Positions 1-64,000 of a stretch of 64,000 nucleotides of DNA are shown here, piece by piece. Source of the DNA: Polyangia bacterium (GTDB taxonomy: Bacteria; Myxococcota_A; Polyangia; Polyangiales; JAUICN01); assembly GCA_030427835.1 (NCBI GenBank), contig JAUICN010000011.1, positions 1-64,000 of the forward strand, read 5' to 3'. The notes beneath the pieces were generated by a model. It worked only from the letters and a program-made list of their open reading frames with translations. It searched no databases and was not told the DNA's origin. A program made the position numbers and the translations under genes. How positions within the stretch are numbered: the first letter of the stretch is position 1; every line of letters begins with the position of its first letter.

Positions 1-125
1 GCGACAACGTGAAAATGCAAGTGGAGCTCATCACCCCGGTGGCGCTCGAAGACAAACAGCGTTTCGCCATCCGTGAGGGCGGTCGAACCGTCGGCGCTGG
101 CGTCATTACCAAGATTGCGGAGTAG
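1..125 (+). CDS. tuf: Elongation factor Tu, C-terminal end (partial)
   Basis: The reading frame entering from the left edge ends with TAG at 123-125 and encodes the last ~40 residues of EF-Tu domain III. Recognisable parts are [24 protein letters not shown] and the terminal VITKI. EF-Tu carries aminoacyl-tRNA to the ribosome. It lies 11 nt upstream of rpsJ, the usual tuf-rpsJ order in many proteobacteria. Only the 3' end is in the window, so the paralogue number and start cannot be judged. Confidence 0.97.
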
Positions 126-136
126 ACGAGTACAAC

Positions 137-448
137 ATGGCATCAGCGACAAAAATTCGTATTCGACTCAAGGCCTACGACCACAGGCTTCTGGACCAGT
201 CCGCGGGTGAAATCGTGGATACGGCAAAGCGAACCGGGGCCCGCATCGCAGGCCCAATTCCCCTGCCTACCCAGATCAGCAAGTACACTGTGCTTCGTGG
301 CCCCCACGTTGATAAGAAGTCCCGAGAACAGTTTGAGATCCGAACCCACAAGAGGCTTCTGGATATTCTCGAACCCACCCAGGACACGCTAGATGCTTTG
401 ATGAAACTCGACCTCTCGGCTGGGGTTGACGTAGAGATTCGTTCCTAG
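137..448 (+). CDS. rpsJ: 30S ribosomal protein S10
   Basis: A 103-residue protein of normal S10 length. It carries the family core [21 protein letters not shown] and PIPLPTQ, with RTHKRLLDI before the C-terminus. S10 is part of the 30S head and, with NusB, of antitermination complexes. It is the first gene of the S10 operon here. The next gene, 8 nt downstream, is rplD, whereas rplC (L3) would be expected between them. Confidence 0.98.
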
Positions 449-456
449 GAAATATC

Positions 457-1131
457 ATGGCTAAATTGGAAATCACAGATTGGGAAAAGAAGCGGGTCGG
501 CGAAATCGACCTGAAGGACTCCGTGTTCGCAACGGACGTCAACGAGCCGCTTCTTTACGACGTGCTGAAGGCACAACTCGCTTCGCGACGTTCTGGCAAC
601 GCCAGTACAAAAGGCCGGTCTGAAATACGTGGGTCTACCCGCAAGATCGGTCGGCAAAAGGGTGGCGGGAGTGCTCGTCATGGGTCTATCCGCGCCGGCA
701 TCTTTGTGGGAGGCGGAAAGCCAAAGGGCCCCAAGCCCAGGGATTACTCCTACCGACCCACTCGCAAAATGCGACAGGGCGCGATGCGGAGCGCACTCTC
801 CCTGAAGCTTCAGGAGAATCGACTTCACGTGCTGGAAAGCATGGAAGTTGAGGAAGTGAAAACCAAAAAGCTCCATCAGCTGTTGGATGGCTTGCAAGTG
901 GGCACCAGCGCAATCCTTGTGGATCATGCTGGGAATGAAAAGCTCAAGTTAAGCGCCCGAAACCTAAGTAAGCATCATTTTCTTCCCCCAGAGGGAGTAA
1001 ACCTCTACGACCTGCTCCGCCATGATCATGTGGTGGTGAGTCGTGATGCCATACTGGAACTTCAAAAGCGCTACGAGCCCATTGCTCGGGCAAGTCGCAC
1101 CAACCCAGCCCAAGAGGCAGGGAAACCCTAA
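457..1131 (+). CDS. rplD: 50S ribosomal protein L4
   Basis: A 224-residue protein with the L4 extended-loop signature around residues 50-90 (KGRSEIRGSTRKIGRQKGGGSARHG) and the C-terminal VSRDAILELQKRY segment. L4 binds 23S rRNA and lines the exit tunnel; in E. coli it also represses its own operon. It directly follows rpsJ, so the L3 gene that normally sits between S10 and L4 is absent. The C-terminus is about 10-15 residues longer than usual. Confidence 0.97.
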   Translation: MAKLEITDWEKKRVGEIDLKDSVFATDVNEPLLYDVLKAQLASRRSGNASTKGRSEIRGSTRKIGRQKGGGSARHGSIRAGIFVGGGKPKGPKPRDYSYRPTRKMRQGAMRSALSLKLQENRLHVLESMEVEEVKTKKLHQLLDGLQVGTSAILVDHAGNEKLKLSARNLSKHHFLPPEGVNLYDLLRHDHVVVSRDAILELQKRYEPIARASRTNPAQEAGKP

Positions 1132-1158
1132 GACGAAGCCCGAAAGTCGGAGAACGCC

Positions 1159-1449
1159 GTGGAAATTGAACAAGTCATCAAACGACCTCTAATCCTGACC
1201 GAAAAGGGCAACGCCCTTCAGGAGCAGCAAAACAAATACCTTTTTGAGGTTGATTTGCGCGCGGACAAAGGAGTGATCCGGGAAGCCGTGGAGGAACTCT
1301 TTCGCGTCAATGTACGGGACGTACAGACCATGATCGTGCGCGGTCGGATGCGACGCATGGGCCGCGGATACGCCAAAACTCGAAACTGGAAGAAAGCGAT
1401 AGTCACCCTGTCGCCAGACGATTCCATAGACTTCTACGAGGGTGCATAG
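1159..1449 (+). CDS. rplW: 50S ribosomal protein L23
   Basis: A 96-residue protein starting at GTG. It begins [15 protein letters not shown] and ends in the [18 protein letters not shown] segment typical of L23. L23 sits at the tunnel exit and docks trigger factor and SRP. The GTG start is 27 nt after rplD, and rplB follows 2 nt after its stop, so it is translationally close to L2. Confidence 0.97.
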
Positions 1450-1451
1450 TC

Positions 1452-2279
1452 ATGCCAGTAAAACGTTTTAAACCCACTTCTCCCGCAAGGCGTTTCTACG
1501 AAACCCATGATTTTTCCGCGTTGGAAAAGAAGCGTCCGGAACGGAAGCTTACGGAGTCATCCAGTTCCACAGGTGGCCGTAACAACCGAGGTCGAATTAC
1601 GGTTCGTTTCAGGGGCGGCGGTCACAAGCAGAAGTATCGTACCCTTGATTTTCGTCGGAATAAGATCGGCGTCCCTGCCCTTGTTGCAGGACTCGAATAC
1701 GATCCAAACAGAACGGCGCGTATTGCGTTGCTCCACTATGCGGATGGGGAAAAGTCTTACATTTTGGCCCCTGACGGATTGAAGAAAGGCGACAGCGTAG
1801 TGTCTTCTCGGCACGCGGACATGAAGCCGGGCAACGCCATGCCTGTTCGCCACATTCCCCTGGGAACCATCATTCACAATATCGAGTTGAAGATTGGCAA
1901 GGGGGCACAGCTGGTCCGCAGTGCCGGCACAGCAGCTCAACTCATGGCGAAAGACGGAGACTACGCCCAGATTCGTCTTCCTTCAGGAGAAGTTCGCATG
2001 ATTCATCTGAACTGCCGGGCTACGGTCGGCCAGGTATCCAACGCGGAGCATGCACGGGTATCCATGGGTAAGGCTGGGCGAACCCGTTGGAAGGGCCGTC
2101 GCCCACACAACCGTGGCGTCACCATGAACCCAGTGGATCACCCCATGGGCGGTGGCGAAGGGCGAACCTCGGGTGGACGTCATCCCTGTTCCCCTTGGGG
2201 GCAGTTGGCCAAGGGTCTTAAGACACGGACCAATAAATCCAGCAGTAAGTTTATCGTAAAAAAGCGAGGTCGTAAGTAA
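1452..2279 (+). CDS. rplB: 50S ribosomal protein L2
   Basis: A 275-residue protein with the L2 landmarks: [17 protein letters not shown] near residue 52, the [20 protein letters not shown] region that includes the conserved peptidyl-transferase-centre-proximal His, and a basic C-terminus ending KKRGRK. The length is normal. The stop overlaps the rpsS start by one base (TAATG), indicating coupled translation. Confidence 0.98.
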
Positions 2280-2557
2280 TGCCTAGATCCCTAAAAAAGG
2301 GCCCCTTCGTGGACTACCACCTTTTGGACAAGGTGGAGCAAGCGGAAAAGGACAACAGTAAGAAGATCATTCGCACCTGGTCACGCAGGTCCATGATTAT
2401 TCCTGACTTCATTGGACATACATTTGCGGTCCACAATGGCCGTAAATTTATCACCGTTTACGTGTCTGAGAACATGGTGGGCCACAAACTAGGCGAGTTT
2501 GCGCCCACCCGAACCTTCACCGGCCATGCCGCCGATCGAAAGGCAAAGAAGGGATAG
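2279..2557 (+). CDS. rpsS: 30S ribosomal protein S19
   Basis: A 92-residue S19 beginning [16 protein letters not shown] and containing [19 protein letters not shown] and [13 protein letters not shown], all diagnostic. It binds 16S rRNA in the 30S head next to S13. It is followed by an unusually long 117-nt spacer before rplV, where most genes of this operon are separated by fewer than 40 nt. Confidence 0.98.
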
Positions 2558-2674
2558 CCATCAACACCTGAGGGTTGAGGCCAGGACAGCTTGAGAGACC
2601 GCTACCTTCGTGGTACCTCCATCGGCTCCTGAAAATCAGCTCAAAAGCGTTGAATCTCTAGGAAAGGTCAAACC
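2558..2674 (+). other. Structured spacer between rpsS and rplV
   Basis: This 117-nt gap inside an otherwise compact operon has no plausible reading frame. It can fold into a hairpin around 2596-2626, with an inner TACC/GGTA stem closed over a TTCG-containing loop and an outer GAG..CCG/CGG..CTC pairing. It could be an mRNA processing or regulatory element, or simply a spacer left by loss of a gene. No T-tract follows the stem, so it does not look like a terminator. Confidence 0.35.
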
Positions 2675-3025
2675 ATGGAAGCGGTATCAAAAGCCAAATT
2701 TCAAAGGATTGCAACACGGAAAGTGCGTGTGATTCTCGACATGGTGCGGGGTGAAAACGTTGCATCCGCTCTGGATTCGTTACGATTCACACGCAAAGCG
2801 GCTGCGCCGATCGTCGCCAAGATGATCGACAGCGCCATCGCAAATGCCCGTCACAAGGACGAAAACGTCGACTTGGATGCGTTGCACATCAAAACCGCTT
2901 TTGCGGACAAGGCGCCTGATTGGAACATGCGCAGGTTTCGGCCGCGAGCTCAGGGTCGCGCCACACGAATCGTCAAAGGAATGAGCCACATCACCATCGT
3001 CCTTTCTGACGAGGCAGCAAACTAA
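2675..3025 (+). CDS. rplV: 50S ribosomal protein L22
   Basis: A 116-residue L22. The N-terminal half reads [18 protein letters not shown] and the C-terminal beta-hairpin segment is [27 protein letters not shown], which reaches the exit tunnel. An AGGAAAG ribosome-binding site precedes ATG 2675. The length is normal for the family. Confidence 0.97.
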
Positions 3026-3066
3026 GTAGAACTTCGAGACTCCGCAAAGAAAAGGAATCAACAACA

Positions 3067-3738
3067 GTGGGACAGAAAACACACCCGTACGGCTTTCGAC
3101 TAGGGGTTATCAAAACCTGGAAATCGAAATGGTTTGAAGACAAACAGTACGCAACTTGGCTGCATCAAGACCTTGCCTTGAAGCGTGCCATCCGTGCCAA
3201 GTTTGCCCATGCCGGTATTGCCGACGTTGAAATCGAGCGTGCAGCAAACAAGGCCAAGGTAATCATTCATACCTCACGTCCTGGTATCATCATTGGTAAA
3301 CGTGGTGCTGGAGTTGAGCAGTTGAAGAGCGACCTCCAGAAGCTCACAGAGAACGAACTGTTTGTGGACATTCAGGAAGTTCGCAAGGCGGAAACTAACG
3401 CCAAACTCGTTGCCGAAAACATTGCGACCCAGCTGGAGCGCCGGGTCGCATTTAGAAGAGCGATGAAAAAAGCGGTATCCACAGCCATGAAGTTCGGAGT
3501 GAAGGGGATCCGGGTCGAGGCCAGCGGTCGCCTTGGCGGGTCCGAAATCGCACGGGAAGAGAGCTACCGAGAAGGCAGAGTCCCTCTTCACACGCTGCGA
3601 GCAGACATTGAATATGGTGAAGCTACCGCCAGGACCACAGCCGGTGCTGTTGGAATCAAGTGTTGGATTTTCAAGGGGGAAGTCGTGCCCCAACGCCGTC
3701 GGGCTGTTGCCCCCGGTGCAACCACAGCGAGAGCCTAA
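3067..3738 (+). CDS. rpsC: 30S ribosomal protein S3
   Basis: A 223-residue protein starting at GTG, with [14 protein letters not shown] at the N-terminus. The KH-type [19 protein letters not shown] loop lies near residues 74-93 and [17 protein letters not shown] towards the C-terminus. S3 forms part of the mRNA entry channel. It lies 41 nt after rplV and 16 nt before rplP. Confidence 0.98.
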
Positions 3739-3754
3739 CCGGTAAGGATTCGAT

Positions 3755-4171
3755 ATGCTTTTTCCCAAGCGAACTAAGTTCCGTAAACAAATGAAGGGCC
3801 GCATGCGAGGTCTCGCCTACCGTGGAAGTGACCTCTCATTTGGTGATTTTGCGCTCCAGGCTACCGAATGTGGTCGAATCTCGTCTCGGCAAATCGAAGC
3901 GGCACGTATGGCAATTCAGAGGCACGTGAAGCGTTCTGGAAAGCTCTATATCCGTATTTTTCCAGACAAGCCCCTTACAAAGAAGCCCCTTGAAACTCGA
4001 ATGGGTAAGGGAAAAGGTTCCGTGGAAGGTTGGGTTGCTGTCATCAAGCCCGGCCGAGTTCTCTATGAGATCGAGGGCGTGACTGAAGAACAGGCTCGGG
4101 AGGCGTTTCGTCTCGCGAGTCACAAGCTGCCCGTATCTACCCAGTTCCGGCAGCGAGGAGAAGGATTGTGA
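3755..4171 (+). CDS. rplP: 50S ribosomal protein L16
   Basis: A 138-residue L16 with [19 protein letters not shown] at the start, [20 protein letters not shown] in the middle and [20 protein letters not shown] near residues 80-100. It contacts A-site tRNA elements of the 50S subunit. Its TGA overlaps the GTG start of rpmC (GTGA), so L29 translation is probably coupled. Confidence 0.98.
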
Positions 4172-4398
4172 GTTTCCAAGAACTAAAAGAGCAGTCTGCT
4201 GACGAGTTAAAGCAGCTACTGCATGAGACCAAGCGAGAGCTATGGAAGGTCAAGTTTGCCAATCAGGCAGGTCAGTTGGAAGACACCAGCAAGATTGGAA
4301 AGCTGCGGCAAAAAGTTGCTCGCATCAACACCCTCGCTTCCCAGCGCCTAGAGGAAAGCGAGATAGAGGAAAACGGAACGGGAGAAGCCAATGGCTGA
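4168..4398 (+). CDS. rpmC: 50S ribosomal protein L29
   Basis: A 76-residue protein with a GTG start overlapping the rplP stop by 4 nt. The family core [18 protein letters not shown] and [19 protein letters not shown] is clear. L29 sits next to L23 at the tunnel exit. It has a short acidic C-terminal tail beyond the usual ~65 residues and overlaps the rpsQ start by 8 nt. Confidence 0.96.
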
Positions 4399-4687
4399 AG
4401 CAAACATCTCAACTGAGGGACGCGGACGAAGCCGAAAGCTTGTCGGCAAAGTCGTCAACGACACAAAGAATCCAGGTCGTGCACAGAAAACTGTCGTCGT
4501 AGAGGTAGTTCGTCGCTTCCGTGATCCGGTCTACGGAAAGTACGTGAAGCAACGTCGCCGCTACCATGCTCACGATGAGACCAACAATTTTCATACCAAC
4601 GACATGGTGGAGATCACCGAAAGTCGCCCCCTTTCAAGGACCAAGCGATGGGTTGTATCCAAGCTTGTGGATCGCCCACCCGAATAG
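4391..4687 (+). CDS. rpsQ: 30S ribosomal protein S17
   Basis: A 98-residue S17. The conserved KTVVVEVVRRFRDPVYGKYVK and HDETNNFHTNDMVEITESRPLS segments are intact, followed by KRWVV. It is about 12-14 residues longer than E. coli S17 at the N-terminus. S17 is a primary 16S rRNA-binding protein. Its start lies inside rpmC. Confidence 0.97.
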   Translation: MAEANISTEGRGRSRKLVGKVVNDTKNPGRAQKTVVVEVVRRFRDPVYGKYVKQRRRYHAHDETNNFHTNDMVEITESRPLSRTKRWVVSKLVDRPPE

Positions 4688-4725
4688 GGCCTTCAGAGAA
4701 GCAGCAAGGTTCCGGAGAATAGAAA

Positions 4726-5094
4726 ATGATTCAGACAGAAACAGTAATGGACGTGGCAGATAACAGTGGCGCAAAGCGCGTTTCCGTTATCAAAGTGCTT
4801 GGTGGTTCGCGCCGTCGTTACGCGGGTCTTGGCGACATTGTAGTCGTATCCGTAAAGGAGGCGCTGCCTACGGCCAAGGTCAAAAAGGGCGAAGTGGCCA
4901 AGGCAGTCATCGTGCGAACGCGCAGGGAATACAAACGGTTTGATGGGACGTACGTCAAGTTCGACAGCAACAGTGCTGTGCTTATCAATCCCAACAATGA
5001 ACCCATTGGAACACGCATCTTCGGACCGGTGGCCCGTGAGCTTCGCGCCCGCCGTTTTATGAAGATCATTTCGCTTGCTCCGGAGGTGGTGTGA
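4726..5094 (+). CDS. rplN: 50S ribosomal protein L14
   Basis: A 122-residue L14 with [38 protein letters not shown] and [13 protein letters not shown], all hallmark segments, at the standard length. It lies at the subunit interface. The stop codon shares a base with the rplX ATG (TGATG). Confidence 0.98.
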
Positions 5095-5429
5095 TGGCCG
5101 CGAGAATCAAAAAAGGTGACCTGGTTTGCGTAATTGCGGGCAAGGACGGTCCAACAAAAGGTGAATACACAACGGGCAAGGTTCTTAAGGTAATCGCTGA
5201 GAATAACCGGGCTATTGTTGAAGGCGTAAACATGGTCACGAAGCACCAGCGCCCTACCCAACAGAATCAAGAAGGCGGCATCATCCAAAAAGAGGCGCCC
5301 ATCCACATGTCGAACCTGATGCACTACGACACCAAGGCAAACATGCCTACCCGTGTCCGAATGGAAACCAAGGGCGACAAGAAAGTGCGTGTTTCTGTGC
5401 GCACCGGAACCGTACTCGAGGGTCAATAG
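5094..5429 (+). CDS. rplX: 50S ribosomal protein L24
   Basis: A 111-residue L24 with the KOW motif KKGDLVCVIAGKDGPTKGEY at the N-terminus and EGVNMVTKHQRPTQQNQEGGI in the middle. I place the start at ATG 5094, which has GGAGG 7 nt upstream at 5082-5086. A GTG one codon earlier is in frame but less well placed. L24 is an early 50S assembly initiator. Confidence 0.96.
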   Translation: MAARIKKGDLVCVIAGKDGPTKGEYTTGKVLKVIAENNRAIVEGVNMVTKHQRPTQQNQEGGIIQKEAPIHMSNLMHYDTKANMPTRVRMETKGDKKVRVSVRTGTVLEGQ

Positions 5430-5475
5430 AATACGGCAAGTCCCAGAGCCTTGCGACCAGTAGAAAGAAAGAGAA

Positions 5476-6042
5476 ATGTCCGCTCAAGTACCCACTCAAA
5501 ACGTGCCCAGCATAAAGAAGCACTACGACGAAAAAGTTGTTCCCGCCTTAAGGGAAGAACTGCAACTCAAGAACCCTATGCAGTTGCCCCGGCTCGAAAA
5601 GGTCGTGATCAACATGGGTCTTGGCGCGGCCGTCCAGAACAACAAGCTTATCGATTCAGCGGTGACTGAGCTTGAAACCATCACTGGTCAAAAGGCAGTG
5701 GTGACACGTGCACGCAAGTCCATCGCTACTTTTAAGCTGCGCGAAGGGATGCCCATTGGGGTCAAAGTCACCCTGCGGCGGGAAAAAATGTGGGAGTTCG
5801 TGTCCCGTTTCGTGAACCTTGCTTTGCCGCGTGTTCGAGACTTTAAGGGCATTAGTCCAAAGGGTTTTGACGGACGGGGGAACTACACGGTCGGAATCAA
5901 GGAGCAGATCATCTTTCCGGAGATCGAGTACGACAAGGTCGACAAGATTAAGGGCATGAACGTTTCGTTCGTCACCACAGCAACCAACAATGAACATGGC
6001 AAGGCTCTCCTAAAGCACCTGGGCCTTCCCTTCAGGAAATAG
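5476..6042 (+). CDS. rplE: 50S ribosomal protein L5
   Basis: A 188-residue L5: [28 protein letters not shown] leads into [13 protein letters not shown], and [20 protein letters not shown] lies near residue 130. It binds 5S rRNA. It is slightly longer than E. coli L5 at the N-terminus. rpsH starts 16 nt later, so no room is left for rpsN (S14), which normally sits here. Confidence 0.97.
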
Positions 6043-6058
6043 AGACGAAGAGGCAAAA

Positions 6059-6460
6059 ATGAATATCAGCGATCCCATTGCCGACATGCTTGCTCGGATT
6101 CGAAACGCGGCAAACGCAAATCTGGAAGTCACCCAGATGCCGCTTTCAAAGACAAAGAAGCGCATTGCCGCCATTCTCAAGGAAGAGGGCTACATCTCTG
6201 ATTTTGGGATAGCGTCGGATTCCAAACCAACTGGCCATCTTAACATCACGATGAAATATGGGCAGGATCAAGAGCCTGCCATCGCCGGAATGCGCCGTAC
6301 GAGCCGACCTGGTCGGCGGGTGTACGTAAGTTACAAGGATATTCCTAGTGTCCTGAACGGAATGGGGACCGCGATTGTTTCCACTTCAAAGGGAATCATG
6401 ACTGGGACCGCAGCTCGCACCGCAAAAGTTGGCGGTGAGGTTCTTTGCGAGATTTGGTAG
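6059..6460 (+). CDS. rpsH: 30S ribosomal protein S8
   Basis: A 133-residue S8 starting NISDPIADMLARIRNAANA. It has LKEEGYISDF near residue 40 and the C-terminal STSKGIMTGTAART and GGEVLCEIW signatures. S8 binds 16S rRNA helix 21 and in E. coli represses the spc operon. It follows rplE directly without rpsN. Confidence 0.98.
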   Translation: MNISDPIADMLARIRNAANANLEVTQMPLSKTKKRIAAILKEEGYISDFGIASDSKPTGHLNITMKYGQDQEPAIAGMRRTSRPGRRVYVSYKDIPSVLNGMGTAIVSTSKGIMTGTAARTAKVGGEVLCEIW

Positions 6461-6504
6461 TTGAGTTTTTAGGTGCCCGGTAGAGGGTTCTGGTGGAGAT
6501 GGAA

Positions 6505-7101
6505 ATGACCGCAGTTGCAAATCAAGCTCAAAAGCAATCCCGAGTGGGAAAGCAACCCATTGCTATTCCGAAGGGCGTTGAAATTCGCGTGGACGGCCTG
6601 TCCGTGTCCCTCAAGGGGCCCAAGGGAGAAATCACAACCCGGGTTGGCGAAGGTGTAGTGGTAGAACAGAAGGATGGGCAGCTTGTGATAGGCCTTGATG
6701 ACAAGGCAGGTCGTAACGGACCTCAGTTTCAAGGGCTCGCAAGGGCGCTGCTCAACAACGGCGTTGTTGGGGTATCCACAGGGTACAAGTTGGCCCTCGA
6801 TCTTCACGGTGTTGGTTACCGAGCGGAAGTGAAGGGAACGCAACTCAATCTATCCCTGGGCCTATCCCATCCAGTCCACTACGAGTTGCCCGATGGCGTT
6901 TCTGCAAAGGTAGAAATCATCGATGAGGGTGGTAACAAGCGACCGAGAGTTCATCTTGAGTCCCACGACAAAAGCTTGATCGGTCGGGTCGGGTCTCGGA
7001 TCCGCTCCTTCCGTCCTCCCGAGCCCTATAAGGGTAAGGGTGTGAGGTACTTGGGTGAACGCATTCGTGAGAAGGCTGGTAAGGCCGGAGCAAAGAGCTA
7101 G
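6505..7101 (+). CDS. rplF: 50S ribosomal protein L6
   Basis: The family start SRVGKQPIAIPKGVEI is at about residue 12, and the C-terminal RIRSFRPPEPYKGKGVRYLGE motif is intact. I choose ATG 6505 because GGAG lies 6 nt upstream. An in-frame GTG at 6493 would overlap that ribosome-binding site. The result is 198 residues, about 20 longer than E. coli L6, with extra length at both ends. L6 is near the GTPase-associated region. Confidence 0.95.
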   Translation: MTAVANQAQKQSRVGKQPIAIPKGVEIRVDGLSVSLKGPKGEITTRVGEGVVVEQKDGQLVIGLDDKAGRNGPQFQGLARALLNNGVVGVSTGYKLALDLHGVGYRAEVKGTQLNLSLGLSHPVHYELPDGVSAKVEIIDEGGNKRPRVHLESHDKSLIGRVGSRIRSFRPPEPYKGKGVRYLGERIREKAGKAGAKS

Positions 7102-7133
7102 TCGGTAGTTAGTAGCAAACGAGAGAACAAGTC

Positions 7134-7481
7134 ATGGCACAAGCAAACGATCCAAGAGCGAAGAAGAAGAAGAGAATCCGGGGAAGGATTTCAGGCACGT
7201 CTGAGAGGCCTCGCCTTACCGTATTTCGCAGTGCTAAGCAGATTTACGCTCAGGTTGTGGACGATTTCACCGGTGTGACGTTGGCGTCCGCTTCGAGTCT
7301 GAAAGTGAAGGAGCGGTCCGAGGGCAAGCTCGGGGTTGCAAAGGCTGTGGGGCTGCAAATCGCAAACGCATGCAAAGACAAGAACATCGAAAAAGTAGTG
7401 TTCGATCGGAATGGCTTCCTCTTCCATGGAAGAATCAAAGCACTAGCAGACTCCGCACGAGAAGCGGGATTGAACTTCTAG
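7134..7481 (+). CDS. rplR: 50S ribosomal protein L18
   Basis: A 115-residue L18 with the basic N-terminus [19 protein letters not shown], then [16 protein letters not shown], and the C-terminal [26 protein letters not shown]. It binds 5S rRNA with L5. Length and position are normal. Confidence 0.97.
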
Positions 7482-7516
7482 ACGGATTCAATTCTTAGAA
7501 AGCAAAGATCCAGAAT

Positions 7517-8047
7517 ATGCAAAACGACATCATCAACCCGAATACGCTCGAAGACATCACCGAACGAGTCATCCATATCAACCGCGTGGCAAAGGTAGTG
7601 AAAGGCGGACGTCGCTTCAGCTTTAGCGCACTTGTGGTTGTTGGAGACGGCAAGGGGCACGTGGGCGTCGGCCTTGGAAAAGCCAACGAGGTTCCAGAGG
7701 CGATCCGCAAGGGAAACGAGCGGGCACGTAAGGCGATGTTCAAAGTTTCCCTGGTGGATACAACCATTCCCCATAGGATTGTTGGCCATTTTGGAGCGGG
7801 CCAAGTCCTGCTTCGCCCAGCGAGCCCCGGTACGGGTGTTATCGCTGGAGGCGCGGTGCGTGCAGTGGTCGAAGCCGCGGGAATCAAAGACATCCTCAGC
7901 AAGATCATTGGTACAAGCAATCCCCACAACGTGGTGCATGCCACAGTGACCGCCCTACGTTCGCTCCATACCCGCGAGAGCGTTGCAGCCCGTCGTGGAC
8001 TGAACCTGCCGCAGACGACTACTGAAACGGCAACAACCTCTGCCTAA
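7517..8047 (+). CDS. rpsE: 30S ribosomal protein S5
   Basis: A 176-residue S5: [19 protein letters not shown], then [21 protein letters not shown], and in the second domain [20 protein letters not shown]. The protein contributes to decoding accuracy and mRNA entry. The C-terminus adds a short Thr-rich tail. Confidence 0.97.
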
Positions 8048-8076
8048 AAGCAGATCGACTCTTTGGAGCAAGTGAA

Positions 8077-8259
8077 ATGACAAAACTACGCATTACACAA
8101 GTCAAAAGCACAATCGGGCGACCCAATCATCAGAGGCTGGTCTTGCAAGGCCTTGGCCTCCGTGGTCCTGGGCGTAGTAACACAGTAGACAACACACCTT
8201 CCTTTCGCGGAATGGTCAAGAAGGTGCTCCACTTGGTGCACGTCGAGGAAACGGAATAG
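8077..8259 (+). CDS. rpmD: 50S ribosomal protein L30
   Basis: A 60-residue protein with the L30 fold signature [21 protein letters not shown], followed by [20 protein letters not shown]. It is the single-domain bacterial form. It lies 29 nt after rpsE and 2 nt before rplO. Confidence 0.96.
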
Positions 8260-8261
8260 TC

Positions 8262-8765
8262 ATGACTGACCAAGAAACACCCCAGATCCCCATTCTTTCC
8301 AGGTTGCGGCCTGCGCAAGGGGCTACCCACTCCAAAAAGCGTCGCGGACGCGGCGTTGGATCAGGCCTAGGAAAAACCTCGGGCAAGGGAATGAAGGGTC
8401 AAAAGGCCCGTATGCCTGGTGGCATCAGCAAGCTTCACTTCGAAGGTGGGCAAACTCCACTCGAGCGACGATTGCCAAAGTTTGGATTTAAGAATCCGTT
8501 CACAAAGACAGTGGTAGCCATCAATGTCGAAACGCTTGGCAGCCGGTTTGAAGCTGGATCTGTGGTGAATCCTGAAGCACTGGTAGCCGTTGGATTGGCA
8601 AAAGGTTCCTTTGACCGTGTGAAAATTCTTGGCCAGGGAAACCTTGAGCATGCCCTGACGATCCACGCCCACGCATTCAGTTCATCCGCAAAGGAGAAAA
8701 TTGAAAGTGCGGGTGGCACAGTGGTGCCCATCGAGGATAAGGTGAAGGCGAGCGCGGCCGTCTAG
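8262..8765 (+). CDS. rplO: 50S ribosomal protein L15
   Basis: A 167-residue protein. The L15 core [19 protein letters not shown] and [21 protein letters not shown] begins near residue 25. The tail VEIxxSAGGxV pattern appears as [13 protein letters not shown]. The N-terminal ~20 residues before the core are slightly extended. It is the last ribosomal gene before secY. Confidence 0.96.
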
Positions 8766-8785
8766 GCAGTAGCTTCACCCCTATT

Positions 8786-10099
8786 ATGATCGCTTTCGGA
8801 AATATCTTTAAGGTCCCCGAGCTCCGGCGTCGGATTCTGTACACCCTGGGAATGCTCGCGGTCTATCGCATTGGCATTTTTGTCACCACACCGTTCGTGG
8901 ACAGGAACGTCATGCGCCAGATTGTGCAATCTGGGCAGCAGAGCTTCCTTGGCATGTTCAACCTTTTCTCGGGTGGCGCTCTGGAGCAACTCTCCATTTT
9001 TGCGCTCAATATCATGCCCTACGTGACGGCGAGCATTATCTTTTCGCTTCTATCTGTCGTCATGAAGCCCCTAGAAGAACTGCGGAAAGAAGGGGAAGCA
9101 GGGCAGCGCAAGATTAACCAATACACCCGTTACGCCACCGTTGGGTTGGCCCTCGTCCAGAGCTTCGGAATCGCGTTGTATTTGGAAAGCCTCAACACAA
9201 GTTCACCCTACGGCGATGTGGTTTCTAATCCCGGTTGGGCATTCAGGCTAATGACCATGATTTCCCTCACCACAGGAACGGCCTTTCTTATGTGGCTTGG
9301 GGAACAGATAACAGAAAAAGGAATCGGAAACGGAATCTCGCTCATCATCTTCGCGGGTATCGTGGCCAACCTGCCCGACGCTGTAGTAAGGACACTCTCC
9401 ATGGCCGAGGGCGGTCAAATCCAGCCCATTACCCTGCTTTTGGTGGTGTGTGTCGCGATTCTAGTGATCGCTGTGATCGTCTTTTTTGAGCGGGCACAGC
9501 GCCGGCTCCCCATTCATTACGCGAAGCGTGTTGCAGGCAATCAAGTGGTGGGCGGACAGACTTCCCATCTTCCGCTCAAAGTAAACATGAGCGGGGTGAT
9601 TCCACCCATCTTTGCCTCATCGCTGCTCATGTTCCCGTTTACCCTCGCAAGCTACAACGTGCCAGGGATGGAGTGGCTCACCCAGAACCTTCAACAGGGG
9701 ACCTGGGTTTGGATGGTTGTCTTTGCCACCATGGTCATCTTCTTCTGCTTTTTTTACACAGCGGTGACGTTTCAACCTGTTGACGTGGCCGAGAACCTCA
9801 AAAAGCAAAATGCGTTCATTCCCGGCATTCGCCCGGGAAAAGCCACCGCTGACTATATCGACCGAGTGGTCACACGGGTCACCTTTGGTGGTGCGCTCTA
9901 TGTCGCAGCCGTGTGCACCGTTCCTGAGGTCATGCGCACTGAGTGGCATGTACCGTTTTACCTTGGCGGAACATCCCTCATGATTGTGGTGGGTGTTGCA
10001 CTCGACACAGTGCAGCAGATCGAGTCCCATTTGATTACCCGTCACTACGAGGGTCTCACTGGACCCAAGGGGCCACGGGTGCGCGGGCGAAGGGGGTAA
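8786..10099 (+). CDS. secY: Protein translocase channel subunit SecY
   Basis: A 437-residue multi-pass inner-membrane protein. FGNIFKVPELRRRILYTLGMLAVYRIG at the start, FNLFSGGALEQLSIFALNIMPYVTASII (the plug and TM2 region) and GIGNGISLIIFAGIV are SecY signatures. It forms the Sec translocon pore with SecE and SecG. Its place between rplO and adk is the common spc-operon arrangement. Length and about ten hydrophobic segments match the family. Confidence 0.98.
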   Translation: MIAFGNIFKVPELRRRILYTLGMLAVYRIGIFVTTPFVDRNVMRQIVQSGQQSFLGMFNLFSGGALEQLSIFALNIMPYVTASIIFSLLSVVMKPLEELRKEGEAGQRKINQYTRYATVGLALVQSFGIALYLESLNTSSPYGDVVSNPGWAFRLMTMISLTTGTAFLMWLGEQITEKGIGNGISLIIFAGIVANLPDAVVRTLSMAEGGQIQPITLLLVVCVAILVIAVIVFFERAQRRLPIHYAKRVAGNQVVGGQTSHLPLKVNMSGVIPPIFASSLLMFPFTLASYNVPGMEWLTQNLQQGTWVWMVVFATMVIFFCFFYTAVTFQPVDVAENLKKQNAFIPGIRPGKATADYIDRVVTRVTFGGALYVAAVCTVPEVMRTEWHVPFYLGGTSLMIVVGVALDTVQQIESHLITRHYEGLTGPKGPRVRGRRG

Positions 10100-10103
10100 A
10101 ACG

Positions 10104-10769
10104 ATGGATTTTCTCCTATTCGGACCGCCCGGCGCGGGAAAGGGAACCCAGTCCCAACGTCTCGTAGACATCTACAAGACCCCGCAGATCGCCACCGGGG
10201 ATCTGATGCGTGCCGAGCGAAAATCCGGTAGCGCCCTGGGGCAGGAGTTCGACAAATATATGTCCAAGGGGGAGCTCGTACCGGATTCCCTGGTGGAACA
10301 GCTATTAAGCAATCGCCTCAAGCAGCCGGATGCGGCGAATGGAGCCATTTTTGACGGGTTTCCTAGAACGCTTACCCAGGCGAAACGTCTCGACGAAATC
10401 CTAGAAGGACTCAGCAGGCGTATCCAAGCGGTTGTTCACCTAGAGGTTTCGTTGGAAACCATCCTAGAGAGAGCGAGCGGCAGGCGCGTCTGCCCAAGTT
10501 GTGGAGCCTCGTACCATCTCCATCACAAACCGCCTGAAAACACCAACGTATGCGACGCGTGCGGTCACGAGGGGCTCAACCAGCGCAAGGACGACAATGA
10601 AGACGTTGTTCGGCGGAGGCATGCGGAATACCGCGAGAAAACGGAGCCAGTTCTTTCCCATTACCGGGCGAAGGGCATTGTAGTGGAGGTTGACGGGCTG
10701 GGTGAGCTTGACCAGGTCACCCAAAATATTTGCAACGCCCTAAAGAAGCTCGTTGGAGAGGCTCTGTAG
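10104..10769 (+). CDS. adk: Adenylate kinase (zinc-LID form)
   Basis: A 221-residue kinase interconverting ATP+AMP and 2 ADP. The P-loop GPPGAGKGTQ is at residues 7-16, GDLMR and DGFPRT bind AMP, and the LID contains CPSCGASYHL...CDACG, two CxxC pairs expected to bind zinc. It starts 4 nt after secY. The genome neighbourhood is typical. Confidence 0.98.
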   Translation: MDFLLFGPPGAGKGTQSQRLVDIYKTPQIATGDLMRAERKSGSALGQEFDKYMSKGELVPDSLVEQLLSNRLKQPDAANGAIFDGFPRTLTQAKRLDEILEGLSRRIQAVVHLEVSLETILERASGRRVCPSCGASYHLHHKPPENTNVCDACGHEGLNQRKDDNEDVVRRRHAEYREKTEPVLSHYRAKGIVVEVDGLGELDQVTQNICNALKKLVGEAL

Positions 10770-10784
10770 AACAGGTTTACTAAC

Positions 10785-11036
10785 ATGCAAGAAGCAAACC
10801 ACACGGGACAATATGGGGCTCAGGGGGCCCTTGAGGCCATTGTGGAGGAGGCTCTACCTCGAGCCATGTTTCGAGTACGCACGGAGGATGGTTTTTCCCT
10901 GCTTGCTTCCTTGCCCATACAAGCAAGTCAGGTCATTGTTCGCATTCTGCCCGGAGATCGAGTTCTCGTTCGACCCATGGAAAGAAACCCAAGCAGGGGC
11001 AGAATTGAAAAGAAGCTAAGTCACCGTAAGAGGTAA
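10785..11036 (+). CDS. infA: Translation initiation factor IF-1 (divergent)
   Basis: An 83-residue OB-fold protein between adk and rpmJ, the normal infA position. The conserved parts are EEALPRAMFRVRTEDGFSLLAS and VIVRILPGDRVLV, followed by SRGRI. The usual segment HISGKMRKNYIRILPGD is rewritten as LPIQASQVIVRILPGD, so the loop that contacts 16S rRNA helix 44 has changed. It also has a longer N-terminus (about 12 residues) and a basic C-terminal tail. I infer the function from fold pattern and position. Confidence 0.88.
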   Translation: MQEANHTGQYGAQGALEAIVEEALPRAMFRVRTEDGFSLLASLPIQASQVIVRILPGDRVLVRPMERNPSRGRIEKKLSHRKR

Positions 11037-11039
11037 GTT

Positions 11040-11153
11040 GTGAAGGTCCGTCCGAGCGTTAAAAAGATCTGCGAAAAATGCAAAGTCATCCGTCGTAAGG
11101 GCGTTGTGCGGGTTATCTGTACAAACCCAAGACACAAGCAGAGGCAGGGCTAG
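11040..11153 (+). CDS. rpmJ: 50S ribosomal protein L36 (zinc form)
   Basis: A 37-residue protein starting at GTG, 3 nt after infA. It reads [20 protein letters not shown] then [15 protein letters not shown]. The zinc ligands C-x2-C...C-x4-H are all present (C+ form). It is the last gene before a terminator-like hairpin. Confidence 0.95.
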
Positions 11154-11305
11154 TTCTCCTAGGGCGAACTACCTAGAAAAATGCATCGCTTAAGACTTGA
11201 TCTTAGGTGTCATGCGATCCATAACCCGCGCCCCGCTTAATTTGGGGCCTTTTTCGAATCCGTCACGACGACGGCTTTCGAGAATGATTGAGGAAAACAC
11301 GAAAA
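11154..11305 (+). promoter_or_regulatory. Leader region upstream of rpsM (alpha operon)
   Basis: A 152-nt gap separates rpmJ and rpsM. It contains a small hairpin (AGTTC/GAACT, 11153-11171), a second stem around 11190-11207 (TAAGAC-TTGA-TCTTAG) and then the terminator-like hairpin at 11230-11254. In E. coli the alpha-operon mRNA leader upstream of rpsM binds S4 for feedback control. A comparable role here is plausible, but I cannot show the pseudoknot from sequence alone. Confidence 0.45.
11230..11254 (+). terminator. Rho-independent terminator or attenuator before rpsM
   Basis: GCCCC at 11230-11234 pairs perfectly with GGGGC at 11244-11248 over a 9-nt loop and is followed by CTTTTT (11249-11254). 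This is the canonical layout of an intrinsic terminator on the + strand. It stands between rpmJ and rpsM with only 51 nt left before rpsM. Either the alpha operon has its own promoter overlapping this region, or the hairpin is a conditional attenuator. Confidence 0.7.
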
Positions 11306-11674
11306 ATGGCGCGAATTGCAGGCGTAGATATACCAGGGCGAAAGCAAGTACTGTTCTCATTGCAGTACATCTATGGGATTGGTCCCAACGTGGCGAAGCA
11401 CATCTGCAGCGCAGCGGAGATCGAGCCCACCCGGAAAACAGACTCTTTGGATGAGGCCGAGATTCGGCGAATCCGTGAGGTGTTGGACAGTTCCCACAAG
11501 GTAGAGGGTGATTTGCGGCGGGAGATTGCCATGCACATCAAACGGTTGATGGACCTTGGGTCCTACCGCGGCCTGCGCCACCGACGTGGACTTCCGGTGC
11601 GAGGTCAACGGACAAGCACCAATGCAAGAACCCGTAAGGGTCCCCGTCGTGGGCCCATGGCACGTAAGAAGTAA
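11306..11674 (+). CDS. rpsM: 30S ribosomal protein S13
   Basis: A 122-residue S13 starting [15 protein letters not shown], with LQYIYGIGP and the C-terminal [21 protein letters not shown] use ATG 11306 because the conserved family N-terminus begins there. An in-frame TTG six codons upstream is not needed. It contacts P-site tRNA and bridges the subunits. Confidence 0.97.
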
Positions 11675-11698
11675 GCCTTAGAGGCGGAAGAAAGAACC

Positions 11699-12085
11699 AT
11701 GGCAAAACCCACCAAAGGCAAGAAGAAGGTTAAAAAGAATATAGGCAAAGGTATTTGTCATATTCAGTCTACCTTCAACAATACACTCGTGACCATCACG
11801 GACCTTCAAGGAAACACAGTATCCTGGTCCTCTTCAGGCTCCCGAGGCTTCAAGGGTTCCCGTAAAAGCACCCCATTTGCTGCCCAACTCGCTGCTGAGG
11901 ATGCGATTCGGAAAGCCCAGGACCATGGCGTGACTTCTGTCGCTGTTTTTGTGAAAGGGCCAGGGGCTGGACGGGAGTCCGCCCTGCGAGCGTTCCACAG
12001 CACAGGAGTTCGAGTCACACTGATTCGAGACGTCACCCCCATACCCCATAACGGATGTCGGCCTCCTAAGCGCCGCCGGGTCTAG
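11699..12085 (+). CDS. rpsK: 30S ribosomal protein S11
   Basis: A 128-residue S11: [42 protein letters not shown] and the C-terminal [15 protein letters not shown] are all diagnostic. S11 forms part of the 30S platform. It lies 24 nt after rpsM in the standard order. Confidence 0.98.
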
Positions 12086-12115
12086 CGCCCAACCCTTTTC
12101 AGGAGTTCACTATTC

Positions 12116-12742
12116 ATGGCTAGATATACAGGACCTGTTTGCAAACTTTGTCGGCGTGAGGGCATGAAGCTCTTTCTCAAGGGAGAGCGTTGCTACACCG
12201 ACAAATGCAGCTTTGATCGTCGTCCCTACCCACCTGGACAACACGGTCAACGGCGTTCCAAGTTCACGGAATACGGTATTCGTCTGCGTGAGAAGCAAAA
12301 AGTACGTCGTATGTACGGCATGGTGGAAAAGCAGTTCCGGCGTACGTTCAAAGAGGCCGACCGCGAAAAGGGCGTGACCGGTGAAAACCTACTCAAGGGA
12401 CTTGAGCGTCGGCTAGACAGCGTTGTCTATCGCCTGGGGTTCGCTGCCACTCGCTCCGAAGCCCGCCAGACCGTGCTTCACCGCCACGTGGAGGTAAACG
12501 GCAAACCGGTCAATATCCCTTCTTTCAAAGTAAAAGCGGGTGATACAGTCCGGATCCGCGAGAAAGACAAAGAAATGGCCCGAGTGGCTACCAGTCTTGA
12601 AACCGTGGAGAGACGCGGGGTTCCCGAGTGGCTCGAGCTCAACAAGGACGAACTGTCCGGCACAGTAAAAGCGGCTCCGAACCGTGAAGAGATCACACTG
12701 CCTATCCAGGAACAACTCATCGTCGAGTTTTACTCTAGATAG
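12116..12742 (+). CDS. rpsD: 30S ribosomal protein S4 (zinc form)
   Basis: A 208-residue S4 with an N-terminal four-Cys site: CKLC near residue 9 and RCYTDKC near residue 27. The S4 RNA-binding domain is [29 protein letters not shown]. It nucleates 30S assembly and regulates the alpha operon in E. coli. It lies between rpsK and rpoA as expected. Confidence 0.98.
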
Positions 12743-12794
12743 TCACCTAATTTTAACGAACAGAACGACGAGAAGCGAAGGACGGAGACAACAC

Positions 12795-13814
12795 ATGGAT
12801 CAGCTCGTAGCACAAAACTGGCGTGACCTTATTCGCCCCAAAAAGATCCCTGTAGACCAAGAGACATTGAGCGGCGCCTACGGCAAGTTCGTGGTGGAAC
12901 CTCTTGAGCGTGGGTTCGGACTTACCCTCGGTAACTCCCTTCGAAGGGTACTGCTTTCTTCCCTACAGGGGGCGGCCATTACTGCCGTAAAAATCGAAGG
13001 TGCACTCCACGAGTTCACCTCGGTACCCGACGTGGTGGAGGACGTTACGGAGATTGTTCTTAACCTCAAGACCGTCGTGGCACGATCCCGTAGTCAGGAG
13101 CCGGTTGTTCTCCGCATCGACAAGCAAGGCCCGGGAGAGGTTCGAGCGGGTGATATTGAATCCAACACGTTGGTAGACATCATCAACAAGGATCAACTCA
13201 TCTGCACGGTCTCCAAGGGTGGGCGCTTTACGGCAGAAGTTACGGTTTCCCGCGGTCGGGGCTACGTTCCCGCAGAACGCACAAAGCCAGAGGGTATGCC
13301 CATTGGTACCGTGGCTATCGACGGACTGTTCTCCCCCATTCGCAAGGTCAACTACACAGTAACCAATGCGCGTGTGGGACAAATGACCGACTACGATAAA
13401 CTCTCCCTGGAAGTATGGACCGACGGGACTGTGAACCCCGCGGACGCCGTCGCGTTTGCATCTAAGATTCTTAAAGAGCAGCTCAACGTCTTCATCAACT
13501 TTGAGGAAGAGGTGGAGCCCATCGAAGAAGGCAGCAGCGAAGAGCCTATCAACGAGAGGTTGTTTCTTTCCGTTGAAGAGCTCAAGGATCTTTCCGTTCG
13601 TTCCGCAAACTGCCTTCAGAACGCAGATATTCAACTCATTGGAGAGTTAGTTCAGCGTACTGAGAGCGAAATGCTGAAGACAAAGAACTTCGGGCGAAAG
13701 TCTCTTCGGGAAATCAAAGAAAAACTAGGCGAGCTAGGCCTTTCCTTGGGCATGAAGGTTGAAGGATGGCCTGAAATGCTCGACCGCTGGAAAGCCGGAC
13801 AGAAGACCAACTAG
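12795..13814 (+). CDS. rpoA: RNA polymerase alpha subunit
   Basis: A 339-residue protein. ATG 12795 gives [18 protein letters not shown], then the assembly domain with [22 protein letters not shown]. An acidic linker ([10 protein letters not shown]) leads to the C-terminal domain [20 protein letters not shown]...[13 protein letters not shown], which binds UP elements and activators. Upstream in-frame codons overlap rpsD and are rejected. Confidence 0.98.
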
Positions 13815-13850
13815 GTCTGGAACAGAACGAATTGGAGCAGGGAGTAGATC

Positions 13851-14339
13851 ATGCGGCATAGGAAAGCAGGACGGAAGTTTGGGCGAAACACAAGCCATCG
13901 GCGCGCCATGTTCCGAAACCTTGCCGGTAACCTGGTGCTCCACGAGAGAATCGAGACCACCGAGGCGAAGGCGAAGGAACTGCGTCGGATTGCAGAAAGA
14001 CTGATCACAAAAGCGACTCGTCTTGGAGCGGATCTTACAGCAGATGTGGGCAAGCTTGACGACGACAACCGTTCCTTGGTGTTGGCACGTAGGGTTCACG
14101 CCCAGCGGACTGTCGCCCAGTTTCTTCCACCTAGGCTCGCTCGCACACTCTCGGATGGCACCATCGAAGAGGTTGATTTAGTTCACAAGTTGTTCCACGA
14201 GATCGCACCGCGCTACATGGAGCGCGTTGGCGCAGGTAAGGGCGGCGGATACACGAGGATCATCAAGCGTGTGGCCCGTAAGGGGGACAATGCACCTCGC
14301 GCCATCATCGAGTTCTTGAGCGCGCCCGAAGCCGCCTAG
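13851..14339 (+). CDS. rplQ: 50S ribosomal protein L17
   Basis: MRHRKAGRKFGRNTSHRRAM starts a 162-residue L17. The RNLAGNLVLHERIETTEAKAKELR segment and the C-terminal GGGYTRIIKRVARKGDNAP are conserved. It is about 35-40 residues longer than E. coli L17 because of an insertion around residues 65-105. It closes the alpha operon. Confidence 0.97.
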   Translation: MRHRKAGRKFGRNTSHRRAMFRNLAGNLVLHERIETTEAKAKELRRIAERLITKATRLGADLTADVGKLDDDNRSLVLARRVHAQRTVAQFLPPRLARTLSDGTIEEVDLVHKLFHEIAPRYMERVGAGKGGGYTRIIKRVARKGDNAPRAIIEFLSAPEAA

Positions 14340-14362
14340 AAAAGCAGTCTAGGAAAAGAGGC

Positions 14363-14641
14363 CTAGGGAAGGATTGTAAACTTCGAGTACTCAGCCGAGT
14401 GACTGTGCCACCGGACTTGGACGTCATCTACCCGTGCGGTGGTTGGCCCTGTCTGCGCCCAGGACAAAAAGTCCTTTACATTGCCCTCTTCGCCTTCGAC
14501 AACCATTTCAACACTTCCGTCCGGATGATTACGAACCCATCCATTAAGCCCATGCTGGCGGGCCTCCCTCAGGGCTGTAGCCCTAAAAAACACGCCCTGA
14601 ACACGCCCCCGTACCACGAGATGGATTTGCTTCAGCCCCAT
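14363..14641 (-). CDS. acyP: Acylphosphatase
   Basis: A 92-residue cytosolic enzyme that hydrolyses acyl phosphates. GRVQGVFFRATA holds the phosphate-binding loop and catalytic Arg, and GWVRNHPDGSVEMVVEG holds the catalytic Asn and second motif. I use ATG 14641 because MGLKQIHLVVRGRVQG matches the family N-terminus. Upstream in-frame residues look noncoding. It converges with rplQ and diverges from rpmE. Confidence 0.93.
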   Translation of the reverse strand: MGLKQIHLVVRGRVQGVFFRATALREARQHGLNGWVRNHPDGSVEMVVEGEEGNVKDFLSWAQTGPTTARVDDVQVRWHSHSAEYSKFTILP

Positions 14642-14727
14642 GGGGTTAGGAGTAGCGCACTTGCCGTTGGAAGCCAACGGCGCTAAACATACAGACCGAC
14701 TAGACCTCAACTATCTAGAGAACGACT

Positions 14728-14940
14728 ATGAAATCCGGCATTCACCCAGAGCTCCATCAAACCGCCATCACCTGTGCCTGCGGCACCACCTTCCAGACGC
14801 TTTCCACAAAGGATTCGTTTGCGGTAGATATCTGTTCTGCATGTCACCCGTTCTACACGGGCAAGCAGAAGCTTGTTGACACTGCGGGGCGAGTGGAACG
14901 CTTCAAAAAGAAGTACAGCAGGACACGTACGGGAAGCTAG
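14728..14940 (+). CDS. rpmE: 50S ribosomal protein L31 (zinc form)
   Basis: A 70-residue L31 beginning [19 protein letters not shown]. The Cys pairs CACG and [13 protein letters not shown] indicate the zinc-binding (C+) type, and RVERFKKKY is the usual C-terminal signature. It precedes prfA, a frequent rpmE-prfA arrangement. All three zinc-type ribosomal proteins seen here (S4, L31, L36) are the C+ forms. Confidence 0.97.
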
Positions 14941-14949
14941 GTCTACGAT

Positions 14950-14969
14950 TGTCAGCGTGTTGGCTGACA
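14950..14969 (+). other. Hairpin between rpmE and prfA
   Basis: TGTCAGC (14950-14956) and GCTGACA (14963-14969) form a 7-bp stem with a 6-nt loop just after the rpmE stop. No T-tract follows, so it is a weak terminator at best. It may instead be a processing or stability element in an rpmE-prfA transcript. Confidence 0.4.
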
Positions 14970-15000
14970 GTGGTGGGCTTAGGTTCTATTTCTTCAGGGA

Positions 15001-16074
15001 ATGTTACCCAGGGACAAACTTGACTCTCTCATGGCTCGGTACACCGAGCTTGAGGAGCTATTGTGTCAGCCCAATGTCCTTTCGGATCAGACACAGTTTC
15101 GGCTGCTGTCCAAGGAACGGGCGGACCTCGCACAACTGCAGGAGCGTTACACTGAGTACTTGGGCCTGGAATCCGAACTAAGGGACAACAAAGAGGCGTT
15201 GTCCGACCCTGAGCTGAAGGAACTGGCCCAGGACGAGATCCCTGGGCTGGAAGAGCGCCTAGAAAACCTGGTGTCGGAAATACAGCTGCTGCTGCTTCCC
15301 AGGGACCCCAACGATGCTCGCAATACGATCCTTGAAATCCGAAGCGGGACCGGTGGAGAGGAGGCTGCGTTGTTTGCTGCTGATCTTTTTCGCATGTATG
15401 CCCGGTTCGCAGATCAACAGAAGTGGGGGTTTGAGGTCATGTCCACCAGTGAAGCGTCCGGTGGTGGTCTCAAGGAGATCGTTGCGCTGATCTCAGGTAA
15501 GGATGTGTTTTCGTGGCTGCGTTTTGAGGGGGGTGTGCATCGCGTGCAACGGGTGCCAGCAACGGAATCCCAAGGTCGAATCCATACATCCACCGCGACC
15601 GTTGCGGTACTTCCTGAAGCGGATGATGTGGATATTGACATTCGGGATGAGGATCTTCAGGTCACCATCGCACGCTCGGGAGGGCCCGGAGGTCAGGGCG
15701 TAAACACAACGGACTCGGCTGTGCAAATCATACACAAGCCAACCGGCATCATGGTGAAGTGCCAGGACGAGCGCTCCCAGATCAAGAACCGGGCGAAGGC
15801 CATGAAGATTCTCCGAGCCCGTATCCTGGAGCAGGAACAGCGAGCCCAGGACGACGCCATCAGCGCAGAGCGCAAGAACATGGTGGGTACCGGTGAGCGC
15901 TCCGAGAAGATTCGCACCTACAACTACCCCCAGAATCGAATCACAGATCATCGAATCCAGGTGACCCTACACAAGTTGGATGCGGTGGTAGAAGGTGATC
16001 TAAACGAGTTAATCTCCGCGCTGCGGACATCCCACCAGGCAGAGCTACTGAAACTTTCCCAATCCGACCTGTAG
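15001..16074 (+). CDS. prfA: Peptide chain release factor 1
   Basis: A 357-residue class I release factor terminating at UAA/UAG. The coiled N-terminal domain is followed by EIRSGTGGEEAALFA. RVPATESQGRIHTSTATVAVLPE carries the PxT anticodon-like motif of RF1, and SGGPGGQGVNTTDSAV carries the catalytic GGQ. NRITDHRIQVTLHKLD near the C-terminus is also typical. RF2 would have SPF instead of PAT. It lies 60 nt after rpmE. Confidence 0.97.
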   Translation: MLPRDKLDSLMARYTELEELLCQPNVLSDQTQFRLLSKERADLAQLQERYTEYLGLESELRDNKEALSDPELKELAQDEIPGLEERLENLVSEIQLLLLPRDPNDARNTILEIRSGTGGEEAALFAADLFRMYARFADQQKWGFEVMSTSEASGGGLKEIVALISGKDVFSWLRFEGGVHRVQRVPATESQGRIHTSTATVAVLPEADDVDIDIRDEDLQVTIARSGGPGGQGVNTTDSAVQIIHKPTGIMVKCQDERSQIKNRAKAMKILRARILEQEQRAQDDAISAERKNMVGTGERSEKIRTYNYPQNRITDHRIQVTLHKLDAVVEGDLNELISALRTSHQAELLKLSQSDL

Positions 16075-16099
16075 ATCCGTTGAAGTTTGCGTCAGCTCC

Positions 16100-16756
16100 A
16101 TGTGTTTCGGTTCCATGACTACCCAACCCATACGCTATTCAGAGTCTAAGCTGCCTACGCGGTTCGGTGAGTTTGCGATTGTCACTTACAGGCAGCAGCC
16201 GTCCCATCCTGTGGGGGATGCTGACGACAAACCCTACCCACAGGAGCATTGTGCTTTGATCCTGGGCGGGAATTTGTCCGAACCAGTTCTAGCGCGTGTG
16301 CATAGTGAATGTCTGACTGGAGAAGCCTTCCATTCGTTGCGGTGCGACTGCCGCCACCAGTTGGACCTGGCGTTGGAGCGAATTTCTGAAAATGACTCTG
16401 GAGTCCTTGTGTATCTACGGCAGGAGGGAAGAGGCATTGGTCTCGGCAACAAGGTGAAAGCCTACGCGTTACAGGATGAGGGCGCAGATACGGTGGATGC
16501 AAATACGCGTCTCGGCCTGCCCGCGGACGCCAGGGATTACAAGGTAGCCGCATCCATTCTGGGGGATCTGGGCGTTCGCAGTGTTCGCCTGATGACCAAC
16601 AATCCAAACAAAGTTGAAGCTCTCGAAGCGCACGGGATTGTCGTCACGCAACGTGTCGGCCATGAAGCGGCACCCAACGCACACAACTCTGGCTATTTGC
16701 GCACAAAGCAGCAACGTATGGGGCATCAACTCACCTTGCCAAAGAGCGACAAGTAG
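16100..16756 (+). CDS. ribA: GTP cyclohydrolase II
   Basis: A 218-residue enzyme for the first step of riboflavin synthesis. HSECLTGEAFHSLRCDCRHQL supplies the three zinc-binding Cys (spacing C-x10-C-x-C), YLRQEGRGIGLGNKVKAYALQ the substrate loop, and RLMTNNPNKVEALEAHGI the C-terminal motif. No DHBP synthase domain is fused, so RibB must be elsewhere. Met at 16100 or 16115 could be the start; neither has a strong ribosome-binding site. Confidence 0.93.
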   Translation: MCFGSMTTQPIRYSESKLPTRFGEFAIVTYRQQPSHPVGDADDKPYPQEHCALILGGNLSEPVLARVHSECLTGEAFHSLRCDCRHQLDLALERISENDSGVLVYLRQEGRGIGLGNKVKAYALQDEGADTVDANTRLGLPADARDYKVAASILGDLGVRSVRLMTNNPNKVEALEAHGIVVTQRVGHEAAPNAHNSGYLRTKQQRMGHQLTLPKSDK

Positions 16757-16774
16757 ACCCTTTCGATTCAGGGT
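16757..16774 (+). other. Short hairpin between convergent ribA and the Lon-domain gene
   Basis: ACCCT (16757-16761) pairs with AGGGT (16770-16774), slightly extended by flanking GACC/GGTC. It lies exactly in the 21-nt gap between two convergent stop codons. It may act as a weak bidirectional terminator. Confidence 0.35.
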
Positions 16775-16777
16775 CGG

Positions 16778-17458
16778 TCAACACCAACTATCGCGACGTG
16801 CACTTCCGTGCAGTAGTACCGCGGACAGCTCTCCCACCGCTTCTACCACGAGCTGCACCCGTTGCTTCACGTTCCTGGTCTCCAAGATGCGTTGCCGAAC
16901 ATCCACGTCTGCAACAAGCTGGTCGGCAATCAAATCCGCCATGCGGCTGGTGCTTGCCTTTGCTGGGATCTGAAGTGAAAACCCCGAGTGTTCCTGCTTA
17001 ATACGGGAGGCAACGGTAGATGCGCAAGAGAGAAGCGTGGCCATGTCCGAGGGCAGCGCTGCACCCTCGTCAGCAACTGTGCGAACGCGAGCGCGCATGT
17101 AAGGGGAGTTCTCCATGGCAAGGGGTTCTAACAAGCACCTATCCATACCCTGCAATACGATGTTGAAACGGCCATCGTCCATGGCCTCATGGGAAACAAT
17201 ACGACCCACGCCGCACATCTCCCGAAACCCTTCTCCTGTTTCCATGTCTCCAGGCGAAACGCTTTGGGTTACCGCCATGACCATGGAGCCCCTGGCAACG
17301 CAGTCACGCATCATGGTTCGGTACCGATCCTCAAACAGATGAAGCGCAAGCGAAGTCCCAGGAAAAAGCACAGCGCCACTCAATGGGAAGACAGCCACAT
17401 CCTCCAGTTCATGTGCGGCGAGGGGCACGGCCATCATTTTCTCCGATGAACTATCCAT
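16778..17458 (-). CDS. Lon N-terminal (substrate-binding) domain protein
   Basis: A 226-residue stand-alone LON domain protein (PF02190 type) without ATPase or protease domains. VAVFPLSGAVLFPGTSLALHLFEDRYRTMMRDCV is the family N-terminal signature, and GVGRIVSHEAMDDGRFNIVLQGMDRCLLE is the second. The C-terminal half is helical, ending in a coiled segment. Such proteins are widespread and of unclear role. It overlaps the upstream folE stop by 8 nt, so the two are probably coupled. Confidence 0.85.
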   Translation of the reverse strand: MDSSSEKMMAVPLAAHELEDVAVFPLSGAVLFPGTSLALHLFEDRYRTMMRDCVARGSMVMAVTQSVSPGDMETGEGFREMCGVGRIVSHEAMDDGRFNIVLQGMDRCLLEPLAMENSPYMRARVRTVADEGAALPSDMATLLSCASTVASRIKQEHSGFSLQIPAKASTSRMADLIADQLVADVDVRQRILETRNVKQRVQLVVEAVGELSAVLLHGSARRDSWC

Positions 17459-18077
17459 GATTTCCCTCGCTGTTCCTGTAAGCAGTGTTTCCCTGTGTGG
17501 CTGTTGCGACCGTTACTGCGTCACGAAGGTCCTGCTGTACATCTCCAGCCCAGGCCACGGTCGTTGCTCGTACTGAGCTCTTGCATGGCGGCCGGGAAGA
17601 CAGGCAGGTTGGGGCCATGGTCGCAATGCATCCCGCTGCCCGAGCATCCAGGTGTTCTACCAACGCGTCTGCAATTTGTTGTACCAGTTGTTCTTGAAAG
17701 GAGAGGCGTCTAGAAAAGCATTCCACAAGCCGGTGAAGTGCACCGAAGCCCACCACGCGATCCTTGGGAGTGTAGCCCACGCAGATGTGCCCGACGGTAG
17801 GCATGAGGTGGTGAGGGCAGGTTGTTGCTGCGGGAATCCCGGAAACAACCACCACATCTGAACGGGCGGCCACGGGGCTGCTCGCCAAAATCGCCTTTGG
17901 ATCCTGGGCATATCCGGAGAGGAGTTCGTCAACAAAAAGAGCGGTCACTCTTCTTGAAGTATCTGTCGCGTCCACCTCAGAGTGATCCAACCCGATGGCC
18001 CCTAGGAACTGGCCCATGGCCCACTCGGCGCGCTTTCGGTCAGGTGGCTTCACTGCGAACCCACCGCTGCACCGCAT
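17451..18077 (-). CDS. folE: GTP cyclohydrolase I, FolE-type, with altered active site
   Basis: A 208-residue T-fold protein. TTCPHHLMPTVGHICVGYTPKDRVVGFGALHRLVECFSRR matches FolE, with zinc ligands Cys87 and His90 and the adjacent His89. The third zinc Cys aligns with Cys158, but the usual HxC pair (His179/Cys181 in E. coli) reads PTC, so the His is Pro156. The following motif is SRPPCKSSVRATT instead of ARGIRxxxSxTTT. It could be a modified FolE or a paralogue with other chemistry. It lies beside ribA, which uses the same substrate. Confidence 0.8.
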   Translation of the reverse strand: MRCSGGFAVKPPDRKRAEWAMGQFLGAIGLDHSEVDATDTSRRVTALFVDELLSGYAQDPKAILASSPVAARSDVVVVSGIPAATTCPHHLMPTVGHICVGYTPKDRVVGFGALHRLVECFSRRLSFQEQLVQQIADALVEHLDARAAGCIATMAPTCLSSRPPCKSSVRATTVAWAGDVQQDLRDAVTVATATQGNTAYRNSEGNHG

Positions 18078-18128
18078 TGTTTGCCGTTCACGCCGACGGC
18101 CATGGGACCCGCTACCATGGCCAACAGT

Positions 18129-18671
18129 CTAGCTCCAAAGCAGTCGAACGGCCCGCGGCATATCTTCCCCTTCGATCACATCACAACCGCTGCAGGATTG
18201 GGGAAAGCTCTTGGTCGTGCAGCCGCTGCACTCCGCCAGGATACCGATGGTAGCCACCAGCTCGCTACGTAGCTTTCGCAGCTTGGTAATCTTTTCCTGC
18301 AACTCGTCCACACGGGCCTGCAAACGTTCACAGATCTGTCGGCTCGCATCCACCTGGTTCTTGGAATCCGCCTTGAGCTCAAAAAGCGCCTTGATCTCCT
18401 GGAGCGAGAGCCCGATCTCACGGAGATCCAAAACCAACTCCAGCCGGGAAAGCTCCTCTTTCCTGTAAACCCGGTGGCCACCATCACTCCGTTCACAGGG
18501 TGAAATAAGGCCAGCTTCTTCGTAAAAACGCACCGTCCTGACGGTACTTTGCGTCATTTTTGCAAGATCACCGGTCGTCCAGGGCCCGCAGTCTCCCTTA
18601 CCCGGTGTTTCCCCGGAGTCCCCCGATCCTAGGCTAACCAGTTGATTTTCATTATTATTTTTGGGTTTCAC
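18129..18671 (-). CDS. MerR-family transcriptional regulator with C-terminal Cys cluster
   Basis: WTTGDLAKMTQSTVRTVRFYEEAGLISP is a MerR winged-helix N-terminus, followed by SDGGHRVYRKEELSRL and a long dimerisation coiled coil. The C-terminus reads CSGC...SCSGCD, two CxGC pairs that suggest metal or redox sensing. The only starts upstream of the HTH that fit are GTG at 18671 (180 residues) or a distant ATG at 18776; I prefer the GTG. It is divergent to the small-protein gene at 18888. Confidence 0.82.
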   Translation of the reverse strand: MKPKNNNENQLVSLGSGDSGETPGKGDCGPWTTGDLAKMTQSTVRTVRFYEEAGLISPCERSDGGHRVYRKEELSRLELVLDLREIGLSLQEIKALFELKADSKNQVDASRQICERLQARVDELQEKITKLRKLRSELVATIGILAECSGCTTKSFPQSCSGCDVIEGEDMPRAVRLLWS

Positions 18672-18887
18672 AACGTTTGTCAGCCCGCCCCCAGTGGGAT
18701 CCCACCTGCGACTCAATTCTCTGCGGTGGTGACCCTTGCCTGTCAAGTGTGACAAAGAAAGTGATTTTTTTAGCAACTGGCGGTGCCAGATGCCGATAAC
18801 TGGGCAAATAGCAGAGGACCGTAGGGGTCCACTGGAGAACCAACAACCGAACCTGAAACAGGCTCAATACAACAGAAGGAAGCAATC

Positions 18888-19250
18888 ATGAGCAACGTAA
18901 CCCCAACCCAATCCAACCCAACCGTGCAACTTCAAAACAACCAGGGCAAGACCAGTCAAGGAAACACCGGTTTTTCCGACGCCATGCAAAACATTGGCAA
19001 CGGCCTGGCCGGAGCCAGCTCCATGGTTACAGGAGGAGGATTCGTTAGCGCAGCAGTGAACGGAGCCCTTGGCGGTGCCGGCGGAAATAACCCGCTCCAA
19101 TCGGCCCACTCCACCATGATGGACGACAACATGGAGTTTCTTCAGATTCAGCAACAAATCCAAAGCGAAAACCGCCAGTTCAGCACCCTTTCCAACGTGC
19201 TGAAAGCCCGTCACGAGACAGCAAAGAACGCCATTGGCAACATTCGCTAG
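18888..19250 (+). CDS. Small Asn/Gln/Gly-rich protein of unknown function
   Basis: I do not recognise this 120-residue protein. It begins with an Asn/Thr/Gln-rich tract (TPTQSNPTVQLQNNQGKTSQG) and no signal peptide. It continues with a Gly/Ala/Ser-rich helix-like middle and a Gln-rich amphipathic C-terminal helix (EFLQIQQQIQSENRQF). GAAGGAAGC precedes the ATG as a ribosome-binding site. Composition and size resemble type III secretion needle, rod or filament-type components, and export-gate genes occur at 54-55 kb, but that link is inference. Confidence 0.7.
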   Translation: MSNVTPTQSNPTVQLQNNQGKTSQGNTGFSDAMQNIGNGLAGASSMVTGGGFVSAAVNGALGGAGGNNPLQSAHSTMMDDNMEFLQIQQQIQSENRQFSTLSNVLKARHETAKNAIGNIR

Positions 19251-19272
19251 GGCCGTCGGGGGCCAGAACCTG

Positions 19273-19309
19273 GCCCGTGATTGCGCTGCAGCCGCACGCG
19301 ATCACGGGC
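19273..19309 (+). terminator. Strong hairpin after the 18888 gene
   Basis: GCCCGTGAT (19273-19281) pairs perfectly with ATCACGGGC (19301-19309). The inner TGCG and CGCG extend it partly, and outer GGGGGCC/GGCCCC tracts flank it. There is no T-tract on either strand, so if it terminates transcription it is not a classical intrinsic terminator. It closes the single-gene unit at 18888-19250. Confidence 0.5.
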
Positions 19310-19409
19310 ATGTAGGCCCCAAACCACAGGAAAAGTGACGATTTTCAAGACTTAGTATCCCCAAAAAGGGTAAAGACATGTCCCTCCACCTGCTAGAGTT
19401 ACCGCGATC

Positions 19410-19832
19410 ATGAGCATACCAATTAAGCCCCCTGGCGGCCCACCGGCCGGAGTCCCGATAGACGGGCCTGCAGGTGGAAAGGGTGCCATCGAAGGAACCA
19501 AAGGATCCTTTCGGGATTCGCTGAAGGCGGGTGATACTTCCGAAACCCAAGGTGTGTCGGGCACCCAAGCGGGTCAGGCCCTGTCGGGTCAGGCCCTGTC
19601 GGGTCAGGATATGGCTCAGCAACTGGCAGATGCCATGAAGTCAGGGCAAATCACGGGACCAGAAGCGGTGCAACAGGTGGTGGAGCGTTCGCTTGGTCCC
19701 GCAATGGGCAATCTCAGCGAGCAGGGCAGGGCCCAGCTCACCCAGTTGATAGAACACGCCATGGAAAACGACCCAAACCTCCAGGCCCTGGTGCAGCAGA
19801 TCGGGTCTGTGAACGCCAAAGACTCGGAATAA
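19410..19832 (+). CDS. Small Gly/Pro/Gln-rich protein of unknown function
   Basis: A 140-residue protein with a Pro/Gly-rich N-terminus (SIPIKPPGGPPAGVPIDGP) and a GQALS tandem repeat at residues 54-66 produced by a 15-nt DNA repeat. The helical C-terminal half has AQQLADAMKSGQITGPEAVQQ and EHAMENDPNLQALVQQ. There is no signal peptide. I do not recognise a family. Its pairing with the similar small protein at 18888 suggests a common process, perhaps secretion. Confidence 0.7.
   Translation: MSIPIKPPGGPPAGVPIDGPAGGKGAIEGTKGSFRDSLKAGDTSETQGVSGTQAGQALSGQALSGQDMAQQLADAMKSGQITGPEAVQQVVERSLGPAMGNLSEQGRAQLTQLIEHAMENDPNLQALVQQIGSVNAKDSE
19571..19610 (+). repeat. 15-bp in-frame tandem repeat
   Basis: GGGTCAGGCCCTGTC occurs twice head to tail (19571-19585, 19586-19600), followed by a partial third copy. 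It encodes GQALS units in the 140-residue protein. Perfect copies imply recent slippage, so repeat number may vary between strains. Confidence 0.9.
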
Positions 19833-19852
19833 CCGAAGTTAGGGCAAGTGGA

Positions 19853-20584
19853 TCAGGCCCGAGCCACTTGCTTGCGAAGGACAACCAGCACTTCCGTAAT
19901 CGCTTCGTACCGCGTGGTGAAACGGTAGTAGTCCTCCTCACGCACCTCCCCGAGATCAGCCAAGGCCTTCTCCGCAAGGGCCCGGTCAGACGCGTGCAGC
20001 TGGAAGTGGGACGGGCCAAGCGCATCCACGGAAGGGCTCTCGTTTCGAACAATCTCTTCGGCCACCGCTAGGGGATGAAAAACAAGGCTCGTACCGGGAA
20101 AAACCAGTTTCCACTTCGGAACAGACTCAACCACCACCGGGTCCGGCACACCCGTCCCGTTCGCATCTTCCTTATCGGATGCACCATTTTCGGGTGTGAG
20201 CATCGGTTCCACGTCGACCCATTCGCCACCCAACTCACGGCAAACCACCTCCCCAAAGTAGGCCCCGCACATGGCCACGGTGAGAACCTCCAGGTGGCTT
20301 GCTCGGGTTCCTGCAAACTGTTCCACGTAGTGATCTAGAATAGGCAAAGTGTCGCCTGTACCATCCAGGGCCACTCCCACCGCCTGTTGAACAAAGCGCC
20401 CACAGGCCTGGGCGTAGGTCGTCACCAACGGGTTGGCCGCATCGTCAGGGGTTAGGGTAGGTTCCATGGCCGTCGATCTAGCCCACTCGCTTCCCTGGAG
20501 CCATTGGATCACCCGAGGCTCCATGCGTTGTTCTACCCCACGGAGCTTCAGATACTCCCGCGACAGAGTAGGGTGGAGGTTCAA
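19853..20584 (-). CDS. Hypothetical cytoplasmic protein
   Basis: A 243-residue acidic protein with no signal peptide, membrane segment or motif I can name. One conserved-looking stretch is HLEVLTVAMCGAYFGEVVCRELGGEW, followed by KWKLVFPGTSLVFHPLAVAEEIV. This is the pattern of stand-alone DUF-type proteins seen in myxobacterial-like genomes. It converges with the gene at 19410 and diverges from the phosphoesterase at 20668. Confidence 0.75.
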   Translation of the reverse strand: MNLHPTLSREYLKLRGVEQRMEPRVIQWLQGSEWARSTAMEPTLTPDDAANPLVTTYAQACGRFVQQAVGVALDGTGDTLPILDHYVEQFAGTRASHLEVLTVAMCGAYFGEVVCRELGGEWVDVEPMLTPENGASDKEDANGTGVPDPVVVESVPKWKLVFPGTSLVFHPLAVAEEIVRNESPSVDALGPSHFQLHASDRALAEKALADLGEVREEDYYRFTTRYEAITEVLVVLRKQVARA

Positions 20585-20667
20585 TTTATGGTAAGCTCGG
20601 CGTCGCCCCTAAACAGGGACCTCCGATCGACAGGGGGCCTGAACAGGAATCTTCGTTTGGATCAAGA

Positions 20668-21405
20668 ATGAAAGTTGGAATTTTTAGCGACGTTCACGCC
20701 AACATCGAGGCGTTGTCGGCCGTTACAGCGGCCCTCGAACAGGAATCACCCGATATGCTTTTGTGTGGTGGAGACGTGGTCGGGTACGGTGCGAGCCCCA
20801 ACGAGTGTTGCGATATTGTTCGTACGCTTTCGAAAAGCACCGTGTTGGGGAATCACGACGCTGCAGTGGCCGGGCGTATGGACTATTCCTACTATTATGA
20901 AGCTGCCCGCAATGCCCTGGACCTTCACGCACAGGTTCTGACTGAAGAGAACATGGAATGGCTCAAGAGCCTGCCCTACAAGAAAGAGTTTTCGGAAATC
21001 GGCCTAGATATATGCCATGGCTCGCCTGTTCGTTTAGAGGAGTTTGATTACATTTTTGCGCCTGAACAGGCCGCCGAGTGCCTTCCCATATGGGACAAGC
21101 TCGCGCCGCTGACGCTTATTGGCCATTCCCACCTGTGCAAAGTATTCGCTCTCCGCCCTGGGGACGTGCGCGAGTTGCCCGCTGAAAAATTCGAGCTCGA
21201 CCCCGACACCAAATACATCGTAAGCGTTGGGTCTGTTGGGCAACCCCGCGACTACGACAATCGCGCCAGCTACACCATGTACGATTCGGACGCAAAGACC
21301 TTTGATTTCTTCCGCGTGGAGTACGACATCGAAGCGGCCGCTGAAAAAATCATCGACGGCAATCTTGAGCAAAATTTCGCCCATCGCCTCTTCATTGGTG
21401 TGTAG
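20668..21405 (+). CDS. Calcineurin-like metallophosphoesterase
   Basis: A 245-residue cytosolic protein with the complete metal-binding series: SDVHANIEAL at residues 7-16, GGDVVGYG near 35-42, GNHD near 71-74, CHGSP near 115 and GHSH near 151-154. The gene begins MKVGIFSDVHAN, as in YfcE/MJ0936-type phosphodiesterases. The substrate is not predictable. It converges with the gene at 21416. Confidence 0.92.
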   Translation: MKVGIFSDVHANIEALSAVTAALEQESPDMLLCGGDVVGYGASPNECCDIVRTLSKSTVLGNHDAAVAGRMDYSYYYEAARNALDLHAQVLTEENMEWLKSLPYKKEFSEIGLDICHGSPVRLEEFDYIFAPEQAAECLPIWDKLAPLTLIGHSHLCKVFALRPGDVRELPAEKFELDPDTKYIVSVGSVGQPRDYDNRASYTMYDSDAKTFDFFRVEYDIEAAAEKIIDGNLEQNFAHRLFIGV

Positions 21406-21414
21406 TGGTAAACG

Positions 21415-21428
21415 CCTACGGCCGTAGG
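21415..21428 (+). other. Perfect 14-bp palindrome at convergent gene ends
   Basis: CCTACGGCCGTAGG lies between the stop at 21405 and within the last codons of the convergent gene 21416-23350. It has no loop and no T-tract. It may be a terminator or protein site, or just coding constraint. Confidence 0.35.
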
Positions 21429-23350
21429 TGAAACGTGTACACCGCACCCGGGTCGAAGTCCGGGGGCTCCCCGTCCGGGGCAGTCACAATGGCGACGTCA
21501 TCTACGATAGCGGTACGGTAACCAAAGAGCCCTTCGGTTCCATTGTCTTCCGTGGAATAGCTTCGGACGTGGTTCCAGGCCCCTGAGACATCACGGTGGT
21601 AGAACCGAACCGGCCCGCCGACAGACTGCGAGCCTTCAGCGATGAGCAGATCATCTCCTTGCAGATAGATTGAACCAAAATGGTTGGCAGACATTCGAAT
21701 CACATCAATGGATGCTTCCATCGACCAAGTGCCACTATCCTCAGAGAAAATCAGTACCTCATCGTAGGCCATATCGAAGGGAGCCCGAAGAGCCAATCGG
21801 TTTCCATCAAGACTCACGGAGCCATCACTGTCGTTCACAATCCCACCAGAAAACATGGTTTCCAACGCCCACGTGTTGCCGCTCCGTTTGTAGAGAAGCG
21901 CTTCTTCCTGAGTGGTTAGGGAAACCAGCCACGGGTCTTCCATATCAATCTCCGCGCCCAACTCTGAGAAACCCATGGGTGCCGTAAGTTCCTGCACAAA
22001 CACCCACTGATCCGTTGCTGCATCGAACGAAAAAAGGTCCAGAACACCGTTGAAGCTATCTGAATAGCGCGAGCCCACCGCAAGCCAATCTCCTGAGAAC
22101 GCCAGTGAAGAAGGAGCCCAGTCACCGCTGATGCCAGAGGGCTTGGTGATCTCCTGATGAAACGTAAACTCCTGGCCAGAGCCCCTTCGGTAGACGTAGA
22201 CCGAACCCTCAGTACTTCCGCCCATCGTGGCAGAGCGATTGGCGCCTATCGCGAGCCAGGTCTGATCTGCCGCAAGGTAGCCGCCAAACTCGCCAACGTT
22301 GAAACCCGGCGCAACCGGTGTTTCAAATTTGTCTAGGAACTCAAGTGCTCCAGATGGATCCACCGCGTACTGGTACACCGCGCCACTGGAACTCCCCAAC
22401 AAATCCTGAAGAGGCGCTCCCACAAAAATCATGGAGGGAATGCTGGCGAGTGCCCATCCGAAACTGTTTTGAATACCGCCCTCAGAAGGACTTTCGCGGG
22501 TTTCACATCCTCCCCGTCCATCGCACCAGCCGTGGCTGCAAAGGCTCCCATCGTCCCTTGGGCGTATGGGCTCACACAGGGGATCTCCGGTTTCGCAGTT
22601 GTAGTATCCATGGCTGCACTCAGCTTCGTCCGGGGTGCAGAGAAGGCCACAGATGCTGCCTTCTTCAAACTGACAACCAACGCCAGGGTTGGGGTTGCAG
22701 AACATGGGTTCATCACAGCCCAGGGGTTTAATGAGCTGCAAGCATATGCCCTGGATGCACCGGGTTTCCGCGCAGGCCGCCGTGACCGGACAGTCTTCGT
22801 TCTCGCTGCAGCCCTGGGTGCCGCATACGGTTTGTTCCACATTGCTCACGGGGGCCGAGTCTGGGCCCTCTACGCACTGCCCGTTGATGCACTGGGAGCA
22901 GGGATTCCCATCAGAATCCGTACAACCCAACTCAGAACAGCCCCGCGAAAGCACCGTGGTGATCTTCTCTGCTCCCTCAAAAAACAGCGGTACGTCCCAT
23001 CGCGACACCACCCGCTCCACGTTAGAAAGCAGTTCCACGCGAACAATCTGTGGGCCTAGGGGGGCGCCCGAAATATCAGCCACCAGTACACCATGTTCAA
23101 GATTGTCCGCCGCGGGCGCTTCCCACATGGCGCTTGCGTAGACCTCACGATCCTGGGTGTTCCCTCGACCGATGGTGGTTCGTACCTTGGAAAACTCCCG
23201 TAGGGGTTCGTAGTCCGTGATCAGCGTTACCTGAAGGCTTGCCACCCGTTTCGTGGAATCGCTGCGAGAGCAGAAAGAAAGGGAAAATACTAGAAGTCCG
23301 AAAAAAACAGCACACCACAGACGTGTGTTTCCGGGGGGCATCTGGCACAT
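21416..23350 (-). CDS. Secreted lipoprotein with Cys-rich region and FG-GAP-like propeller
   Basis: A 644-residue protein. The N-terminus (CAVFFGLLVFSLSFC) is a lipoprotein signal with a plausible lipobox Cys. Residues ~135-290 are Cys-rich with repeated CS..G..C..C units. Residues ~300-640 carry about six repeats of the FG-GAP/integrin-like kind (for example FGWALASIPSMIFVGAP and FGYRTAIVDDVAIVTAP). It is probably an outer-surface protein. The start may be the Met at 23350 or 23341. It diverges from another lipoprotein at 23424 across 73 bp. Confidence 0.83.
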   Translation of the reverse strand: MCQMPPGNTRLWCAVFFGLLVFSLSFCSRSDSTKRVASLQVTLITDYEPLREFSKVRTTIGRGNTQDREVYASAMWEAPAADNLEHGVLVADISGAPLGPQIVRVELLSNVERVVSRWDVPLFFEGAEKITTVLSRGCSELGCTDSDGNPCSQCINGQCVEGPDSAPVSNVEQTVCGTQGCSENEDCPVTAACAETRCIQGICLQLIKPLGCDEPMFCNPNPGVGCQFEEGSICGLLCTPDEAECSHGYYNCETGDPLCEPIRPRDDGSLCSHGWCDGRGGCETRESPSEGGIQNSFGWALASIPSMIFVGAPLQDLLGSSSGAVYQYAVDPSGALEFLDKFETPVAPGFNVGEFGGYLAADQTWLAIGANRSATMGGSTEGSVYVYRRGSGQEFTFHQEITKPSGISGDWAPSSLAFSGDWLAVGSRYSDSFNGVLDLFSFDAATDQWVFVQELTAPMGFSELGAEIDMEDPWLVSLTTQEEALLYKRSGNTWALETMFSGGIVNDSDGSVSLDGNRLALRAPFDMAYDEVLIFSEDSGTWSMEASIDVIRMSANHFGSIYLQGDDLLIAEGSQSVGGPVRFYHRDVSGAWNHVRSYSTEDNGTEGLFGYRTAIVDDVAIVTAPDGEPPDFDPGAVYTFHLRP

Positions 23351-23423
23351 CGCCGGAGTCTGGACGATTGCTGACTTCTGTCAAAACATGGCCCCCATTG
23401 CTTGAGACGCTAACATAGGGACT

Positions 23424-25295
23424 ATGAAGACCTGGTGGACGCTCCTCCCCTGCGCTCTTGTCCTGTGGGCGTGCGGAGGCGGTAAGCAGACCGACCCAAA
23501 CGTGAGCGGGGGTGGGTCTCCCTGCGTACAGGACCGAGACTGTGCGGGCGGCCTCACCTGCGAGGCAGGCCTATGTGCGCGCCATTCAGCATGTTCCAGT
23601 TCACCACTGGCGGATGCGATGTACACGGCCGGTTTTGGAAACTGCGAGGGTGACGCGGTTTCCCTAGCCCAGGGAAGTCTTAGCGGGACCCTCACGGTGG
23701 ATGCGCAGGACGGTGCCATTCGCCTCACGAAGACCGAAGAGAAAAAGACCCATATCTGGATTGTAAATACGGGCCAAGCCACCGTATCCAAAATCGACAC
23801 AGAATCCCTGCAGGAAGTGGGGCGGTACCGCACGGGCCCCTGGGGTGCTCGGCAAAATCAGTTTAATGCAGGTGACGACCCGTCGCGAACATCCATCAAC
23901 TCGGTAGGAGACGCATTTGTGGGCAATCGGCTCACACAGTCCCTAACCAAAATCCACGGGGCGGGTTGTCCAGACGCTGACGGAGACGGGGAGGTAACGA
24001 CCTCCCATGGAAACACGGCCTTGGATTGGAAGCAGGATGAGTGTGTCGCCTGGTACCGGGTCTTTGCCGGGGGCGGCCAGGTGCGTGGCGTGGCGGCACA
24101 GGATGTGGTTGACAGCAGTGGTAGCGTCCAGAGCTACGTCTGGGTTGCAAGCTACGGGGGGGACAGTACGGGGCAATACGCAAGAATCAGGAAACTGAAT
24201 GGAAGCACTGGGGATGTCCTGGTGGAAACCGACTCTCCAGTGGACGGCGCCTATGGTCTTGCCCTGGACGGCCATGGCAACCTTTGGATCGCTTCAAACG
24301 TTTCAGCATCCCTGGGCCGCATCGACACCACGCGGTGTACCGACAACCTCTCCTGTGACGTGCAGGCGTGCGTGTCCACGGGCCTTGCCGACAACGGAAA
24401 CGGTGACGAATGCATCAAACAATCCGTGTTCCTTCCGGGCTACGCGGGCACGCAAATGCCCTACGGAATCACCGTGGACTCCAAACAACGGGTGTGGCTT
24501 GCGGGCGGCTTTGTCACCCGATACGACCCAAGCGAAGCATCGGCTTCTAGGATAGAGCAGTTCACGTTTCCATGGGCCGCGACACAGATTGCCGTACATG
24601 GGATTAGCGCCTCCGCCGATGGTTGGATATGGGGGGCTTCCCTGGATAGCGGGGTAGTGCGCATTCACGCAGACAATCCAACCGCCTCGGGTGGCCCTAC
24701 GGTGGTGGCCGGCACGACCACCCACAAAAACAAAGGTGTCGCCGTGGATGTCCAAGGCAAAGTGTGGTCGATTCCCCTGCAACAGGACTTTGATACCGCG
24801 ACGCCGGACGTTGCATTGGTGATCGACCCGGGCACAGGACCAGGCGACGAAACCGTGGACGCCACAAGTGTGGATTTTCTCTACGAGCCCTACACCTATT
24901 CCGACATGACGGGCACCCAGTTGCGCAACGTGCTCCCCAACTACGGCACGTTGCGTACGATTCTTCAGGGTTGCGACGATGGAGCCACCCAATGGTCCAA
25001 CCTGGTTTGGAATGGCGAAGTTCCGGTGGGTACCCAGCTCATCTTCCAGGTCCGCACGGGTGCCACACGAAGCTCCCTTGCCGCCGCCCAATGGGTGAAT
25101 CTGGGGTCGGCAACCAGTGCCACATCGTTACTTTCCGCTGTGGACCGCGCGTTGGAAGAGGCAGACCTACAGCCCCGCCGGTATCTTGAGGTGGAAGTTC
25201 AACTCCAGCGGCTGGACATCCACGCGTCAAGCTTTCTCACGCCCACATTGCGTTGGCTCGAGGCATCCTATTCCTGCGACCAGGATATTCTTTAG
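23424..25295 (+). CDS. Secreted lipoprotein with NHL/streptogramin-lyase-like beta-propeller
   Basis: A 623-residue protein. MKTWWTLLPCALVLWACGG is a lipoprotein signal peptide with the lipobox Cys at 17. A short Cys-rich stretch follows (CVQDRDCAGGLTCEAGLC). The body contains repeats of the form GLALDGHGNLWIAS, GITVDSKQRVWLAGG, GISASADGWIWGAS and GVAVDVQGKVWSI, typical of Vgb/NHL blades. The C-terminal ~120 residues look like a separate beta domain. The ligand is unknown. Confidence 0.85.
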   Translation: MKTWWTLLPCALVLWACGGGKQTDPNVSGGGSPCVQDRDCAGGLTCEAGLCARHSACSSSPLADAMYTAGFGNCEGDAVSLAQGSLSGTLTVDAQDGAIRLTKTEEKKTHIWIVNTGQATVSKIDTESLQEVGRYRTGPWGARQNQFNAGDDPSRTSINSVGDAFVGNRLTQSLTKIHGAGCPDADGDGEVTTSHGNTALDWKQDECVAWYRVFAGGGQVRGVAAQDVVDSSGSVQSYVWVASYGGDSTGQYARIRKLNGSTGDVLVETDSPVDGAYGLALDGHGNLWIASNVSASLGRIDTTRCTDNLSCDVQACVSTGLADNGNGDECIKQSVFLPGYAGTQMPYGITVDSKQRVWLAGGFVTRYDPSEASASRIEQFTFPWAATQIAVHGISASADGWIWGASLDSGVVRIHADNPTASGGPTVVAGTTTHKNKGVAVDVQGKVWSIPLQQDFDTATPDVALVIDPGTGPGDETVDATSVDFLYEPYTYSDMTGTQLRNVLPNYGTLRTILQGCDDGATQWSNLVWNGEVPVGTQLIFQVRTGATRSSLAAAQWVNLGSATSATSLLSAVDRALEEADLQPRRYLEVEVQLQRLDIHASSFLTPTLRWLEASYSCDQDIL

Positions 25296-26434
25296 ATCGC
25301 TTCCATGGCCGGTGTGCCGTCGGCGTGCTCGTACAACGGAGGTTTCTGCATGGCGCCTGCCGGCATGATCCGGCATTGGGGGAAATACACGGAAGCCGCC
25401 CCTTGAACGGCCGGACCACAATGGCCTGCCACCGCCAACGCCCTGAGGTGTGATCCCACCGGAGCCAATATCTGAACCACCTGTTCCATGTTCTCGCATT
25501 GAAACAGGGAAATATTTCGAAGTCCGGGGCTCGGCCGAAGAGACTGGAGATGGCCCTCCCAGGAAACACCGTGAGCCTCACCTTCCCAGAGCGTGCCAAC
25601 GGTGCTCGCCACCGCGCGCCACTGGTGTTCCTCTGCACGTTGCTCAACCGATAGGGTGCCCCGTGGAAGCTTCTCCTCCAGGTCGGTCAATGCCCGGTGA
25701 AGTTGGAGGCCAAAGCTCCCTGACCGGGAGTTGTCCCCCCCCAGCAGAATCACGGCGTGGGGAGAAAGGCACCCCCGTTGATCGTAGGCCGCCACATCCA
25801 TGGCCAGGGCCTGCGCCCATGGCCACTGGTGCTCCGCATCATTCTCGAGGCCTTCCGGGGTCACAAGAGCCACCCCCAAACCGTGGCCGTGCCCCACAAA
25901 ACCGGCCACGGGATTGCTGTGTTGCAACGCGCCTTTCCACGTCGCGATGGTGGCGTCGGATCCAAACACCTCCACCCGATCCACATCGCCCACCATGGCG
26001 AGACCATCCTCCACCATTGTGACCGGAGCAGTGCATCCCACAGACTCTGAAGTGTCGCGGACAGCCGCACAAAACCAGGTGGGAAACAACAAATCTCTCC
26101 GGGAGGGCTTCACCCATAGTTCCGAGCCCGACACGAGCGAATACAGAATCGGTTTGATGCAGCCTGTGAAGAGGTTTCCAGCGAGGACCAGAAGATGCTT
26201 TCCCTGATGGCCCCTACCCGCAATATGCCGTTTCCAAATCGGAAATAGGGTGCCGGATGCCCACGGGTGCAGTTCCTGTTCCAGGGCCCACTGAACCATC
26301 GGAGTACTCAGGCCACTGGAATCAGCAACCGCCTGTAGATCGTCTCCCTGCCCAAGCCGTTCACCTAGGCTCGTCACCGCGCCTTCCAGTACGGAAACAC
26401 GCTGTTCCACAGAAAGCGTGCTCCACTTCACCAC
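25292..26434 (-). CDS. LuxC-like acyl-CoA/acyl-enzyme reductase
   Basis: A 380-residue aldehyde dehydrogenase-like enzyme of the LuxC family (PF05893). LLVLAGNLFTGCIKPILYSLVSGSELWVKPSRRD is the nucleotide-binding region, and AMDVAAYDQRGCLSP contains the catalytic Cys (residue 222 from this start). It reduces an acyl group to an aldehyde with NADPH. The start is GTG 26434 or 26431, overlapping the luxE-like stop. It is the third gene of an operon with an aminotransferase and a LuxE-like enzyme; no luciferase genes are present. Confidence 0.88.
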   Translation of the reverse strand: MVKWSTLSVEQRVSVLEGAVTSLGERLGQGDDLQAVADSSGLSTPMVQWALEQELHPWASGTLFPIWKRHIAGRGHQGKHLLVLAGNLFTGCIKPILYSLVSGSELWVKPSRRDLLFPTWFCAAVRDTSESVGCTAPVTMVEDGLAMVGDVDRVEVFGSDATIATWKGALQHSNPVAGFVGHGHGLGVALVTPEGLENDAEHQWPWAQALAMDVAAYDQRGCLSPHAVILLGGDNSRSGSFGLQLHRALTDLEEKLPRGTLSVEQRAEEHQWRAVASTVGTLWEGEAHGVSWEGHLQSLRPSPGLRNISLFQCENMEQVVQILAPVGSHLRALAVAGHCGPAVQGAASVYFPQCRIMPAGAMQKPPLYEHADGTPAMEAI

Positions 26435-27597
26435 AGTACGTCCTCCACCGAGAGGGAGCAGCCCCGTGCGGTTGCGTTCGGGTCCCTGCCCAACAACTCC
26501 AACCCGTGATCCGTCATGCGCCCCACATCCGAGGTTTGAATGGCGCATACGCTGTGCAAGTTCGCCAAGTCGTCAATACGTACCAAGCCCGATTGGCCCT
26601 CACCCACAGGAGCGAGGGTAGCCGGATCCACAATGGACACACGCACCCATGGGGGGGCCACGTAACCCCGGCGACTATTCTCTGTTTGGGTACCAGGCGT
26701 CAACGGTATGGAATGGAACAGCGTGGATTCCAACGGCGTGGACTCCAACAGTGTGGACTCGTAGAGCTGACTACTGAGCTCCGTCATCCCGTATTCGCCC
26801 ACCACACAACGATCAGTTAAGCCGTAGCGCGCACCGATGGCTTGCCGAAGCATGGCAGGTTCCACTTCCCGGGAGCGCCCCTTGTAACCCCCTGTTTGCA
26901 TGGCGAAGCTTCCCTGAGGGAGTTCAAAGGTCCCTGGTCCAAGTTGGTCTTCTCCGTGCACAAAGGCAAAGGCGGTTCCCAATAGGAATGTTGGGTGTCC
27001 CTTACGGCAAGCCGTTCTCACCGCTGTTGTAAGCTCATCCCCAAGGAGTTGGGAGTTTCGCCACACGCGGTGCACGTTTTCAGGCTGCGCAAACTGGCTC
27101 AAGAAATCATCCACCATGTGAGAAAGCGAAGAGTGGGGTGCCTCTTCGCTGGATGGCAGTAGGAGCACCCATTGCGCGTTGGGTTGACGGCCCAACCCGA
27201 GCATGTGCGCGCCCATTCTACGGGCCCCCAGATCGTAGAGCCGTGTATGGGGAAGCGCGTGAACACCCCTGGGGAGTTGCGTGGTTCCCGAGGTTTCAAA
27301 GCGAACCGTCAAGGCTTCCGTGGGGTAGGGTGTGACCAACGCATATCGAAACACGTCCGTGGGAAGACCGGGGAAAAGGTCAATGGAGGGCGGCTTCGGA
27401 TTGCCGTTTCTCTGATGAATCCACTTTCCGTAGGGCACCACATGTTCTGCCTGCCAACGTAGGGCCTCGAGAAGCAGTGCGTCCCGTGTGCTGTGTTGGG
27501 TCGACTCCAGTGGATTCCCTGGGTCACTACTCGGGAACAGAACGCAGGATTCCATGAATGACAGCACCCGTGCTTCGAGATCGGCAGGGGGCCTCAT
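26428..27597 (-). CDS. LuxE-like acyl-protein synthetase
   Basis: A 389-residue adenylate-forming enzyme of the LuxE/PaaK type (PF04443). FETSGTTQLPRGVHALP is the ATP-binding SGTT loop, CVVGEYGMTELSSQLY is the GMTE motif, and GLVRIDDLANL follows. Near the C-terminus RGCSLSVEDVLW places a Cys at residue 380 where LuxE carries its acyl-thioester Cys. It should activate a carboxylic acid as acyl-AMP and hold it for the LuxC-like reductase. A short LESTxLEST repeat interrupts the domain near residue 285. Its ATG overlaps the aminotransferase stop. Confidence 0.88.
   Translation of the reverse strand: MRPPADLEARVLSFMESCVLFPSSDPGNPLESTQHSTRDALLLEALRWQAEHVVPYGKWIHQRNGNPKPPSIDLFPGLPTDVFRYALVTPYPTEALTVRFETSGTTQLPRGVHALPHTRLYDLGARRMGAHMLGLGRQPNAQWVLLLPSSEEAPHSSLSHMVDDFLSQFAQPENVHRVWRNSQLLGDELTTAVRTACRKGHPTFLLGTAFAFVHGEDQLGPGTFELPQGSFAMQTGGYKGRSREVEPAMLRQAIGARYGLTDRCVVGEYGMTELSSQLYESTLLESTPLESTLFHSIPLTPGTQTENSRRGYVAPPWVRVSIVDPATLAPVGEGQSGLVRIDDLANLHSVCAIQTSDVGRMTDHGLELLGRDPNATARGCSLSVEDVLW
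26723..26767 (-). repeat. 15-bp tandem repeat inside the luxE-like gene
   Basis: Three imperfect 15-bp units (GTGGATTCCAACGGC, GTGGACTCCAACAGT, GTGGACTCGTAGAGC on the + strand) encode the Leu-Glu-Ser-Thr-rich insert in the LuxE-like enzyme. Probably slippage-derived and located in a surface loop after the GMTE motif. Confidence 0.75.
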
Positions 27598-28925
27598 GGC
27601 GTGGACTCAAGGGTTTCTGTGAGGGTATGTACGAAACGATCAAGGATGTCTCGATGCACCGTCACGGGAGGGCAGAGTTGAACCACTTCGCCGTATTTGC
27701 CCGCGGGCAAGGTAATGTATCCCCGTTCAAGCAAACCGCGAACCGTGGCAAGCCCCAGGGGGCCGCTATCCATTTCCACACCCAGCAACAGGCCCCGCCC
27801 GCGAACTTCCTTCACGTGAACGTGCGAGCCCACGGTGTTCTGAAGTTTGTGCAAAAGCCACGCGCCTGTAGCCTGGGCACGCTCACATACTTTTTCTGTA
27901 TTCAATGCGTTCAGCGTGGCCAACGCCGTGGCACAACCCAGGGGGTGCCCAAAAAACGTACCGGTGTGAATCGGCACCTGGTCCGGTGTTCCCCAGGCTT
28001 CCATGATTTCAGTTCGGCCCAGGCATGCGCTCACCGGAAGGCCTCCACCCAGGGCCTTACCCACACACAGTAGGTCAGGTTCCAAACCAAGCGTTGTGCT
28101 GAGCCAGGTATTTCCGCAGCGGCCCAATCCCGTCAGCACCTCGTCGGCAATGAGCACAGCACCCTGTTCACGTAGCAAGCCCCGCAGTGCTGCTGGCGCC
28201 TCATCTCCCATGCCAACCACACCACCACGACCTTGCATGGGCTCGAGAATTACCGCCCCTAGGGGAGTGGCTCCCAACGCGTTGTCCACCTGAGCCCTCC
28301 ATACATCGACCGAAATGCCGTCCCTAGGGTAGGGCGCAAAGATCACGTATGGATTCAGTTGCTCCAAGAAGGGTTCTCGAAAAGCGTTCGAGAATCCGGA
28401 GACCCCAAGCGGTCCGTAGCCCAGTCCGTGGTAGCTGCCCTCAAAGGCCAACACCGTGGGCCGGCCCGTGGCGAGCACGGCGGTTTTCAGGGCCATCGTC
28501 ACGGCGTCATTTCCCGTGAGCCCTAGCGCCACCCTCCCATCTGGCCAGGGAGCCAGATCCTGCAGCCGTTCCAGCAGTTCGATCTTCACCGTCGAGGGTT
28601 GGAAATCCCCCATGCCATGCACCAACTGGTGTGATTGGGCCCCCATGGCTTGCTGTACAAATGGCGGGTTGTGCCCCAACAGGGCCACCCCGAAGCCGGC
28701 CGTGAGGTCCACAAAGACCTGTCCGTCCGCGTCCCCCACGTTCCACCCAAGGGCCCGGTTCCAGACAATGGGGTCCTGGGAGGCCCCCGAAAGCTCCTGC
28801 CTACGGGCCCGACGCATTGTAAACGCTGGGGATTCCACCCCAGCCAACCGCTCGACCCACGCCCGTGAGGTCGAACCCGGAATCTCCCCGGACACCTGGG
28901 GAGCACACTGGCCAAAGGCGTACAT
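27594..28925 (-). CDS. Class III PLP-dependent aminotransferase
   Basis: A 443-residue enzyme of the GabT/HemL/BioA type. FEGSYHGLGYGP at 161-172 binds PLP, and VILEPMQGRGGV and LIADEVLTGLGRCG (Asp261) contact the ring. Lys290 in DLLCVGKALGGGLPVSA forms the Schiff base. Its stop overlaps the LuxE-like start by 4 nt. Paired with an acid-activating enzyme and an aldehyde-forming reductase, it most simply aminates the aldehyde product. Direction and substrate are not shown by sequence. Confidence 0.93.
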   Translation of the reverse strand: MYAFGQCAPQVSGEIPGSTSRAWVERLAGVESPAFTMRRARRQELSGASQDPIVWNRALGWNVGDADGQVFVDLTAGFGVALLGHNPPFVQQAMGAQSHQLVHGMGDFQPSTVKIELLERLQDLAPWPDGRVALGLTGNDAVTMALKTAVLATGRPTVLAFEGSYHGLGYGPLGVSGFSNAFREPFLEQLNPYVIFAPYPRDGISVDVWRAQVDNALGATPLGAVILEPMQGRGGVVGMGDEAPAALRGLLREQGAVLIADEVLTGLGRCGNTWLSTTLGLEPDLLCVGKALGGGLPVSACLGRTEIMEAWGTPDQVPIHTGTFFGHPLGCATALATLNALNTEKVCERAQATGAWLLHKLQNTVGSHVHVKEVRGRGLLLGVEMDSGPLGLATVRGLLERGYITLPAGKYGEVVQLCPPVTVHRDILDRFVHTLTETLESTP

Positions 28926-29066
28926 TCACCATGCGTGAACGCACCACCCGCCTCCGTCAAACCACCACGGCTGTCCACAAAATCAGGGTGTCCAAACCCT
29001 GCCCGGTGCCGTCCCGTGAGAGGCGGGGTGCACCCTGGTGATAGGGCTGCTACTGGACCTGACCCT

Positions 29067-30701
29067 ATGACGAGCCCCCTCACAAGCCTGGATTGGATCA
29101 TTGTTGCTGCCTATTTTGGTGTGGTTTTTGGCGTTGCCCTCGTGGTGACCCTGCGTTCCCGGGGCAACCGTGACGACAGCCAGGGGTACTTTCTTGCCGG
29201 GCGAAACATCGGTTGGATCGTCATCGGTGCATCGCTCTTTGCCTCCAACATTGGCTCGGAACACCTTGTGGGCCTTGCTGGAAGCGGAGCCTCCCAGGGC
29301 ATTGCAGTGGCCCAATTCGAGGTGTTGGCCTCGTTGATCCTCCTTGTTCTCGGGTGGATCTTTGTGCCCTTCTACCTGCGCAGTTGCGTCATGACCATGC
29401 CCGAGTTTTTGGAGCGCAGGTACTCAGAGCATGCCCGTTGGTACCTGGCCATCGTGTCCATCGCCGCCTACGTCCTAACCAAGATTTCCGTAACCATTGC
29501 GGCCGGGGGCATTGTCTTCAAATCCCTCATGGGCATTGATTTCTGGACCGGTGCCCTATTGGTAGTTGTTTTTACGGGCCTCTACACCCTGGTGGGCGGC
29601 ATGAGGGCCGTGCTCTACACGGACGTGTTGCAATCCATAGTGCTTATCGGCGGTTCCATTGTGGTCACCATCTGTGGCTTGAATAAGCTTGGGGGCATTG
29701 ATGAGCTTACCAAGGCCGCTGGCCCCGAAGCGTTCCAGATTTGGAAGTCCGCCTCTGACCCCGACTTCCCATGGACCGGCATCCTCCTGGGTGCGCCTAT
29801 TTTGGGGGTTTGGTATTGGTGTACGGATCAGTTCATCGTGCAGCGTGTGCTGGCGGCCAAGGATCAGGACAACGCCCGGCGAGGCACCATTCTTGGTGGC
29901 TATCTAAAGTTGTTGCCCCTGTTCATCTGCGTGATCCCGGGGATCATTGCCAAGGCCCTGGCCAACAAGGGCGAACTACCCCTGGTCAGCCCAGACGAAG
30001 CCCTACCCAGCCTGGTGGCCAATGTGCTTCCCATGGGTCTCCGTGGCTTGGTGGTGGCCGGTTTGCTTGCCGCCCTCATGAGCTCCCTGTCTTCCGTCTT
30101 CAACTCCTGTTCCACGCTCATCACCTGGGATATCTACCGGAAGATTCGCCCTAAAACATCCGAGAAGCAGCTGGTCGTCATCGGCCAGATCACCACCGTG
30201 GGGCTTGTGGTGGCGGGCCTGCTTTGGATCCCTTTCATGCAGTCCATCTCCGACCAGCTGTACAAGTACCTGCAGAGCGTGCAGGCCTACATCGCGCCCC
30301 CCATTGCCGCAGTGTTCTTGCTGGGTGTGACCATGAAGCGTGTGAACGCTCGCGGTGCCATGGCATCCCTTTTGGTAGGCTTTGTGTTGGGCACGGCCCG
30401 ATTGCTCCTGGAGATCAACCAGGGTCACTTGCCCCCGCTACTACACACCTATGCAACCATGAACTTCCTACATTTTGCGGCGGTGCTCTTCGTGATTTGC
30501 TCGGTCACGTTGGTGGCCGTGAGCTTTACGGCCCCAGCCCCCAGCCGGGCCCAGTTGGCAGGAATGACCCTGGCCCACCGTGAAGGAAAGCGCTTTGGCC
30601 AACCCAAGCCCTGGTACGACGGCCAGCCCGCCCGGTGGGACATCGCCGCAAGCCTACTGCTAGTCGGTGTCGTAGGCCTCATCTGGTGGGTCTTCCGCTA
30701 G
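29067..30701 (+). CDS. Sodium:solute symporter (SSS/SGLT family)
   Basis: A 544-residue inner-membrane transporter with about 14 hydrophobic segments. DSQGYFLAGRNIGWIVIGASLFASNIGSEHLVGLAGSGA is the family N-terminal signature of the SGLT-like sugar branch, and GLLAALMSSLSSVFNSCSTLITWDIYRK is the sodium-site helix 8 region. I use ATG 29067, which leads straight into the first membrane helix. Residues upstream are Pro/Arg-rich and look noncoding. It diverges from the aminotransferase operon across ~140 bp. Confidence 0.92.
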   Translation: MTSPLTSLDWIIVAAYFGVVFGVALVVTLRSRGNRDDSQGYFLAGRNIGWIVIGASLFASNIGSEHLVGLAGSGASQGIAVAQFEVLASLILLVLGWIFVPFYLRSCVMTMPEFLERRYSEHARWYLAIVSIAAYVLTKISVTIAAGGIVFKSLMGIDFWTGALLVVVFTGLYTLVGGMRAVLYTDVLQSIVLIGGSIVVTICGLNKLGGIDELTKAAGPEAFQIWKSASDPDFPWTGILLGAPILGVWYWCTDQFIVQRVLAAKDQDNARRGTILGGYLKLLPLFICVIPGIIAKALANKGELPLVSPDEALPSLVANVLPMGLRGLVVAGLLAALMSSLSSVFNSCSTLITWDIYRKIRPKTSEKQLVVIGQITTVGLVVAGLLWIPFMQSISDQLYKYLQSVQAYIAPPIAAVFLLGVTMKRVNARGAMASLLVGFVLGTARLLLEINQGHLPPLLHTYATMNFLHFAAVLFVICSVTLVAVSFTAPAPSRAQLAGMTLAHREGKRFGQPKPWYDGQPARWDIAASLLLVGVVGLIWWVFR

Positions 30702-30725
30702 CCGAGCAGGCTAGTTGGGGTATCC

Positions 30726-31364
30726 CTAAGGAAGTGCGCCGTTGCAGCAGCCAATGGCAGAGGTAGTTGCAGCGCCAGCGGTACTGCTTGGATCGCAGGC
30801 TCCAATATCTGCGGGAAGAGGAAACGCAAGTGTCGTGGAATCCCCGTCACCATCGGTTACGGTCACTGTGCCATTGTAGTTAGCCGCTCCTACAGCACAC
30901 TCGTACCAAACTGCTCCAATGGTGTCCAAGGCGTTGCCCCCGCCCGTCTGCTTCACGCAGTTGTTAATGCTTCCCGTTGCTGTGAGCGTGCCCATAGGAG
31001 AATCTGTGGCTGTTACGGTAATAATCACTGCATCGACTGCAGTACCACCACAACTACCCGGATCGGACCATTCCCAGGCTACAGCTACCGTGGGAGGATT
31101 GGTGCCGTTCATGGTTACCATGGACCCGGTAAGTTGACCGGCGGTGCCAGAGTCACCCGCGCCGCCATCGCCTGTGCCATTCCCCGCGTCGCCGGTGTTG
31201 CCACCATCGGCAGTGTAACCACCGTCACCCATGCCGGCGTCCACAGTGGTATCTGCGCTATTGTCCTCGTCCTTGCTTCCGCAGGCACCAGCACCGAGCA
31301 GCAAACCCGCAACGGTAAGGGACAACACATTTCGTGTAGTGGTTGATTCGAGCAAATTCATCAT
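30726..31364 (-). CDS. Secreted lipoprotein with Asp/Gly-rich linker
   Basis: A 212-residue protein. Hydrophobic VLSLTVAGLLLGAGACGS ends in a lipobox. It is followed by a Gly/Asp/Thr linker (DAGMGDGGYTADGGNTGD) that tethers a ~120-residue beta-rich domain with four Cys. AAAGGAT precedes ATG 31364, with a second ATG immediately after. The function is unknown. The downstream partner at 31428 shows the same DGG-type linker composition. Confidence 0.8.
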   Translation of the reverse strand: MMNLLESTTTRNVLSLTVAGLLLGAGACGSKDEDNSADTTVDAGMGDGGYTADGGNTGDAGNGTGDGGAGDSGTAGQLTGSMVTMNGTNPPTVAVAWEWSDPGSCGGTAVDAVIITVTATDSPMGTLTATGSINNCVKQTGGGNALDTIGAVWYECAVGAANYNGTVTVTDGDGDSTTLAFPLPADIGACDPSSTAGAATTSAIGCCNGALP

Positions 31365-31427
31365 GGGAAATCCTTTGGGCAGCAAACAGATTGATTGAGA
31401 TGGAGCGAGGTCTAGCAGAACTTGGAG

Positions 31428-31571
31428 CTAGCAGCCGCCATCTGAGTAGCCTGCGTCGCCGGCGCCGCCGTCGACACAAACCTCACCGGGTTCATCGTTG
31501 TCGTCGTCACCGCAGGCGGTAAGGGAAAAGGAAACACAAGCCAGGCAAATCAATAACATCCAATTTTTCAT
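31428..31571 (-). CDS. Tiny lipoprotein (47 residues)
   Basis: ATG 31571 to TAG 31428 encodes MKNWMLLICLACVSFSLTAC followed by GDDDNDEPGEVC and a Gly/Asp tail ending DGGC. This is a complete lipoprotein signal with lipobox LTAC and only 27 mature residues. It is upstream of the larger lipoprotein (31364) on the same strand, 63 nt apart, and the shared Asp/Gly-rich composition suggests the two act together. It could also be the remnant of a truncated paralogue. Confidence 0.65.
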   Translation of the reverse strand: MKNWMLLICLACVSFSLTACGDDDNDEPGEVCVDGGAGDAGYSDGGC

Positions 31572-31910
31572 TGTAAGCTCCAAAAACTAAGGGTTCTCGC
31601 AACAGTGGAGACCGACGGTCACACCTGCGAATAACCACAGCCTAGCAACCCATGCACCCCCAAACCACGTGACACGGATGTCATAGGCGAGGTTCCTAGC
31701 GCACCTCATTTGAGATGATTGAGAGTTTGGACGCAGCAGATTTGGGGAAACCTTGCCGAGGTTTCCCCTCGTCGCGGGAACAAGTCCCCGACGACTTCAC
31801 CCCTTCACCGTAGCCGTTCCTGCAAGGAACGGACCTGGACGAAAACCTGTTGTACATCCCCACTCCTGCGCTGCCGGGGCACTCGGGCTCCGGTCAAAAA
31901 GACCCAACGA
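31572..31910 (+). other. Gene-free intergenic region between the tiny lipoprotein and queE
   Basis: This 339-bp stretch has no convincing reading frame on either strand. Its right half holds three strong consecutive stem-loops (listed separately). The left half, near 31600-31740, probably includes the promoter of the lipoprotein gene on the minus strand, but I could not assign -35/-10 boxes. Confidence 0.6.
31744..31832. ncRNA. Candidate structured RNA: three adjacent strong stem-loops
   Basis: Three near-perfect stems follow one another within 89 nt. The first is GGGGAAACCT/AGGTTTCCCC (31744-31768, 10 bp, 5-nt loop). The second is TCGTCG-C-GGG/CCC-CGACGA (31769-31794, 9 bp with one bulge, 7-nt loop). 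The third is CCGTTCCT/AGGAACGG (31814-31832, 8 bp, 3-nt loop). They lie downstream of queE and upstream of the tiny lipoprotein gene. The strand is undecided. The alternatives are a small RNA, an attenuator-like leader or a repeat-type palindromic element. Confidence 0.45.
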
Positions 31911-32546
31911 TCACACGCCGGTGGCGGAGGGAGACCAAATGTATTTATGCATTTGCAGCTGAAACCGGGCAGGTAGCTTGTCTTCCAGCATCCATTGCAC
32001 CACCTGGTGCGCCCCCACCGTGTTGTGTACGCAGCTCAAAAGCACCTGGCCCGCACGGTGGTTAAGGTTGTGCTCGGAAATGACACGGCGCGTCCAATCG
32101 TAGTCCGCCCGATCCGCAATCACGAACTTCACCTCATCCAAATCGGTGAGTGCATCCACATTTTCCCAACGGTTGCGATGGTCTTCCCCACTGGCCGGTG
32201 CCTTGAAATCCACAATCCGATGCACCCGTGGATCCAACACCGAAATATCCCGTTCTCCACTGGTCTCAATGAGCACCGTGCGCCCCGCGTCACACAACTC
32301 GGTGGTTAGGGGAATCACACCCGGCTGCAACAGAGGTTCCCCACCGGTCACCTCCACAAGGGGCGCCTCCGGGGCCAGGGCCTGCTTGAGAACATCCTGT
32401 CGGCCCATGCGCGTACCGCCGTAGAACGCCTGGGGCGTGTCGCACCAGGCACATCGAAGATTGCACCCCGTCAGCCGAATGAAGGTGCACGGCAACCCCG
32501 CAAAGGAGGACTCCCCCTGAATCGAGGTGTAAATCTCGTGCACCAT
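31911..32546 (-). CDS. queE: 7-carboxy-7-deazaguanine synthase
   Basis: A 211-residue radical-SAM enzyme of queuosine/7-deazapurine synthesis. VHEIYTSIQGESSFAGLPCTFIRLTGCNLRCAWCDTPQA shows the QueE start and the CxxxCxxC cluster as C-NLR-C-AW-C, and EVTGGEPLLQPGVIPL is the SAM/GGE motif. ATG 32546 matches the family N-terminus. No other queuosine genes are adjacent, although folE at 17.5 kb could feed the same pathway. It is 28 nt downstream of the PBP gene and probably co-transcribed. Confidence 0.93.
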   Translation of the reverse strand: MVHEIYTSIQGESSFAGLPCTFIRLTGCNLRCAWCDTPQAFYGGTRMGRQDVLKQALAPEAPLVEVTGGEPLLQPGVIPLTTELCDAGRTVLIETSGERDISVLDPRVHRIVDFKAPASGEDHRNRWENVDALTDLDEVKFVIADRADYDWTRRVISEHNLNHRAGQVLLSCVHNTVGAHQVVQWMLEDKLPARFQLQMHKYIWSPSATGV

Positions 32547-32574
32547 CAATGTGTCTTCCTTGGCCACGGTCTCC

Positions 32575-34689
32575 CTACAGCTGCTCCAAAAGAAATGTGC
32601 TTGTATCGACCATGTCGGGGCGCGGTGCTTCTTCCTGGGGCGCGGTGCCATCTAGGAAAATCTCATCCACCGCGCCTTCCATACCCTCAAAGGCGCGTAA
32701 ACCGGTCACCGGGTCAATACGCACCTGCTCCACGTCCTCGGGCACCACAAACCGTTCGTCGAAACCCTTTCCGTGGGCAGCTCCCATGATGTCTACCCAG
32801 ATGGGCAACGCAGAGCGGCTGCCCCCCTCCTTGCGCCCGAGCCGTTGGGGAGTGTCAAAACCCACCCAGACCCCAGCCACACGGCGTGGGGAATAGCCCA
32901 CAAACCAGGCATCTCGGGCGCCGTTGGTGGTGCCCGTCTTGCCGGCCACGTCGAAACCTAAGGCCCGTGCGCGCCTTCCTGTGCCGTCCTGAATCACCGA
33001 TTGCAGAAGGCTAGTCACCACATAGGCTTCACTGCGGCTCAACACCTCACGGGGTGGTTCAGGCGGATCGATGCGAATGTCCTGGCCCTTGGGGCCCACC
33101 ACCCGGGTAAGCCACCGGGTAGGTTGCCATCTCCCACCGGCCGCGAAGGTAGCGTAGGCATTGACCATTTCTGAAAGGTGCACCTCGCTCGCCCCCAGGG
33201 CCAGGGATCCCGTGGCCTCAAGCGAAGTGGTAATCCCAAGGTCCCTTGCAAACTGGGCCACCGCCTCGGGGGTCACTTCTTCGATCAAGCGAACCGCCAC
33301 AGAGTTGATGGAAAGCGCCAACGCGCGACGCAGGGGAATGTGCCCCTGGTATTCGTCCGCGCGATAGTTCTTAGGCTGCCAGCCCTCGTACACTGTGGGG
33401 GCGTCCACCAAAAGGGAAGCTGGCGTGAACTCCCGGGACTGGATGGCAAGGGCATAGACAAACGGTTTGAAGGAACTTCCCGGTTGCCGTTTGGCCTGGG
33501 TAGCCCGGTCAAACCCTGGCCCCTTACCGTAGCCACCCACCCAGGCTAGCACTTCCCGGCGGTCCGTATCCAACACGTAGGCTGCCGCTTCCGGGCCCCA
33601 GGTCCGGGCGCCCGAGGTGTCCTCATCTTCCTTGGCTTTCTTGTATTTCTGGCGTTTGTCCAGGGCATCCAAACCCTTTCGCACCGCAGCTCTGGTCTTG
33701 CCCTGCAGTTTAGCGTCTAGGGTGGTGTACACCGTAAAGCCACCCAGCGCGCGGGTCGCCGGGGGCACCCGTTCCTTCAGCCATTGCAACACCGCCGTGC
33801 GTACCTCTGGAGCCGGGTCCGGAGAAGGCGTGAGATCCACCAGTTGTGGCACCGTGCTCCGCGCCTGGGCAATTTCCTTGGCATCCAGATCCGGCCAATA
33901 GGATTCCCGCTTCCGTTCCAGCTGCCCCAACACAAAACGTTGGCGCCGCCGTGCTGCCTCCATATTCCCCCTGGGAGAAAGCCGCGCAGGGGCCTGGGGG
34001 ATTCCGGCAATCAAGGTGGCTTCCGCCAGGGTGAGGTGCTGTACGTCCTTGCCAAAGTAATACTGCGAGGCCTCCTGTACACCGTAGCGCCCGTGCCCAA
34101 AGTTAATGTGGTTCAAGTACAGAAACAGAATTTCATCCTTGGTAAGGTACTGTTCCAATCGCCGAGCAAGAATCAACTCCTTGATTTTGCGGGTGAGGGT
34201 CCGCTCGGGCGTCAGCAACAGCAGCTTCACGACCTGCTGGGTAATCGTACTTGCACCCTGGGCCTTGCGGCCGGAGAGCACATCACGCGCCACCGCACGG
34301 GCGATACCTGGGTAGTCCAGACCCTCGTGAAGGTAGAAGTCCGCGTCCTCGGCCGCGAGTACGGCCAGCACCAGGTGCCTTGGTACCTTCTCCATCGGAA
34401 CCACCGTCCGCCGTTCAGACGCCAACTCCGCCAACACCACGCCGTTGCGATCCAAGATGCGCGTGGTCTGTGGAAACTTGTGGTCCCGAAGGGCGTCCAC
34501 CGTGGGCAAATCACGGCTGAAGTAAATAAATACCCCTGCCACCGTCGCAAGGCCCAGCGCGCCCCCCCACAGGGCAAGCTGAAACAACACCCGCCAAACC
34601 ACAGCGCCCCGGGAGGTTTGCCGTTTCCCCTGCGTTTTCCCCGTGCGCTTCCTATTGGGCCCACTCGCCCGACTACCCGCCCTAGACAT
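32575..34689 (-). CDS. Class A penicillin-binding protein (PBP1A type)
   Basis: A 704-residue bifunctional murein synthase. One N-terminal membrane anchor (LALWGGALGLATVAGVFIYF) is followed by a glycosyltransferase domain with LAAEDADFYLHEGLDYPGI, GASTITQQVVKLLLL and RRLEQYLTKDEILFLYLNHI. The transpeptidase domain has PGSSFKPF (SxxK), LSINS (SxN) and KTGTTNGARDAWFVGY (KTG). ATG 34689 starts the Arg/Lys-rich cytoplasmic tail. It diverges from the ATP-grasp-like gene across 126 bp. Confidence 0.95.
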   Translation of the reverse strand: MSRAGSRASGPNRKRTGKTQGKRQTSRGAVVWRVLFQLALWGGALGLATVAGVFIYFSRDLPTVDALRDHKFPQTTRILDRNGVVLAELASERRTVVPMEKVPRHLVLAVLAAEDADFYLHEGLDYPGIARAVARDVLSGRKAQGASTITQQVVKLLLLTPERTLTRKIKELILARRLEQYLTKDEILFLYLNHINFGHGRYGVQEASQYYFGKDVQHLTLAEATLIAGIPQAPARLSPRGNMEAARRRQRFVLGQLERKRESYWPDLDAKEIAQARSTVPQLVDLTPSPDPAPEVRTAVLQWLKERVPPATRALGGFTVYTTLDAKLQGKTRAAVRKGLDALDKRQKYKKAKEDEDTSGARTWGPEAAAYVLDTDRREVLAWVGGYGKGPGFDRATQAKRQPGSSFKPFVYALAIQSREFTPASLLVDAPTVYEGWQPKNYRADEYQGHIPLRRALALSINSVAVRLIEEVTPEAVAQFARDLGITTSLEATGSLALGASEVHLSEMVNAYATFAAGGRWQPTRWLTRVVGPKGQDIRIDPPEPPREVLSRSEAYVVTSLLQSVIQDGTGRRARALGFDVAGKTGTTNGARDAWFVGYSPRRVAGVWVGFDTPQRLGRKEGGSRSALPIWVDIMGAAHGKGFDERFVVPEDVEQVRIDPVTGLRAFEGMEGAVDEIFLDGTAPQEEAPRPDMVDTSTFLLEQL

Positions 34690-34815
34690 CCCACCAACCC
34701 TGTCAGTGGGTCGGGCCCTGCGCCAGCAGGTAGACCCGGAAGCTGTAAAGTCGATTCTCCTAGGAGGTTGGAAACTGTCAACATACACTCCCGGAACTTT
34801 CAACGGAGAGTCTGC

Positions 34816-36246
34816 ATGGCCAACGAAGTGCGTACGGTTGTTCCCGGGTCGTTTGAGCCCGAGGGGCATTTTTATGAACGGGTGCTCAACGCACAGATCC
34901 ATCCGATGGTGCGTTTCTTCATGGGCCTTGGAAACGAACGTATTGCGGAGCGCTATTGCCACCTGCATCCCGAAGCCAGCCCAGAGGGTGTTCGCCAGCT
35001 GCTAAACACCACACCTAAGTTTTTCCGCTGGGGTGGCGCAGATCTGTTTGTTACCAGCAACGAACAGGGCGTCCGTAGGGTGGTGGTTGTGGAGACAAAC
35101 TCCTGCCCGTCTGGGCAGAAGTCCATGCCCCTTGTCGACGATTCGGATGAGTACGGCGGGTACCGGCACCTGCTTGAACACGGATTTCTGGACCAACTCC
35201 GGGGGCGTCAACTTCCGGATGGGGAACTGGCTGTCATCTACGACAAAAATCACATGGAAGCCTCTGGTTACGCGGCCACCCTGGCAGACCTCACAGGGGA
35301 ATCGGTACATCTCGTTCCATTTCACACGGCACCATGCCCCAATGTTCGGTTTGACGAGGGTGTCATGCACGTCCTTGCTCAAGCAGGCCAATGGGTGCCG
35401 ATCCGAGCAGCCCTTAGGTACGTGACCCAACGACCCTGGAATCGCATCCCACCCGTGACCCGAACAGCGATTCTCAACCCCGTCGTGGCCTGCCTGGCCG
35501 GTGGGCGAAACAAGCTCATGGCAGCCAAAGCCTACGATCTACTCAACGCGCGATTGGCCCAGTACAAGCTTACAATTCAATCTCCCGAAACGATTTGGGG
35601 GGCCTCCCGTGAAGAGGTGCCCATGTGGCTTACTCACATGGGCGGCATCGGCGTGGTGAAGAACCCGTACAGCAATGCTGGGCAGGGTGTCTACACCATC
35701 ACCACAGACAAGGAGTTGCAAGACTTCATGGAGTCTGAGCAGCACTACAATCAGTTCGTAGTGCAAGCGCTCATCGGAAACTCAGGGTGGAGTTCCACAA
35801 GCAATCAGGGGCGCCTGTATCACGTGGGCACAGTACCCGATCGCCGCGGACGAATATTCGTATCAGATCTTCGTTGCATGGTGGTGGGTGGCCCATCCGG
35901 TTTTCGACCTGTTGCGGTGTACGCGCGCCGTGCCCATCAGCCCCTAGCCAAACTCCCGACAGACAACGGTGGTTCCTGGCAAATGCTGGGAACCAACCTT
36001 TCCGTGAAGAACGCGGACGGAAGTTGGGGGTCCCAAACCGAACGCCTATTGCTGATGGACAACAAGGATTTCAACCGCCTAGGGATCGGGCTCGACGATC
36101 TTGTGGAGGGGTACTTGCAAACGGTCATGGCAGTACTGGCCATCGACGAGATGGCGACCCAGCTGGTCACGAAAGGGCGAAAGTTCCGACATCGCTTTTT
36201 TCGAGCGGTCAATTCAGACCCAGCCCTTGCGGAGGAGATTGTGTGA
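34816..36246 (+). CDS. ATP-grasp-like protein of unknown specificity
   Basis: A 476-residue soluble protein. FRWGGADLFVTSNEQGVRRVVVVETNSCPSGQKSMPL resembles substrate-side loops of ATP-grasp enzymes. GGIGVVKNPYSNAGQGVYTIT, with the Lys-x-x-x-x-x-x-GQGV layout, looks like the ATP-binding lid. I cannot name the family. Its stop overlaps the next gene (ATGA), an aspartoacylase/AstE-like hydrolase; ligase-hydrolase pairs of this kind are common. Inference: the ligase makes an amide or peptide bond that the partner can trim or reverse. Confidence 0.7.
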   Translation: MANEVRTVVPGSFEPEGHFYERVLNAQIHPMVRFFMGLGNERIAERYCHLHPEASPEGVRQLLNTTPKFFRWGGADLFVTSNEQGVRRVVVVETNSCPSGQKSMPLVDDSDEYGGYRHLLEHGFLDQLRGRQLPDGELAVIYDKNHMEASGYAATLADLTGESVHLVPFHTAPCPNVRFDEGVMHVLAQAGQWVPIRAALRYVTQRPWNRIPPVTRTAILNPVVACLAGGRNKLMAAKAYDLLNARLAQYKLTIQSPETIWGASREEVPMWLTHMGGIGVVKNPYSNAGQGVYTITTDKELQDFMESEQHYNQFVVQALIGNSGWSSTSNQGRLYHVGTVPDRRGRIFVSDLRCMVVGGPSGFRPVAVYARRAHQPLAKLPTDNGGSWQMLGTNLSVKNADGSWGSQTERLLLMDNKDFNRLGIGLDDLVEGYLQTVMAVLAIDEMATQLVTKGRKFRHRFFRAVNSDPALAEEIV

Positions 36247-37271
36247 TGAACCCCAGAGCCCCGATTCACGTCGACAAACTAGAGATCGATATGCTGCCCA
36301 TTGGCAGAGCTTCCCACGTGTGGGTGGAACTGGTAACCGACGGGCTCGCACAGGTCATCGAAGTTCCTCTTCTTGTGGTCCGCGGGAAACGCCCAGGGCC
36401 TGTCGTGGGTATTACGGCCGCGGTCCATGGAAACGAACTCAACGGGATCTCGGTCATTCATCGGCTCTTCGAAACCCTTCCTTCCAGGATGATTTCCGGC
36501 ACCGTCGTGGGAGTGGTGGTGGCCAATGTACCTGGCCTACACCACCATCAACGGGAGTTTGACGATGGTGTGGACCTCAACGACATTTTTCCAGGAAACA
36601 GAGCCGGAAGTGCATCCCAAGTGTACGCCTACCAATTGGTGGAAAGAATCATCCGTCAGTTTGACTACCTACTTGATTTACACACCGCAAGCTTCGGACG
36701 GGTAAACTCGCTCTACGTGCGCGCGGATATGACTCACTCGGAAACAGCCAGCATGGCGCGCCTTCAGAACCCACAGATCATTCTTCACAATCCACCATCC
36801 GACGGTACCCTCCGTGGAGCGGCCATGGAACTGGGCATACCCGCCATTACTGTGGAGATTGCTGATCCGCACCGATTCCAGCCCAAATACATCCGGCCAA
36901 CTCTTGCAGGCGTGCACGCGGTGCTCGCGCACCACGGCTTGATCAAGCCGCGCGCTGTCAAACAGGAATCCAACCCCGTTGTCTGCGACCGTTCGTTCTG
37001 GATGTACACCGATCGCGGTGGGTTGCTCAACGTGCACGTGGATCTTGCATCCGTAGTGAAGAAGGGAGATTCCGTGGCCGTGCTCCGCAATGCCTTCGGG
37101 GAAGTGATCGCGGAGTACCAGGCGCCGGAGTCCGGAGTAGTGATCGGGAAAAGCGTAAACCCTGTGGCCCAAACCGGCGCCCGGGTAGTGCACCTAGGCC
37201 TGTTCGACCAAGCAGGAAAACCCTCCCGAGCCCCACGAAGCCTTGACCGACCCAAAAAGAAAACAACCTAG
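36246..37271 (+). CDS. Succinylglutamate desuccinylase/aspartoacylase-family hydrolase
   Basis: A 341-residue zinc hydrolase. AAVHGNELNGISV supplies the HxxE ligands (His61, Glu64), DLHTASFGR the third ligand His146, and GIPAITVEIADPHRF the catalytic Glu. The C-terminal ~100 residues form the usual beta domain of this family. ATG 36246 overlaps the upstream stop. Its stop overlaps the convergent toxin gene (shared TAG/CTA at 37268-37271). Confidence 0.9.
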   Translation: MNPRAPIHVDKLEIDMLPIGRASHVWVELVTDGLAQVIEVPLLVVRGKRPGPVVGITAAVHGNELNGISVIHRLFETLPSRMISGTVVGVVVANVPGLHHHQREFDDGVDLNDIFPGNRAGSASQVYAYQLVERIIRQFDYLLDLHTASFGRVNSLYVRADMTHSETASMARLQNPQIILHNPPSDGTLRGAAMELGIPAITVEIADPHRFQPKYIRPTLAGVHAVLAHHGLIKPRAVKQESNPVVCDRSFWMYTDRGGLLNVHVDLASVVKKGDSVAVLRNAFGEVIAEYQAPESGVVIGKSVNPVAQTGARVVHLGLFDQAGKPSRAPRSLDRPKKKTT

Positions 37272-37702
37272 TACTGCGAAGGCACGCTCCCTGGCGTGAT
37301 GAGATCAATCATCTGGTCGCCATGCTTGCGGTACACATGAAAGTCACTATCCAAGGTGAGAACCCGCGAATTATCGTGAAATTCCGCCATTCGTACGAGG
37401 CATGCGTCGGCTAAGGACATGGGTGTATCCGCATACTTCAACATGAGTTTGCGTACACGGGGTTGCTCTTCGGCCAGGCTAAACCTAACGTCGAGATAGC
37501 CGCCATCGATGAGATGGAAAATCGGGTCCGATGTCCCGAATGTACGATGCAAAAGAAAACAGGCCTCTGTGATGACCGCTTCACAGGTGATCAACGGAGG
37601 TTTCAGCTTTTCAACAATCTCACGCGACCATTGGTGGTTGGAATCCCGAGTTGCAATTGCGGAAACCAGCGGGCCGGTGTCCAGCAGATAACTCCCACTC
37701 AT
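37268..37702 (-). CDS. PIN-domain toxin, VapC-like
   Basis: A 144-residue PIN ribonuclease. The acidic active-site residues are in place: Asp8 (YLLDTGPLV), Glu46 (EAVITEACFL), Asp99 (MSLADACLV) and Asp118/Asp120 (VLTLDSDFHVY). It follows the putative antitoxin with a 4-nt overlap (ATGA). Proteins of this kind cleave tRNA or rRNA when freed from the antitoxin. Its end overlaps the convergent hydrolase gene. Confidence 0.9.
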   Translation of the reverse strand: MSGSYLLDTGPLVSAIATRDSNHQWSREIVEKLKPPLITCEAVITEACFLLHRTFGTSDPIFHLIDGGYLDVRFSLAEEQPRVRKLMLKYADTPMSLADACLVRMAEFHDNSRVLTLDSDFHVYRKHGDQMIDLITPGSVPSQY

Positions 37703-37971
37703 TCACCAAACCCCTCCATGTGGTCTGGATTGGTAGAGAGATCCGTTGGGCCGCCGTCCAGGCAACCAAAAACCTCGGGAACAAGTTCTCCCAGGGTTGC
37801 GCCTTGCTTCAGCTGTGGTTTGGCCTTGCGTTCAACCTTGCGTTCAACCTTGCGTTCAACTCTGCGGTCAGCTTTGCGTACGGCCTTGAGTAGACGCCTG
37901 GCCTCTACCAACTGCTCTTCCGGGAGCTCCTCAATGAGCTGCTTGATTTCAGACCGAAGACCCATACCCAA
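37699..37971 (-). CDS. Putative antitoxin partner of the PIN toxin
   Basis: A 90-residue protein. The N-terminal helical part SEIKQLIEELPEEQLVEARRLL is like DUF2281/small antitoxin helices. The middle has an Arg/Glu/Lys/Val repeat (VERK units) and the C-terminus is acidic, expected to wrap the toxin. The toxin start overlaps its stop. No known VapB DNA-binding domain is clear, so the assignment rests on size, order and overlap. Confidence 0.75.
   Translation of the reverse strand: MGMGLRSEIKQLIEELPEEQLVEARRLLKAVRKADRRVERKVERKVERKAKPQLKQGATLGELVPEVFGCLDGGPTDLSTNPDHMEGFGE
37825..37860 (-). repeat. 12-bp tandem repeat in the antitoxin gene
   Basis: CTTGCGTTCAAC (+ strand) occurs three times in a row (37825-37836, 37837-37848, 37849-37860), followed by a diverged fourth unit. 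It encodes VERK repeats that lengthen the central helix. Copy-number change keeps the frame and would alter helix length by four residues per unit. Confidence 0.9.
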
Positions 37972-38019
37972 AGTGTAAGTCCGCGTGCCAGCGATGTCGA
38001 ATGAAGACCCACGAATGGT

Positions 38020-40629
38020 CTAGAAAACGACAACCGCTTGAGTCGATCCTGAAATTCCGTGAGTGCCGGAGCCGTGGGGGGCGAAGCCGCCTTCTCCGCC
38101 TGTGCCGGCCACGCCCACCTCATCCAGGGTGAGCGTACCGTTACCTGCCCAGGTTTGCACTTGCGTTTCGTAGGTAGAAGCGGAAGCGCCCGTGATGGCA
38201 ATCCCGTGGGATCCACCGCCGCAACCGCCGCCACCTGCACCACCATTGCCCCCGCGGCCACCGTCTCCACCGCGGCCGCCATTGCGTGCGCACCAAAAAC
38301 CGCTGGTGCCCCCAAGGCCACCCACTCCGGCGCTTCCTCCACTGGCACCAATGCCCCCGTCACCACCCGCTCCACCGCTGGCGGTCACCACACGCACGTT
38401 TTCAAGTACGGGGCCACTGCCACTCGCGGTCCGCACCACCATGGCCACCGATGTTCCACCGCCGCCCCCACCCGTGGCACCCGGCGCACCGCAGCCTGCG
38501 CTTCCGCCGCCACCCCCTGCACCGCCCGCGCGATCGGAACAACCGCTCACACCCTGCACCACGGAGTATCCGGAACCCGCGGTACCGCCACCGCCTCCCG
38601 AGCCGTTGGTTCCACCCGTTCCGTTGCTACCACTCAACCCCTGCAGCTGCCCCGTGGTGCCGTTGAAGAACGTGGCGCCTCCGCAACCTCCGCCGGAGCT
38701 TCCGTTCACTCCAGAAGATCCATCGCCGCCATTGCCGCCCACCCGGGCAAGACTTGGGTTGTCGTCACAAAAGTTGCAGGCTCCCCGGGTGGTGGGTGCG
38801 TTGTAGGTTGGTGATCCCGCGGTTCCCGCGCTCGCGCCTTGCCCACTTGTTGCCGCAGGGTTTGGCACCGCCTCGCTCATCATGGTGGCCACATCGCAGC
38901 TTCCGCCCGGCTGGGTGTAGTAGGTGCAACCTGCGTTTCCGCAGGGCTGGGCCTGGGTGCAACCCCCGGGTGGGCACGTACACATGATGTTAGGGCACGC
39001 GCCCGCGCCGCCCCCACCCCCTGAAACATGGCTCCCACCACAACTCTTGCCGCCCCCAGACCCCCCCGGGGTCGATGGGCAGCCAAAGGAGGCTGCGTCG
39101 GATCCATCGGTGCCATTCGCTCCGTCCAAATCAGCCAAGCTTGAGGCCCCCACCGTGGCAAGCCGGGCGCTCGAATCCTCACCCCGGTACCCGTCTGCCG
39201 CAGCGGCCGCCAATACGGTAAGGTCCCGCAATAGGAGCGTCGCGTCGTTGCCGTCCAAGTACACGGCGGTGCTGCCTGCTCCGGTGCTGGTGGGGATGGA
39301 GCCAGTCACCACTAGGCCCTCCACAGCCGTGGCCACCGAGATGTTGCGCGCCACAAGAACCGCGTGCCCTTCCATGCCAGGCGCCTGCTCAATGCGCACC
39401 GGGTAGAGCTCCAAATCCCGCTCCTGGAAATCCGCCCGGTAGCCCCCAAACAGATCAACCCCAGGGCGCAGCTCCACCGGGCCCCTGTAAATACCCCGAG
39501 CCACGAGTACGTCCTTGTTGCCCGCGTCACCCAGGGCGAGCCCCCGTTGAACTGTGCGAACGGGTAGGGCAAGGGTTCCCGGGTTCACGTCATCACCTGA
39601 CGGCGTCACAAAAATGTAGTCGTTGGCCCCGTCGGGTACGCCGTCACAATCCCCGTCGCCGCCCACCTCGGGCGGGGGGCCCATGCCATTGTAGAGCTCG
39701 CACTCACAACCGTTGCCCGCAATGCCGTCCACATCCACAAAACCGGTTTCGCACTGCACGTCACACACAGCTGTTCCCATGGGCCCTGAACCAGAAGCAC
39801 GGCAGGTGGCCACCATGTTCTCGCCGGACACCACACAGGCCTGACCGCAGGCGCCGCAGTGCTGGTCGTGCACATACCGGCCCATGGCATCCCTGAAGTC
39901 CTCATCCACGCCGAAATCACAGTCGTCGTCCTGGCCGTTGCACTGCTCCTCGGACACCACCCCGCAGGTCCCAAACTCCCCCGCCGTACACACCTGGGCG
40001 CCCGCACACTGGTAGCCGTCCCCCCGATCCACCAGGCAGCCAATTTCCAGGCCCTCGTTCGCCGCGTTGCAGGAGCAGTCTCCGCCCGTGGGAACACAGT
40101 GGGATTCATCCGCGTCGCACTCTGCTGTTTCCCCGCACAGCGCGTCTCCCCCATCTCCGGCCACGCAAGGAATGGAACACCAGCCCGAACCATCCACAGA
40201 GGTTCCACCGGATTCCACCACACAGATCCCCCGGGGGTCGCGAATGCGGCAATCGTCGTCCCCGGAACAGGGCAGGCAAAGCACCTCCACCTCAGGCGCG
40301 CAGTAGCTGCCCTGAACAAGGTAAGTACCTTCTGGGCACGCGGTGATGGTGCACTCAGGGTTTCCGCCAGTGCCAACAATACAACTGGTGGATTCGGCTG
40401 TGGGGAACACTTCGTCGCAGTGCACGCCGCAACCCCCGCAATGGGCCAGGGTGACGTAGCGACCCTCCGAATCCCGAAAATCCTCGTCCACTCGGTCGTT
40501 GCAGGTGTTGTCCCGGTAGTCGCACTGCTCCTCCGTGGAACAGGGGTGTTGCCGGTAACAGCCGGCGGATCCCACGCTGAACAAAACCACCAGGGCGGCA
40601 AAGCAAATTCGACTATTGGGTGACAACAT
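38020..40629 (-). CDS. MopE-like/Gly-rich surface lipoprotein, paralogue 1
   Basis: An 869-residue protein. The signal FAALVVLFSVGSAGC has the lipobox Cys. MopE-type Asp/Cys motifs appear as CNDRVDEDFRDSEGRYV and CNGQDDDCDFGVDEDFRD, each followed by HCGxCG. A DUF1565-like, right-handed beta-helix-type region (YIFVTPSGDDVNPGTLALPVRTV) follows, then ~450 residues of Gly-rich low-complexity sequence with scattered Cys. ATG 40629 gives the signal peptide, while upstream codons look noncoding. It overlaps the stop of the paralogue by 17 nt. Probably cell-surface and metal-binding. Confidence 0.85.
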   Translation of the reverse strand: MLSPNSRICFAALVVLFSVGSAGCYRQHPCSTEEQCDYRDNTCNDRVDEDFRDSEGRYVTLAHCGGCGVHCDEVFPTAESTSCIVGTGGNPECTITACPEGTYLVQGSYCAPEVEVLCLPCSGDDDCRIRDPRGICVVESGGTSVDGSGWCSIPCVAGDGGDALCGETAECDADESHCVPTGGDCSCNAANEGLEIGCLVDRGDGYQCAGAQVCTAGEFGTCGVVSEEQCNGQDDDCDFGVDEDFRDAMGRYVHDQHCGACGQACVVSGENMVATCRASGSGPMGTAVCDVQCETGFVDVDGIAGNGCECELYNGMGPPPEVGGDGDCDGVPDGANDYIFVTPSGDDVNPGTLALPVRTVQRGLALGDAGNKDVLVARGIYRGPVELRPGVDLFGGYRADFQERDLELYPVRIEQAPGMEGHAVLVARNISVATAVEGLVVTGSIPTSTGAGSTAVYLDGNDATLLLRDLTVLAAAAADGYRGEDSSARLATVGASSLADLDGANGTDGSDAASFGCPSTPGGSGGGKSCGGSHVSGGGGGAGACPNIMCTCPPGGCTQAQPCGNAGCTYYTQPGGSCDVATMMSEAVPNPAATSGQGASAGTAGSPTYNAPTTRGACNFCDDNPSLARVGGNGGDGSSGVNGSSGGGCGGATFFNGTTGQLQGLSGSNGTGGTNGSGGGGGTAGSGYSVVQGVSGCSDRAGGAGGGGGSAGCGAPGATGGGGGGTSVAMVVRTASGSGPVLENVRVVTASGGAGGDGGIGASGGSAGVGGLGGTSGFWCARNGGRGGDGGRGGNGGAGGGGCGGGSHGIAITGASASTYETQVQTWAGNGTLTLDEVGVAGTGGEGGFAPHGSGTHGISGSTQAVVVF

Positions 40630-43246
40630 GGCGCCTCTCTCCGTCCGTACCCTTGGGAGCGGCGACACCGCCCTGACCTCCAGCACCGCCCGTACCTGCC
40701 TGGCCCAAATCAAACGTGGTGGAGGATTGAAGTGCGTTTTCTTCTGCAGTGGTGAGGGATCCTCCCGTCACCCAAATGCCCGCCACGGACCCCCCGCAGC
40801 CCCCACCGCCCGCGCCGCCACGGCCCCCACTTCCACCTGTGCCACCACGCCCTCCGGCAAAGGGGCCCGCCAGGGTAGGCGTGGTGCGGGCCGATTGCGG
40901 TAGTTCACCGCCAAGGCCGCCCGCTCCACCTGTACCCCCGTCTCCACCCGCGCCCCCGGCACCGCCCTCGGCGCCGTCCGAAGTCACCAGTGTCACTGCA
41001 TTTAGGGTAGGCACTGCGGTTACGCCCGCGGTGTAGCGCAACCAAAATGCCAACGTGGGTGCGGCGCTTTGACCGGGTGTTCCCGCAAGGCCACCACAGC
41101 CCCCGGCACCGCCGCCACCGCCACCACCGCCAAGGCCATCCACATGCTCACAGGCACCTGGGAACCAACGCATTTCAGATCCACCTCCGGCACCACCGCC
41201 GCCACCACCCGAGCCAGGAGCCCCCGCACTTCCAGCTCCCGCCGTGGCTCCAATCCAAGTGGTTCCTAAAAACGTGCCCAGGGGATCGGCGCAGGCGGCG
41301 CCGGGCACGCCGTCCACCCCCGCTTGCCCGTTTTGACCCGCCTCCGGGCCCACAAAGGCGGTCGGCACCACGAAGTCTGCAAGGCCGCAGCACACCGCCG
41401 TCGAACAGCTCGATCCCACCACGGGCCCCTGGGAATCCTGCCCGCCCGTGCCGCCAAAACCGCCTGGGGTGGAAAGGGTCCCCAGCCCCACAGCCCCTGC
41501 AGCCTGGAACGAAGCAAAGCTCGGGCACCCCGACACACCTCCGTTGCCACCGTGGGTGGCCACGGTGTCGGTGCTACCGGGCCCAGTCACCACCGTGCAC
41601 AGGTTGATGCCCCCGGTACCACCCGCCACCTGGTTGGCCGCACCCACCACACATTGGTGCGCCCCGTTTTCGACGGACGCCCGTGGGGGTTGGCCACTGG
41701 CAGAACCCACCTGGGGTGAAGCACCCGCCGTTCCATGTGAGCCAGAGTTTCCCCGCTTGACGCGCCCAGCAGTCACGGTGCTGTCCAGTAGGGAAAACCC
41801 CGCCTCTGGGTCCTGTGCGTAGGCCCCCATGGTGGGCACACCTGCCGCCACCGCATCCCGCCCCACAAACTGAATCCCCCGAATCACGGGGCCGCTTTGC
41901 ACCACCACGAGTGCAGCGCCACCGGGGGCGACCGTATCCTGGGGGGCGCGTACTTCGGTCACATGTTGGGTGGGGTTCCACTCCCGAAAATCGCGCCGGT
42001 ACCCGCCCTGCACCACCGCAGCACTCTCAATACGAATGCTCTCCACGTAGGTGCCCGCCGCTACCAGAATCCCGCTTCGGCCCATGCCGCCACCATCGCC
42101 ACCGCCACCATCGCCAGCATCGCCAGCAACGGTTGCCTCAAAGCGGGTGATGGCCTCACCAATGGTGCGCAGGGGTTGGCTGGGGGAGCCCACCGCATTG
42201 TCGTCCCCATCCAATGCCACGTACCAATGGAGCGCGCTGTCGCCGTCTGCGCCGTCGCAGTTTTCGTCAATGTTGCTGCCGGCCGTGGTTGCAATGCCGT
42301 CGGTGGTGGCCTGTACGGTGCATTCGCAACCGTTGGCGATTTCCCGATCCGCATCCAACTGGTCACCCACCTGCAAGCCGTCGTCCAGATCCGCGCAGGT
42401 CACGCCACAGGTGGGGGAAAGCACTTCGCCCCCGCACACCAGCGCCACCACTCCAGAGCCTGCAGTGGCACAGTCCACGCCGCACTGCCCGCAATGTTCT
42501 TCTGCGTTGTAGCCACCCTGGGCATTGCGAAAATCCTCGTCGATTTCCCCGTCGCAATCGTTGTCCAGCAGGTCGCAAATCTCTTCATCCAATGCACAGG
42601 GAGCAAGCACGCCGTTGTCACATCGGGTGGCCCCCACACATCGATTGCCCCCCGGATCCAACACAGCACAGGCCAAATCAAAGGATTGCCCCACCTCACA
42701 ACTGCAGCTCCCCCCGGTGGGTACACATTGATCGTCGGTACAGCTGAACCCATCGGGGCAACCCTCACCGCAGCCCACGGTGCACCGAGACTCGCTGCCC
42801 ACAAATACGCACGCCGCGGTGGCCAAGTCTCCACAGTCCGAATCCTGGCTGCACGTGAGGCACAGGTGGGAAAAGGCAGGAACGCACCGGCCCGACTTGG
42901 ACACCGCAAAGCCGGTGGCACACTGGGTGGCAGCACAGACAGGGCGGCCCTCGATCACATCACACTGGGTGGCGAGTTCGTTTGTGTTGAAGGGCAGGCA
43001 GGGGTTGTTGCAACGGCCGCAGTGCTCGGAATCCAGGTAGCGGCCTTCGTCATCCCGAAAGCTTTCATCCACCTCACCATTGAGGTCGTCATCCAACAGG
43101 TTGCACACCTCGCTGGAGGGTTGGGGCCGCGGGCGGGGCCCGGGCACAGTCAAATCAAGCGGCGTGATCGCGCCACAGCCCGCGAATGCAACAACCAGTA
43201 CGCCCCACAGCCCAATCAGGCGTGTAAGCGGAATAAGAAAAGTCAT
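40613..43246 (-). CDS. MopE-like/Gly-rich surface lipoprotein, paralogue 2
   Basis: An 877-residue protein built like its neighbour. It has a lipoprotein signal (LWGVLVVAFAGC), then CNLLDDDLNGEVDESFRDDEGRY and CDLLDNDCDGEIDEDFRNAQGGY, each with an HCGxC motif. A beta-helix-like region follows (WYVALDGDDNAVGSPSQPLRTI), then a Gly-rich C-terminal ~400 residues. ATG 43246 is 5 nt from the stop of the upstream phosphopantetheinyl transferase, so the three genes form one operon. Confidence 0.86.
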   Translation of the reverse strand: MTFLIPLTRLIGLWGVLVVAFAGCGAITPLDLTVPGPRPRPQPSSEVCNLLDDDLNGEVDESFRDDEGRYLDSEHCGRCNNPCLPFNTNELATQCDVIEGRPVCAATQCATGFAVSKSGRCVPAFSHLCLTCSQDSDCGDLATAACVFVGSESRCTVGCGEGCPDGFSCTDDQCVPTGGSCSCEVGQSFDLACAVLDPGGNRCVGATRCDNGVLAPCALDEEICDLLDNDCDGEIDEDFRNAQGGYNAEEHCGQCGVDCATAGSGVVALVCGGEVLSPTCGVTCADLDDGLQVGDQLDADREIANGCECTVQATTDGIATTAGSNIDENCDGADGDSALHWYVALDGDDNAVGSPSQPLRTIGEAITRFEATVAGDAGDGGGGDGGGMGRSGILVAAGTYVESIRIESAAVVQGGYRRDFREWNPTQHVTEVRAPQDTVAPGGAALVVVQSGPVIRGIQFVGRDAVAAGVPTMGAYAQDPEAGFSLLDSTVTAGRVKRGNSGSHGTAGASPQVGSASGQPPRASVENGAHQCVVGAANQVAGGTGGINLCTVVTGPGSTDTVATHGGNGGVSGCPSFASFQAAGAVGLGTLSTPGGFGGTGGQDSQGPVVGSSCSTAVCCGLADFVVPTAFVGPEAGQNGQAGVDGVPGAACADPLGTFLGTTWIGATAGAGSAGAPGSGGGGGGAGGGSEMRWFPGACEHVDGLGGGGGGGGAGGCGGLAGTPGQSAAPTLAFWLRYTAGVTAVPTLNAVTLVTSDGAEGGAGGAGGDGGTGGAGGLGGELPQSARTTPTLAGPFAGGRGGTGGSGGRGGAGGGGCGGSVAGIWVTGGSLTTAEENALQSSTTFDLGQAGTGGAGGQGGVAAPKGTDGERRHVVTQ

Positions 43247-43250
43247 GCCC

Positions 43251-43949
43251 TCAAGTGTAGGGGGTGATGACCTGGGTCGCCACCACGGGCCCCAGGATAC
43301 AAAAGCGGCCCGAAACACGCGTTCCCTGGGGTAAATGAGGCACCTGCTCACGCAGCATCTCCACCTCGAACGTTCCACCCTGTGCATCCACCGTGAGCTG
43401 CACATCCTTGAAACCCAACCAGGTGTTCGTTCTCGGGTACTGCCATTTGTAATAGGCCTCCTTGGCACTGAATATCATCAACTTCAGCCCATGGACGTGC
43501 TCGGGGTCCTCACCATTCACCTCGCACCACTGAGCTTCTTGCCCGTGCAATACCTTGGCTTCGATCTTCCCGATCCGCCGGTGCGTCCCTTCCACGTCAA
43601 TCCCCACACCAAAGTGTGGCTTTCGGGCCACCACGCTCACCACATAGGTTTGGCCATCCGCCACCCCGCAGTGACTGATGCTGCCATCCAGTCTGCAATG
43701 GCTAATGCTCCCCGCGACGTCTGCGGGCCAAATCGGCTCGCCCTTGTCCCCCACGCACGGCTCCCGGGACGCCACTCGTAACTCGTCCATCGCCTCCACT
43801 GCCCCCATTGCCTCAACAGCACACGCCCGCCCCAGGGCAAACTCATCCTCCCGGGCCAGTTCCCCATCCACCAGCCGGGCACTTACCCCCACCCCCGGAG
43901 CCAAACGCCAGAACTCCAGTAACTGCTCCTCCCACGTCACCCCACCCAC
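43251..43949 (-). CDS. 4'-phosphopantetheinyl transferase (EntD/Sfp-like)
   Basis: A 232-residue enzyme that attaches the phosphopantetheine arm to carrier proteins. WPADVAGSISHC, FGVGIDVEGTHRRIGKIEAKVL (with the Asp of the GxDxE-type magnesium site) and MIFSAKEAYYKWQYP are the three family motifs. The start is GTG 43949. The first motif carries a local duplication, SISHCRLDGSISHCG. It leads an operon with two surface lipoproteins; no carrier-protein or synthetase gene is in the window. Confidence 0.88.
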   Translation of the reverse strand: MGGVTWEEQLLEFWRLAPGVGVSARLVDGELAREDEFALGRACAVEAMGAVEAMDELRVASREPCVGDKGEPIWPADVAGSISHCRLDGSISHCGVADGQTYVVSVVARKPHFGVGIDVEGTHRRIGKIEAKVLHGQEAQWCEVNGEDPEHVHGLKLMIFSAKEAYYKWQYPRTNTWLGFKDVQLTVDAQGGTFEVEMLREQVPHLPQGTRVSGRFCILGPVVATQVITPYT

Positions 43950-44231
43950 CTAGCTCCAGAGCCGTCCGGGCTCCACACGGAACCGGGATTTGCGGGGCAG
44001 AGGAGCCCGAAATGTCCAAACAACTCACGGTGTGATCCAAATTAAGACACACCTGACGAGTGAGGGGATAAACCAGTATTTAGTATTGTAATCATTGAAA
44101 AATAATCGGTGCATTCATGATCGAAATCCAGAATCTTAAAAATAAGACACATGCCGAAAACCATTTTTCGACACAAAACCCGCCTCCGCCCATTTCAACC
44201 TGGGTCATTTCTGGGCTGCGCCACACCACGT

Positions 44232-44265
44232 CAGAACACAGAGCGCTCCATGTTCCACAAAGTGG
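44232..44265 (+). promoter_or_regulatory. Conserved 34-bp upstream element, copy 1
   Basis: CAGAACACAGAGCGCTCCAT and the following 14 bases (to 44265) are identical to 46174-46207. The core AGAACA-N5-CGCTCC, and the adjoining TGTTCC, form a dyad related to GGAACA-N5-TGCTCC seen twice upstream of 52243. In all three cases the core ends 101-102 nt before the start codon. This fits a binding site for an activator or repressor, for example a sigma-54 enhancer-binding protein. Confidence 0.7.
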
Positions 44266-44330
44266 TGCCCAACTGCCCATCCAAAACAGCATTTACTTGG
44301 TTTTCATCCTAAAACTCGCCTGGCGCACAA

Positions 44331-44345
44331 ATTGCCTTACGTACC
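44331..44345 (+). promoter_or_regulatory. Sigma-54-like -24/-12 motif, copy 1
   Basis: TGGC-GCACAAA-TTGC has the exact sigma-54 spacing (TGGC, 7 nt, TTGC). It is conserved in the second copy at 46263-46277. The predicted start of transcription (~44357) falls 5 nt after the only plausible ATG (44352), which conflicts with a simple promoter role for this copy. It may be nonfunctional here, or the start codon may be mis-assigned. Confidence 0.4.
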
Positions 44346-44351
44346 CACGTG

Positions 44352-46127
44352 ATGTTTTTCCGAGCCCGAAACAAGACTGCGCCCCACCGAACCCCCAGTT
44401 GTGGGATCCTCGCGGTACTACTGGCAGCCGGCGCGTGCACCCCGGTGGGCAGCTCGCCTGCGGAGCAAAAAGGAAGCGTTGCTTCACTTCGCTCGATGCC
44501 TGTAGAGCTAGTACCCACGGCAGCGCTACCCAAACTGACCAGCGGATACGTCGGCACCCTGATTCTCCGGGCGGATACCAAACGGGACCGCTTTTGGGTA
44601 TCCGACACGGACGCGGTCTACGAGTTGAAAGTGTCGCGGAATAGAACCTCTGTCATGGTTGGCGGTGTGGCTCCCCCACCGAACGGAAAACTTGAATGGA
44701 GCGAAAGGCACCATCAACTGCAGTCATCTCCCATGGTCGCAAATCAGGGCATGCTCGTACGTTTAAGTGACCAACAAACGTACGCTCCTTGGAGCAACCG
44801 TTCCATATCGAGAAGTGACTTTGTAGACCACTACAGTATGCGGTTCTGCAGGACGGCGTGGCCCGGTCAGGCGCCCCTAGACGACGAGGCTTGCGTTTCT
44901 ACCAGGCCCATCCTCGAAAGATTGGTGAAAGACGCCGATAGGCTTACCTACGACGAGGTTCTAAAGTGGGGTCCAGTGAGTAAGCCTGGCGTAGACGTGT
45001 TCTCCACAACGGTGAGTTTCGAGGCTTGGGGCGTGGAAGATGAGCAGGTATTCGTGCAAGCCAAAGACATTCTTGGCACCAGGTTCTGGGCAATCCGTCC
45101 AGACGGAAGTCCAACACCCATTGACGACACAACGCTCCAGCTCAGCGATCCGCGTGTTCATACCGCTGAAGGTACGGTCGACCAGATCATCGAAGAGTCA
45201 TCAAAGGAGACCCTTCATTCAGCCTACGTGAACGGGGTGCATGTCGTCTACGTGAACGAGCGGGTCGCCGTTCTGATTAACGAAGGCACATCGTGGAAAT
45301 TTGGACCTGCAATCCATGTTGGAAAAATGAATATCGTGTTGCATCAAGACCCTACACGTGGGCTGGTTGCGCGAGAATGGCTCAGCAAAGGCACACTCGC
45401 CCACGATCTATTTGAGTTTGTACCTGGGCCCGGGGGTAAGGTTGTGAAGAGAAAGATCTTTTCGGTACCCACATCACTTCGCAGTAGAATTTCCATCCCA
45501 TCCATCGCGTCCACAGGTGAGCTCGTAGTATTTCAGGAAAACTCATTCTCATTCTTGAAAGATGACGGTTCCGTGGATGCCACAGTTCTCTATTCCCACA
45601 TGGAAGAGCCGCCCATATATCGAAACGGATGGGGCGATGTCCGCGTCAACATGAACCTGGCCAAAATCGACAACGAACACTTCATTGCAACGCCCATATT
45701 GCGTAGAAGTGGTCAGACCGGCTACATCTATAAAATCACCCGCCCATCCCCCGAAGCCCAGAGCCGTTGCAAGGGCGGCAACGGCCAGGTGCTAAGTGTT
45801 GGCGAAGCCTGGCAAGAGGTGCCTGACCTACCCTGGGAGAGCATCCAAGAGGTTTGGGGGCGTGGGGGTTTTGTGTTTGGCACCTACCTAAGCGGCGGGG
45901 GTCAACTGAGCTTTCAAGTACGCGAACCCAGGGAGACCACCAAAGAGGGTGAGAAAGACTACCGCGTCATCGAGAGCGACACCGGCGAAGTCCTCAGCAT
46001 CACCGGAGCCATCGCCATTCGCTCGGTGGAGCTACCAGGGACTCCCTCAAGCGAGGCCAAACTCTACGTAAAGTCCGTCGGCTCAAGCCACGTACTCGTC
46101 TGCACCGACCAACCGCGCTCCCGTTAA
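44352..46127 (+). CDS. Lipoprotein of unknown function, tandem paralogue A
   Basis: A 591-residue protein. CGILAVLLAAGACTP is a lipoprotein signal ending in the lipobox Cys. The mature part has no motif I recognise and looks beta-rich, with propeller-like spacing. The last 132 residues, from YKITRPSPEAQSRC to PRSR, are nearly identical to the end of the next gene, while the upstream ~430 residues are only distantly similar. ATG 44352 is preferred over GTG 44349. Confidence 0.82.
   Translation: MFFRARNKTAPHRTPSCGILAVLLAAGACTPVGSSPAEQKGSVASLRSMPVELVPTAALPKLTSGYVGTLILRADTKRDRFWVSDTDAVYELKVSRNRTSVMVGGVAPPPNGKLEWSERHHQLQSSPMVANQGMLVRLSDQQTYAPWSNRSISRSDFVDHYSMRFCRTAWPGQAPLDDEACVSTRPILERLVKDADRLTYDEVLKWGPVSKPGVDVFSTTVSFEAWGVEDEQVFVQAKDILGTRFWAIRPDGSPTPIDDTTLQLSDPRVHTAEGTVDQIIEESSKETLHSAYVNGVHVVYVNERVAVLINEGTSWKFGPAIHVGKMNIVLHQDPTRGLVAREWLSKGTLAHDLFEFVPGPGGKVVKRKIFSVPTSLRSRISIPSIASTGELVVFQENSFSFLKDDGSVDATVLYSHMEEPPIYRNGWGDVRVNMNLAKIDNEHFIATPILRRSGQTGYIYKITRPSPEAQSRCKGGNGQVLSVGEAWQEVPDLPWESIQEVWGRGGFVFGTYLSGGGQLSFQVREPRETTKEGEKDYRVIESDTGEVLSITGAIAIRSVELPGTPSSEAKLYVKSVGSSHVLVCTDQPRSR
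45729..46127 (+). repeat. Shared 3' module, copy 1
   Basis: These 399 bp match 47705-48103 without any gap at about 91% identity by hand alignment, with a longest identical run of 69 bp. Mismatches concentrate at the 5' edge and in one patch near 46022-46043. The flanking bodies of the two genes are far more diverged, so the 3' end has probably been homogenised by gene conversion, or is a swapped module. Confidence 0.85.
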
Positions 46128-46173
46128 CACGGTGTTCGCAACAGCCGGACAGGTGGCCCAGGTGCTCCAACCC

Positions 46174-46207
46174 CAGAACACAGAGCGCTCCATGTTCCAC
46201 AAAGTGG
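46174..46207 (+). promoter_or_regulatory. Conserved 34-bp upstream element, copy 2
   Basis: Identical over 34 bp to the element at 44232-44265 and placed at the same distance (102 nt from the core end to ATG 46295). Sequence between this element and the -24/-12-like motif is not conserved, so the element itself is under selection or was recently copied. Confidence 0.72.
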
Positions 46208-46262
46208 GGTCGGTGTACCCTTTCACACTGGAACCCGGCAACGATTTCGCCCAAAACCGGCC

Positions 46263-46277
46263 TGGCGCACAAATTGC
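46263..46277 (+). promoter_or_regulatory. Sigma-54-like -24/-12 motif, copy 2
   Basis: TGGC-GCACAAA-TTGC followed by T fits the sigma-54 consensus. The predicted transcript would begin near 46289, 6 nt before ATG 46295, giving an almost leaderless mRNA. The 17-bp block CCTGGCGCACAAATTGC is identical to copy 1. Confidence 0.5.
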
Positions 46278-46294
46278 TTCCTTTCTTCAACCCC

Positions 46295-48103
46295 ATGGTC
46301 CGTAGAGACACAAAAAACGCAATCCGACACACTGGAGCGTTGGCATGGATATTGGCCGCGGGCGCATGCACGCCATCCTTGGGTTCCCACACCGAGCAAA
46401 AGTCCAACCTAGAGAAGCGCTACCTCCCCGCACGTTTCGAAGTCGTCGCCACCCTGCCAAGGGACGCGGGCAAGGATTTTCTGTATTCCATGCGCGTCGA
46501 CTCGGAAGCTCGTCACATTGTGCACGTGGGCTCAGATGGTTTGTACCTTTACCAATGGTCCGAGGACTTCAAGAGCGTTCAACTATTGGACAAGATTCAG
46601 CAGGTTCCACCGGCCCTAAGCCATGTAGGTGGAAGCCTAGAAACCAACCTCAATGTACCCACATCCACACGGCAGACGGCCGTCGGTACTCACGCGGTGA
46701 CTGGGGACGACGCGTGGTTCACAGGTGTGGCGGATACATTCCTTAAGAGAAACGGGAAAAGGGTGACGGTAAACCTCGTCCGCCCCGATGCGTTCGTTTC
46801 GAGTCATGAAGAGGCCCACTGCCCCACAAAGATCAGGAACAACCGCTTCGAGGTTAACGGCGCAGAATGCGTGTCCAACCGCGGTTTCCTTGAAAACTGG
46901 GTGCCCCAAAGTGCCGACCTGAAGAGTTTGTTACTCGAAGGTAGCGACACGTCGATATTTGACGGAGATGAAGTTCAGAACCCGGGAGAGCCGTACACGA
47001 CCGGGCCCTGGGGCTTCCTTGGTGGTCAGACGCTGTTCCAGGTTTTTCGACAAAGCGATGAGTACTCCAGCTCCCATCATCCAAGTCATCAAATGATAGC
47101 CATTGACCCCCAGGGAGAGTTCTCAGTCATCAACTCGGAAGTATTTGGCGAGGGCTTCACTTGGACAAGTTCCCAATCAAGGTTTTGGTCCATCGATGGG
47201 CAGTACTTGGCATTCGTCAACGGTCGAATGGCTGTACTACGTCAGGGCGGCAAGGCCCTGTACTTTGGAGAAGCAATGAAAGTGGGAGATATTCGGTTCT
47301 CTGAAACGCAAGATCCAACCCGAGGTCTTGTTGGAGTCCCATTCCGAGAGGACGGGCGCCCGGGGTGGGATCTTCAAGAGTTTTCTATCCAGGACGACCA
47401 GGTCACGAAGCGAACGATCTACACTGTTCCCGTGGCCCACCGTGGTCGAACCGCATTTCCTAGTATTGCCGCCACCGGTGAGATAGTGGTCTTTAAAGAT
47501 CAGGCCGCCGTATTTCTTAACGATGACGGCAGCGTCGACTTCGAAATACCCTATTCAATGCTCCCCAGCAGGAAGAGCTACGTGAAAATGCGGGAGGGAA
47601 CGGTCGCCGAGATTGGTCAGTTTGCCATGTTGGACAACGATCATCTTCTAGCAATGAACGCTCTCAGTGCCGACTACATGGATAACGCTGAGGTTGGCGA
47701 AGTCTACAAAATCACGCGGCCGTCTCCCGCGGCCCAAGCCCGCTGCAAGAGTGGCAACGGGCAGGTGCTGAGTGTTGGTGAAGCCTGGCGAGAAGTGCCT
47801 GACCTACCCTGGGAGAGCATCCAAGAGGTTTGGGGGCGTGGCGGGTTTGTGTTTGGCACGTACCTCAACGGCGGGGGGCAACTCAGTTTTCAAGTACGCG
47901 AACCCAGGGAGACCATCAAAGAGGGTGAGAAAGACTACCGCGTCATCGAGAGCGACACCGGCGAAGTCCTCAGCATCACCGGAGCGATCGCCATTCGCGC
48001 GGGCGAACTCCCAGGCACCCCCTCAAGCGAGGCCAAACTCTACGTAAAGTCCGTCGGCTCAAGCCACGTGCTCGTCTGCACCGACCCACCGCGCTCCCGT
48101 TAA
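46295..48103 (+). CDS. Lipoprotein of unknown function, tandem paralogue B
   Basis: A 602-residue protein with signal WILAAGACTP (lipobox Cys ~24). The body differs from the preceding paralogue apart from scattered matches (for example PSIASTGE versus PSIAATGE and DPTRGLV in both). The C-terminal 132 residues match it almost exactly. ATG 46295 is favoured over an in-frame TTG at 46274 because it aligns with the start of paralogue A. No enzymatic motif is visible. Confidence 0.82.
   Translation: MVRRDTKNAIRHTGALAWILAAGACTPSLGSHTEQKSNLEKRYLPARFEVVATLPRDAGKDFLYSMRVDSEARHIVHVGSDGLYLYQWSEDFKSVQLLDKIQQVPPALSHVGGSLETNLNVPTSTRQTAVGTHAVTGDDAWFTGVADTFLKRNGKRVTVNLVRPDAFVSSHEEAHCPTKIRNNRFEVNGAECVSNRGFLENWVPQSADLKSLLLEGSDTSIFDGDEVQNPGEPYTTGPWGFLGGQTLFQVFRQSDEYSSSHHPSHQMIAIDPQGEFSVINSEVFGEGFTWTSSQSRFWSIDGQYLAFVNGRMAVLRQGGKALYFGEAMKVGDIRFSETQDPTRGLVGVPFREDGRPGWDLQEFSIQDDQVTKRTIYTVPVAHRGRTAFPSIAATGEIVVFKDQAAVFLNDDGSVDFEIPYSMLPSRKSYVKMREGTVAEIGQFAMLDNDHLLAMNALSADYMDNAEVGEVYKITRPSPAAQARCKSGNGQVLSVGEAWREVPDLPWESIQEVWGRGGFVFGTYLNGGGQLSFQVREPRETIKEGEKDYRVIESDTGEVLSITGAIAIRAGELPGTPSSEAKLYVKSVGSSHVLVCTDPPRSR
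47705..48103 (+). repeat. Shared 3' module, copy 2
   Basis: Partner of 45729-46127, gap-free and about 91% identical. It encodes GQVLSVGEAWREVPDLPWES, then RGGFVFGTYLNGGGQLSFQV, then YRVIESDTGEVLSITGAIAI. Several silent positions are identical through the 69-bp core, which argues for recent DNA-level exchange rather than protein-level constraint alone. Confidence 0.85.
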
Positions 48104-48156
48104 CCCTGTGCCCGCAATGCCTTTCTAAGGATCGAAGGGTCCGGTACACTCGTCCC

Positions 48157-48666
48157 GTGCACAACGACATTGAGCGGGTGATTCGGGTTCTCAACGACGC
48201 AAACGTGAAGTACCTCATTGTGGGTGGGGTGGCCGTTGTGCTTCATGGGCACCTGCGCACCACCGCGGACCTGGATCTGGTCATCGGGCTCGAAGAAGAA
48301 AATGCCGCAGCCGCAATGCGAGCGCTAGGCTCTCTCGGTTACCAGCCCCGCGCCCCGGTGCCGATTCAAGCATTTGCGGATAGTGAGCAACGGCGCTCCT
48401 GGGTAGAAGACAAGGGGCTCACCGTGTTCAGCCTCTGGAGCAATCAGATCCCCACACTTGAAGTAGATGTGTTTGTGGAGTCACCTTTCGAGTTTGAAGA
48501 GGCCCTGAAACGCTCGCAAGAAGTAGAGCTTGATACGCTGCATGCCCGTGTTGTCGGTGTGGACGACCTGATTGACATGAAGCGTGCCGTCGGGCGCGCC
48601 GTGGACGACTCTGACGTGGCGGCACTTGAAGCTGTGCGCGCAGAGATGCAAGATGGAGAGCAATGA
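48157..48666 (+). CDS. Nucleotidyltransferase-fold protein (AbiEii/MNT-like)
   Basis: A 169-residue protein starting at GTG. YLIVGGVAVVLHGHLRTTADLDLVI has the GG and DxD-like (ADLDLV) residues of the minimal nucleotidyltransferase fold, as in DUF1814/AbiEii-type proteins. Many such proteins are toxins or antitoxins that nucleotidylate tRNA or their partner. Its stop overlaps the start of a 67-residue protein (ATGA), forming a likely two-gene module. Confidence 0.8.
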   Translation: MHNDIERVIRVLNDANVKYLIVGGVAVVLHGHLRTTADLDLVIGLEEENAAAAMRALGSLGYQPRAPVPIQAFADSEQRRSWVEDKGLTVFSLWSNQIPTLEVDVFVESPFEFEEALKRSQEVELDTLHARVVGVDDLIDMKRAVGRAVDDSDVAALEAVRAEMQDGEQ

Positions 48667-48866
48667 AGGCGCCCAAAAGAGAGTTCAGCCGCGGCTTTGA
48701 GGAGCACAAGCGTGCCCAGGCCACCATGGGCCTGCGACTCACCCCCGCCGAACGCCTACGCTGGCTCGAAGAATCCAAAGCCACCCTCGCCCGCTGGTGC
48801 GGCCGCGCCCTAGAGAGCGAAACCGCGCAGGATGCTTCGACAGTGGATGAAAAGCCTGTAGAATAG
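48663..48866 (+). CDS. Small protein coupled to the nucleotidyltransferase
   Basis: A 67-residue basic-to-acidic protein: FSRGFEEHKRAQATMGLRLTPAERLRWLEESKATLARW, then an acidic tail. The middle resembles the LTPAERLxWLE segment found in many small partners of nucleotidyltransferase-type proteins. The start overlaps the upstream stop. It is probably the cognate partner; the function is not shown. Confidence 0.72.
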   Translation: MKAPKREFSRGFEEHKRAQATMGLRLTPAERLRWLEESKATLARWCGRALESETAQDASTVDEKPVE

Positions 48867-48870
48867 ACCC

Positions 48871-49098
48871 ATGGGCGACACACTTCAGGCCACAGTTCGC
48901 AACGGTAGGCTCGTGATGGATGAACCTACCAACCTACCTGAAGGCACCACCTTCAATCTCGTCGTGGACTCGGAAGACCCGTTTGCCAAGCTTACGCCTG
49001 AAGAGCGAGAAAAACTAAACGCAATGATCGATGAGGGCAGAGAGCAAATTCGAAACGGCGAAGGGATTCCCGCAGAAGAGTTTCTTGCCACTCTGTGA
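48871..49098 (+). CDS. Antitoxin-like protein (DUF104/RelB-like)
   Basis: A 75-residue protein. LQATVRNGRLVMDEPTNLPEGTTF is a short beta domain like the DUF104/AbrB-like antitoxin N-terminus. KLTPEEREKLNAMIDEGREQI, then EEFLATL, is a helical toxin-binding tail. It precedes the RelE/ParE-like gene by 12 nt. It starts 4 nt after the preceding small gene, so all four genes may be one transcript. Confidence 0.82.
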   Translation: MGDTLQATVRNGRLVMDEPTNLPEGTTFNLVVDSEDPFAKLTPEEREKLNAMIDEGREQIRNGEGIPAEEFLATL

Positions 49099-49110
49099 GT
49101 CATCAGTTCG

Positions 49111-49416
49111 TTGAGTTACCGTATCATTATTGCCCCTGGTGCTGCTCGTCGGCTTCGAGAGTACCAAAGGTGGTGGGATAGAAATCGACCTGCGGCACGC
49201 CCCAGATTCCAAAAACGTCTCCACTTGGCCCTGGATTCGGTAGCCGAGTTCCCATATCGGTTTCCATTCTACCCAGATCAAAACCTCAGGTACTGCATAA
49301 TCGACAAAACCCCGTATGCGCTTCTTTTCGAAATCAATGCGGAAACGAAAACCGTGGACGTCCTAAGCGCGTGGAGTACGGCCCTGGGAGAGCCTCCTGA
49401 AATTGCGAATCGTTAG
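49111..49416 (+). CDS. RelE/ParE-superfamily toxin
   Basis: A 101-residue protein. YRIIIAPGAARRLREYQRWW, then RFQKRLHLALDSVAEFPYRFPFYPDQNLRYCIIDKTPYALLFEI, is the RelE/ParE fold signature. The only usable start is TTG 49111, because an in-frame stop lies 15 nt upstream; a weak start is usual for toxin genes downstream of antitoxins. The target may be mRNA on the ribosome or gyrase. Confidence 0.85.
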   Translation: MSYRIIIAPGAARRLREYQRWWDRNRPAARPRFQKRLHLALDSVAEFPYRFPFYPDQNLRYCIIDKTPYALLFEINAETKTVDVLSAWSTALGEPPEIANR

Positions 49417-49428
49417 GTGGGTTTAGAA

Positions 49429-49737
49429 TCAAGCCCCGGCGAGTGCGGCTTCTAACTCCGAGAGTGCGTGAGCGTCGCCTTCTGCCTTGGCGGTGGTGAT
49501 GCCTTGCTCGAGCCAGGTGCGGGCATCGCTGTTCTTGCCCAGCTCCAGGCACACCTGCCCTGCCATCAGGTAGGTGGGCACGTAACTGCCAAACTTCTCA
49601 CGCACCTCCCCGTAGGCCGTAAGTGCGTCTTCCAATCGGCCAAGCGAACGCAACTCCATGGCCCGTGCGTACCAATGAAACGGATCCTCAGACCCCTTGG
49701 CAATCAACCCCTCAATCATCTCCAACCGCTTCGACAT
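49429..49737 (-). CDS. Small TPR-like protein
   Basis: A 102-residue all-helical protein. DPFHWYARAMELRSLGRLEDALTAYGEV, then PTYLMAGQVCLELGKNSDARTWLEQGI, form two to three tetratricopeptide repeats with the usual Trp/Leu/Gly/Ala pattern. It is likely a protein-protein interaction adaptor. It starts 2 nt after the hpt stop on the same strand, so it belongs to the salvage-gene transcript. Confidence 0.85.
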   Translation of the reverse strand: MSKRLEMIEGLIAKGSEDPFHWYARAMELRSLGRLEDALTAYGEVREKFGSYVPTYLMAGQVCLELGKNSDARTWLEQGITTAKAEGDAHALSELEAALAGA

Positions 49738-49739
49738 GG

Positions 49740-50294
49740 CTAACCGTTCTCTAGCACACCCAAATAGGGGATGTTGCGGTGTTGTTGGGCGTGGTCGAGG
49801 CCGTAGCCGACGACGAACACGTCTTCGATGGTGAAGCCCAGGTAGTCGATGGGTACCTCCACCTTGGCCCGGGCGGGTTTGTGCAAGAAGGAGGCGACCT
49901 TCACGCTTGCCGGGTTCCGCGTGGCCAGGTTCTTGAGCAGGTATTGCATGGTCAATCCCGTGTCCACGATGTCCTCCACAAGCAGAACATCCTTGCCCTC
50001 AACGGAGCGCTTCAGGTCGTGGGTGATTTGCACCACGCCGCTCGATTCCGTCTCATCGCCGTAGGAGCGTACACCCAGAAACTCCATGGTCATCGGTAGA
50101 TCAATGCCTCGCACCAAGTCTGCCGCAAACACAAAGCTACCCTTCAGCACCGGCACCACCACCAACTCCCGCCCCTGCTCAACCGAGGCCGAGTAGTCCG
50201 CCGTAATCTGCGCCCCCAAAGCCTGCACACGGGCGTGAATCTGTTCTGTACTCAGCAGGGTTTGAATCGCTTGTTTCCGTGATTGCTCGGCCAT
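49740..50294 (-). CDS. hpt: Hypoxanthine phosphoribosyltransferase
   Basis: A 184-residue enzyme converting hypoxanthine or guanine plus PRPP to IMP or [26 protein letters not shown] and [20 protein letters not shown] (the PRPP-binding motif) are diagnostic, and [23 protein letters not shown] closes the protein. I use ATG 50294, 2 nt after the upp-like stop, rather than the TTG at 50306, which would overlap it. It is in an operon with a pyrimidine salvage gene. Confidence 0.95.
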
Positions 50295-50296
50295 GC

Positions 50297-51112
50297 CTAC
50301 ACCCAAACGTTGTTCATGAGTTCACCGAGGCCGCCGGCGCCGGGAACGATGTAGCTCTGTTCGTTCAAGCCCTTCTCCCCAGGGTGCGTGCCCGGAACGG
50401 CTTGCAACGCATCTTCACTGGAAAGGCCGCGGTCGTACCTTAGTGCGTACACGATGACGTTGGGGTGCTCTGACTGAAGCTTGCGTAGGTACTCCGGTGT
50501 CACGATCAAGTGCATGGCGATTCGTTTCGCAGGCGTACCCGCCACCTCGTCCCGGTAGTGATCCAACGCACGGCAAATGGAAGAGCCTGTGGCCCCCATG
50601 GGGTCCGGGAAGAATACCGTGGCGCCGTCCACGTTGGCACCGGCCTTGGCCGTCATGAGCTCCGTGCCGGTCACTTGATTCTCGGCGTCGGTAGTGCGTG
50701 CCATCACCAGGTGGTCCTGCTGTACAAGCTCTGGATCCAACGCCTCGTTCAAAACCTCAAACAACACTTGCGAAGGCACATTGCCCGCCCGGGCAATCGC
50801 CACGGTCACGGCCCGCTGTGCCTTGCTTGGTACCACAGTATTCAATGTCACACCGGGGTGGGCCCCGTGCATGCGCGTCTCCACCTTCACCGTTTCCTGT
50901 ACCAGCTCCGCACCTGCCACCGTCCACGCCAGGTGGGTGTAGAGCTTCTTCATCAGCCGAGTAATTTCAGGCTGGGAAGTCCCCTCTGCGCTTAAACGAG
51001 CAAGCCACGACCACATCAAAGGCTGATCCAACAGGTGCACATTCGGCCCCCACCCGTGCTCAATCTCCACTGCCCGAAACCGGCTCTGCCCGTACGTGTT
51101 GTCGTCCACCAT
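50297..51112 (-). CDS. upp: Uracil phosphoribosyltransferase-like protein
   Basis: A 271-residue protein, longer than typical Upp (~208). [22 protein letters not shown] is the PRPP-binding loop and [15 protein letters not shown] matches the uracil-binding C-terminus of Upp (PGxGDxG type). The N-terminal ~70 residues are extra. ATG 51112 gives [15 protein letters not shown]; earlier in-frame Mets overlap the next gene region. It pairs with hpt for nucleobase salvage. The final loop differs from the canonical sequence, so specificity is probable rather than certain. Confidence 0.82.
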
Positions 51113-51151
51113 GAATCCTGAAGAGCGCTGTAACCGTGAGTCGGTCAACAA

Positions 51152-51874
51152 TCAATACGACGGATCTCGCCCCCGTTTCTTCGACAGCACGTCCAGGTGC
51201 AAGGTCGCCGCTCCGGAGAACTCTCCCACGACCAAGCCAAGTTCCGTGCCTCCTATCCAATGGGAGGTTGCGCCCCCTTCCACCGACCAAATCACCGGGC
51301 CGGTATGCACGCGCAGCCCAAGCTTCGATGGAATGATAAAGTTCCCTACAGAACTAGGAAGATACAGCGCGTTGAGTGCGGCGTAGGGTTCCAATTTTCC
51401 TTTCTTGAAGCCCACGGTCACCCCAGAGAGCAACGCCAAGCCCGAGTAGTCTTCATCGTACAGCTCGGCAAAAAAAACCTCCCCAAGACGGGGCCGATAT
51501 CCCCCTCCCACGGTGAGTGCCAAACCCAATCCGTGCTTTTCTGTGTGCAGCAGTCCAAATCGAGCCCAGCCCAGTGTGCTCAGAAACTCCGCCTGCCCGC
51601 CCAGTTCAAGCCAGTCCGTTACGCCCACCGCTCCCTGCGCCACTGGGCTTATCCAGCCACTGGTATTGGCAGACATGGCGCCCGTAAGCTCCACCTCGCC
51701 CGCCTTGAGCGTGTCTGCCGGCCGCAAATGCGTTTGCGTCGCGCACCCCCCAACAGCCAGCGAAAGGAATCCCGCGACGGAGAGGAGCCAAACGACGCCG
51801 TTGAGTTTGACCCGCGGTAAGAAGTGACGGGTGAGGGAAAAACCAAGAAAAGAAATCCAAGAAAAATAAGCCAT
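51152..51874 (-). CDS. Outer-membrane-type lipoprotein
   Basis: A 240-residue protein. A hydrophobic stretch (VVWLLSVAGFLSLAVGGC) ends in the lipobox Cys near residue 43. The mature part alternates Gly/aromatic beta strands (TDWLELGGQAEFLS, LGLALTVGGGYRP, KLGLRVHTGP), suggesting a small beta-barrel. ATG 51874 gives an unusually long 25-residue n-region, so a nonstandard start closer to the lipobox is possible. It is 39 nt upstream of the upp-like gene. Confidence 0.72.
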   Translation of the reverse strand: MAYFSWISFLGFSLTRHFLPRVKLNGVVWLLSVAGFLSLAVGGCATQTHLRPADTLKAGEVELTGAMSANTSGWISPVAQGAVGVTDWLELGGQAEFLSTLGWARFGLLHTEKHGLGLALTVGGGYRPRLGEVFFAELYDEDYSGLALLSGVTVGFKKGKLEPYAALNALYLPSSVGNFIIPSKLGLRVHTGPVIWSVEGGATSHWIGGTELGLVVGEFSGAATLHLDVLSKKRGRDPSY

Positions 51875-52018
51875 GCCGTACCCACAGCAATCCCCGTACC
51901 AACATCGGTTTTCTCGGAAACCCAGCCGGCATGGCACAGCCACCATGAAACCCGTGTCACACAGTGTGCCCATTCGAACACACCCCCACGTGCCGTGCCC
52001 AAACTCCAACTATTTCTG

Positions 52019-52086
52019 CAAATTATCTGCGCGGTGAAATGAACGATTCCGCAGTGAAATAACAAGTTCTGCCGTGCAGATAATTG
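52019..52086. promoter_or_regulatory. Inverted repeat in the divergent 51874/52243 promoter region
   Basis: CAAATTATCTGCGCGG (52019-52034) and CCGTGCAGATAATTG (52072-52086) form an imperfect 15-bp inverted repeat around a 37-bp centre. The centre contains direct repeats of the GATTCCGCAGTGAAAT type. It is A/T-richer than its surroundings and lies 16 bp before the tandem dyads of the gene at 52243. It is probably an operator or a second regulator's site. Confidence 0.5.
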
Positions 52087-52102
52087 ACGATTCCACTCAG
52101 TT

Positions 52103-52140
52103 GGGAACAGCAGTTGCTCCCTGGAACACAAAATGCTCCA
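52103..52140 (+). promoter_or_regulatory. Two tandem GGAACA-N5-TGCTCC dyads upstream of 52243
   Basis: GGAACA-GCAGT-TGCTCC (52104-52120) is followed 19 bp later by GGAACA-CAAAA-TGCTCC (52123-52139). Each is an imperfect dyad. The second ends ~102 nt before ATG 52243, the same distance as the related AGAACA-N5-CGCTCC copies before 44352 and 46295. Tandem dyads two helical turns apart are typical of activator binding sites. Confidence 0.62.
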
Positions 52141-52213
52141 TCGGATGTCGCCCCTTTCCGGGTGAAAGCCTCAAAACCACGGGATTTATTGAACGTGAAC
52201 TCCCTCCGGCCGT

Positions 52214-52228
52214 TGGCCCGAAATGTGC
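52214..52228 (+). promoter_or_regulatory. Sigma-54-like -24/-12 motif upstream of 52243
   Basis: TGGC-CCGAAAT-GTGC followed by A: correct spacing, one mismatch (TTGC to GTGC). Predicted transcription start ~52240, 3 nt before the ATG. It is the same arrangement of dyad, ~75 nt spacer and -24/-12-like motif as at the two tandem lipoprotein genes. Confidence 0.42.
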
Positions 52229-52242
52229 ATTAGACTGTCACC

Positions 52243-53802
52243 ATGAAGTTCCTAGGCCTGCATCGCTTCTCAGCGCCCTCTGTACTCGCGCTACTCACCC
52301 TAGGTACGCTTGGCGCTTTCGCCTGCACCCCCGCAAGCCATGGCCCAGCGGCCAAGTCCGCCCAGCAAGACGCCCGCACCACCATGGTCGCCCTGTGGGG
52401 CTGGGGTCAGGAGGACTACCATGTTGCCTGCTACGGGGTTCGCCTGAGCGAAGACACGATCGCCATTCCAACCGCTGCATGCGGCGAAGCACTTGCCCCA
52501 GTCTGGGCCACAGAGAAGCACTATCCACCCGCCACAAACTATGTGGTGACAGCGCCCTGGCAATCGCCCCAAGGCCCCAGTCGGACGGGCTTCTCTTCCG
52601 ATCAGATCGGTGTAGAGGGTTGCCAGCCGCCCAAAACCCAGCAGGAAGGTGCCACCCTGGGTGGGTTCGTTGTGGCGAACTCGGGTGGCAAGGTCGTGCA
52701 CACCATTCAGGGCACCGCCACGCTCGTCAAAATCCACCCCGGCACCAACTGTGACCTCGACCAGGTAGGTGCCGCTACACCTGCCAAGACCAAACTTAAG
52801 GGGACCTCCGCCCACGTGGAATGGCATGCCTGGGACACGGAGCGCCGCGCAGACTCCTCGGAGGATGCGACAAATGGAATCACTTCCAACAACACGTTCC
52901 GAGAAAGCCCAGCGGTGCTACGGGCCGTGGTGCTGGACAACGAATTACCCCGCTACGTTGGTGAAACCCACGCCGTACTCCATTGGTCCTCCGAGGTTTC
53001 CGCGGACGAGCAGGGGTGGTCCTGGGCCAACAACGACAAGGGCGGACTTCAGCTCTTCAACAACGTCTTACATGGACTAGAAAACAACAAGGTGGCGCAA
53101 CGGTGGGCACCCATCGTGCTGTGGAGTGCGGGTACTCTTCTTAACGAGTGGGATGCGGCACGGCCCGATGGCGTCGGCATCACCACACCCCTTTTCGAGG
53201 CTGGGTCAAGCGGAACCCGGTGGATAGGGTTCTCATCAGGACTTGAATACAACCATAGTTCCGCGTTGAGAAACATGATTGACAACGACACCGGGCTTGA
53301 AAAGCACCTCCGTCAAGAAAACCTAGGCGACGAGGGCGAGACCGGGGAAGATTGGTCAGAGTTTGTCACCAAACTCCATCGCGCATTGTTGAGCAACGAT
53401 CGGTACGATGTCGCACAAACCCAATGGCTCGTCCCGCGCACCACAGTCATCACCGAGCTCACGGAAGACATCAACCTAAACGTGAACTTCAACAGTGTAG
53501 GTCAACCCACCCCTGAACCAGAGCTCACAGAACAACAACAGCGCCTCTACGACTCCTGCGTACGCGACATCGACCGCTACCACCAACACCCTCCCTTCGC
53601 GCGCTTTGTACTTGGCAATGCTTCAGTGATTCAGCACGTCTGTCGGGATGCAGTGACTGCCGACTACGGATCCAACTACGTCATCAAGGCCCTAGACGCC
53701 TACTACGCCCAGAAGCTCGCAGAGCTCGAGAGCATCCCCCGCGGCGACCGCACCGATGAACAAAAGCAAGACATCAAAATCCTTAAGAACGCCCTGAAGT
53801 AG
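52243..53802 (+). CDS. Lipoprotein of unknown function
   Basis: A 519-residue protein. SVLALLTLGTLGAFACTPAS is a lipoprotein signal whose CTP-rich junction resembles the two tandem lipoproteins at 44-48 kb. The mature sequence has a faint trypsin-like look (RLSEDTIAIPTAACGEALAP; GSSGTRWIGFSSGL), but no catalytic triad I can defend. The C-terminus is charged and helical (SIPRGDRTDEQKQDIKILKN). It has the same upstream dyad and -24/-12-like motif as those genes. Confidence 0.8.
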   Translation: MKFLGLHRFSAPSVLALLTLGTLGAFACTPASHGPAAKSAQQDARTTMVALWGWGQEDYHVACYGVRLSEDTIAIPTAACGEALAPVWATEKHYPPATNYVVTAPWQSPQGPSRTGFSSDQIGVEGCQPPKTQQEGATLGGFVVANSGGKVVHTIQGTATLVKIHPGTNCDLDQVGAATPAKTKLKGTSAHVEWHAWDTERRADSSEDATNGITSNNTFRESPAVLRAVVLDNELPRYVGETHAVLHWSSEVSADEQGWSWANNDKGGLQLFNNVLHGLENNKVAQRWAPIVLWSAGTLLNEWDAARPDGVGITTPLFEAGSSGTRWIGFSSGLEYNHSSALRNMIDNDTGLEKHLRQENLGDEGETGEDWSEFVTKLHRALLSNDRYDVAQTQWLVPRTTVITELTEDINLNVNFNSVGQPTPEPELTEQQQRLYDSCVRDIDRYHQHPPFARFVLGNASVIQHVCRDAVTADYGSNYVIKALDAYYAQKLAELESIPRGDRTDEQKQDIKILKNALK

Positions 53803-53904
53803 CCCCAACACGGGCAAGATATCCCACTCATTGGGCGTGGGGTGCGGCACGAGTCGTACGCAGTCACTCGGTTGCCGACCATGATTTGCCGTTTAGAAGT
53901 TAGG

Positions 53905-54720
53905 TCACGTGGAGATCGCTTGCAGCATGCGCAGGGTTTCCTGCATGGCGCGAGAGAAGGCGCCGGGTAGGTGCTCTAGGAGCAGGCCGAGCGAGAGCAG
54001 CAGGCCCACCAGTGCCAAGGCCGAACGGGCGGGCATGCCCACAAAGTAGATGGGGATCTGGGGTGCCGCTCGGCCCAACAGCCCAAGTGTCATCTCCGCC
54101 AGGATCACGCAGGCCGCTGCCGGTGCCGCCACCGCCGCCGCAAACCGCAAGGCCTGGCTCAACAGTTGGGCTGTACCCATGGCCATGGTGCGTGCATCTT
54201 CCGCAGTTAACGTTCCCCCTGGGGGTAGGGCGATGATCCCGTCCGCAAATGCCTCCAGCGCAAACCGATGCCCGCCCACCGCAAAGAACAGGGTCACCCC
54301 AAGCAGCAAGTAAAATGCACCAAGTGGGCTTGTCTGCTCGCCACTTCCAGGCGCCAACACCGTTGACATGGAGGCCCCACGCCAGCTGTCCGCAAGTTGC
54401 CCCGCCCAGTCCAAAGCAAAGAACGGTGCGGCAGTCGCCAGCCCGAACGTCAACCCCACCATCAGCTCCCTGGCAAACAACGCCGGCACCAACCGAGACA
54501 ACCCGAGTTCCGCACTCGCATGGGCCAGGGCCGTGGGCATCATCACAAACGTACACACCAGCAACAGCGAAGCTCGCACCAACGCAGGCGTCTTCTTCAC
54601 CCCAAGCCAGGGAACCACAACCAACACCGGCGCCCACCGGGCCGCCACCAACAACGCAACCACCCCCACGTGCTCAAACAACGCCCGATTCCCAAACAGC
54701 CCCTCCGCCAAACTCTCCAC
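53905..54720 (-). CDS. Export gate protein FliR/SctT (flagellar or type III secretion)
   Basis: A 271-residue inner-membrane protein with about six to eight hydrophobic helices. ALLVAARWAPVLVVVPWLGVKKTPALVRASLLLV and FALDWAGQLADSWRGASMSTVLAPG match the FliR/SctT family. It forms the export gate with FliP/SctR and FliQ/SctS. The start is GTG 54720 with GGGAG upstream. It lies downstream of a fliQ/sctS gene; fliP/sctR and the basal-body genes are not in the window. The flagellar versus injectisome branch is undecided. Confidence 0.85.
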   Translation of the reverse strand: MESLAEGLFGNRALFEHVGVVALLVAARWAPVLVVVPWLGVKKTPALVRASLLLVCTFVMMPTALAHASAELGLSRLVPALFARELMVGLTFGLATAAPFFALDWAGQLADSWRGASMSTVLAPGSGEQTSPLGAFYLLLGVTLFFAVGGHRFALEAFADGIIALPPGGTLTAEDARTMAMGTAQLLSQALRFAAAVAAPAAACVILAEMTLGLLGRAAPQIPIYFVGMPARSALALVGLLLSLGLLLEHLPGAFSRAMQETLRMLQAIST

Positions 54721-55123
54721 TCTCTCTCCCTACCTCCCCACCCACTCCCCCGCCAGCCCTTGGATCGCCTGCAGGGCCCCTGGCGTTTCATGTTGACCTT
54801 CTAAGCTCGCGGCCATCCACCCCTTGCCGTGGAAGGCAGGAAGACAGCAATCCGACGTAGAAGCCTCACGAAAACAGCGTTCGAGGCGGTGCCCCCAGAA
54901 GAAAAATCGATGACCTCAAGTGAAGTGAAAAACCTGTTGGGAAAGTCTTTCAGAACAGGGAAGCGGCGCAGAGCGCATCGCTTCCGCTAGGACAGCCTGA
55001 GGCTGAATCGGCAGTGAAGCTCTTTTTCTGTCGGGGGCGCTGCCTCGAGCGTTGTTCCGTCAATTTTTCAATTCGCTCCACAGCAAGCCGGGCGCTGCGC
55101 ACCCTGACCTTGGCAACTACCCC
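54721..55123 (-). other. Gap between fliQ/sctS and fliR/sctT
   Basis: A 403-bp stretch separates two genes that are usually adjacent or overlapping. On the minus strand I find only short open stretches with early stops and no family resemblance. It may be a remnant of a deleted or rearranged gene, or may hold a promoter for the fliR/sctT gene. Confidence 0.5.
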
Positions 55124-55396
55124 TTACCCAGATTGGGCGATTCGCGGCAACTGGTTCCAGAGCTCCTGGGAAAAATCCACCAACTGCTGCCCCATCCAGC
55201 CGCCAGCCACCGCAAGCACTACGGCCACGGCCACAAGCTTCGGCACAAACGAAAGCGTCTGCTCCTGCACCTGCGTCACCGCCTGAATCAACCCAATCAC
55301 CACCCCCACCACAAGGCTCACCGCCAGCGCCGGCATGGACACCATCAAAATCAACAAAAGCGTCTCCGAAGACAACCGCCCCAACTCTCCAACCAT
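55124..55396 (-). CDS. Export gate protein FliQ/SctS (flagellar or type III secretion)
   Basis: A 90-residue protein with two hydrophobic helices. PALAVSLVVGVVIGLIQAVTQVQEQTLSFVPKLVAVAVVL is the FliQ/SctS core, with the conserved QxQEQTLSFxPK between helices. It starts 9 nt after a PEBP-family gene, suggesting they share a transcript. Confidence 0.9.
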   Translation of the reverse strand: MVGELGRLSSETLLLILMVSMPALAVSLVVGVVIGLIQAVTQVQEQTLSFVPKLVAVAVVLAVAGGWMGQQLVDFSQELWNQLPRIAQSG

Positions 55397-55405
55397 GCGC
55401 TATTC

Positions 55406-56038
55406 CTACGGCAAAACCGCGTTCGGGTAAATGGCATACGTGCAACTTACGCAACCGGCGGCAAGCACATGGCCCTCCATGGCCGCCCGTACATCGGGCC
55501 CGGTGAACTCTCCACCCACATTGAGTTGCTCCACATCGAGGGCGTACACCTCAAAGTGGTACCGGTGCACTCGCTCGTCGTTCCAGGGTGGGGCAGGGCC
55601 GTCGTAGCCCAGGTACTTGCCTTCCATGCCCACATCGCCGGAGAACCACCCGGTGTAGTCATTCAGGCCACGCCTTCCACCACCCCAACCGATGGGCTGA
55701 CGCTTGCCCTTGGGCGTTACCCCGTCAGAAACCTGGCCGGCTACAATAGAACCGTCCGCGGCGGGCACATCTACCAGTAACCAATGGTAAAAATCCGCAC
55801 GCTCCAGGTTCAGTGGCACCGTGTGCCCCTCCTGGTTCACATCGTCTGGCTTTGTGGGTGCATCCGAATCCACACACAAAATCACCAACGACTTCGCCCC
55901 CCCTGGCACACCCTCCCAGGCCAAATGCGGATTGCGGTTCCCCCCAAACTCGAAATGCGTCTCCGGGTGATACTTCCCCAACGCAAACTCACTAGAAATC
56001 GACTCCCCCGCCAAAAAACTCTCACTCCAAACCCGCAT
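55406..56038 (-). CDS. PEBP/RKIP-like (YbhB family) protein
   Basis: A 210-residue protein. PHLAWEGVPGGAKSLVILCVDSDAPTK has the family DxDAP motif, DFYHWLLVDVPA the HW segment, and YDGPAPPWNDERVHRYHFEVYALD the GPxPP/HxYxF segment. ATG 56038 is used because the upstream in-frame codon is TTG. Bacterial members are small-ligand-binding proteins of unclear role. It lies 9 nt upstream of fliQ/sctS. Confidence 0.92.
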   Translation of the reverse strand: MRVWSESFLAGESISSEFALGKYHPETHFEFGGNRNPHLAWEGVPGGAKSLVILCVDSDAPTKPDDVNQEGHTVPLNLERADFYHWLLVDVPAADGSIVAGQVSDGVTPKGKRQPIGWGGGRRGLNDYTGWFSGDVGMEGKYLGYDGPAPPWNDERVHRYHFEVYALDVEQLNVGGEFTGPDVRAAMEGHVLAAGCVSCTYAIYPNAVLP

Positions 56039-56125
56039 GCCCAAACCCTACCCAACCTCCCACTCAGGGGCCAGGCCTCGCGCAGCAGGGCCTGGCCCCA
56101 CGCCTGAAGCAAAGGACAAACCCAC

Positions 56126-56290
56126 AAGCAAAGCGCCTCCCAATGCTACCGAGGCGCCCCCAAACACCCTGGCCCCATCCATCGACGAAGCTCTGCCCTT
56201 CAAGCAAAGCGCCTAGCAATGCTGCCGAGGCGCTCCCAAACACCCAGACCCCATCCATCGACGAAGCTCTCCCTTTCAAGCAAAGCCCCT
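56126..56290. repeat. 76-bp tandem repeat with internal hairpin
   Basis: Two copies of a 76-bp unit start at 56126 and 56202, with a truncated third from 56278. Each unit contains GCGCCT...AGGCGC (a 6-bp stem over about 14 nt) and the conserved CCCATCCATCGACGAAGCTCT. Differences are confined to about 8 positions. It lies between the PEBP gene and prlC, so it may be a transcription or mRNA-stability element. Confidence 0.85.
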
Positions 56291-56323
56291 TGCGGTTCCG
56301 CCCCAGCGCGCCAGATTCGCCCC

Positions 56324-58387
56324 ATGTCCGCTGCCCCCACCAATCCCCTGCTCCAAGTCCAGTACCCTGTCCCGTTCGATGCCATCAAGCCAGAGCACCT
56401 GGGGCCCGCAGTGGACCAGCTGCTTTTGGAAGCCCAACAATGCATTGATGGTGTGACAGCTGAGACAGGTGCACCCACCTACGACAACGTGCTGCAACCC
56501 CTGGAGCGGTCGACCCAGGGGCTTGAGTACGCCTTTGGAATTGCCAGCCACCTGCAGGCCGTGGCCACAACGGACGCCTGGCGCGAGGCCTACAACAGGG
56601 CCCAACCGAAGATCACCGCGTTCTTCAGTCGTCTACCCCTGGACGCAAAACTCTACGAACGGGTCAGGGCGTTCGCGGCCACCCCGGAAGCTGAAAAGCT
56701 AGAACCTGTTCGCAAGCGATTGCTCGAAAAGACCCTGCGCGAGTTCAAGCGCCATGGCGCCGAGCTCGACCCCGAGCAAAAGAAGATCCTTGAAAAACTC
56801 GACGTGGAGCTGGCCCAAATCACCACCCAGTTTGCCCAGCATGTGCTCGACGCCACCCAACAGTTTGAGCTTGTGGTCGAGCGCGACGACCAGGTAAAGG
56901 GCCTCCCTGAATCCGCAAAACAGGCCGCCGCCGCAGACGCCAAGGCCCACGGTAAGTCGGGCTACCGGTTTTCACTACAGGCCCCAAGCCTCATCCCAGC
57001 GCTCACCTACCTGGAGGATCGCAACCTGCGCGAAACCCTGTGGCGCGCGCACAATACCCGAGCGACAGGTGGCCAGGAAGAAGGTGAAGGAGTGGACAAC
57101 ACCAAGTTGCTTCCAAGGATCATCGAACTGCGCCACCAGAAAGCACAGTTGCTTGGCTACGCAGACTTCACGGACCTCACCACCGAGGAACGCATGGCCA
57201 AGACCGGAGCCAACGCCACAGCCTTTGTGGAAGACCTACGCGCCCGTACCCAAACCGCGTTCCAAAATGAAAACGAATCCCTGGGCGCGTTCGCACAATC
57301 CATCGGGGCGCCCACACCCCTTGCCCCCTGGGACGTGGCCCACCTGTCCGAAAAGCAACGCAAAGCTGAGTACGACTTTGACGAAGAAGCCCTGCGCCCC
57401 TACTTCCCCGCAGACAGCGTGGTCCAGGGTCTATTTGAAACCGCCCAACGCCTCTACGGGGTCACCTTCGAAAAAGACAGCAGCGCACCGGTTTGGGATG
57501 AGGCCGTTCAGGTATTCCGCATGCACGAGAGCGGGCAGGAACAGGGTCTGTTTTACGTGGACCTCTACCCCCGTTCCAACAAGCGTGATGGCGCCTGGAT
57601 GGCTGGCCTCCACACCCATGCCGAGGGCGACACCATTCCCCACATGGCTCTGTTCTGCGCCAACATCACGCCACCCGCAGAGGGCAAACCCGGTTTGCTT
57701 ACGCACAGGGAGGTGGAAACCCTCTTCCACGAGTTTGGCCACCTCATGCACCACATGCTGAGCACGGTGGAGGTGCCAAGCCTGGGTGGCACCAACGTGG
57801 CCTGGGATTTCGTGGAGCTCCCCTCCCAAATCATGGAGAACTGGTGCTGGAACCGGGAGTCCCTGGACACCTTCGCCCGCCACCATGACACCGGGGAACC
57901 CATTGCGGAGCAGCTTTTCCAAAAGATGACACGGGCCCGGACCTTCCGTGCCGCCAACGCGCAGATGCGACAACTCGGTTTCGCCTCCATGGATCTCAAG
58001 CTTCACAGCCAATGGATCGCCCAGTGGCTGGCCGAACCTCCAGGCAAGCGCGCCGACGTCATGGGCTTTGCCCGCAACGTGCTCGCCGATCACAGCGCCA
58101 CCGCCCTACCGGAGGACTACGCCATGGTCGCGGGCTTTGGTCACCTCTTCGCAGACAGCGTGGGTTACGCAGCCGGCTACTACTCCTACAAATGGGCCGA
58201 AGTGCTGGATGCTGACGCCTTTGGGCGTTTTGAGGAGGAAGGCATTTTCAATCCACAAACCGGTCGAGCCTTCCGTGAACACATCCTCTCCAGGGGCAAC
58301 ACCGAGGATCCAGAAACCCTCTACCAAAATTTCCGAGGCCGCCCCGCCACCGCCGACGCCCTACAACGCCGCCAGGGCCTGCAATAG
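56324..58387 (+). CDS. prlC: Oligopeptidase A-type M3 metallopeptidase
   Basis: A 687-residue cytosolic zinc peptidase. TLFHEFGHLMHHMLSTVEVPSLGGTNVAWDFVELPSQIMENW contains the HExxH motif (His469-Glu470-His473) and the downstream third ligand Glu in the FVELPSQ segment. It degrades short peptides such as cleaved signal peptides. ATG 56324 follows the repeat region; in-frame codons upstream lie inside the repeats and are rejected. Confidence 0.94.
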   Translation: MSAAPTNPLLQVQYPVPFDAIKPEHLGPAVDQLLLEAQQCIDGVTAETGAPTYDNVLQPLERSTQGLEYAFGIASHLQAVATTDAWREAYNRAQPKITAFFSRLPLDAKLYERVRAFAATPEAEKLEPVRKRLLEKTLREFKRHGAELDPEQKKILEKLDVELAQITTQFAQHVLDATQQFELVVERDDQVKGLPESAKQAAAADAKAHGKSGYRFSLQAPSLIPALTYLEDRNLRETLWRAHNTRATGGQEEGEGVDNTKLLPRIIELRHQKAQLLGYADFTDLTTEERMAKTGANATAFVEDLRARTQTAFQNENESLGAFAQSIGAPTPLAPWDVAHLSEKQRKAEYDFDEEALRPYFPADSVVQGLFETAQRLYGVTFEKDSSAPVWDEAVQVFRMHESGQEQGLFYVDLYPRSNKRDGAWMAGLHTHAEGDTIPHMALFCANITPPAEGKPGLLTHREVETLFHEFGHLMHHMLSTVEVPSLGGTNVAWDFVELPSQIMENWCWNRESLDTFARHHDTGEPIAEQLFQKMTRARTFRAANAQMRQLGFASMDLKLHSQWIAQWLAEPPGKRADVMGFARNVLADHSATALPEDYAMVAGFGHLFADSVGYAAGYYSYKWAEVLDADAFGRFEEEGIFNPQTGRAFREHILSRGNTEDPETLYQNFRGRPATADALQRRQGLQ

Positions 58388-58399
58388 ACCGTGGTCCAC

Positions 58400-59941
58400 C
58401 TAACGAATCCAGGGAAGCACTGAGAAACCGTGGCAGCCACCGGCCTGGATATCGGCGGTTTGCAGTCTGGCAATGGCGGCCGCGCTCGCCCGAATGGAAC
58501 CGGCTCCATAGGCGCCAAGCTCGGGGTCATCTTTCCCAAACGACAAGTACGCAAATCCGCTGTCGGGTCCACTAAGGTAGCCCATGGGGTAAGAATAGGC
58601 GGTCGCAGATGCCCCCGGCCGAACCAACACCGGGCACTGCAAATCGGTCGCCTGCGCCAGGGGAAAAGCTTTACCAAGAACGTTCAACACCGACGGCCAA
58701 ATATTCGGCCCAAGGGCCACCCGCTCCATGTACCCGCAATCCACATAAAACCCACCCGTCAGCGTGCAGTCGCGATCGTCGTCGCCCTCAGTTGGGATAG
58801 GTTCGGGCGGTGTTGGTCCGCCCGTGTCTCCTTGCTCAGTGGTGTCAGGCGCGCCACCGATCTCGGTGCTTCCACGCAGCAGCACTTCGAGCCCCCCGGT
58901 GACATCATTTCCCCAGCGAGCCCCGATCTTTCGAATCTGTTCCGACGCGTCCCAGTTGGAATCAAAACCTTTCAGGATCTCTTCTTCCACGATATGCCAG
59001 CGACCCGCCGGCCGCCCCTCCGAGGCTGTTGGCCGCACTTTAAGACGAACCACAGACTGGGCTGAAAACGTGGCTCCCCCCTCCACCCCAAGCAGAACAG
59101 CCAGTAGAGCAACCCCCGGCAGGCGGCCGCGAGGGGCAGCACGGGGGTGAGTGGTGGGCACCTTCGGCGCACCCCCTGCCACCGAAGGAGTCAGTCGAAC
59201 ACTGACACCTTGAACATGTGCCCCAGAAACGATGTTCGGTCCACCCACAAACCCGTACTGCACGGGGTAGTACTCCCCGTTGATTTGCATCATGGACGGA
59301 TCCCGCTCTGGCCAGGGGTTTAGGGCCACGTTGCGAAACGAGCGCAGGGCCCACACCTCCACATGCCACCCCCCGGTTCCATGTTGGGGTTGCGCGCGCG
59401 CAAACACCCAGGGCACCTCAAGCGATTGGTCCACCGTATCGTCCAGTACATCGTTGAGCCACTGCTCCCGATGTTTATTGTGGTCGCCGATAAACGAAAC
59501 GAAACCCATCAAGCGTGATCGGGCCGTATTGCCGTCCGGCGCCTTCACCACGTGGGCCACATCGGATGGCGAGAAGCCGCCAAGGCTCCCGGTGGTCACG
59601 TCCGCCATGGTGAGTGCAGGCTTCAGGCCCGCCACCCGCAACGCCTGTGCACTCCGGCCCGCGGCCCCCACGGAACTTACGTTGGGATTGTAGCAGTAAA
59701 CGCCCGGCTCCACCGCCGTGCGGTAACCCGTCTCCCATACCTGGCATCCCCACATACCCGTATGGGCAAGCACGCCGTGCACCTCCAACAGTTCCCGGAG
59801 TTTCCCCGCCCCTGAGGGAGGCCCCTCGTGAACACTTTTTTCCACGGGTGCACCGTGGCCCCCAGCAAGGCAACCCACGAGTGCCAGGGGCAACAACCAA
59901 GCCCCTTGAAAGATTGGGCGAGTGCCACGGAGTACGTTCAT
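58400..59941 (-). CDS. Lipoprotein of unknown function
   Basis: A 513-residue protein with signal AWLLPLALVGCLAG (lipobox Cys 24). The first half has a Trp/Tyr-rich globular look (GMWGCQVWETGYRTAVEPGVYCYNPN). The middle holds a second hydrophobic stretch (PGVALLAVLLGVEGGATFSAQ) and then a Pro/Thr/Asp linker. The C-terminus is Cys-containing and beta-like. I recognise no domain. It is 15 nt downstream of the gene at 59957 and surely co-transcribed. Confidence 0.78.
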   Translation of the reverse strand: MNVLRGTRPIFQGAWLLPLALVGCLAGGHGAPVEKSVHEGPPSGAGKLRELLEVHGVLAHTGMWGCQVWETGYRTAVEPGVYCYNPNVSSVGAAGRSAQALRVAGLKPALTMADVTTGSLGGFSPSDVAHVVKAPDGNTARSRLMGFVSFIGDHNKHREQWLNDVLDDTVDQSLEVPWVFARAQPQHGTGGWHVEVWALRSFRNVALNPWPERDPSMMQINGEYYPVQYGFVGGPNIVSGAHVQGVSVRLTPSVAGGAPKVPTTHPRAAPRGRLPGVALLAVLLGVEGGATFSAQSVVRLKVRPTASEGRPAGRWHIVEEEILKGFDSNWDASEQIRKIGARWGNDVTGGLEVLLRGSTEIGGAPDTTEQGDTGGPTPPEPIPTEGDDDRDCTLTGGFYVDCGYMERVALGPNIWPSVLNVLGKAFPLAQATDLQCPVLVRPGASATAYSYPMGYLSGPDSGFAYLSFGKDDPELGAYGAGSIRASAAAIARLQTADIQAGGCHGFSVLPWIR

Positions 59942-59956
59942 CCCAGCAGCCCTGCT

Positions 59957-61387
59957 TCAGTACCCACGCGCATAGGTGTAGTAGGCGCCGCCGCCTGCCG
60001 AAGTCGGTGCGTAGGGCGCAAATCCCTGTTCTTGAAGCATGGTGGCTACATGGCCTTCGTTCAGCGGGCTGCCATCGATAACCACCAGATAGTTCACCCC
60101 AGGGCACGCCAACACGGCGCTTTTCTTGCTAGCCACATGAGCCAAGGCTTTCGAGAGCTTTGCTAGATTTGGGTCGGGTGTGGTGATCAGAACGGGGTCC
60201 GTCACGGTTCGTGTGAGTATGCTGCCTGCGGTAAACTGCGCCGAAGAGAGCCCCGCACTTCTTCCTACCTGGCGTTCCAATCGGGCGGTTGCTGAATACA
60301 CCCCAGGGAACCTCTGGTACGCATCCAATACACCCCCCAGATCAGCGTAGGGCGGTTGCAGAACAATTGTGCATTGGCCCTCGTCCACGTAGGTACGGGG
60401 CGGTTCGGGGTACTTCCGAGGTGTGGGCTGTTCCTTGGGTTTGCTCCAAATCTTCGCCACGACCTCCCCCTCCGCAATCAGCCCAAGTGTACGAGCCAGG
60501 CCGGGGAACTCTTCCACGAGCGGCGCGCTCCAGGTGCGCCCTTCCCAATACCGGGCAGCTTCCTCGTAACAATCGACGGTGATGATCGACATCATGGAAA
60601 GTACGTCCGCCGCCAACCAATGCCAAAACGTGTCGCAGTGGAACGCCGTGAGGATTCGGTAGAACGCCACGGAAATCACCACGATGTTCGCAGCGCCCGC
60701 CACAAACGTTCCCACACTCGTGAGTGATGCCCCTTCCAATGCGGCCGTGGAAGTACGCACCACAGTGCCCACGACTTGGCCGGCGGCTCGACCCGTACTG
60801 GCGGCCGCCCTGCCAATCACCTGGACTGCCTTTGCACCGGACTGCACCGCGCGCGTCACCACGAACCGTACGTTCTGCATCAATGTACGTTTTAGGGGTT
60901 CGGAAACCGTCGTTCCGGCGATCTCCTTGGCCACCACCGATTTCAGCCCCTCCATTCCCGTGGGCAAACCAGGCAACAGAAAAGCCCAGCTCGAATCGCC
61001 ACTCCCCAAGGGCACAAATGCTCTCTCAAACTGGTCCTGATCGGTCAGTGCATCCAAGGGCTCCTTCACGTGATTCACAACCGTGGCCGCGCCTGCACCA
61101 TTGGTCGGCTTCCACTCCATGAACGCCAGAGCCTGCTCGTCTGCGGAATCCCGATATTGGGTCAGGGTCTCAGGATCAAGTGCCAGCGAAAGCACAAGTT
61201 CGTTCGATGGATTATCCTCCGGCTGCTCCACCGTGGCCCAGCCGTTCTTGTCGACCACGGCCTCCGCCCCAAGCCCAGCATCCGCGGGGGCCAAGCAAGC
61301 GCTCATCACAAGGGCCAGAAGCCACAGAAGCACGGAACGCCACAGTACACCCGCACGGGAGCCGCTAAGATAGCCGGGGGAAGCCAT
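59957..61387 (-). CDS. Lipoprotein with internal membrane-like segment
   Basis: A 476-residue protein. SVLLWLLALVMSACLAP is a lipoprotein signal with lipobox Cys ~31. Residues ~175-240 are Ala/Gly/Val-rich with a likely membrane helix (SVGTFVAGAANIVVISVAFYRIL). The C-terminal ~130 residues form a possible ligand-binding or enzymatic domain (TIVLQPPYADLGGVLDAYQRF). I recognise no family. A -24/-12-like motif lies 13 nt before the ATG. Confidence 0.75.
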   Translation of the reverse strand: MASPGYLSGSRAGVLWRSVLLWLLALVMSACLAPADAGLGAEAVVDKNGWATVEQPEDNPSNELVLSLALDPETLTQYRDSADEQALAFMEWKPTNGAGAATVVNHVKEPLDALTDQDQFERAFVPLGSGDSSWAFLLPGLPTGMEGLKSVVAKEIAGTTVSEPLKRTLMQNVRFVVTRAVQSGAKAVQVIGRAAASTGRAAGQVVGTVVRTSTAALEGASLTSVGTFVAGAANIVVISVAFYRILTAFHCDTFWHWLAADVLSMMSIITVDCYEEAARYWEGRTWSAPLVEEFPGLARTLGLIAEGEVVAKIWSKPKEQPTPRKYPEPPRTYVDEGQCTIVLQPPYADLGGVLDAYQRFPGVYSATARLERQVGRSAGLSSAQFTAGSILTRTVTDPVLITTPDPNLAKLSKALAHVASKKSAVLACPGVNYLVVIDGSPLNEGHVATMLQEQGFAPYAPTSAGGGAYYTYARGY

Positions 61388-61628
61388 GCCGCTTCAATAG
61401 CAACTTCCGAGCCAATCAAAAAACCAGGAATTACATCCCCAACAACCCGGGAACCGGCCACCCGACTCGCCACTGGCGCACAACGCTGTGGCCCCAAGCG
61501 CCTGGCTGTCACCAAGGGGTTGAAGTCCACCCACGCTCCTAAGATAGGCGGCCTGGCTGTTGGGCCGGTTGATTGCGGGACCCGCTCCGTCCATAGGTGA
61601 CCCGGCGGTAGGGGAAACAGGAGTTTGT
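61388..61628. promoter_or_regulatory. Divergent promoter region with two -24/-12-like motifs
   Basis: The ~240 bp between the genes at 61387 (minus) and 61629 (plus) contains TGGC-TCGGAAG-TTGC on the minus strand (61414 to 61400) and GGGC-CGGTTGA-TTGC on the plus strand (61562-61576). A TGGCGCACAA block at ~61468 is also shared with the sigma-54-like motifs at 44.3 and 46.3 kb. No GGAACA-N5-TGCTCC dyad is present. Assignment is tentative. Confidence 0.38.
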
Positions 61629-62489
61629 GTGAAGTACCTATTGTCGCTTGTGGTGTCGGCCATTGCCTGGAACGAGGATCAGAAAAAGTCGTTCCAACTG
61701 CTGGTCACGGGCCAGGTGAGCGACGACCAAAACGGTGACGGAATAGGTGGTGATTTGGAGCCGGTGCTCGCGGTTGCGAAACCAGGACTCAAGCACCTCG
61801 GTTCATTCCACGGGGACGTGCGCTTGCACGTGGAAACGGCCAAGCACGGGCACTTTCCTCCTATCGCCATGCATCACGGCGCGCCCCACTACGACCCGGA
61901 CAAGTTTGGTGGAGCCCTGCAACAGCAGGTTGCCTTTCCAATCGTTCTCGTCGTTCCAGCTGTCGAAGCTGCAAGCGTGGGTGCGACCGCAGCCATCCTG
62001 GGGTGGATCAACGGCGCCAATACTTCTGTTGGAGATGGTACCCACGTCAGCACAGACGCCCTAGAGCCATGGTTGTTGCGTGCCGAGCAGACCCCTTCCG
62101 AAACCTGGAATGAAAAGGTGTTGGGGTGGCACAGCACGGGCGAGCTCACGTCTGCAGCCGCGCGTGCCGTCAATCTCACATCCAAGTGCGGGCTAGGCGC
62201 GAAGACCGTGAGATCCATGTGCGGAGCGCCGCCCAACCCCCAGGGGCCGGTTCGTGAACTCTACTGTGGACTCCTATCGGCTTCGTTCCTTGTGAGCTGC
62301 GAATGGGGCGCCAACGTCGCTCCAGCGGAACAGTGTCGTCTTGGTCAACTTGCATGCAACGCATTTTCACGTGTGGCCCCAACGATACTCACGGGTGACC
62401 CTGCCAAGGAGCTCACTGGGCTGTTCGAGGGAATATTTTGCGTGCAAGGAAAAGCGACCTGTGACCGCGGCGTCACGATCTCGAACTAG
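61629..62489 (+). CDS. Secreted protein of unknown function
   Basis: A 286-residue protein from GTG 61629, preferred because AGGAG lies 5 nt upstream and the N-terminus (KYLLSLVVSAIAW) looks like a short signal peptide; a TTG at 61560 has no ribosome-binding site. Two regions stand out: ETAKHGHFPPIAMHHGAPHYDPDKFGG (His-rich) and a Cys-rich C-terminus with seven Cys in the last ~85 residues. Its TAG stop is the first three bases of the inserted element at 62487. Confidence 0.7.
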   Translation: MKYLLSLVVSAIAWNEDQKKSFQLLVTGQVSDDQNGDGIGGDLEPVLAVAKPGLKHLGSFHGDVRLHVETAKHGHFPPIAMHHGAPHYDPDKFGGALQQQVAFPIVLVVPAVEAASVGATAAILGWINGANTSVGDGTHVSTDALEPWLLRAEQTPSETWNEKVLGWHSTGELTSAAARAVNLTSKCGLGAKTVRSMCGAPPNPQGPVRELYCGLLSASFLVSCEWGANVAPAEQCRLGQLACNAFSRVAPTILTGDPAKELTGLFEGIFCVQGKATCDRGVTISN

Positions 62490-62651
62490 AACCTATCTCA
62501 TAAATACAAGCGAGTGTATTTGAAGCTCAGGGGAATGGGGATGCAAGGCGGTAAGGTGCAGGAATACCGCGAGTATTTCAAATCCTTGCCAACAAAGCAG
62601 CCGCGTTTGCATGGGCTTCAAGGCGCCGCGGGATTTATGAGATGGGTTCTA
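62487..62651. mobile_element. MITE-like element with 19-bp inverted ends
   Basis: TAGAACCTATCTCATAAAT (62487-62505) and its inverted copy ATTTATGAGATGGGTTCTA (62633-62651) match at 18 of 19 positions and are bounded by TA on both sides, which fits a TA target duplication. The 127-bp interior has no transposase and a partial palindrome (GAATACCGCGAGTATTTCAAATCC). The ends supply the stop codons of both neighbours. It is probably a non-autonomous derivative of an IS family that targets TA. Confidence 0.75.
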
Positions 62652-63765
62652 TTCGGTTCAGCAACGTCAACGAGCACTCAGCTAACCGCGTGCCGTTGAT
62701 TTGCAGCTCCATGCGGTGAACGCCAGGGTAGTACTTACGGGTGGTGATGGGTTTGAAGCTGTGCTTCTTGGTGAGTTCAATGGTTTCGCCCGCACCAAGT
62801 GTGAAGGTTTTCCATTTGAAGACCTTGGCGTTGGTTTTTCCACCCACCCGCTGCAGGTGCACCACGTAGTCCACCACCAATGATTGCGGCTTCCGTGCCG
62901 TGGAAGCCAAGGTCGCGCGCAGCCCCACATTCTCACCGATGGGCACCTGTTTTCTATCCACCGCAAACGCGCCTACTGTGAGCTCGGGCTTTCCCACACC
63001 CACAAGTGTCAACGCACTCCGATTGCCATTTTTGATGAGCGTCCGCAGGGCGTGCTTGATCACCCACCTGCGCTCCTCAGTAGCACCCACCTTCCAGGAT
63101 TTACACACCTTGATCACCACCTCAGGGTGATCCTTGGCAATGTCATTCAGGTGGTTGGCCACAGACCGCCGCACGAACAACTCCGGGTCGTCCTTCAACG
63201 CTTCGAGAATCGACAACGCGGGGGTGGGGTCTTGCACGAAGTCCCTGAGTTGTTGCCCCCAGGGCAACCGTGGGCGCGTACCTTCGGAGCACAGTCGGCG
63301 TACGTGGGGGTTTGGGTCCCGGGTCCACTGCGTCAGCCGTGCCAGGGTTTTCCTGGGGTAGCGAATGAGAAACGGCCGCACCGCGAACTCGCAGGAAAAC
63401 CGCTGGGTGAGTTCGTACATGGCATCCATGGAGGGCTCAAAGTGGTCTACCCCGTACTCCTGTACAAACTGGCACAGGGGCCACACGTACCAGTCGGTCA
63501 TCAGTTCTTCCGTGTCCTCCAAGCCAGGTGGAAGACTCTTGAGAATTACCGAGAGTGCCTTTTCGTAGTCCCTTGGCAAGGTCTCTCGCGCTGCCGCCGC
63601 AAACTGTTTTACCCGGTCAATAAACTCGAGCGTTGCGATCCCTCGGGTGGCCACACGTACAAACATGGCCTTGTCCAGCTTGGGGTAGGCGGTTGCCAAC
63701 TGCCCCGCCAACTGTTTTGCGGCGGCCCGATCCAGGTATTCCTTAAAAGCTTTTCTCTCACCCAT
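62635..63765 (-). CDS. DNA alkylation repair glycosylase, AlkC-like, with C-terminal Ig-like domain
   Basis: A 376-residue protein. The N-terminal ~265 residues are HEAT-like helical repeats with [35 protein letters not shown] and [31 protein letters not shown], the AlkC/AlkD pattern. The C-terminal ~110 residues ([20 protein letters not shown] to the end) look like the Ig-like domain found in the AlkC-beta group. The last five codons (EPIS-stop) lie within the MITE-like element, so the C-terminus may have been altered. Confidence 0.85.
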
Positions 63766-63807
63766 GGGCCAAGACTAGCAGTGCTCCGCCTAAGCTCCAT
63801 TGGGTTG

Positions 63808-64000
63808 ATGGTGCTTACCGGTCCAGCTAAGCATGGCGTCCCCATGGCCCATCCGAGCACATTGCGGCGCACCTTCGCCATCATCTCCCATCCGGATGCG
63901 GGAAAAACCACCCTCACTGAAAAGCTCCTGTTGTACGGTGGAGCGATTCACATGGCGGGCTCCGTAAAGTCCCGCAAGAGTTCCCGCGCGGCCACCAGTG
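63808..64000 (+). CDS. prfC: Peptide chain release factor 3, N-terminus (partial)
   Basis: [36 protein letters not shown], with the P-loop HPDAGKTT, is the RF3 N-terminus. RF3 is a GTPase that recycles RF1/RF2. The start may be ATG 63808 or 63844; the conserved part begins after the second. The gene runs off the right edge. It diverges from the AlkC-like gene. Confidence 0.92.

Follow-up and report, generated by a model that had tools for sequence, protein, structure and literature searches.

A conserved operon of an aminotransferase and LuxE- and LuxC-like enzymes probably stands in for QueC and QueF in the synthesis of preQ1

What does a bacterium do with relatives of the bioluminescence enzymes LuxE and LuxC when their genes are joined in an operon to that of a class III aminotransferase (AT)? 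The question is raised by the window, that is, the whole stretch of 64,000 nucleotides of contig JAUICN010000011.1 from a Polyangia bacterium (order Polyangiales) that was analysed. Three genes make up the operon:

27594..28925, minus strand: class III PLP aminotransferase (AT), 443 aa; PF00202 at 261 bits; Lys290 in GKALGGG.
26428..27597, minus strand: LuxE/PaaK-like protein, predicted to activate an acid and to carry it as acyl-Cys, 389 aa; PF04443 at 32.3 bits; C-terminal Cys380 in RGCSL.
25292..26434, minus strand: LuxC-like putative thioester reductase, 380 aa, with a GTG start; PF05893 at 79.3 bits; Cys222 in DQRGCLSP.

Read in the sequence, luxE and the AT gene overlap in an ATGA at 27597/27594, and the luxE stop (26428) and the luxC GTG (26434) form a 7-base overlap. 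The PF04443 match covers the C-terminal domain of the LuxE-like protein and lies above the curated cut-off of 24.9 bits, that for PF05893 being 21 bits. The overlapping minus-strand genes and the catalytic residues described in the initial annotation are therefore confirmed by Pfam matches, overlaps and residue positions, but the interval it assigned to the operon, 26428-28925, covers only the AT gene and luxE and leaves most of luxC (25292-26434) outside. Among aligned homologues, Lys290 is kept in 40/40, Cys380 in 44/44 and Cys222 in 36/36, and this invariance argues that the operon is not a product of chance. The two other genes to which that annotation had drawn attention are also real, namely a divergent sodium:solute symporter (PF00474) at 28935 and a phosphopantetheinyl transferase gene at 43251-43949. 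None of the sampled relatives was seen to have the symporter next to the operon, and it is no part of the AT-LuxE-LuxC module. Within LuxE, a short 'ESTLLESTPLEST'-type repeat (window 26700-26760) corresponds to a low-confidence loop of the structural model, at residues about 280-304.

A match to LuxE is present in all 57 of 57 genomes of the host's order, spanning 39 genera and usually as a single copy, and the order AT-luxE-luxC is preserved at most of the loci around it; named relatives among the LuxE loci include Polyangium, Sorangium cellulosum, Minicystis rosea and Labilithrix. In other orders of the host's class LuxE is mostly absent or weak. A sample drawn from across the phylum gave a LuxE match in 232 of 284 genomes, and all three genes also occur together at loci from many of its other families. 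LuxE relatives also occur in metagenome-assembled genomes (MAGs) labelled Gemmatimonadetes, Chloroflexi, Verrucomicrobia and Gammaproteobacteria, six of these genomes having the AT too. Of 11 cases in which no AT gene adjoins luxE, 10 have an AT-profile match of at least 366 bits at another place in the genome, the exception being G291, and genomes lacking LuxE score at most 293 bits. Similarly, 8 of 10 cases in which LuxC is not beside LuxE have it at another site, and in seven module-less genomes it does not exceed 21 bits; LuxC was weak in G010 and G330, and G422 and G424 were left out of the LuxC check. At one locus (L108) LuxE and LuxC are fused in a single frame with both cysteines kept. 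The three genes are thus a conserved module, which co-occurs for the most part even when unlinked and in most of the families sampled from the phylum, so that the co-conservation on which the pathway proposed for the operon had been staked holds strongly, for linked and unlinked copies alike and across phyla. The neighbours of the module vary by lineage, with ribosomal protein genes, SUF and dnaN-recF forming a housekeeping setting and the symporter and ABC transporters also seen; the housekeeping genes suggest a core function for the module, without naming one. No viral contigs with LuxE or AT were found.

The aminotransferases of the module form one clade (support 0.93), and the AlphaFold model of the AT (pLDDT 94) has the class III fold. 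GABA-AT, ArgD, the putrescine aminotransferase PatA/YgjG and BioA share this fold and the PLP lysine, which is kept in 121/121 ATs of the wider set. The module ATs differ from the GABA-AT/ArgD type at positions whose roles we take from those of GABA-AT: in the 121 module ATs the arginine that binds the substrate carboxylate is nearly always leucine (Leu168 here), the gating glutamate is arginine in 121/121 (Arg233), and the 2-oxoglutarate arginine is found in 0/121, with T, Q, S, G, A or V there instead. The loss of both carboxylate-binding arginines is as expected for an enzyme whose aldehyde and amine carry no carboxylate; Arg233 might, as a guess, bind the carboxylate of the donor.

For LuxE, the model (pLDDT 87) has its nearest folds in PaaK and other acyl-adenylating enzymes, and PaaK enzymes act on an aromatic acid. 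The LuxE family profile aligns with chain 7xc6_E at 115 bits over most of its length, with Cys380 on the GCSL cysteine, and the LuxC family profile matches 7xc6_A, with Cys222 on the LuxC cysteine. The module enzymes therefore belong to the same families as the LuxE-LuxC fatty acid reductase (7xc6), sharing the C-terminal acyl-Cys of LuxE and the catalytic Cys of LuxC. Unlike the luminous system, the module comes without luciferase or LuxD, its LuxE has an EYGMTE motif where the LuxE of 7xc6 differs, and it falls far under the cut-offs of the bioluminescence equivalogs NF052244 and NF052251 (41.5 and 20.4 bits against 550 and 750). It is very likely that an acid is activated by LuxE, reduced by LuxC and, as the aldehyde, aminated by the AT, which is the order of an acid-to-amine pathway that the initial annotation had put forward.

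Separate ArgD-like and BioA-like copies in the host genome led us to reject roles of the module AT in arginine or biotin synthesis. The tetrapyrrole C5 pathway was likewise rejected, canonical GluTR being present in 18/18 genomes and a HemL-like copy in the host genome; the ArgD-like and BioA-like copies were named from sequence motifs and position.

The window itself offers a candidate acid. Two of its genes bear on the early part of the queuosine pathway:

31911..32651 (probable start 32546), minus strand: queE, 7-carboxy-7-deazaguanine (CDG) synthase with CxxxCxxC; TIGR04349 at 265 bits, below the cut-off of 300.
17451..18077, minus strand: folE-like GTP cyclohydrolase I; NF006825 at E 3.9e-41, under the model cut-off; weak QueF-model match at 17628-17801.

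The queE gene lies 3 kb from the operon, and tgt, queA and queG are found in the host genome outside the window; the readable part of that genome gave no QueD. The folE-like gene may catalyse an initial reaction that the queuosine pathway also draws on, or may serve folate only. It closes a stretch (1452-18077) in which a ribosomal-protein cluster (rplB, secY, adk, rpsD, rpoA) is followed by prfA, ribA and a LON-domain protein gene. A closer linkage is seen in a Verrucomicrobia MAG contig (L234), where a single strand carries, in this order, queE, a short ORF, AT, luxE and luxC, and where QueE is 55% identical to that of the window. Since several module-less genomes have a QueE of this same type beside queC, the module in L234 occupies the place of queC. 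Minicystis rosea has queD in the vicinity of its module. Among the module genomes examined, QueE was found only in the host genome and G414, with one further copy inside a Dpd island. No preQ1 riboswitch was found upstream in the window or at eight loci; like the few finds of QueE and the missing QueD, this tells against a role in queuosine synthesis.

The queuosine hypothesis was recorded ahead of the que-gene searches, which covered a selected, non-random set of genomes. QueF (PF14489) was found in 0/25 module genomes and in 12/16 module-less genomes, in the latter at 92 bits or more, a difference with a Fisher p of 2e-7 by genome and of 1e-4 by lineage (0/21 versus 7/11), neither being fully corrected for phylogeny. 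Module genomes give only short, weak matches to the QueF model, with scores of some 22 to 31 bits; in the window this match is the folE-like gene. QueC (PF06508) is present in 15/16 module-less genomes, in G188 at only 89 bits. Among the module genomes there are three QueC matches only, each of which we inspected individually: that of G422 belongs to an island for Dpd DNA modification that also encodes DpdA, DpdC and DpdJ; G009 has its match next to a CBASS-type cyclase and a TGT-like protein; and that of G414 is a divergent relative. QueA, which needs preQ1-tRNA, was present in 44/44 genomes searched, often with tgt adjacent. The module is thus found where QueC and QueF are missing and QueA is kept, the distribution looked for in a preQ1-forming step. 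Missing sequence does not explain the losses of QueC and QueF, since the module genomes G011, G187, G250 and G301 are single contigs. The either-or pattern is not a simple one, with misfits in G291, G064, G065, G182 and G188; the last four have no module and yet also lack QueF, so that a missing QueF alone is no proof.

Taken with the position of the module near queE, the loss of QueC and QueF with retention of QueA indicates the conversion of CDG to preQ1, a passage from acid through aldehyde to amine on a molecule with no other carboxylate. We propose that the operon stands in for QueC and QueF in queuosine synthesis as follows. QueE would produce CDG, whose carboxylate would be adenylated with ATP by the LuxE-like enzyme and held as an acyl group on Cys380. 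Transfer of the acyl group to Cys222 of the LuxC-like enzyme and reduction with NAD(P)H would give 7-formyl-7-deazaguanine, and amination of its aldehyde by the AT would yield the aminomethyl compound preQ1. The subsequent use of preQ1 by TGT and QueA would be as usual, and preQ0 with its nitrile would be bypassed. The genes, their catalytic residues and co-occurrence, the que pattern and the linkage to queE are what we observed, and from them we infer CDG as the substrate, the aldehyde as the intermediate and the amino donor. We put the probability that the module makes preQ1 from CDG by way of a thioester, an aldehyde and a transamination, in place of QueC and QueF, at roughly 85%.

These same observations bear on the substrate hinted at in the initial annotation, a fatty acid, which is probably the wrong class given the loss of QueC and QueF and the proximity of queE. 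Reduction of a fatty acid by LuxE and LuxC with formation of a fatty amine by the AT, or the reverse, would agree with the fatty acyl groups used by LuxE and LuxC of luminous bacteria, and membership of these families is clear. Such a role leaves the loss of QueC and QueF and the queE linkage unexplained, and the recurrent neighbours of the module included no recognisable lipid, ACP or luciferase genes; we consider it very unlikely.

The que pattern could also arise if preQ1 or queuine were salvaged from outside, the module performed some other housekeeping acid-to-amine step and its anticorrelation with QueC and QueF reflected shared ancestry. The genomes are related, which makes the counts non-independent, the four module-less genomes without QueF fit this reading, and salvage-only gene sets, in which tgt and queA occur in the absence of queF, are known (PMC5372724). 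Against it, the QueE here and in the L234 array and the queD near the Minicystis module indicate that early de novo steps are kept in these genomes, queuine uptake would need no QueA, yet QueA is universal in the genomes searched, and the pattern recurs in MAGs of four other phyla. Salvage therefore seems unlikely, if less so than a fatty amine. Least probable of all, and hardly to be expected, is that the module makes another 7-deazaguanine derivative or uses another intermediate of the pathway while preQ1 is formed in some other way. The substrate is deduced from co-occurrence and linkage alone, which leaves room for such a product, but QueA depends on preQ1 in tRNA, and taking the acid of CDG to an aldehyde and then to an amine gives exactly preQ1, with no extra steps.

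The formation of preQ1 from CDG by the module can be set beside the canonical path of QueC and QueF, in which CDG is converted first to an amide (ADG) and then to a nitrile (preQ0) before preQ1 is reached (PMC5372724). Like QueC and QueF, the module would lead from CDG to preQ1, but there is no homology between the enzymes, and it would use a thioester, an aldehyde and a transamination where QueC and QueF use an amide and a nitrile. QueC also activates the carboxylate of CDG. The open-access literature yielded no description of such a preQ1 route, nor anything of relevance that links LuxE to an aminotransferase, to queuosine or to myxobacteria. The route would be new, though part of a known pathway, and built from non-homologous enzymes. 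We think it likely, if a little less so than the reaction itself, that this nitrile-free second route replaces QueC and QueF in the sampled order, in many further families of its phylum and in certain members of at least four additional phyla, with relatives of the bioluminescence fatty acid reductase acting on a nucleobase.

Queuosine synthesis in E. coli has been called fully worked out, with QueD, QueE, QueC and QueF, and genomes are classed as queuosine makers or scavengers by these genes (PMC5372724, PMC11130926). If the proposal is true, many bacteria at present counted as incapable of producing preQ1, the precursor of a widespread tRNA wobble base, do produce it, the nitrile intermediate is optional in preQ1 synthesis, and the chemistry of LuxE and LuxC reaches beyond fatty acids to nucleobases. 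Three widely conserved genes would gain a function, and 7-formyl-7-deazaguanine would be a testable intermediate.

Several loci outside the main pattern were also seen. A MAG labelled Gemmatimonadetes has a Dpd 7-deazapurine DNA-modification island (L376, 1462-12058) with DpdA, DpdC and DpdJ together with queC, queE and queD, and in a genome of the host's order QueC-like, TGT-like and CBASS-type cyclase genes stand side by side (L378, 1517-4055). The G291 locus (L097) has LuxE-LuxC and QueC without the module AT or QueF, possibly a mixed or intermediate state. Two Sumerlaeota MAGs (G418, L242 4947-7323; G421, L251) have a LuxE relative and QueA and lack QueF, tRNA-type QueC and the module AT; as the AT of these two genomes groups apart from the module clade, neither was counted as a module genome. 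The end of luxE in L242 is overlapped by a class I/II aminotransferase gene, which could substitute for the module AT. Plasmid operons of Azospirillum (L073, 10001-15869), Priestia (L074, 9953-15789) and Pantoea (L072, 12001-15312) carry a LuxE-LuxC pair related to that of the module, with an SDR instead of an aminotransferase and, in the first two, an NMT1/THI5-like ABC transporter; these loci possibly serve the acid-to-alcohol salvage of a thiamine-type precursor.
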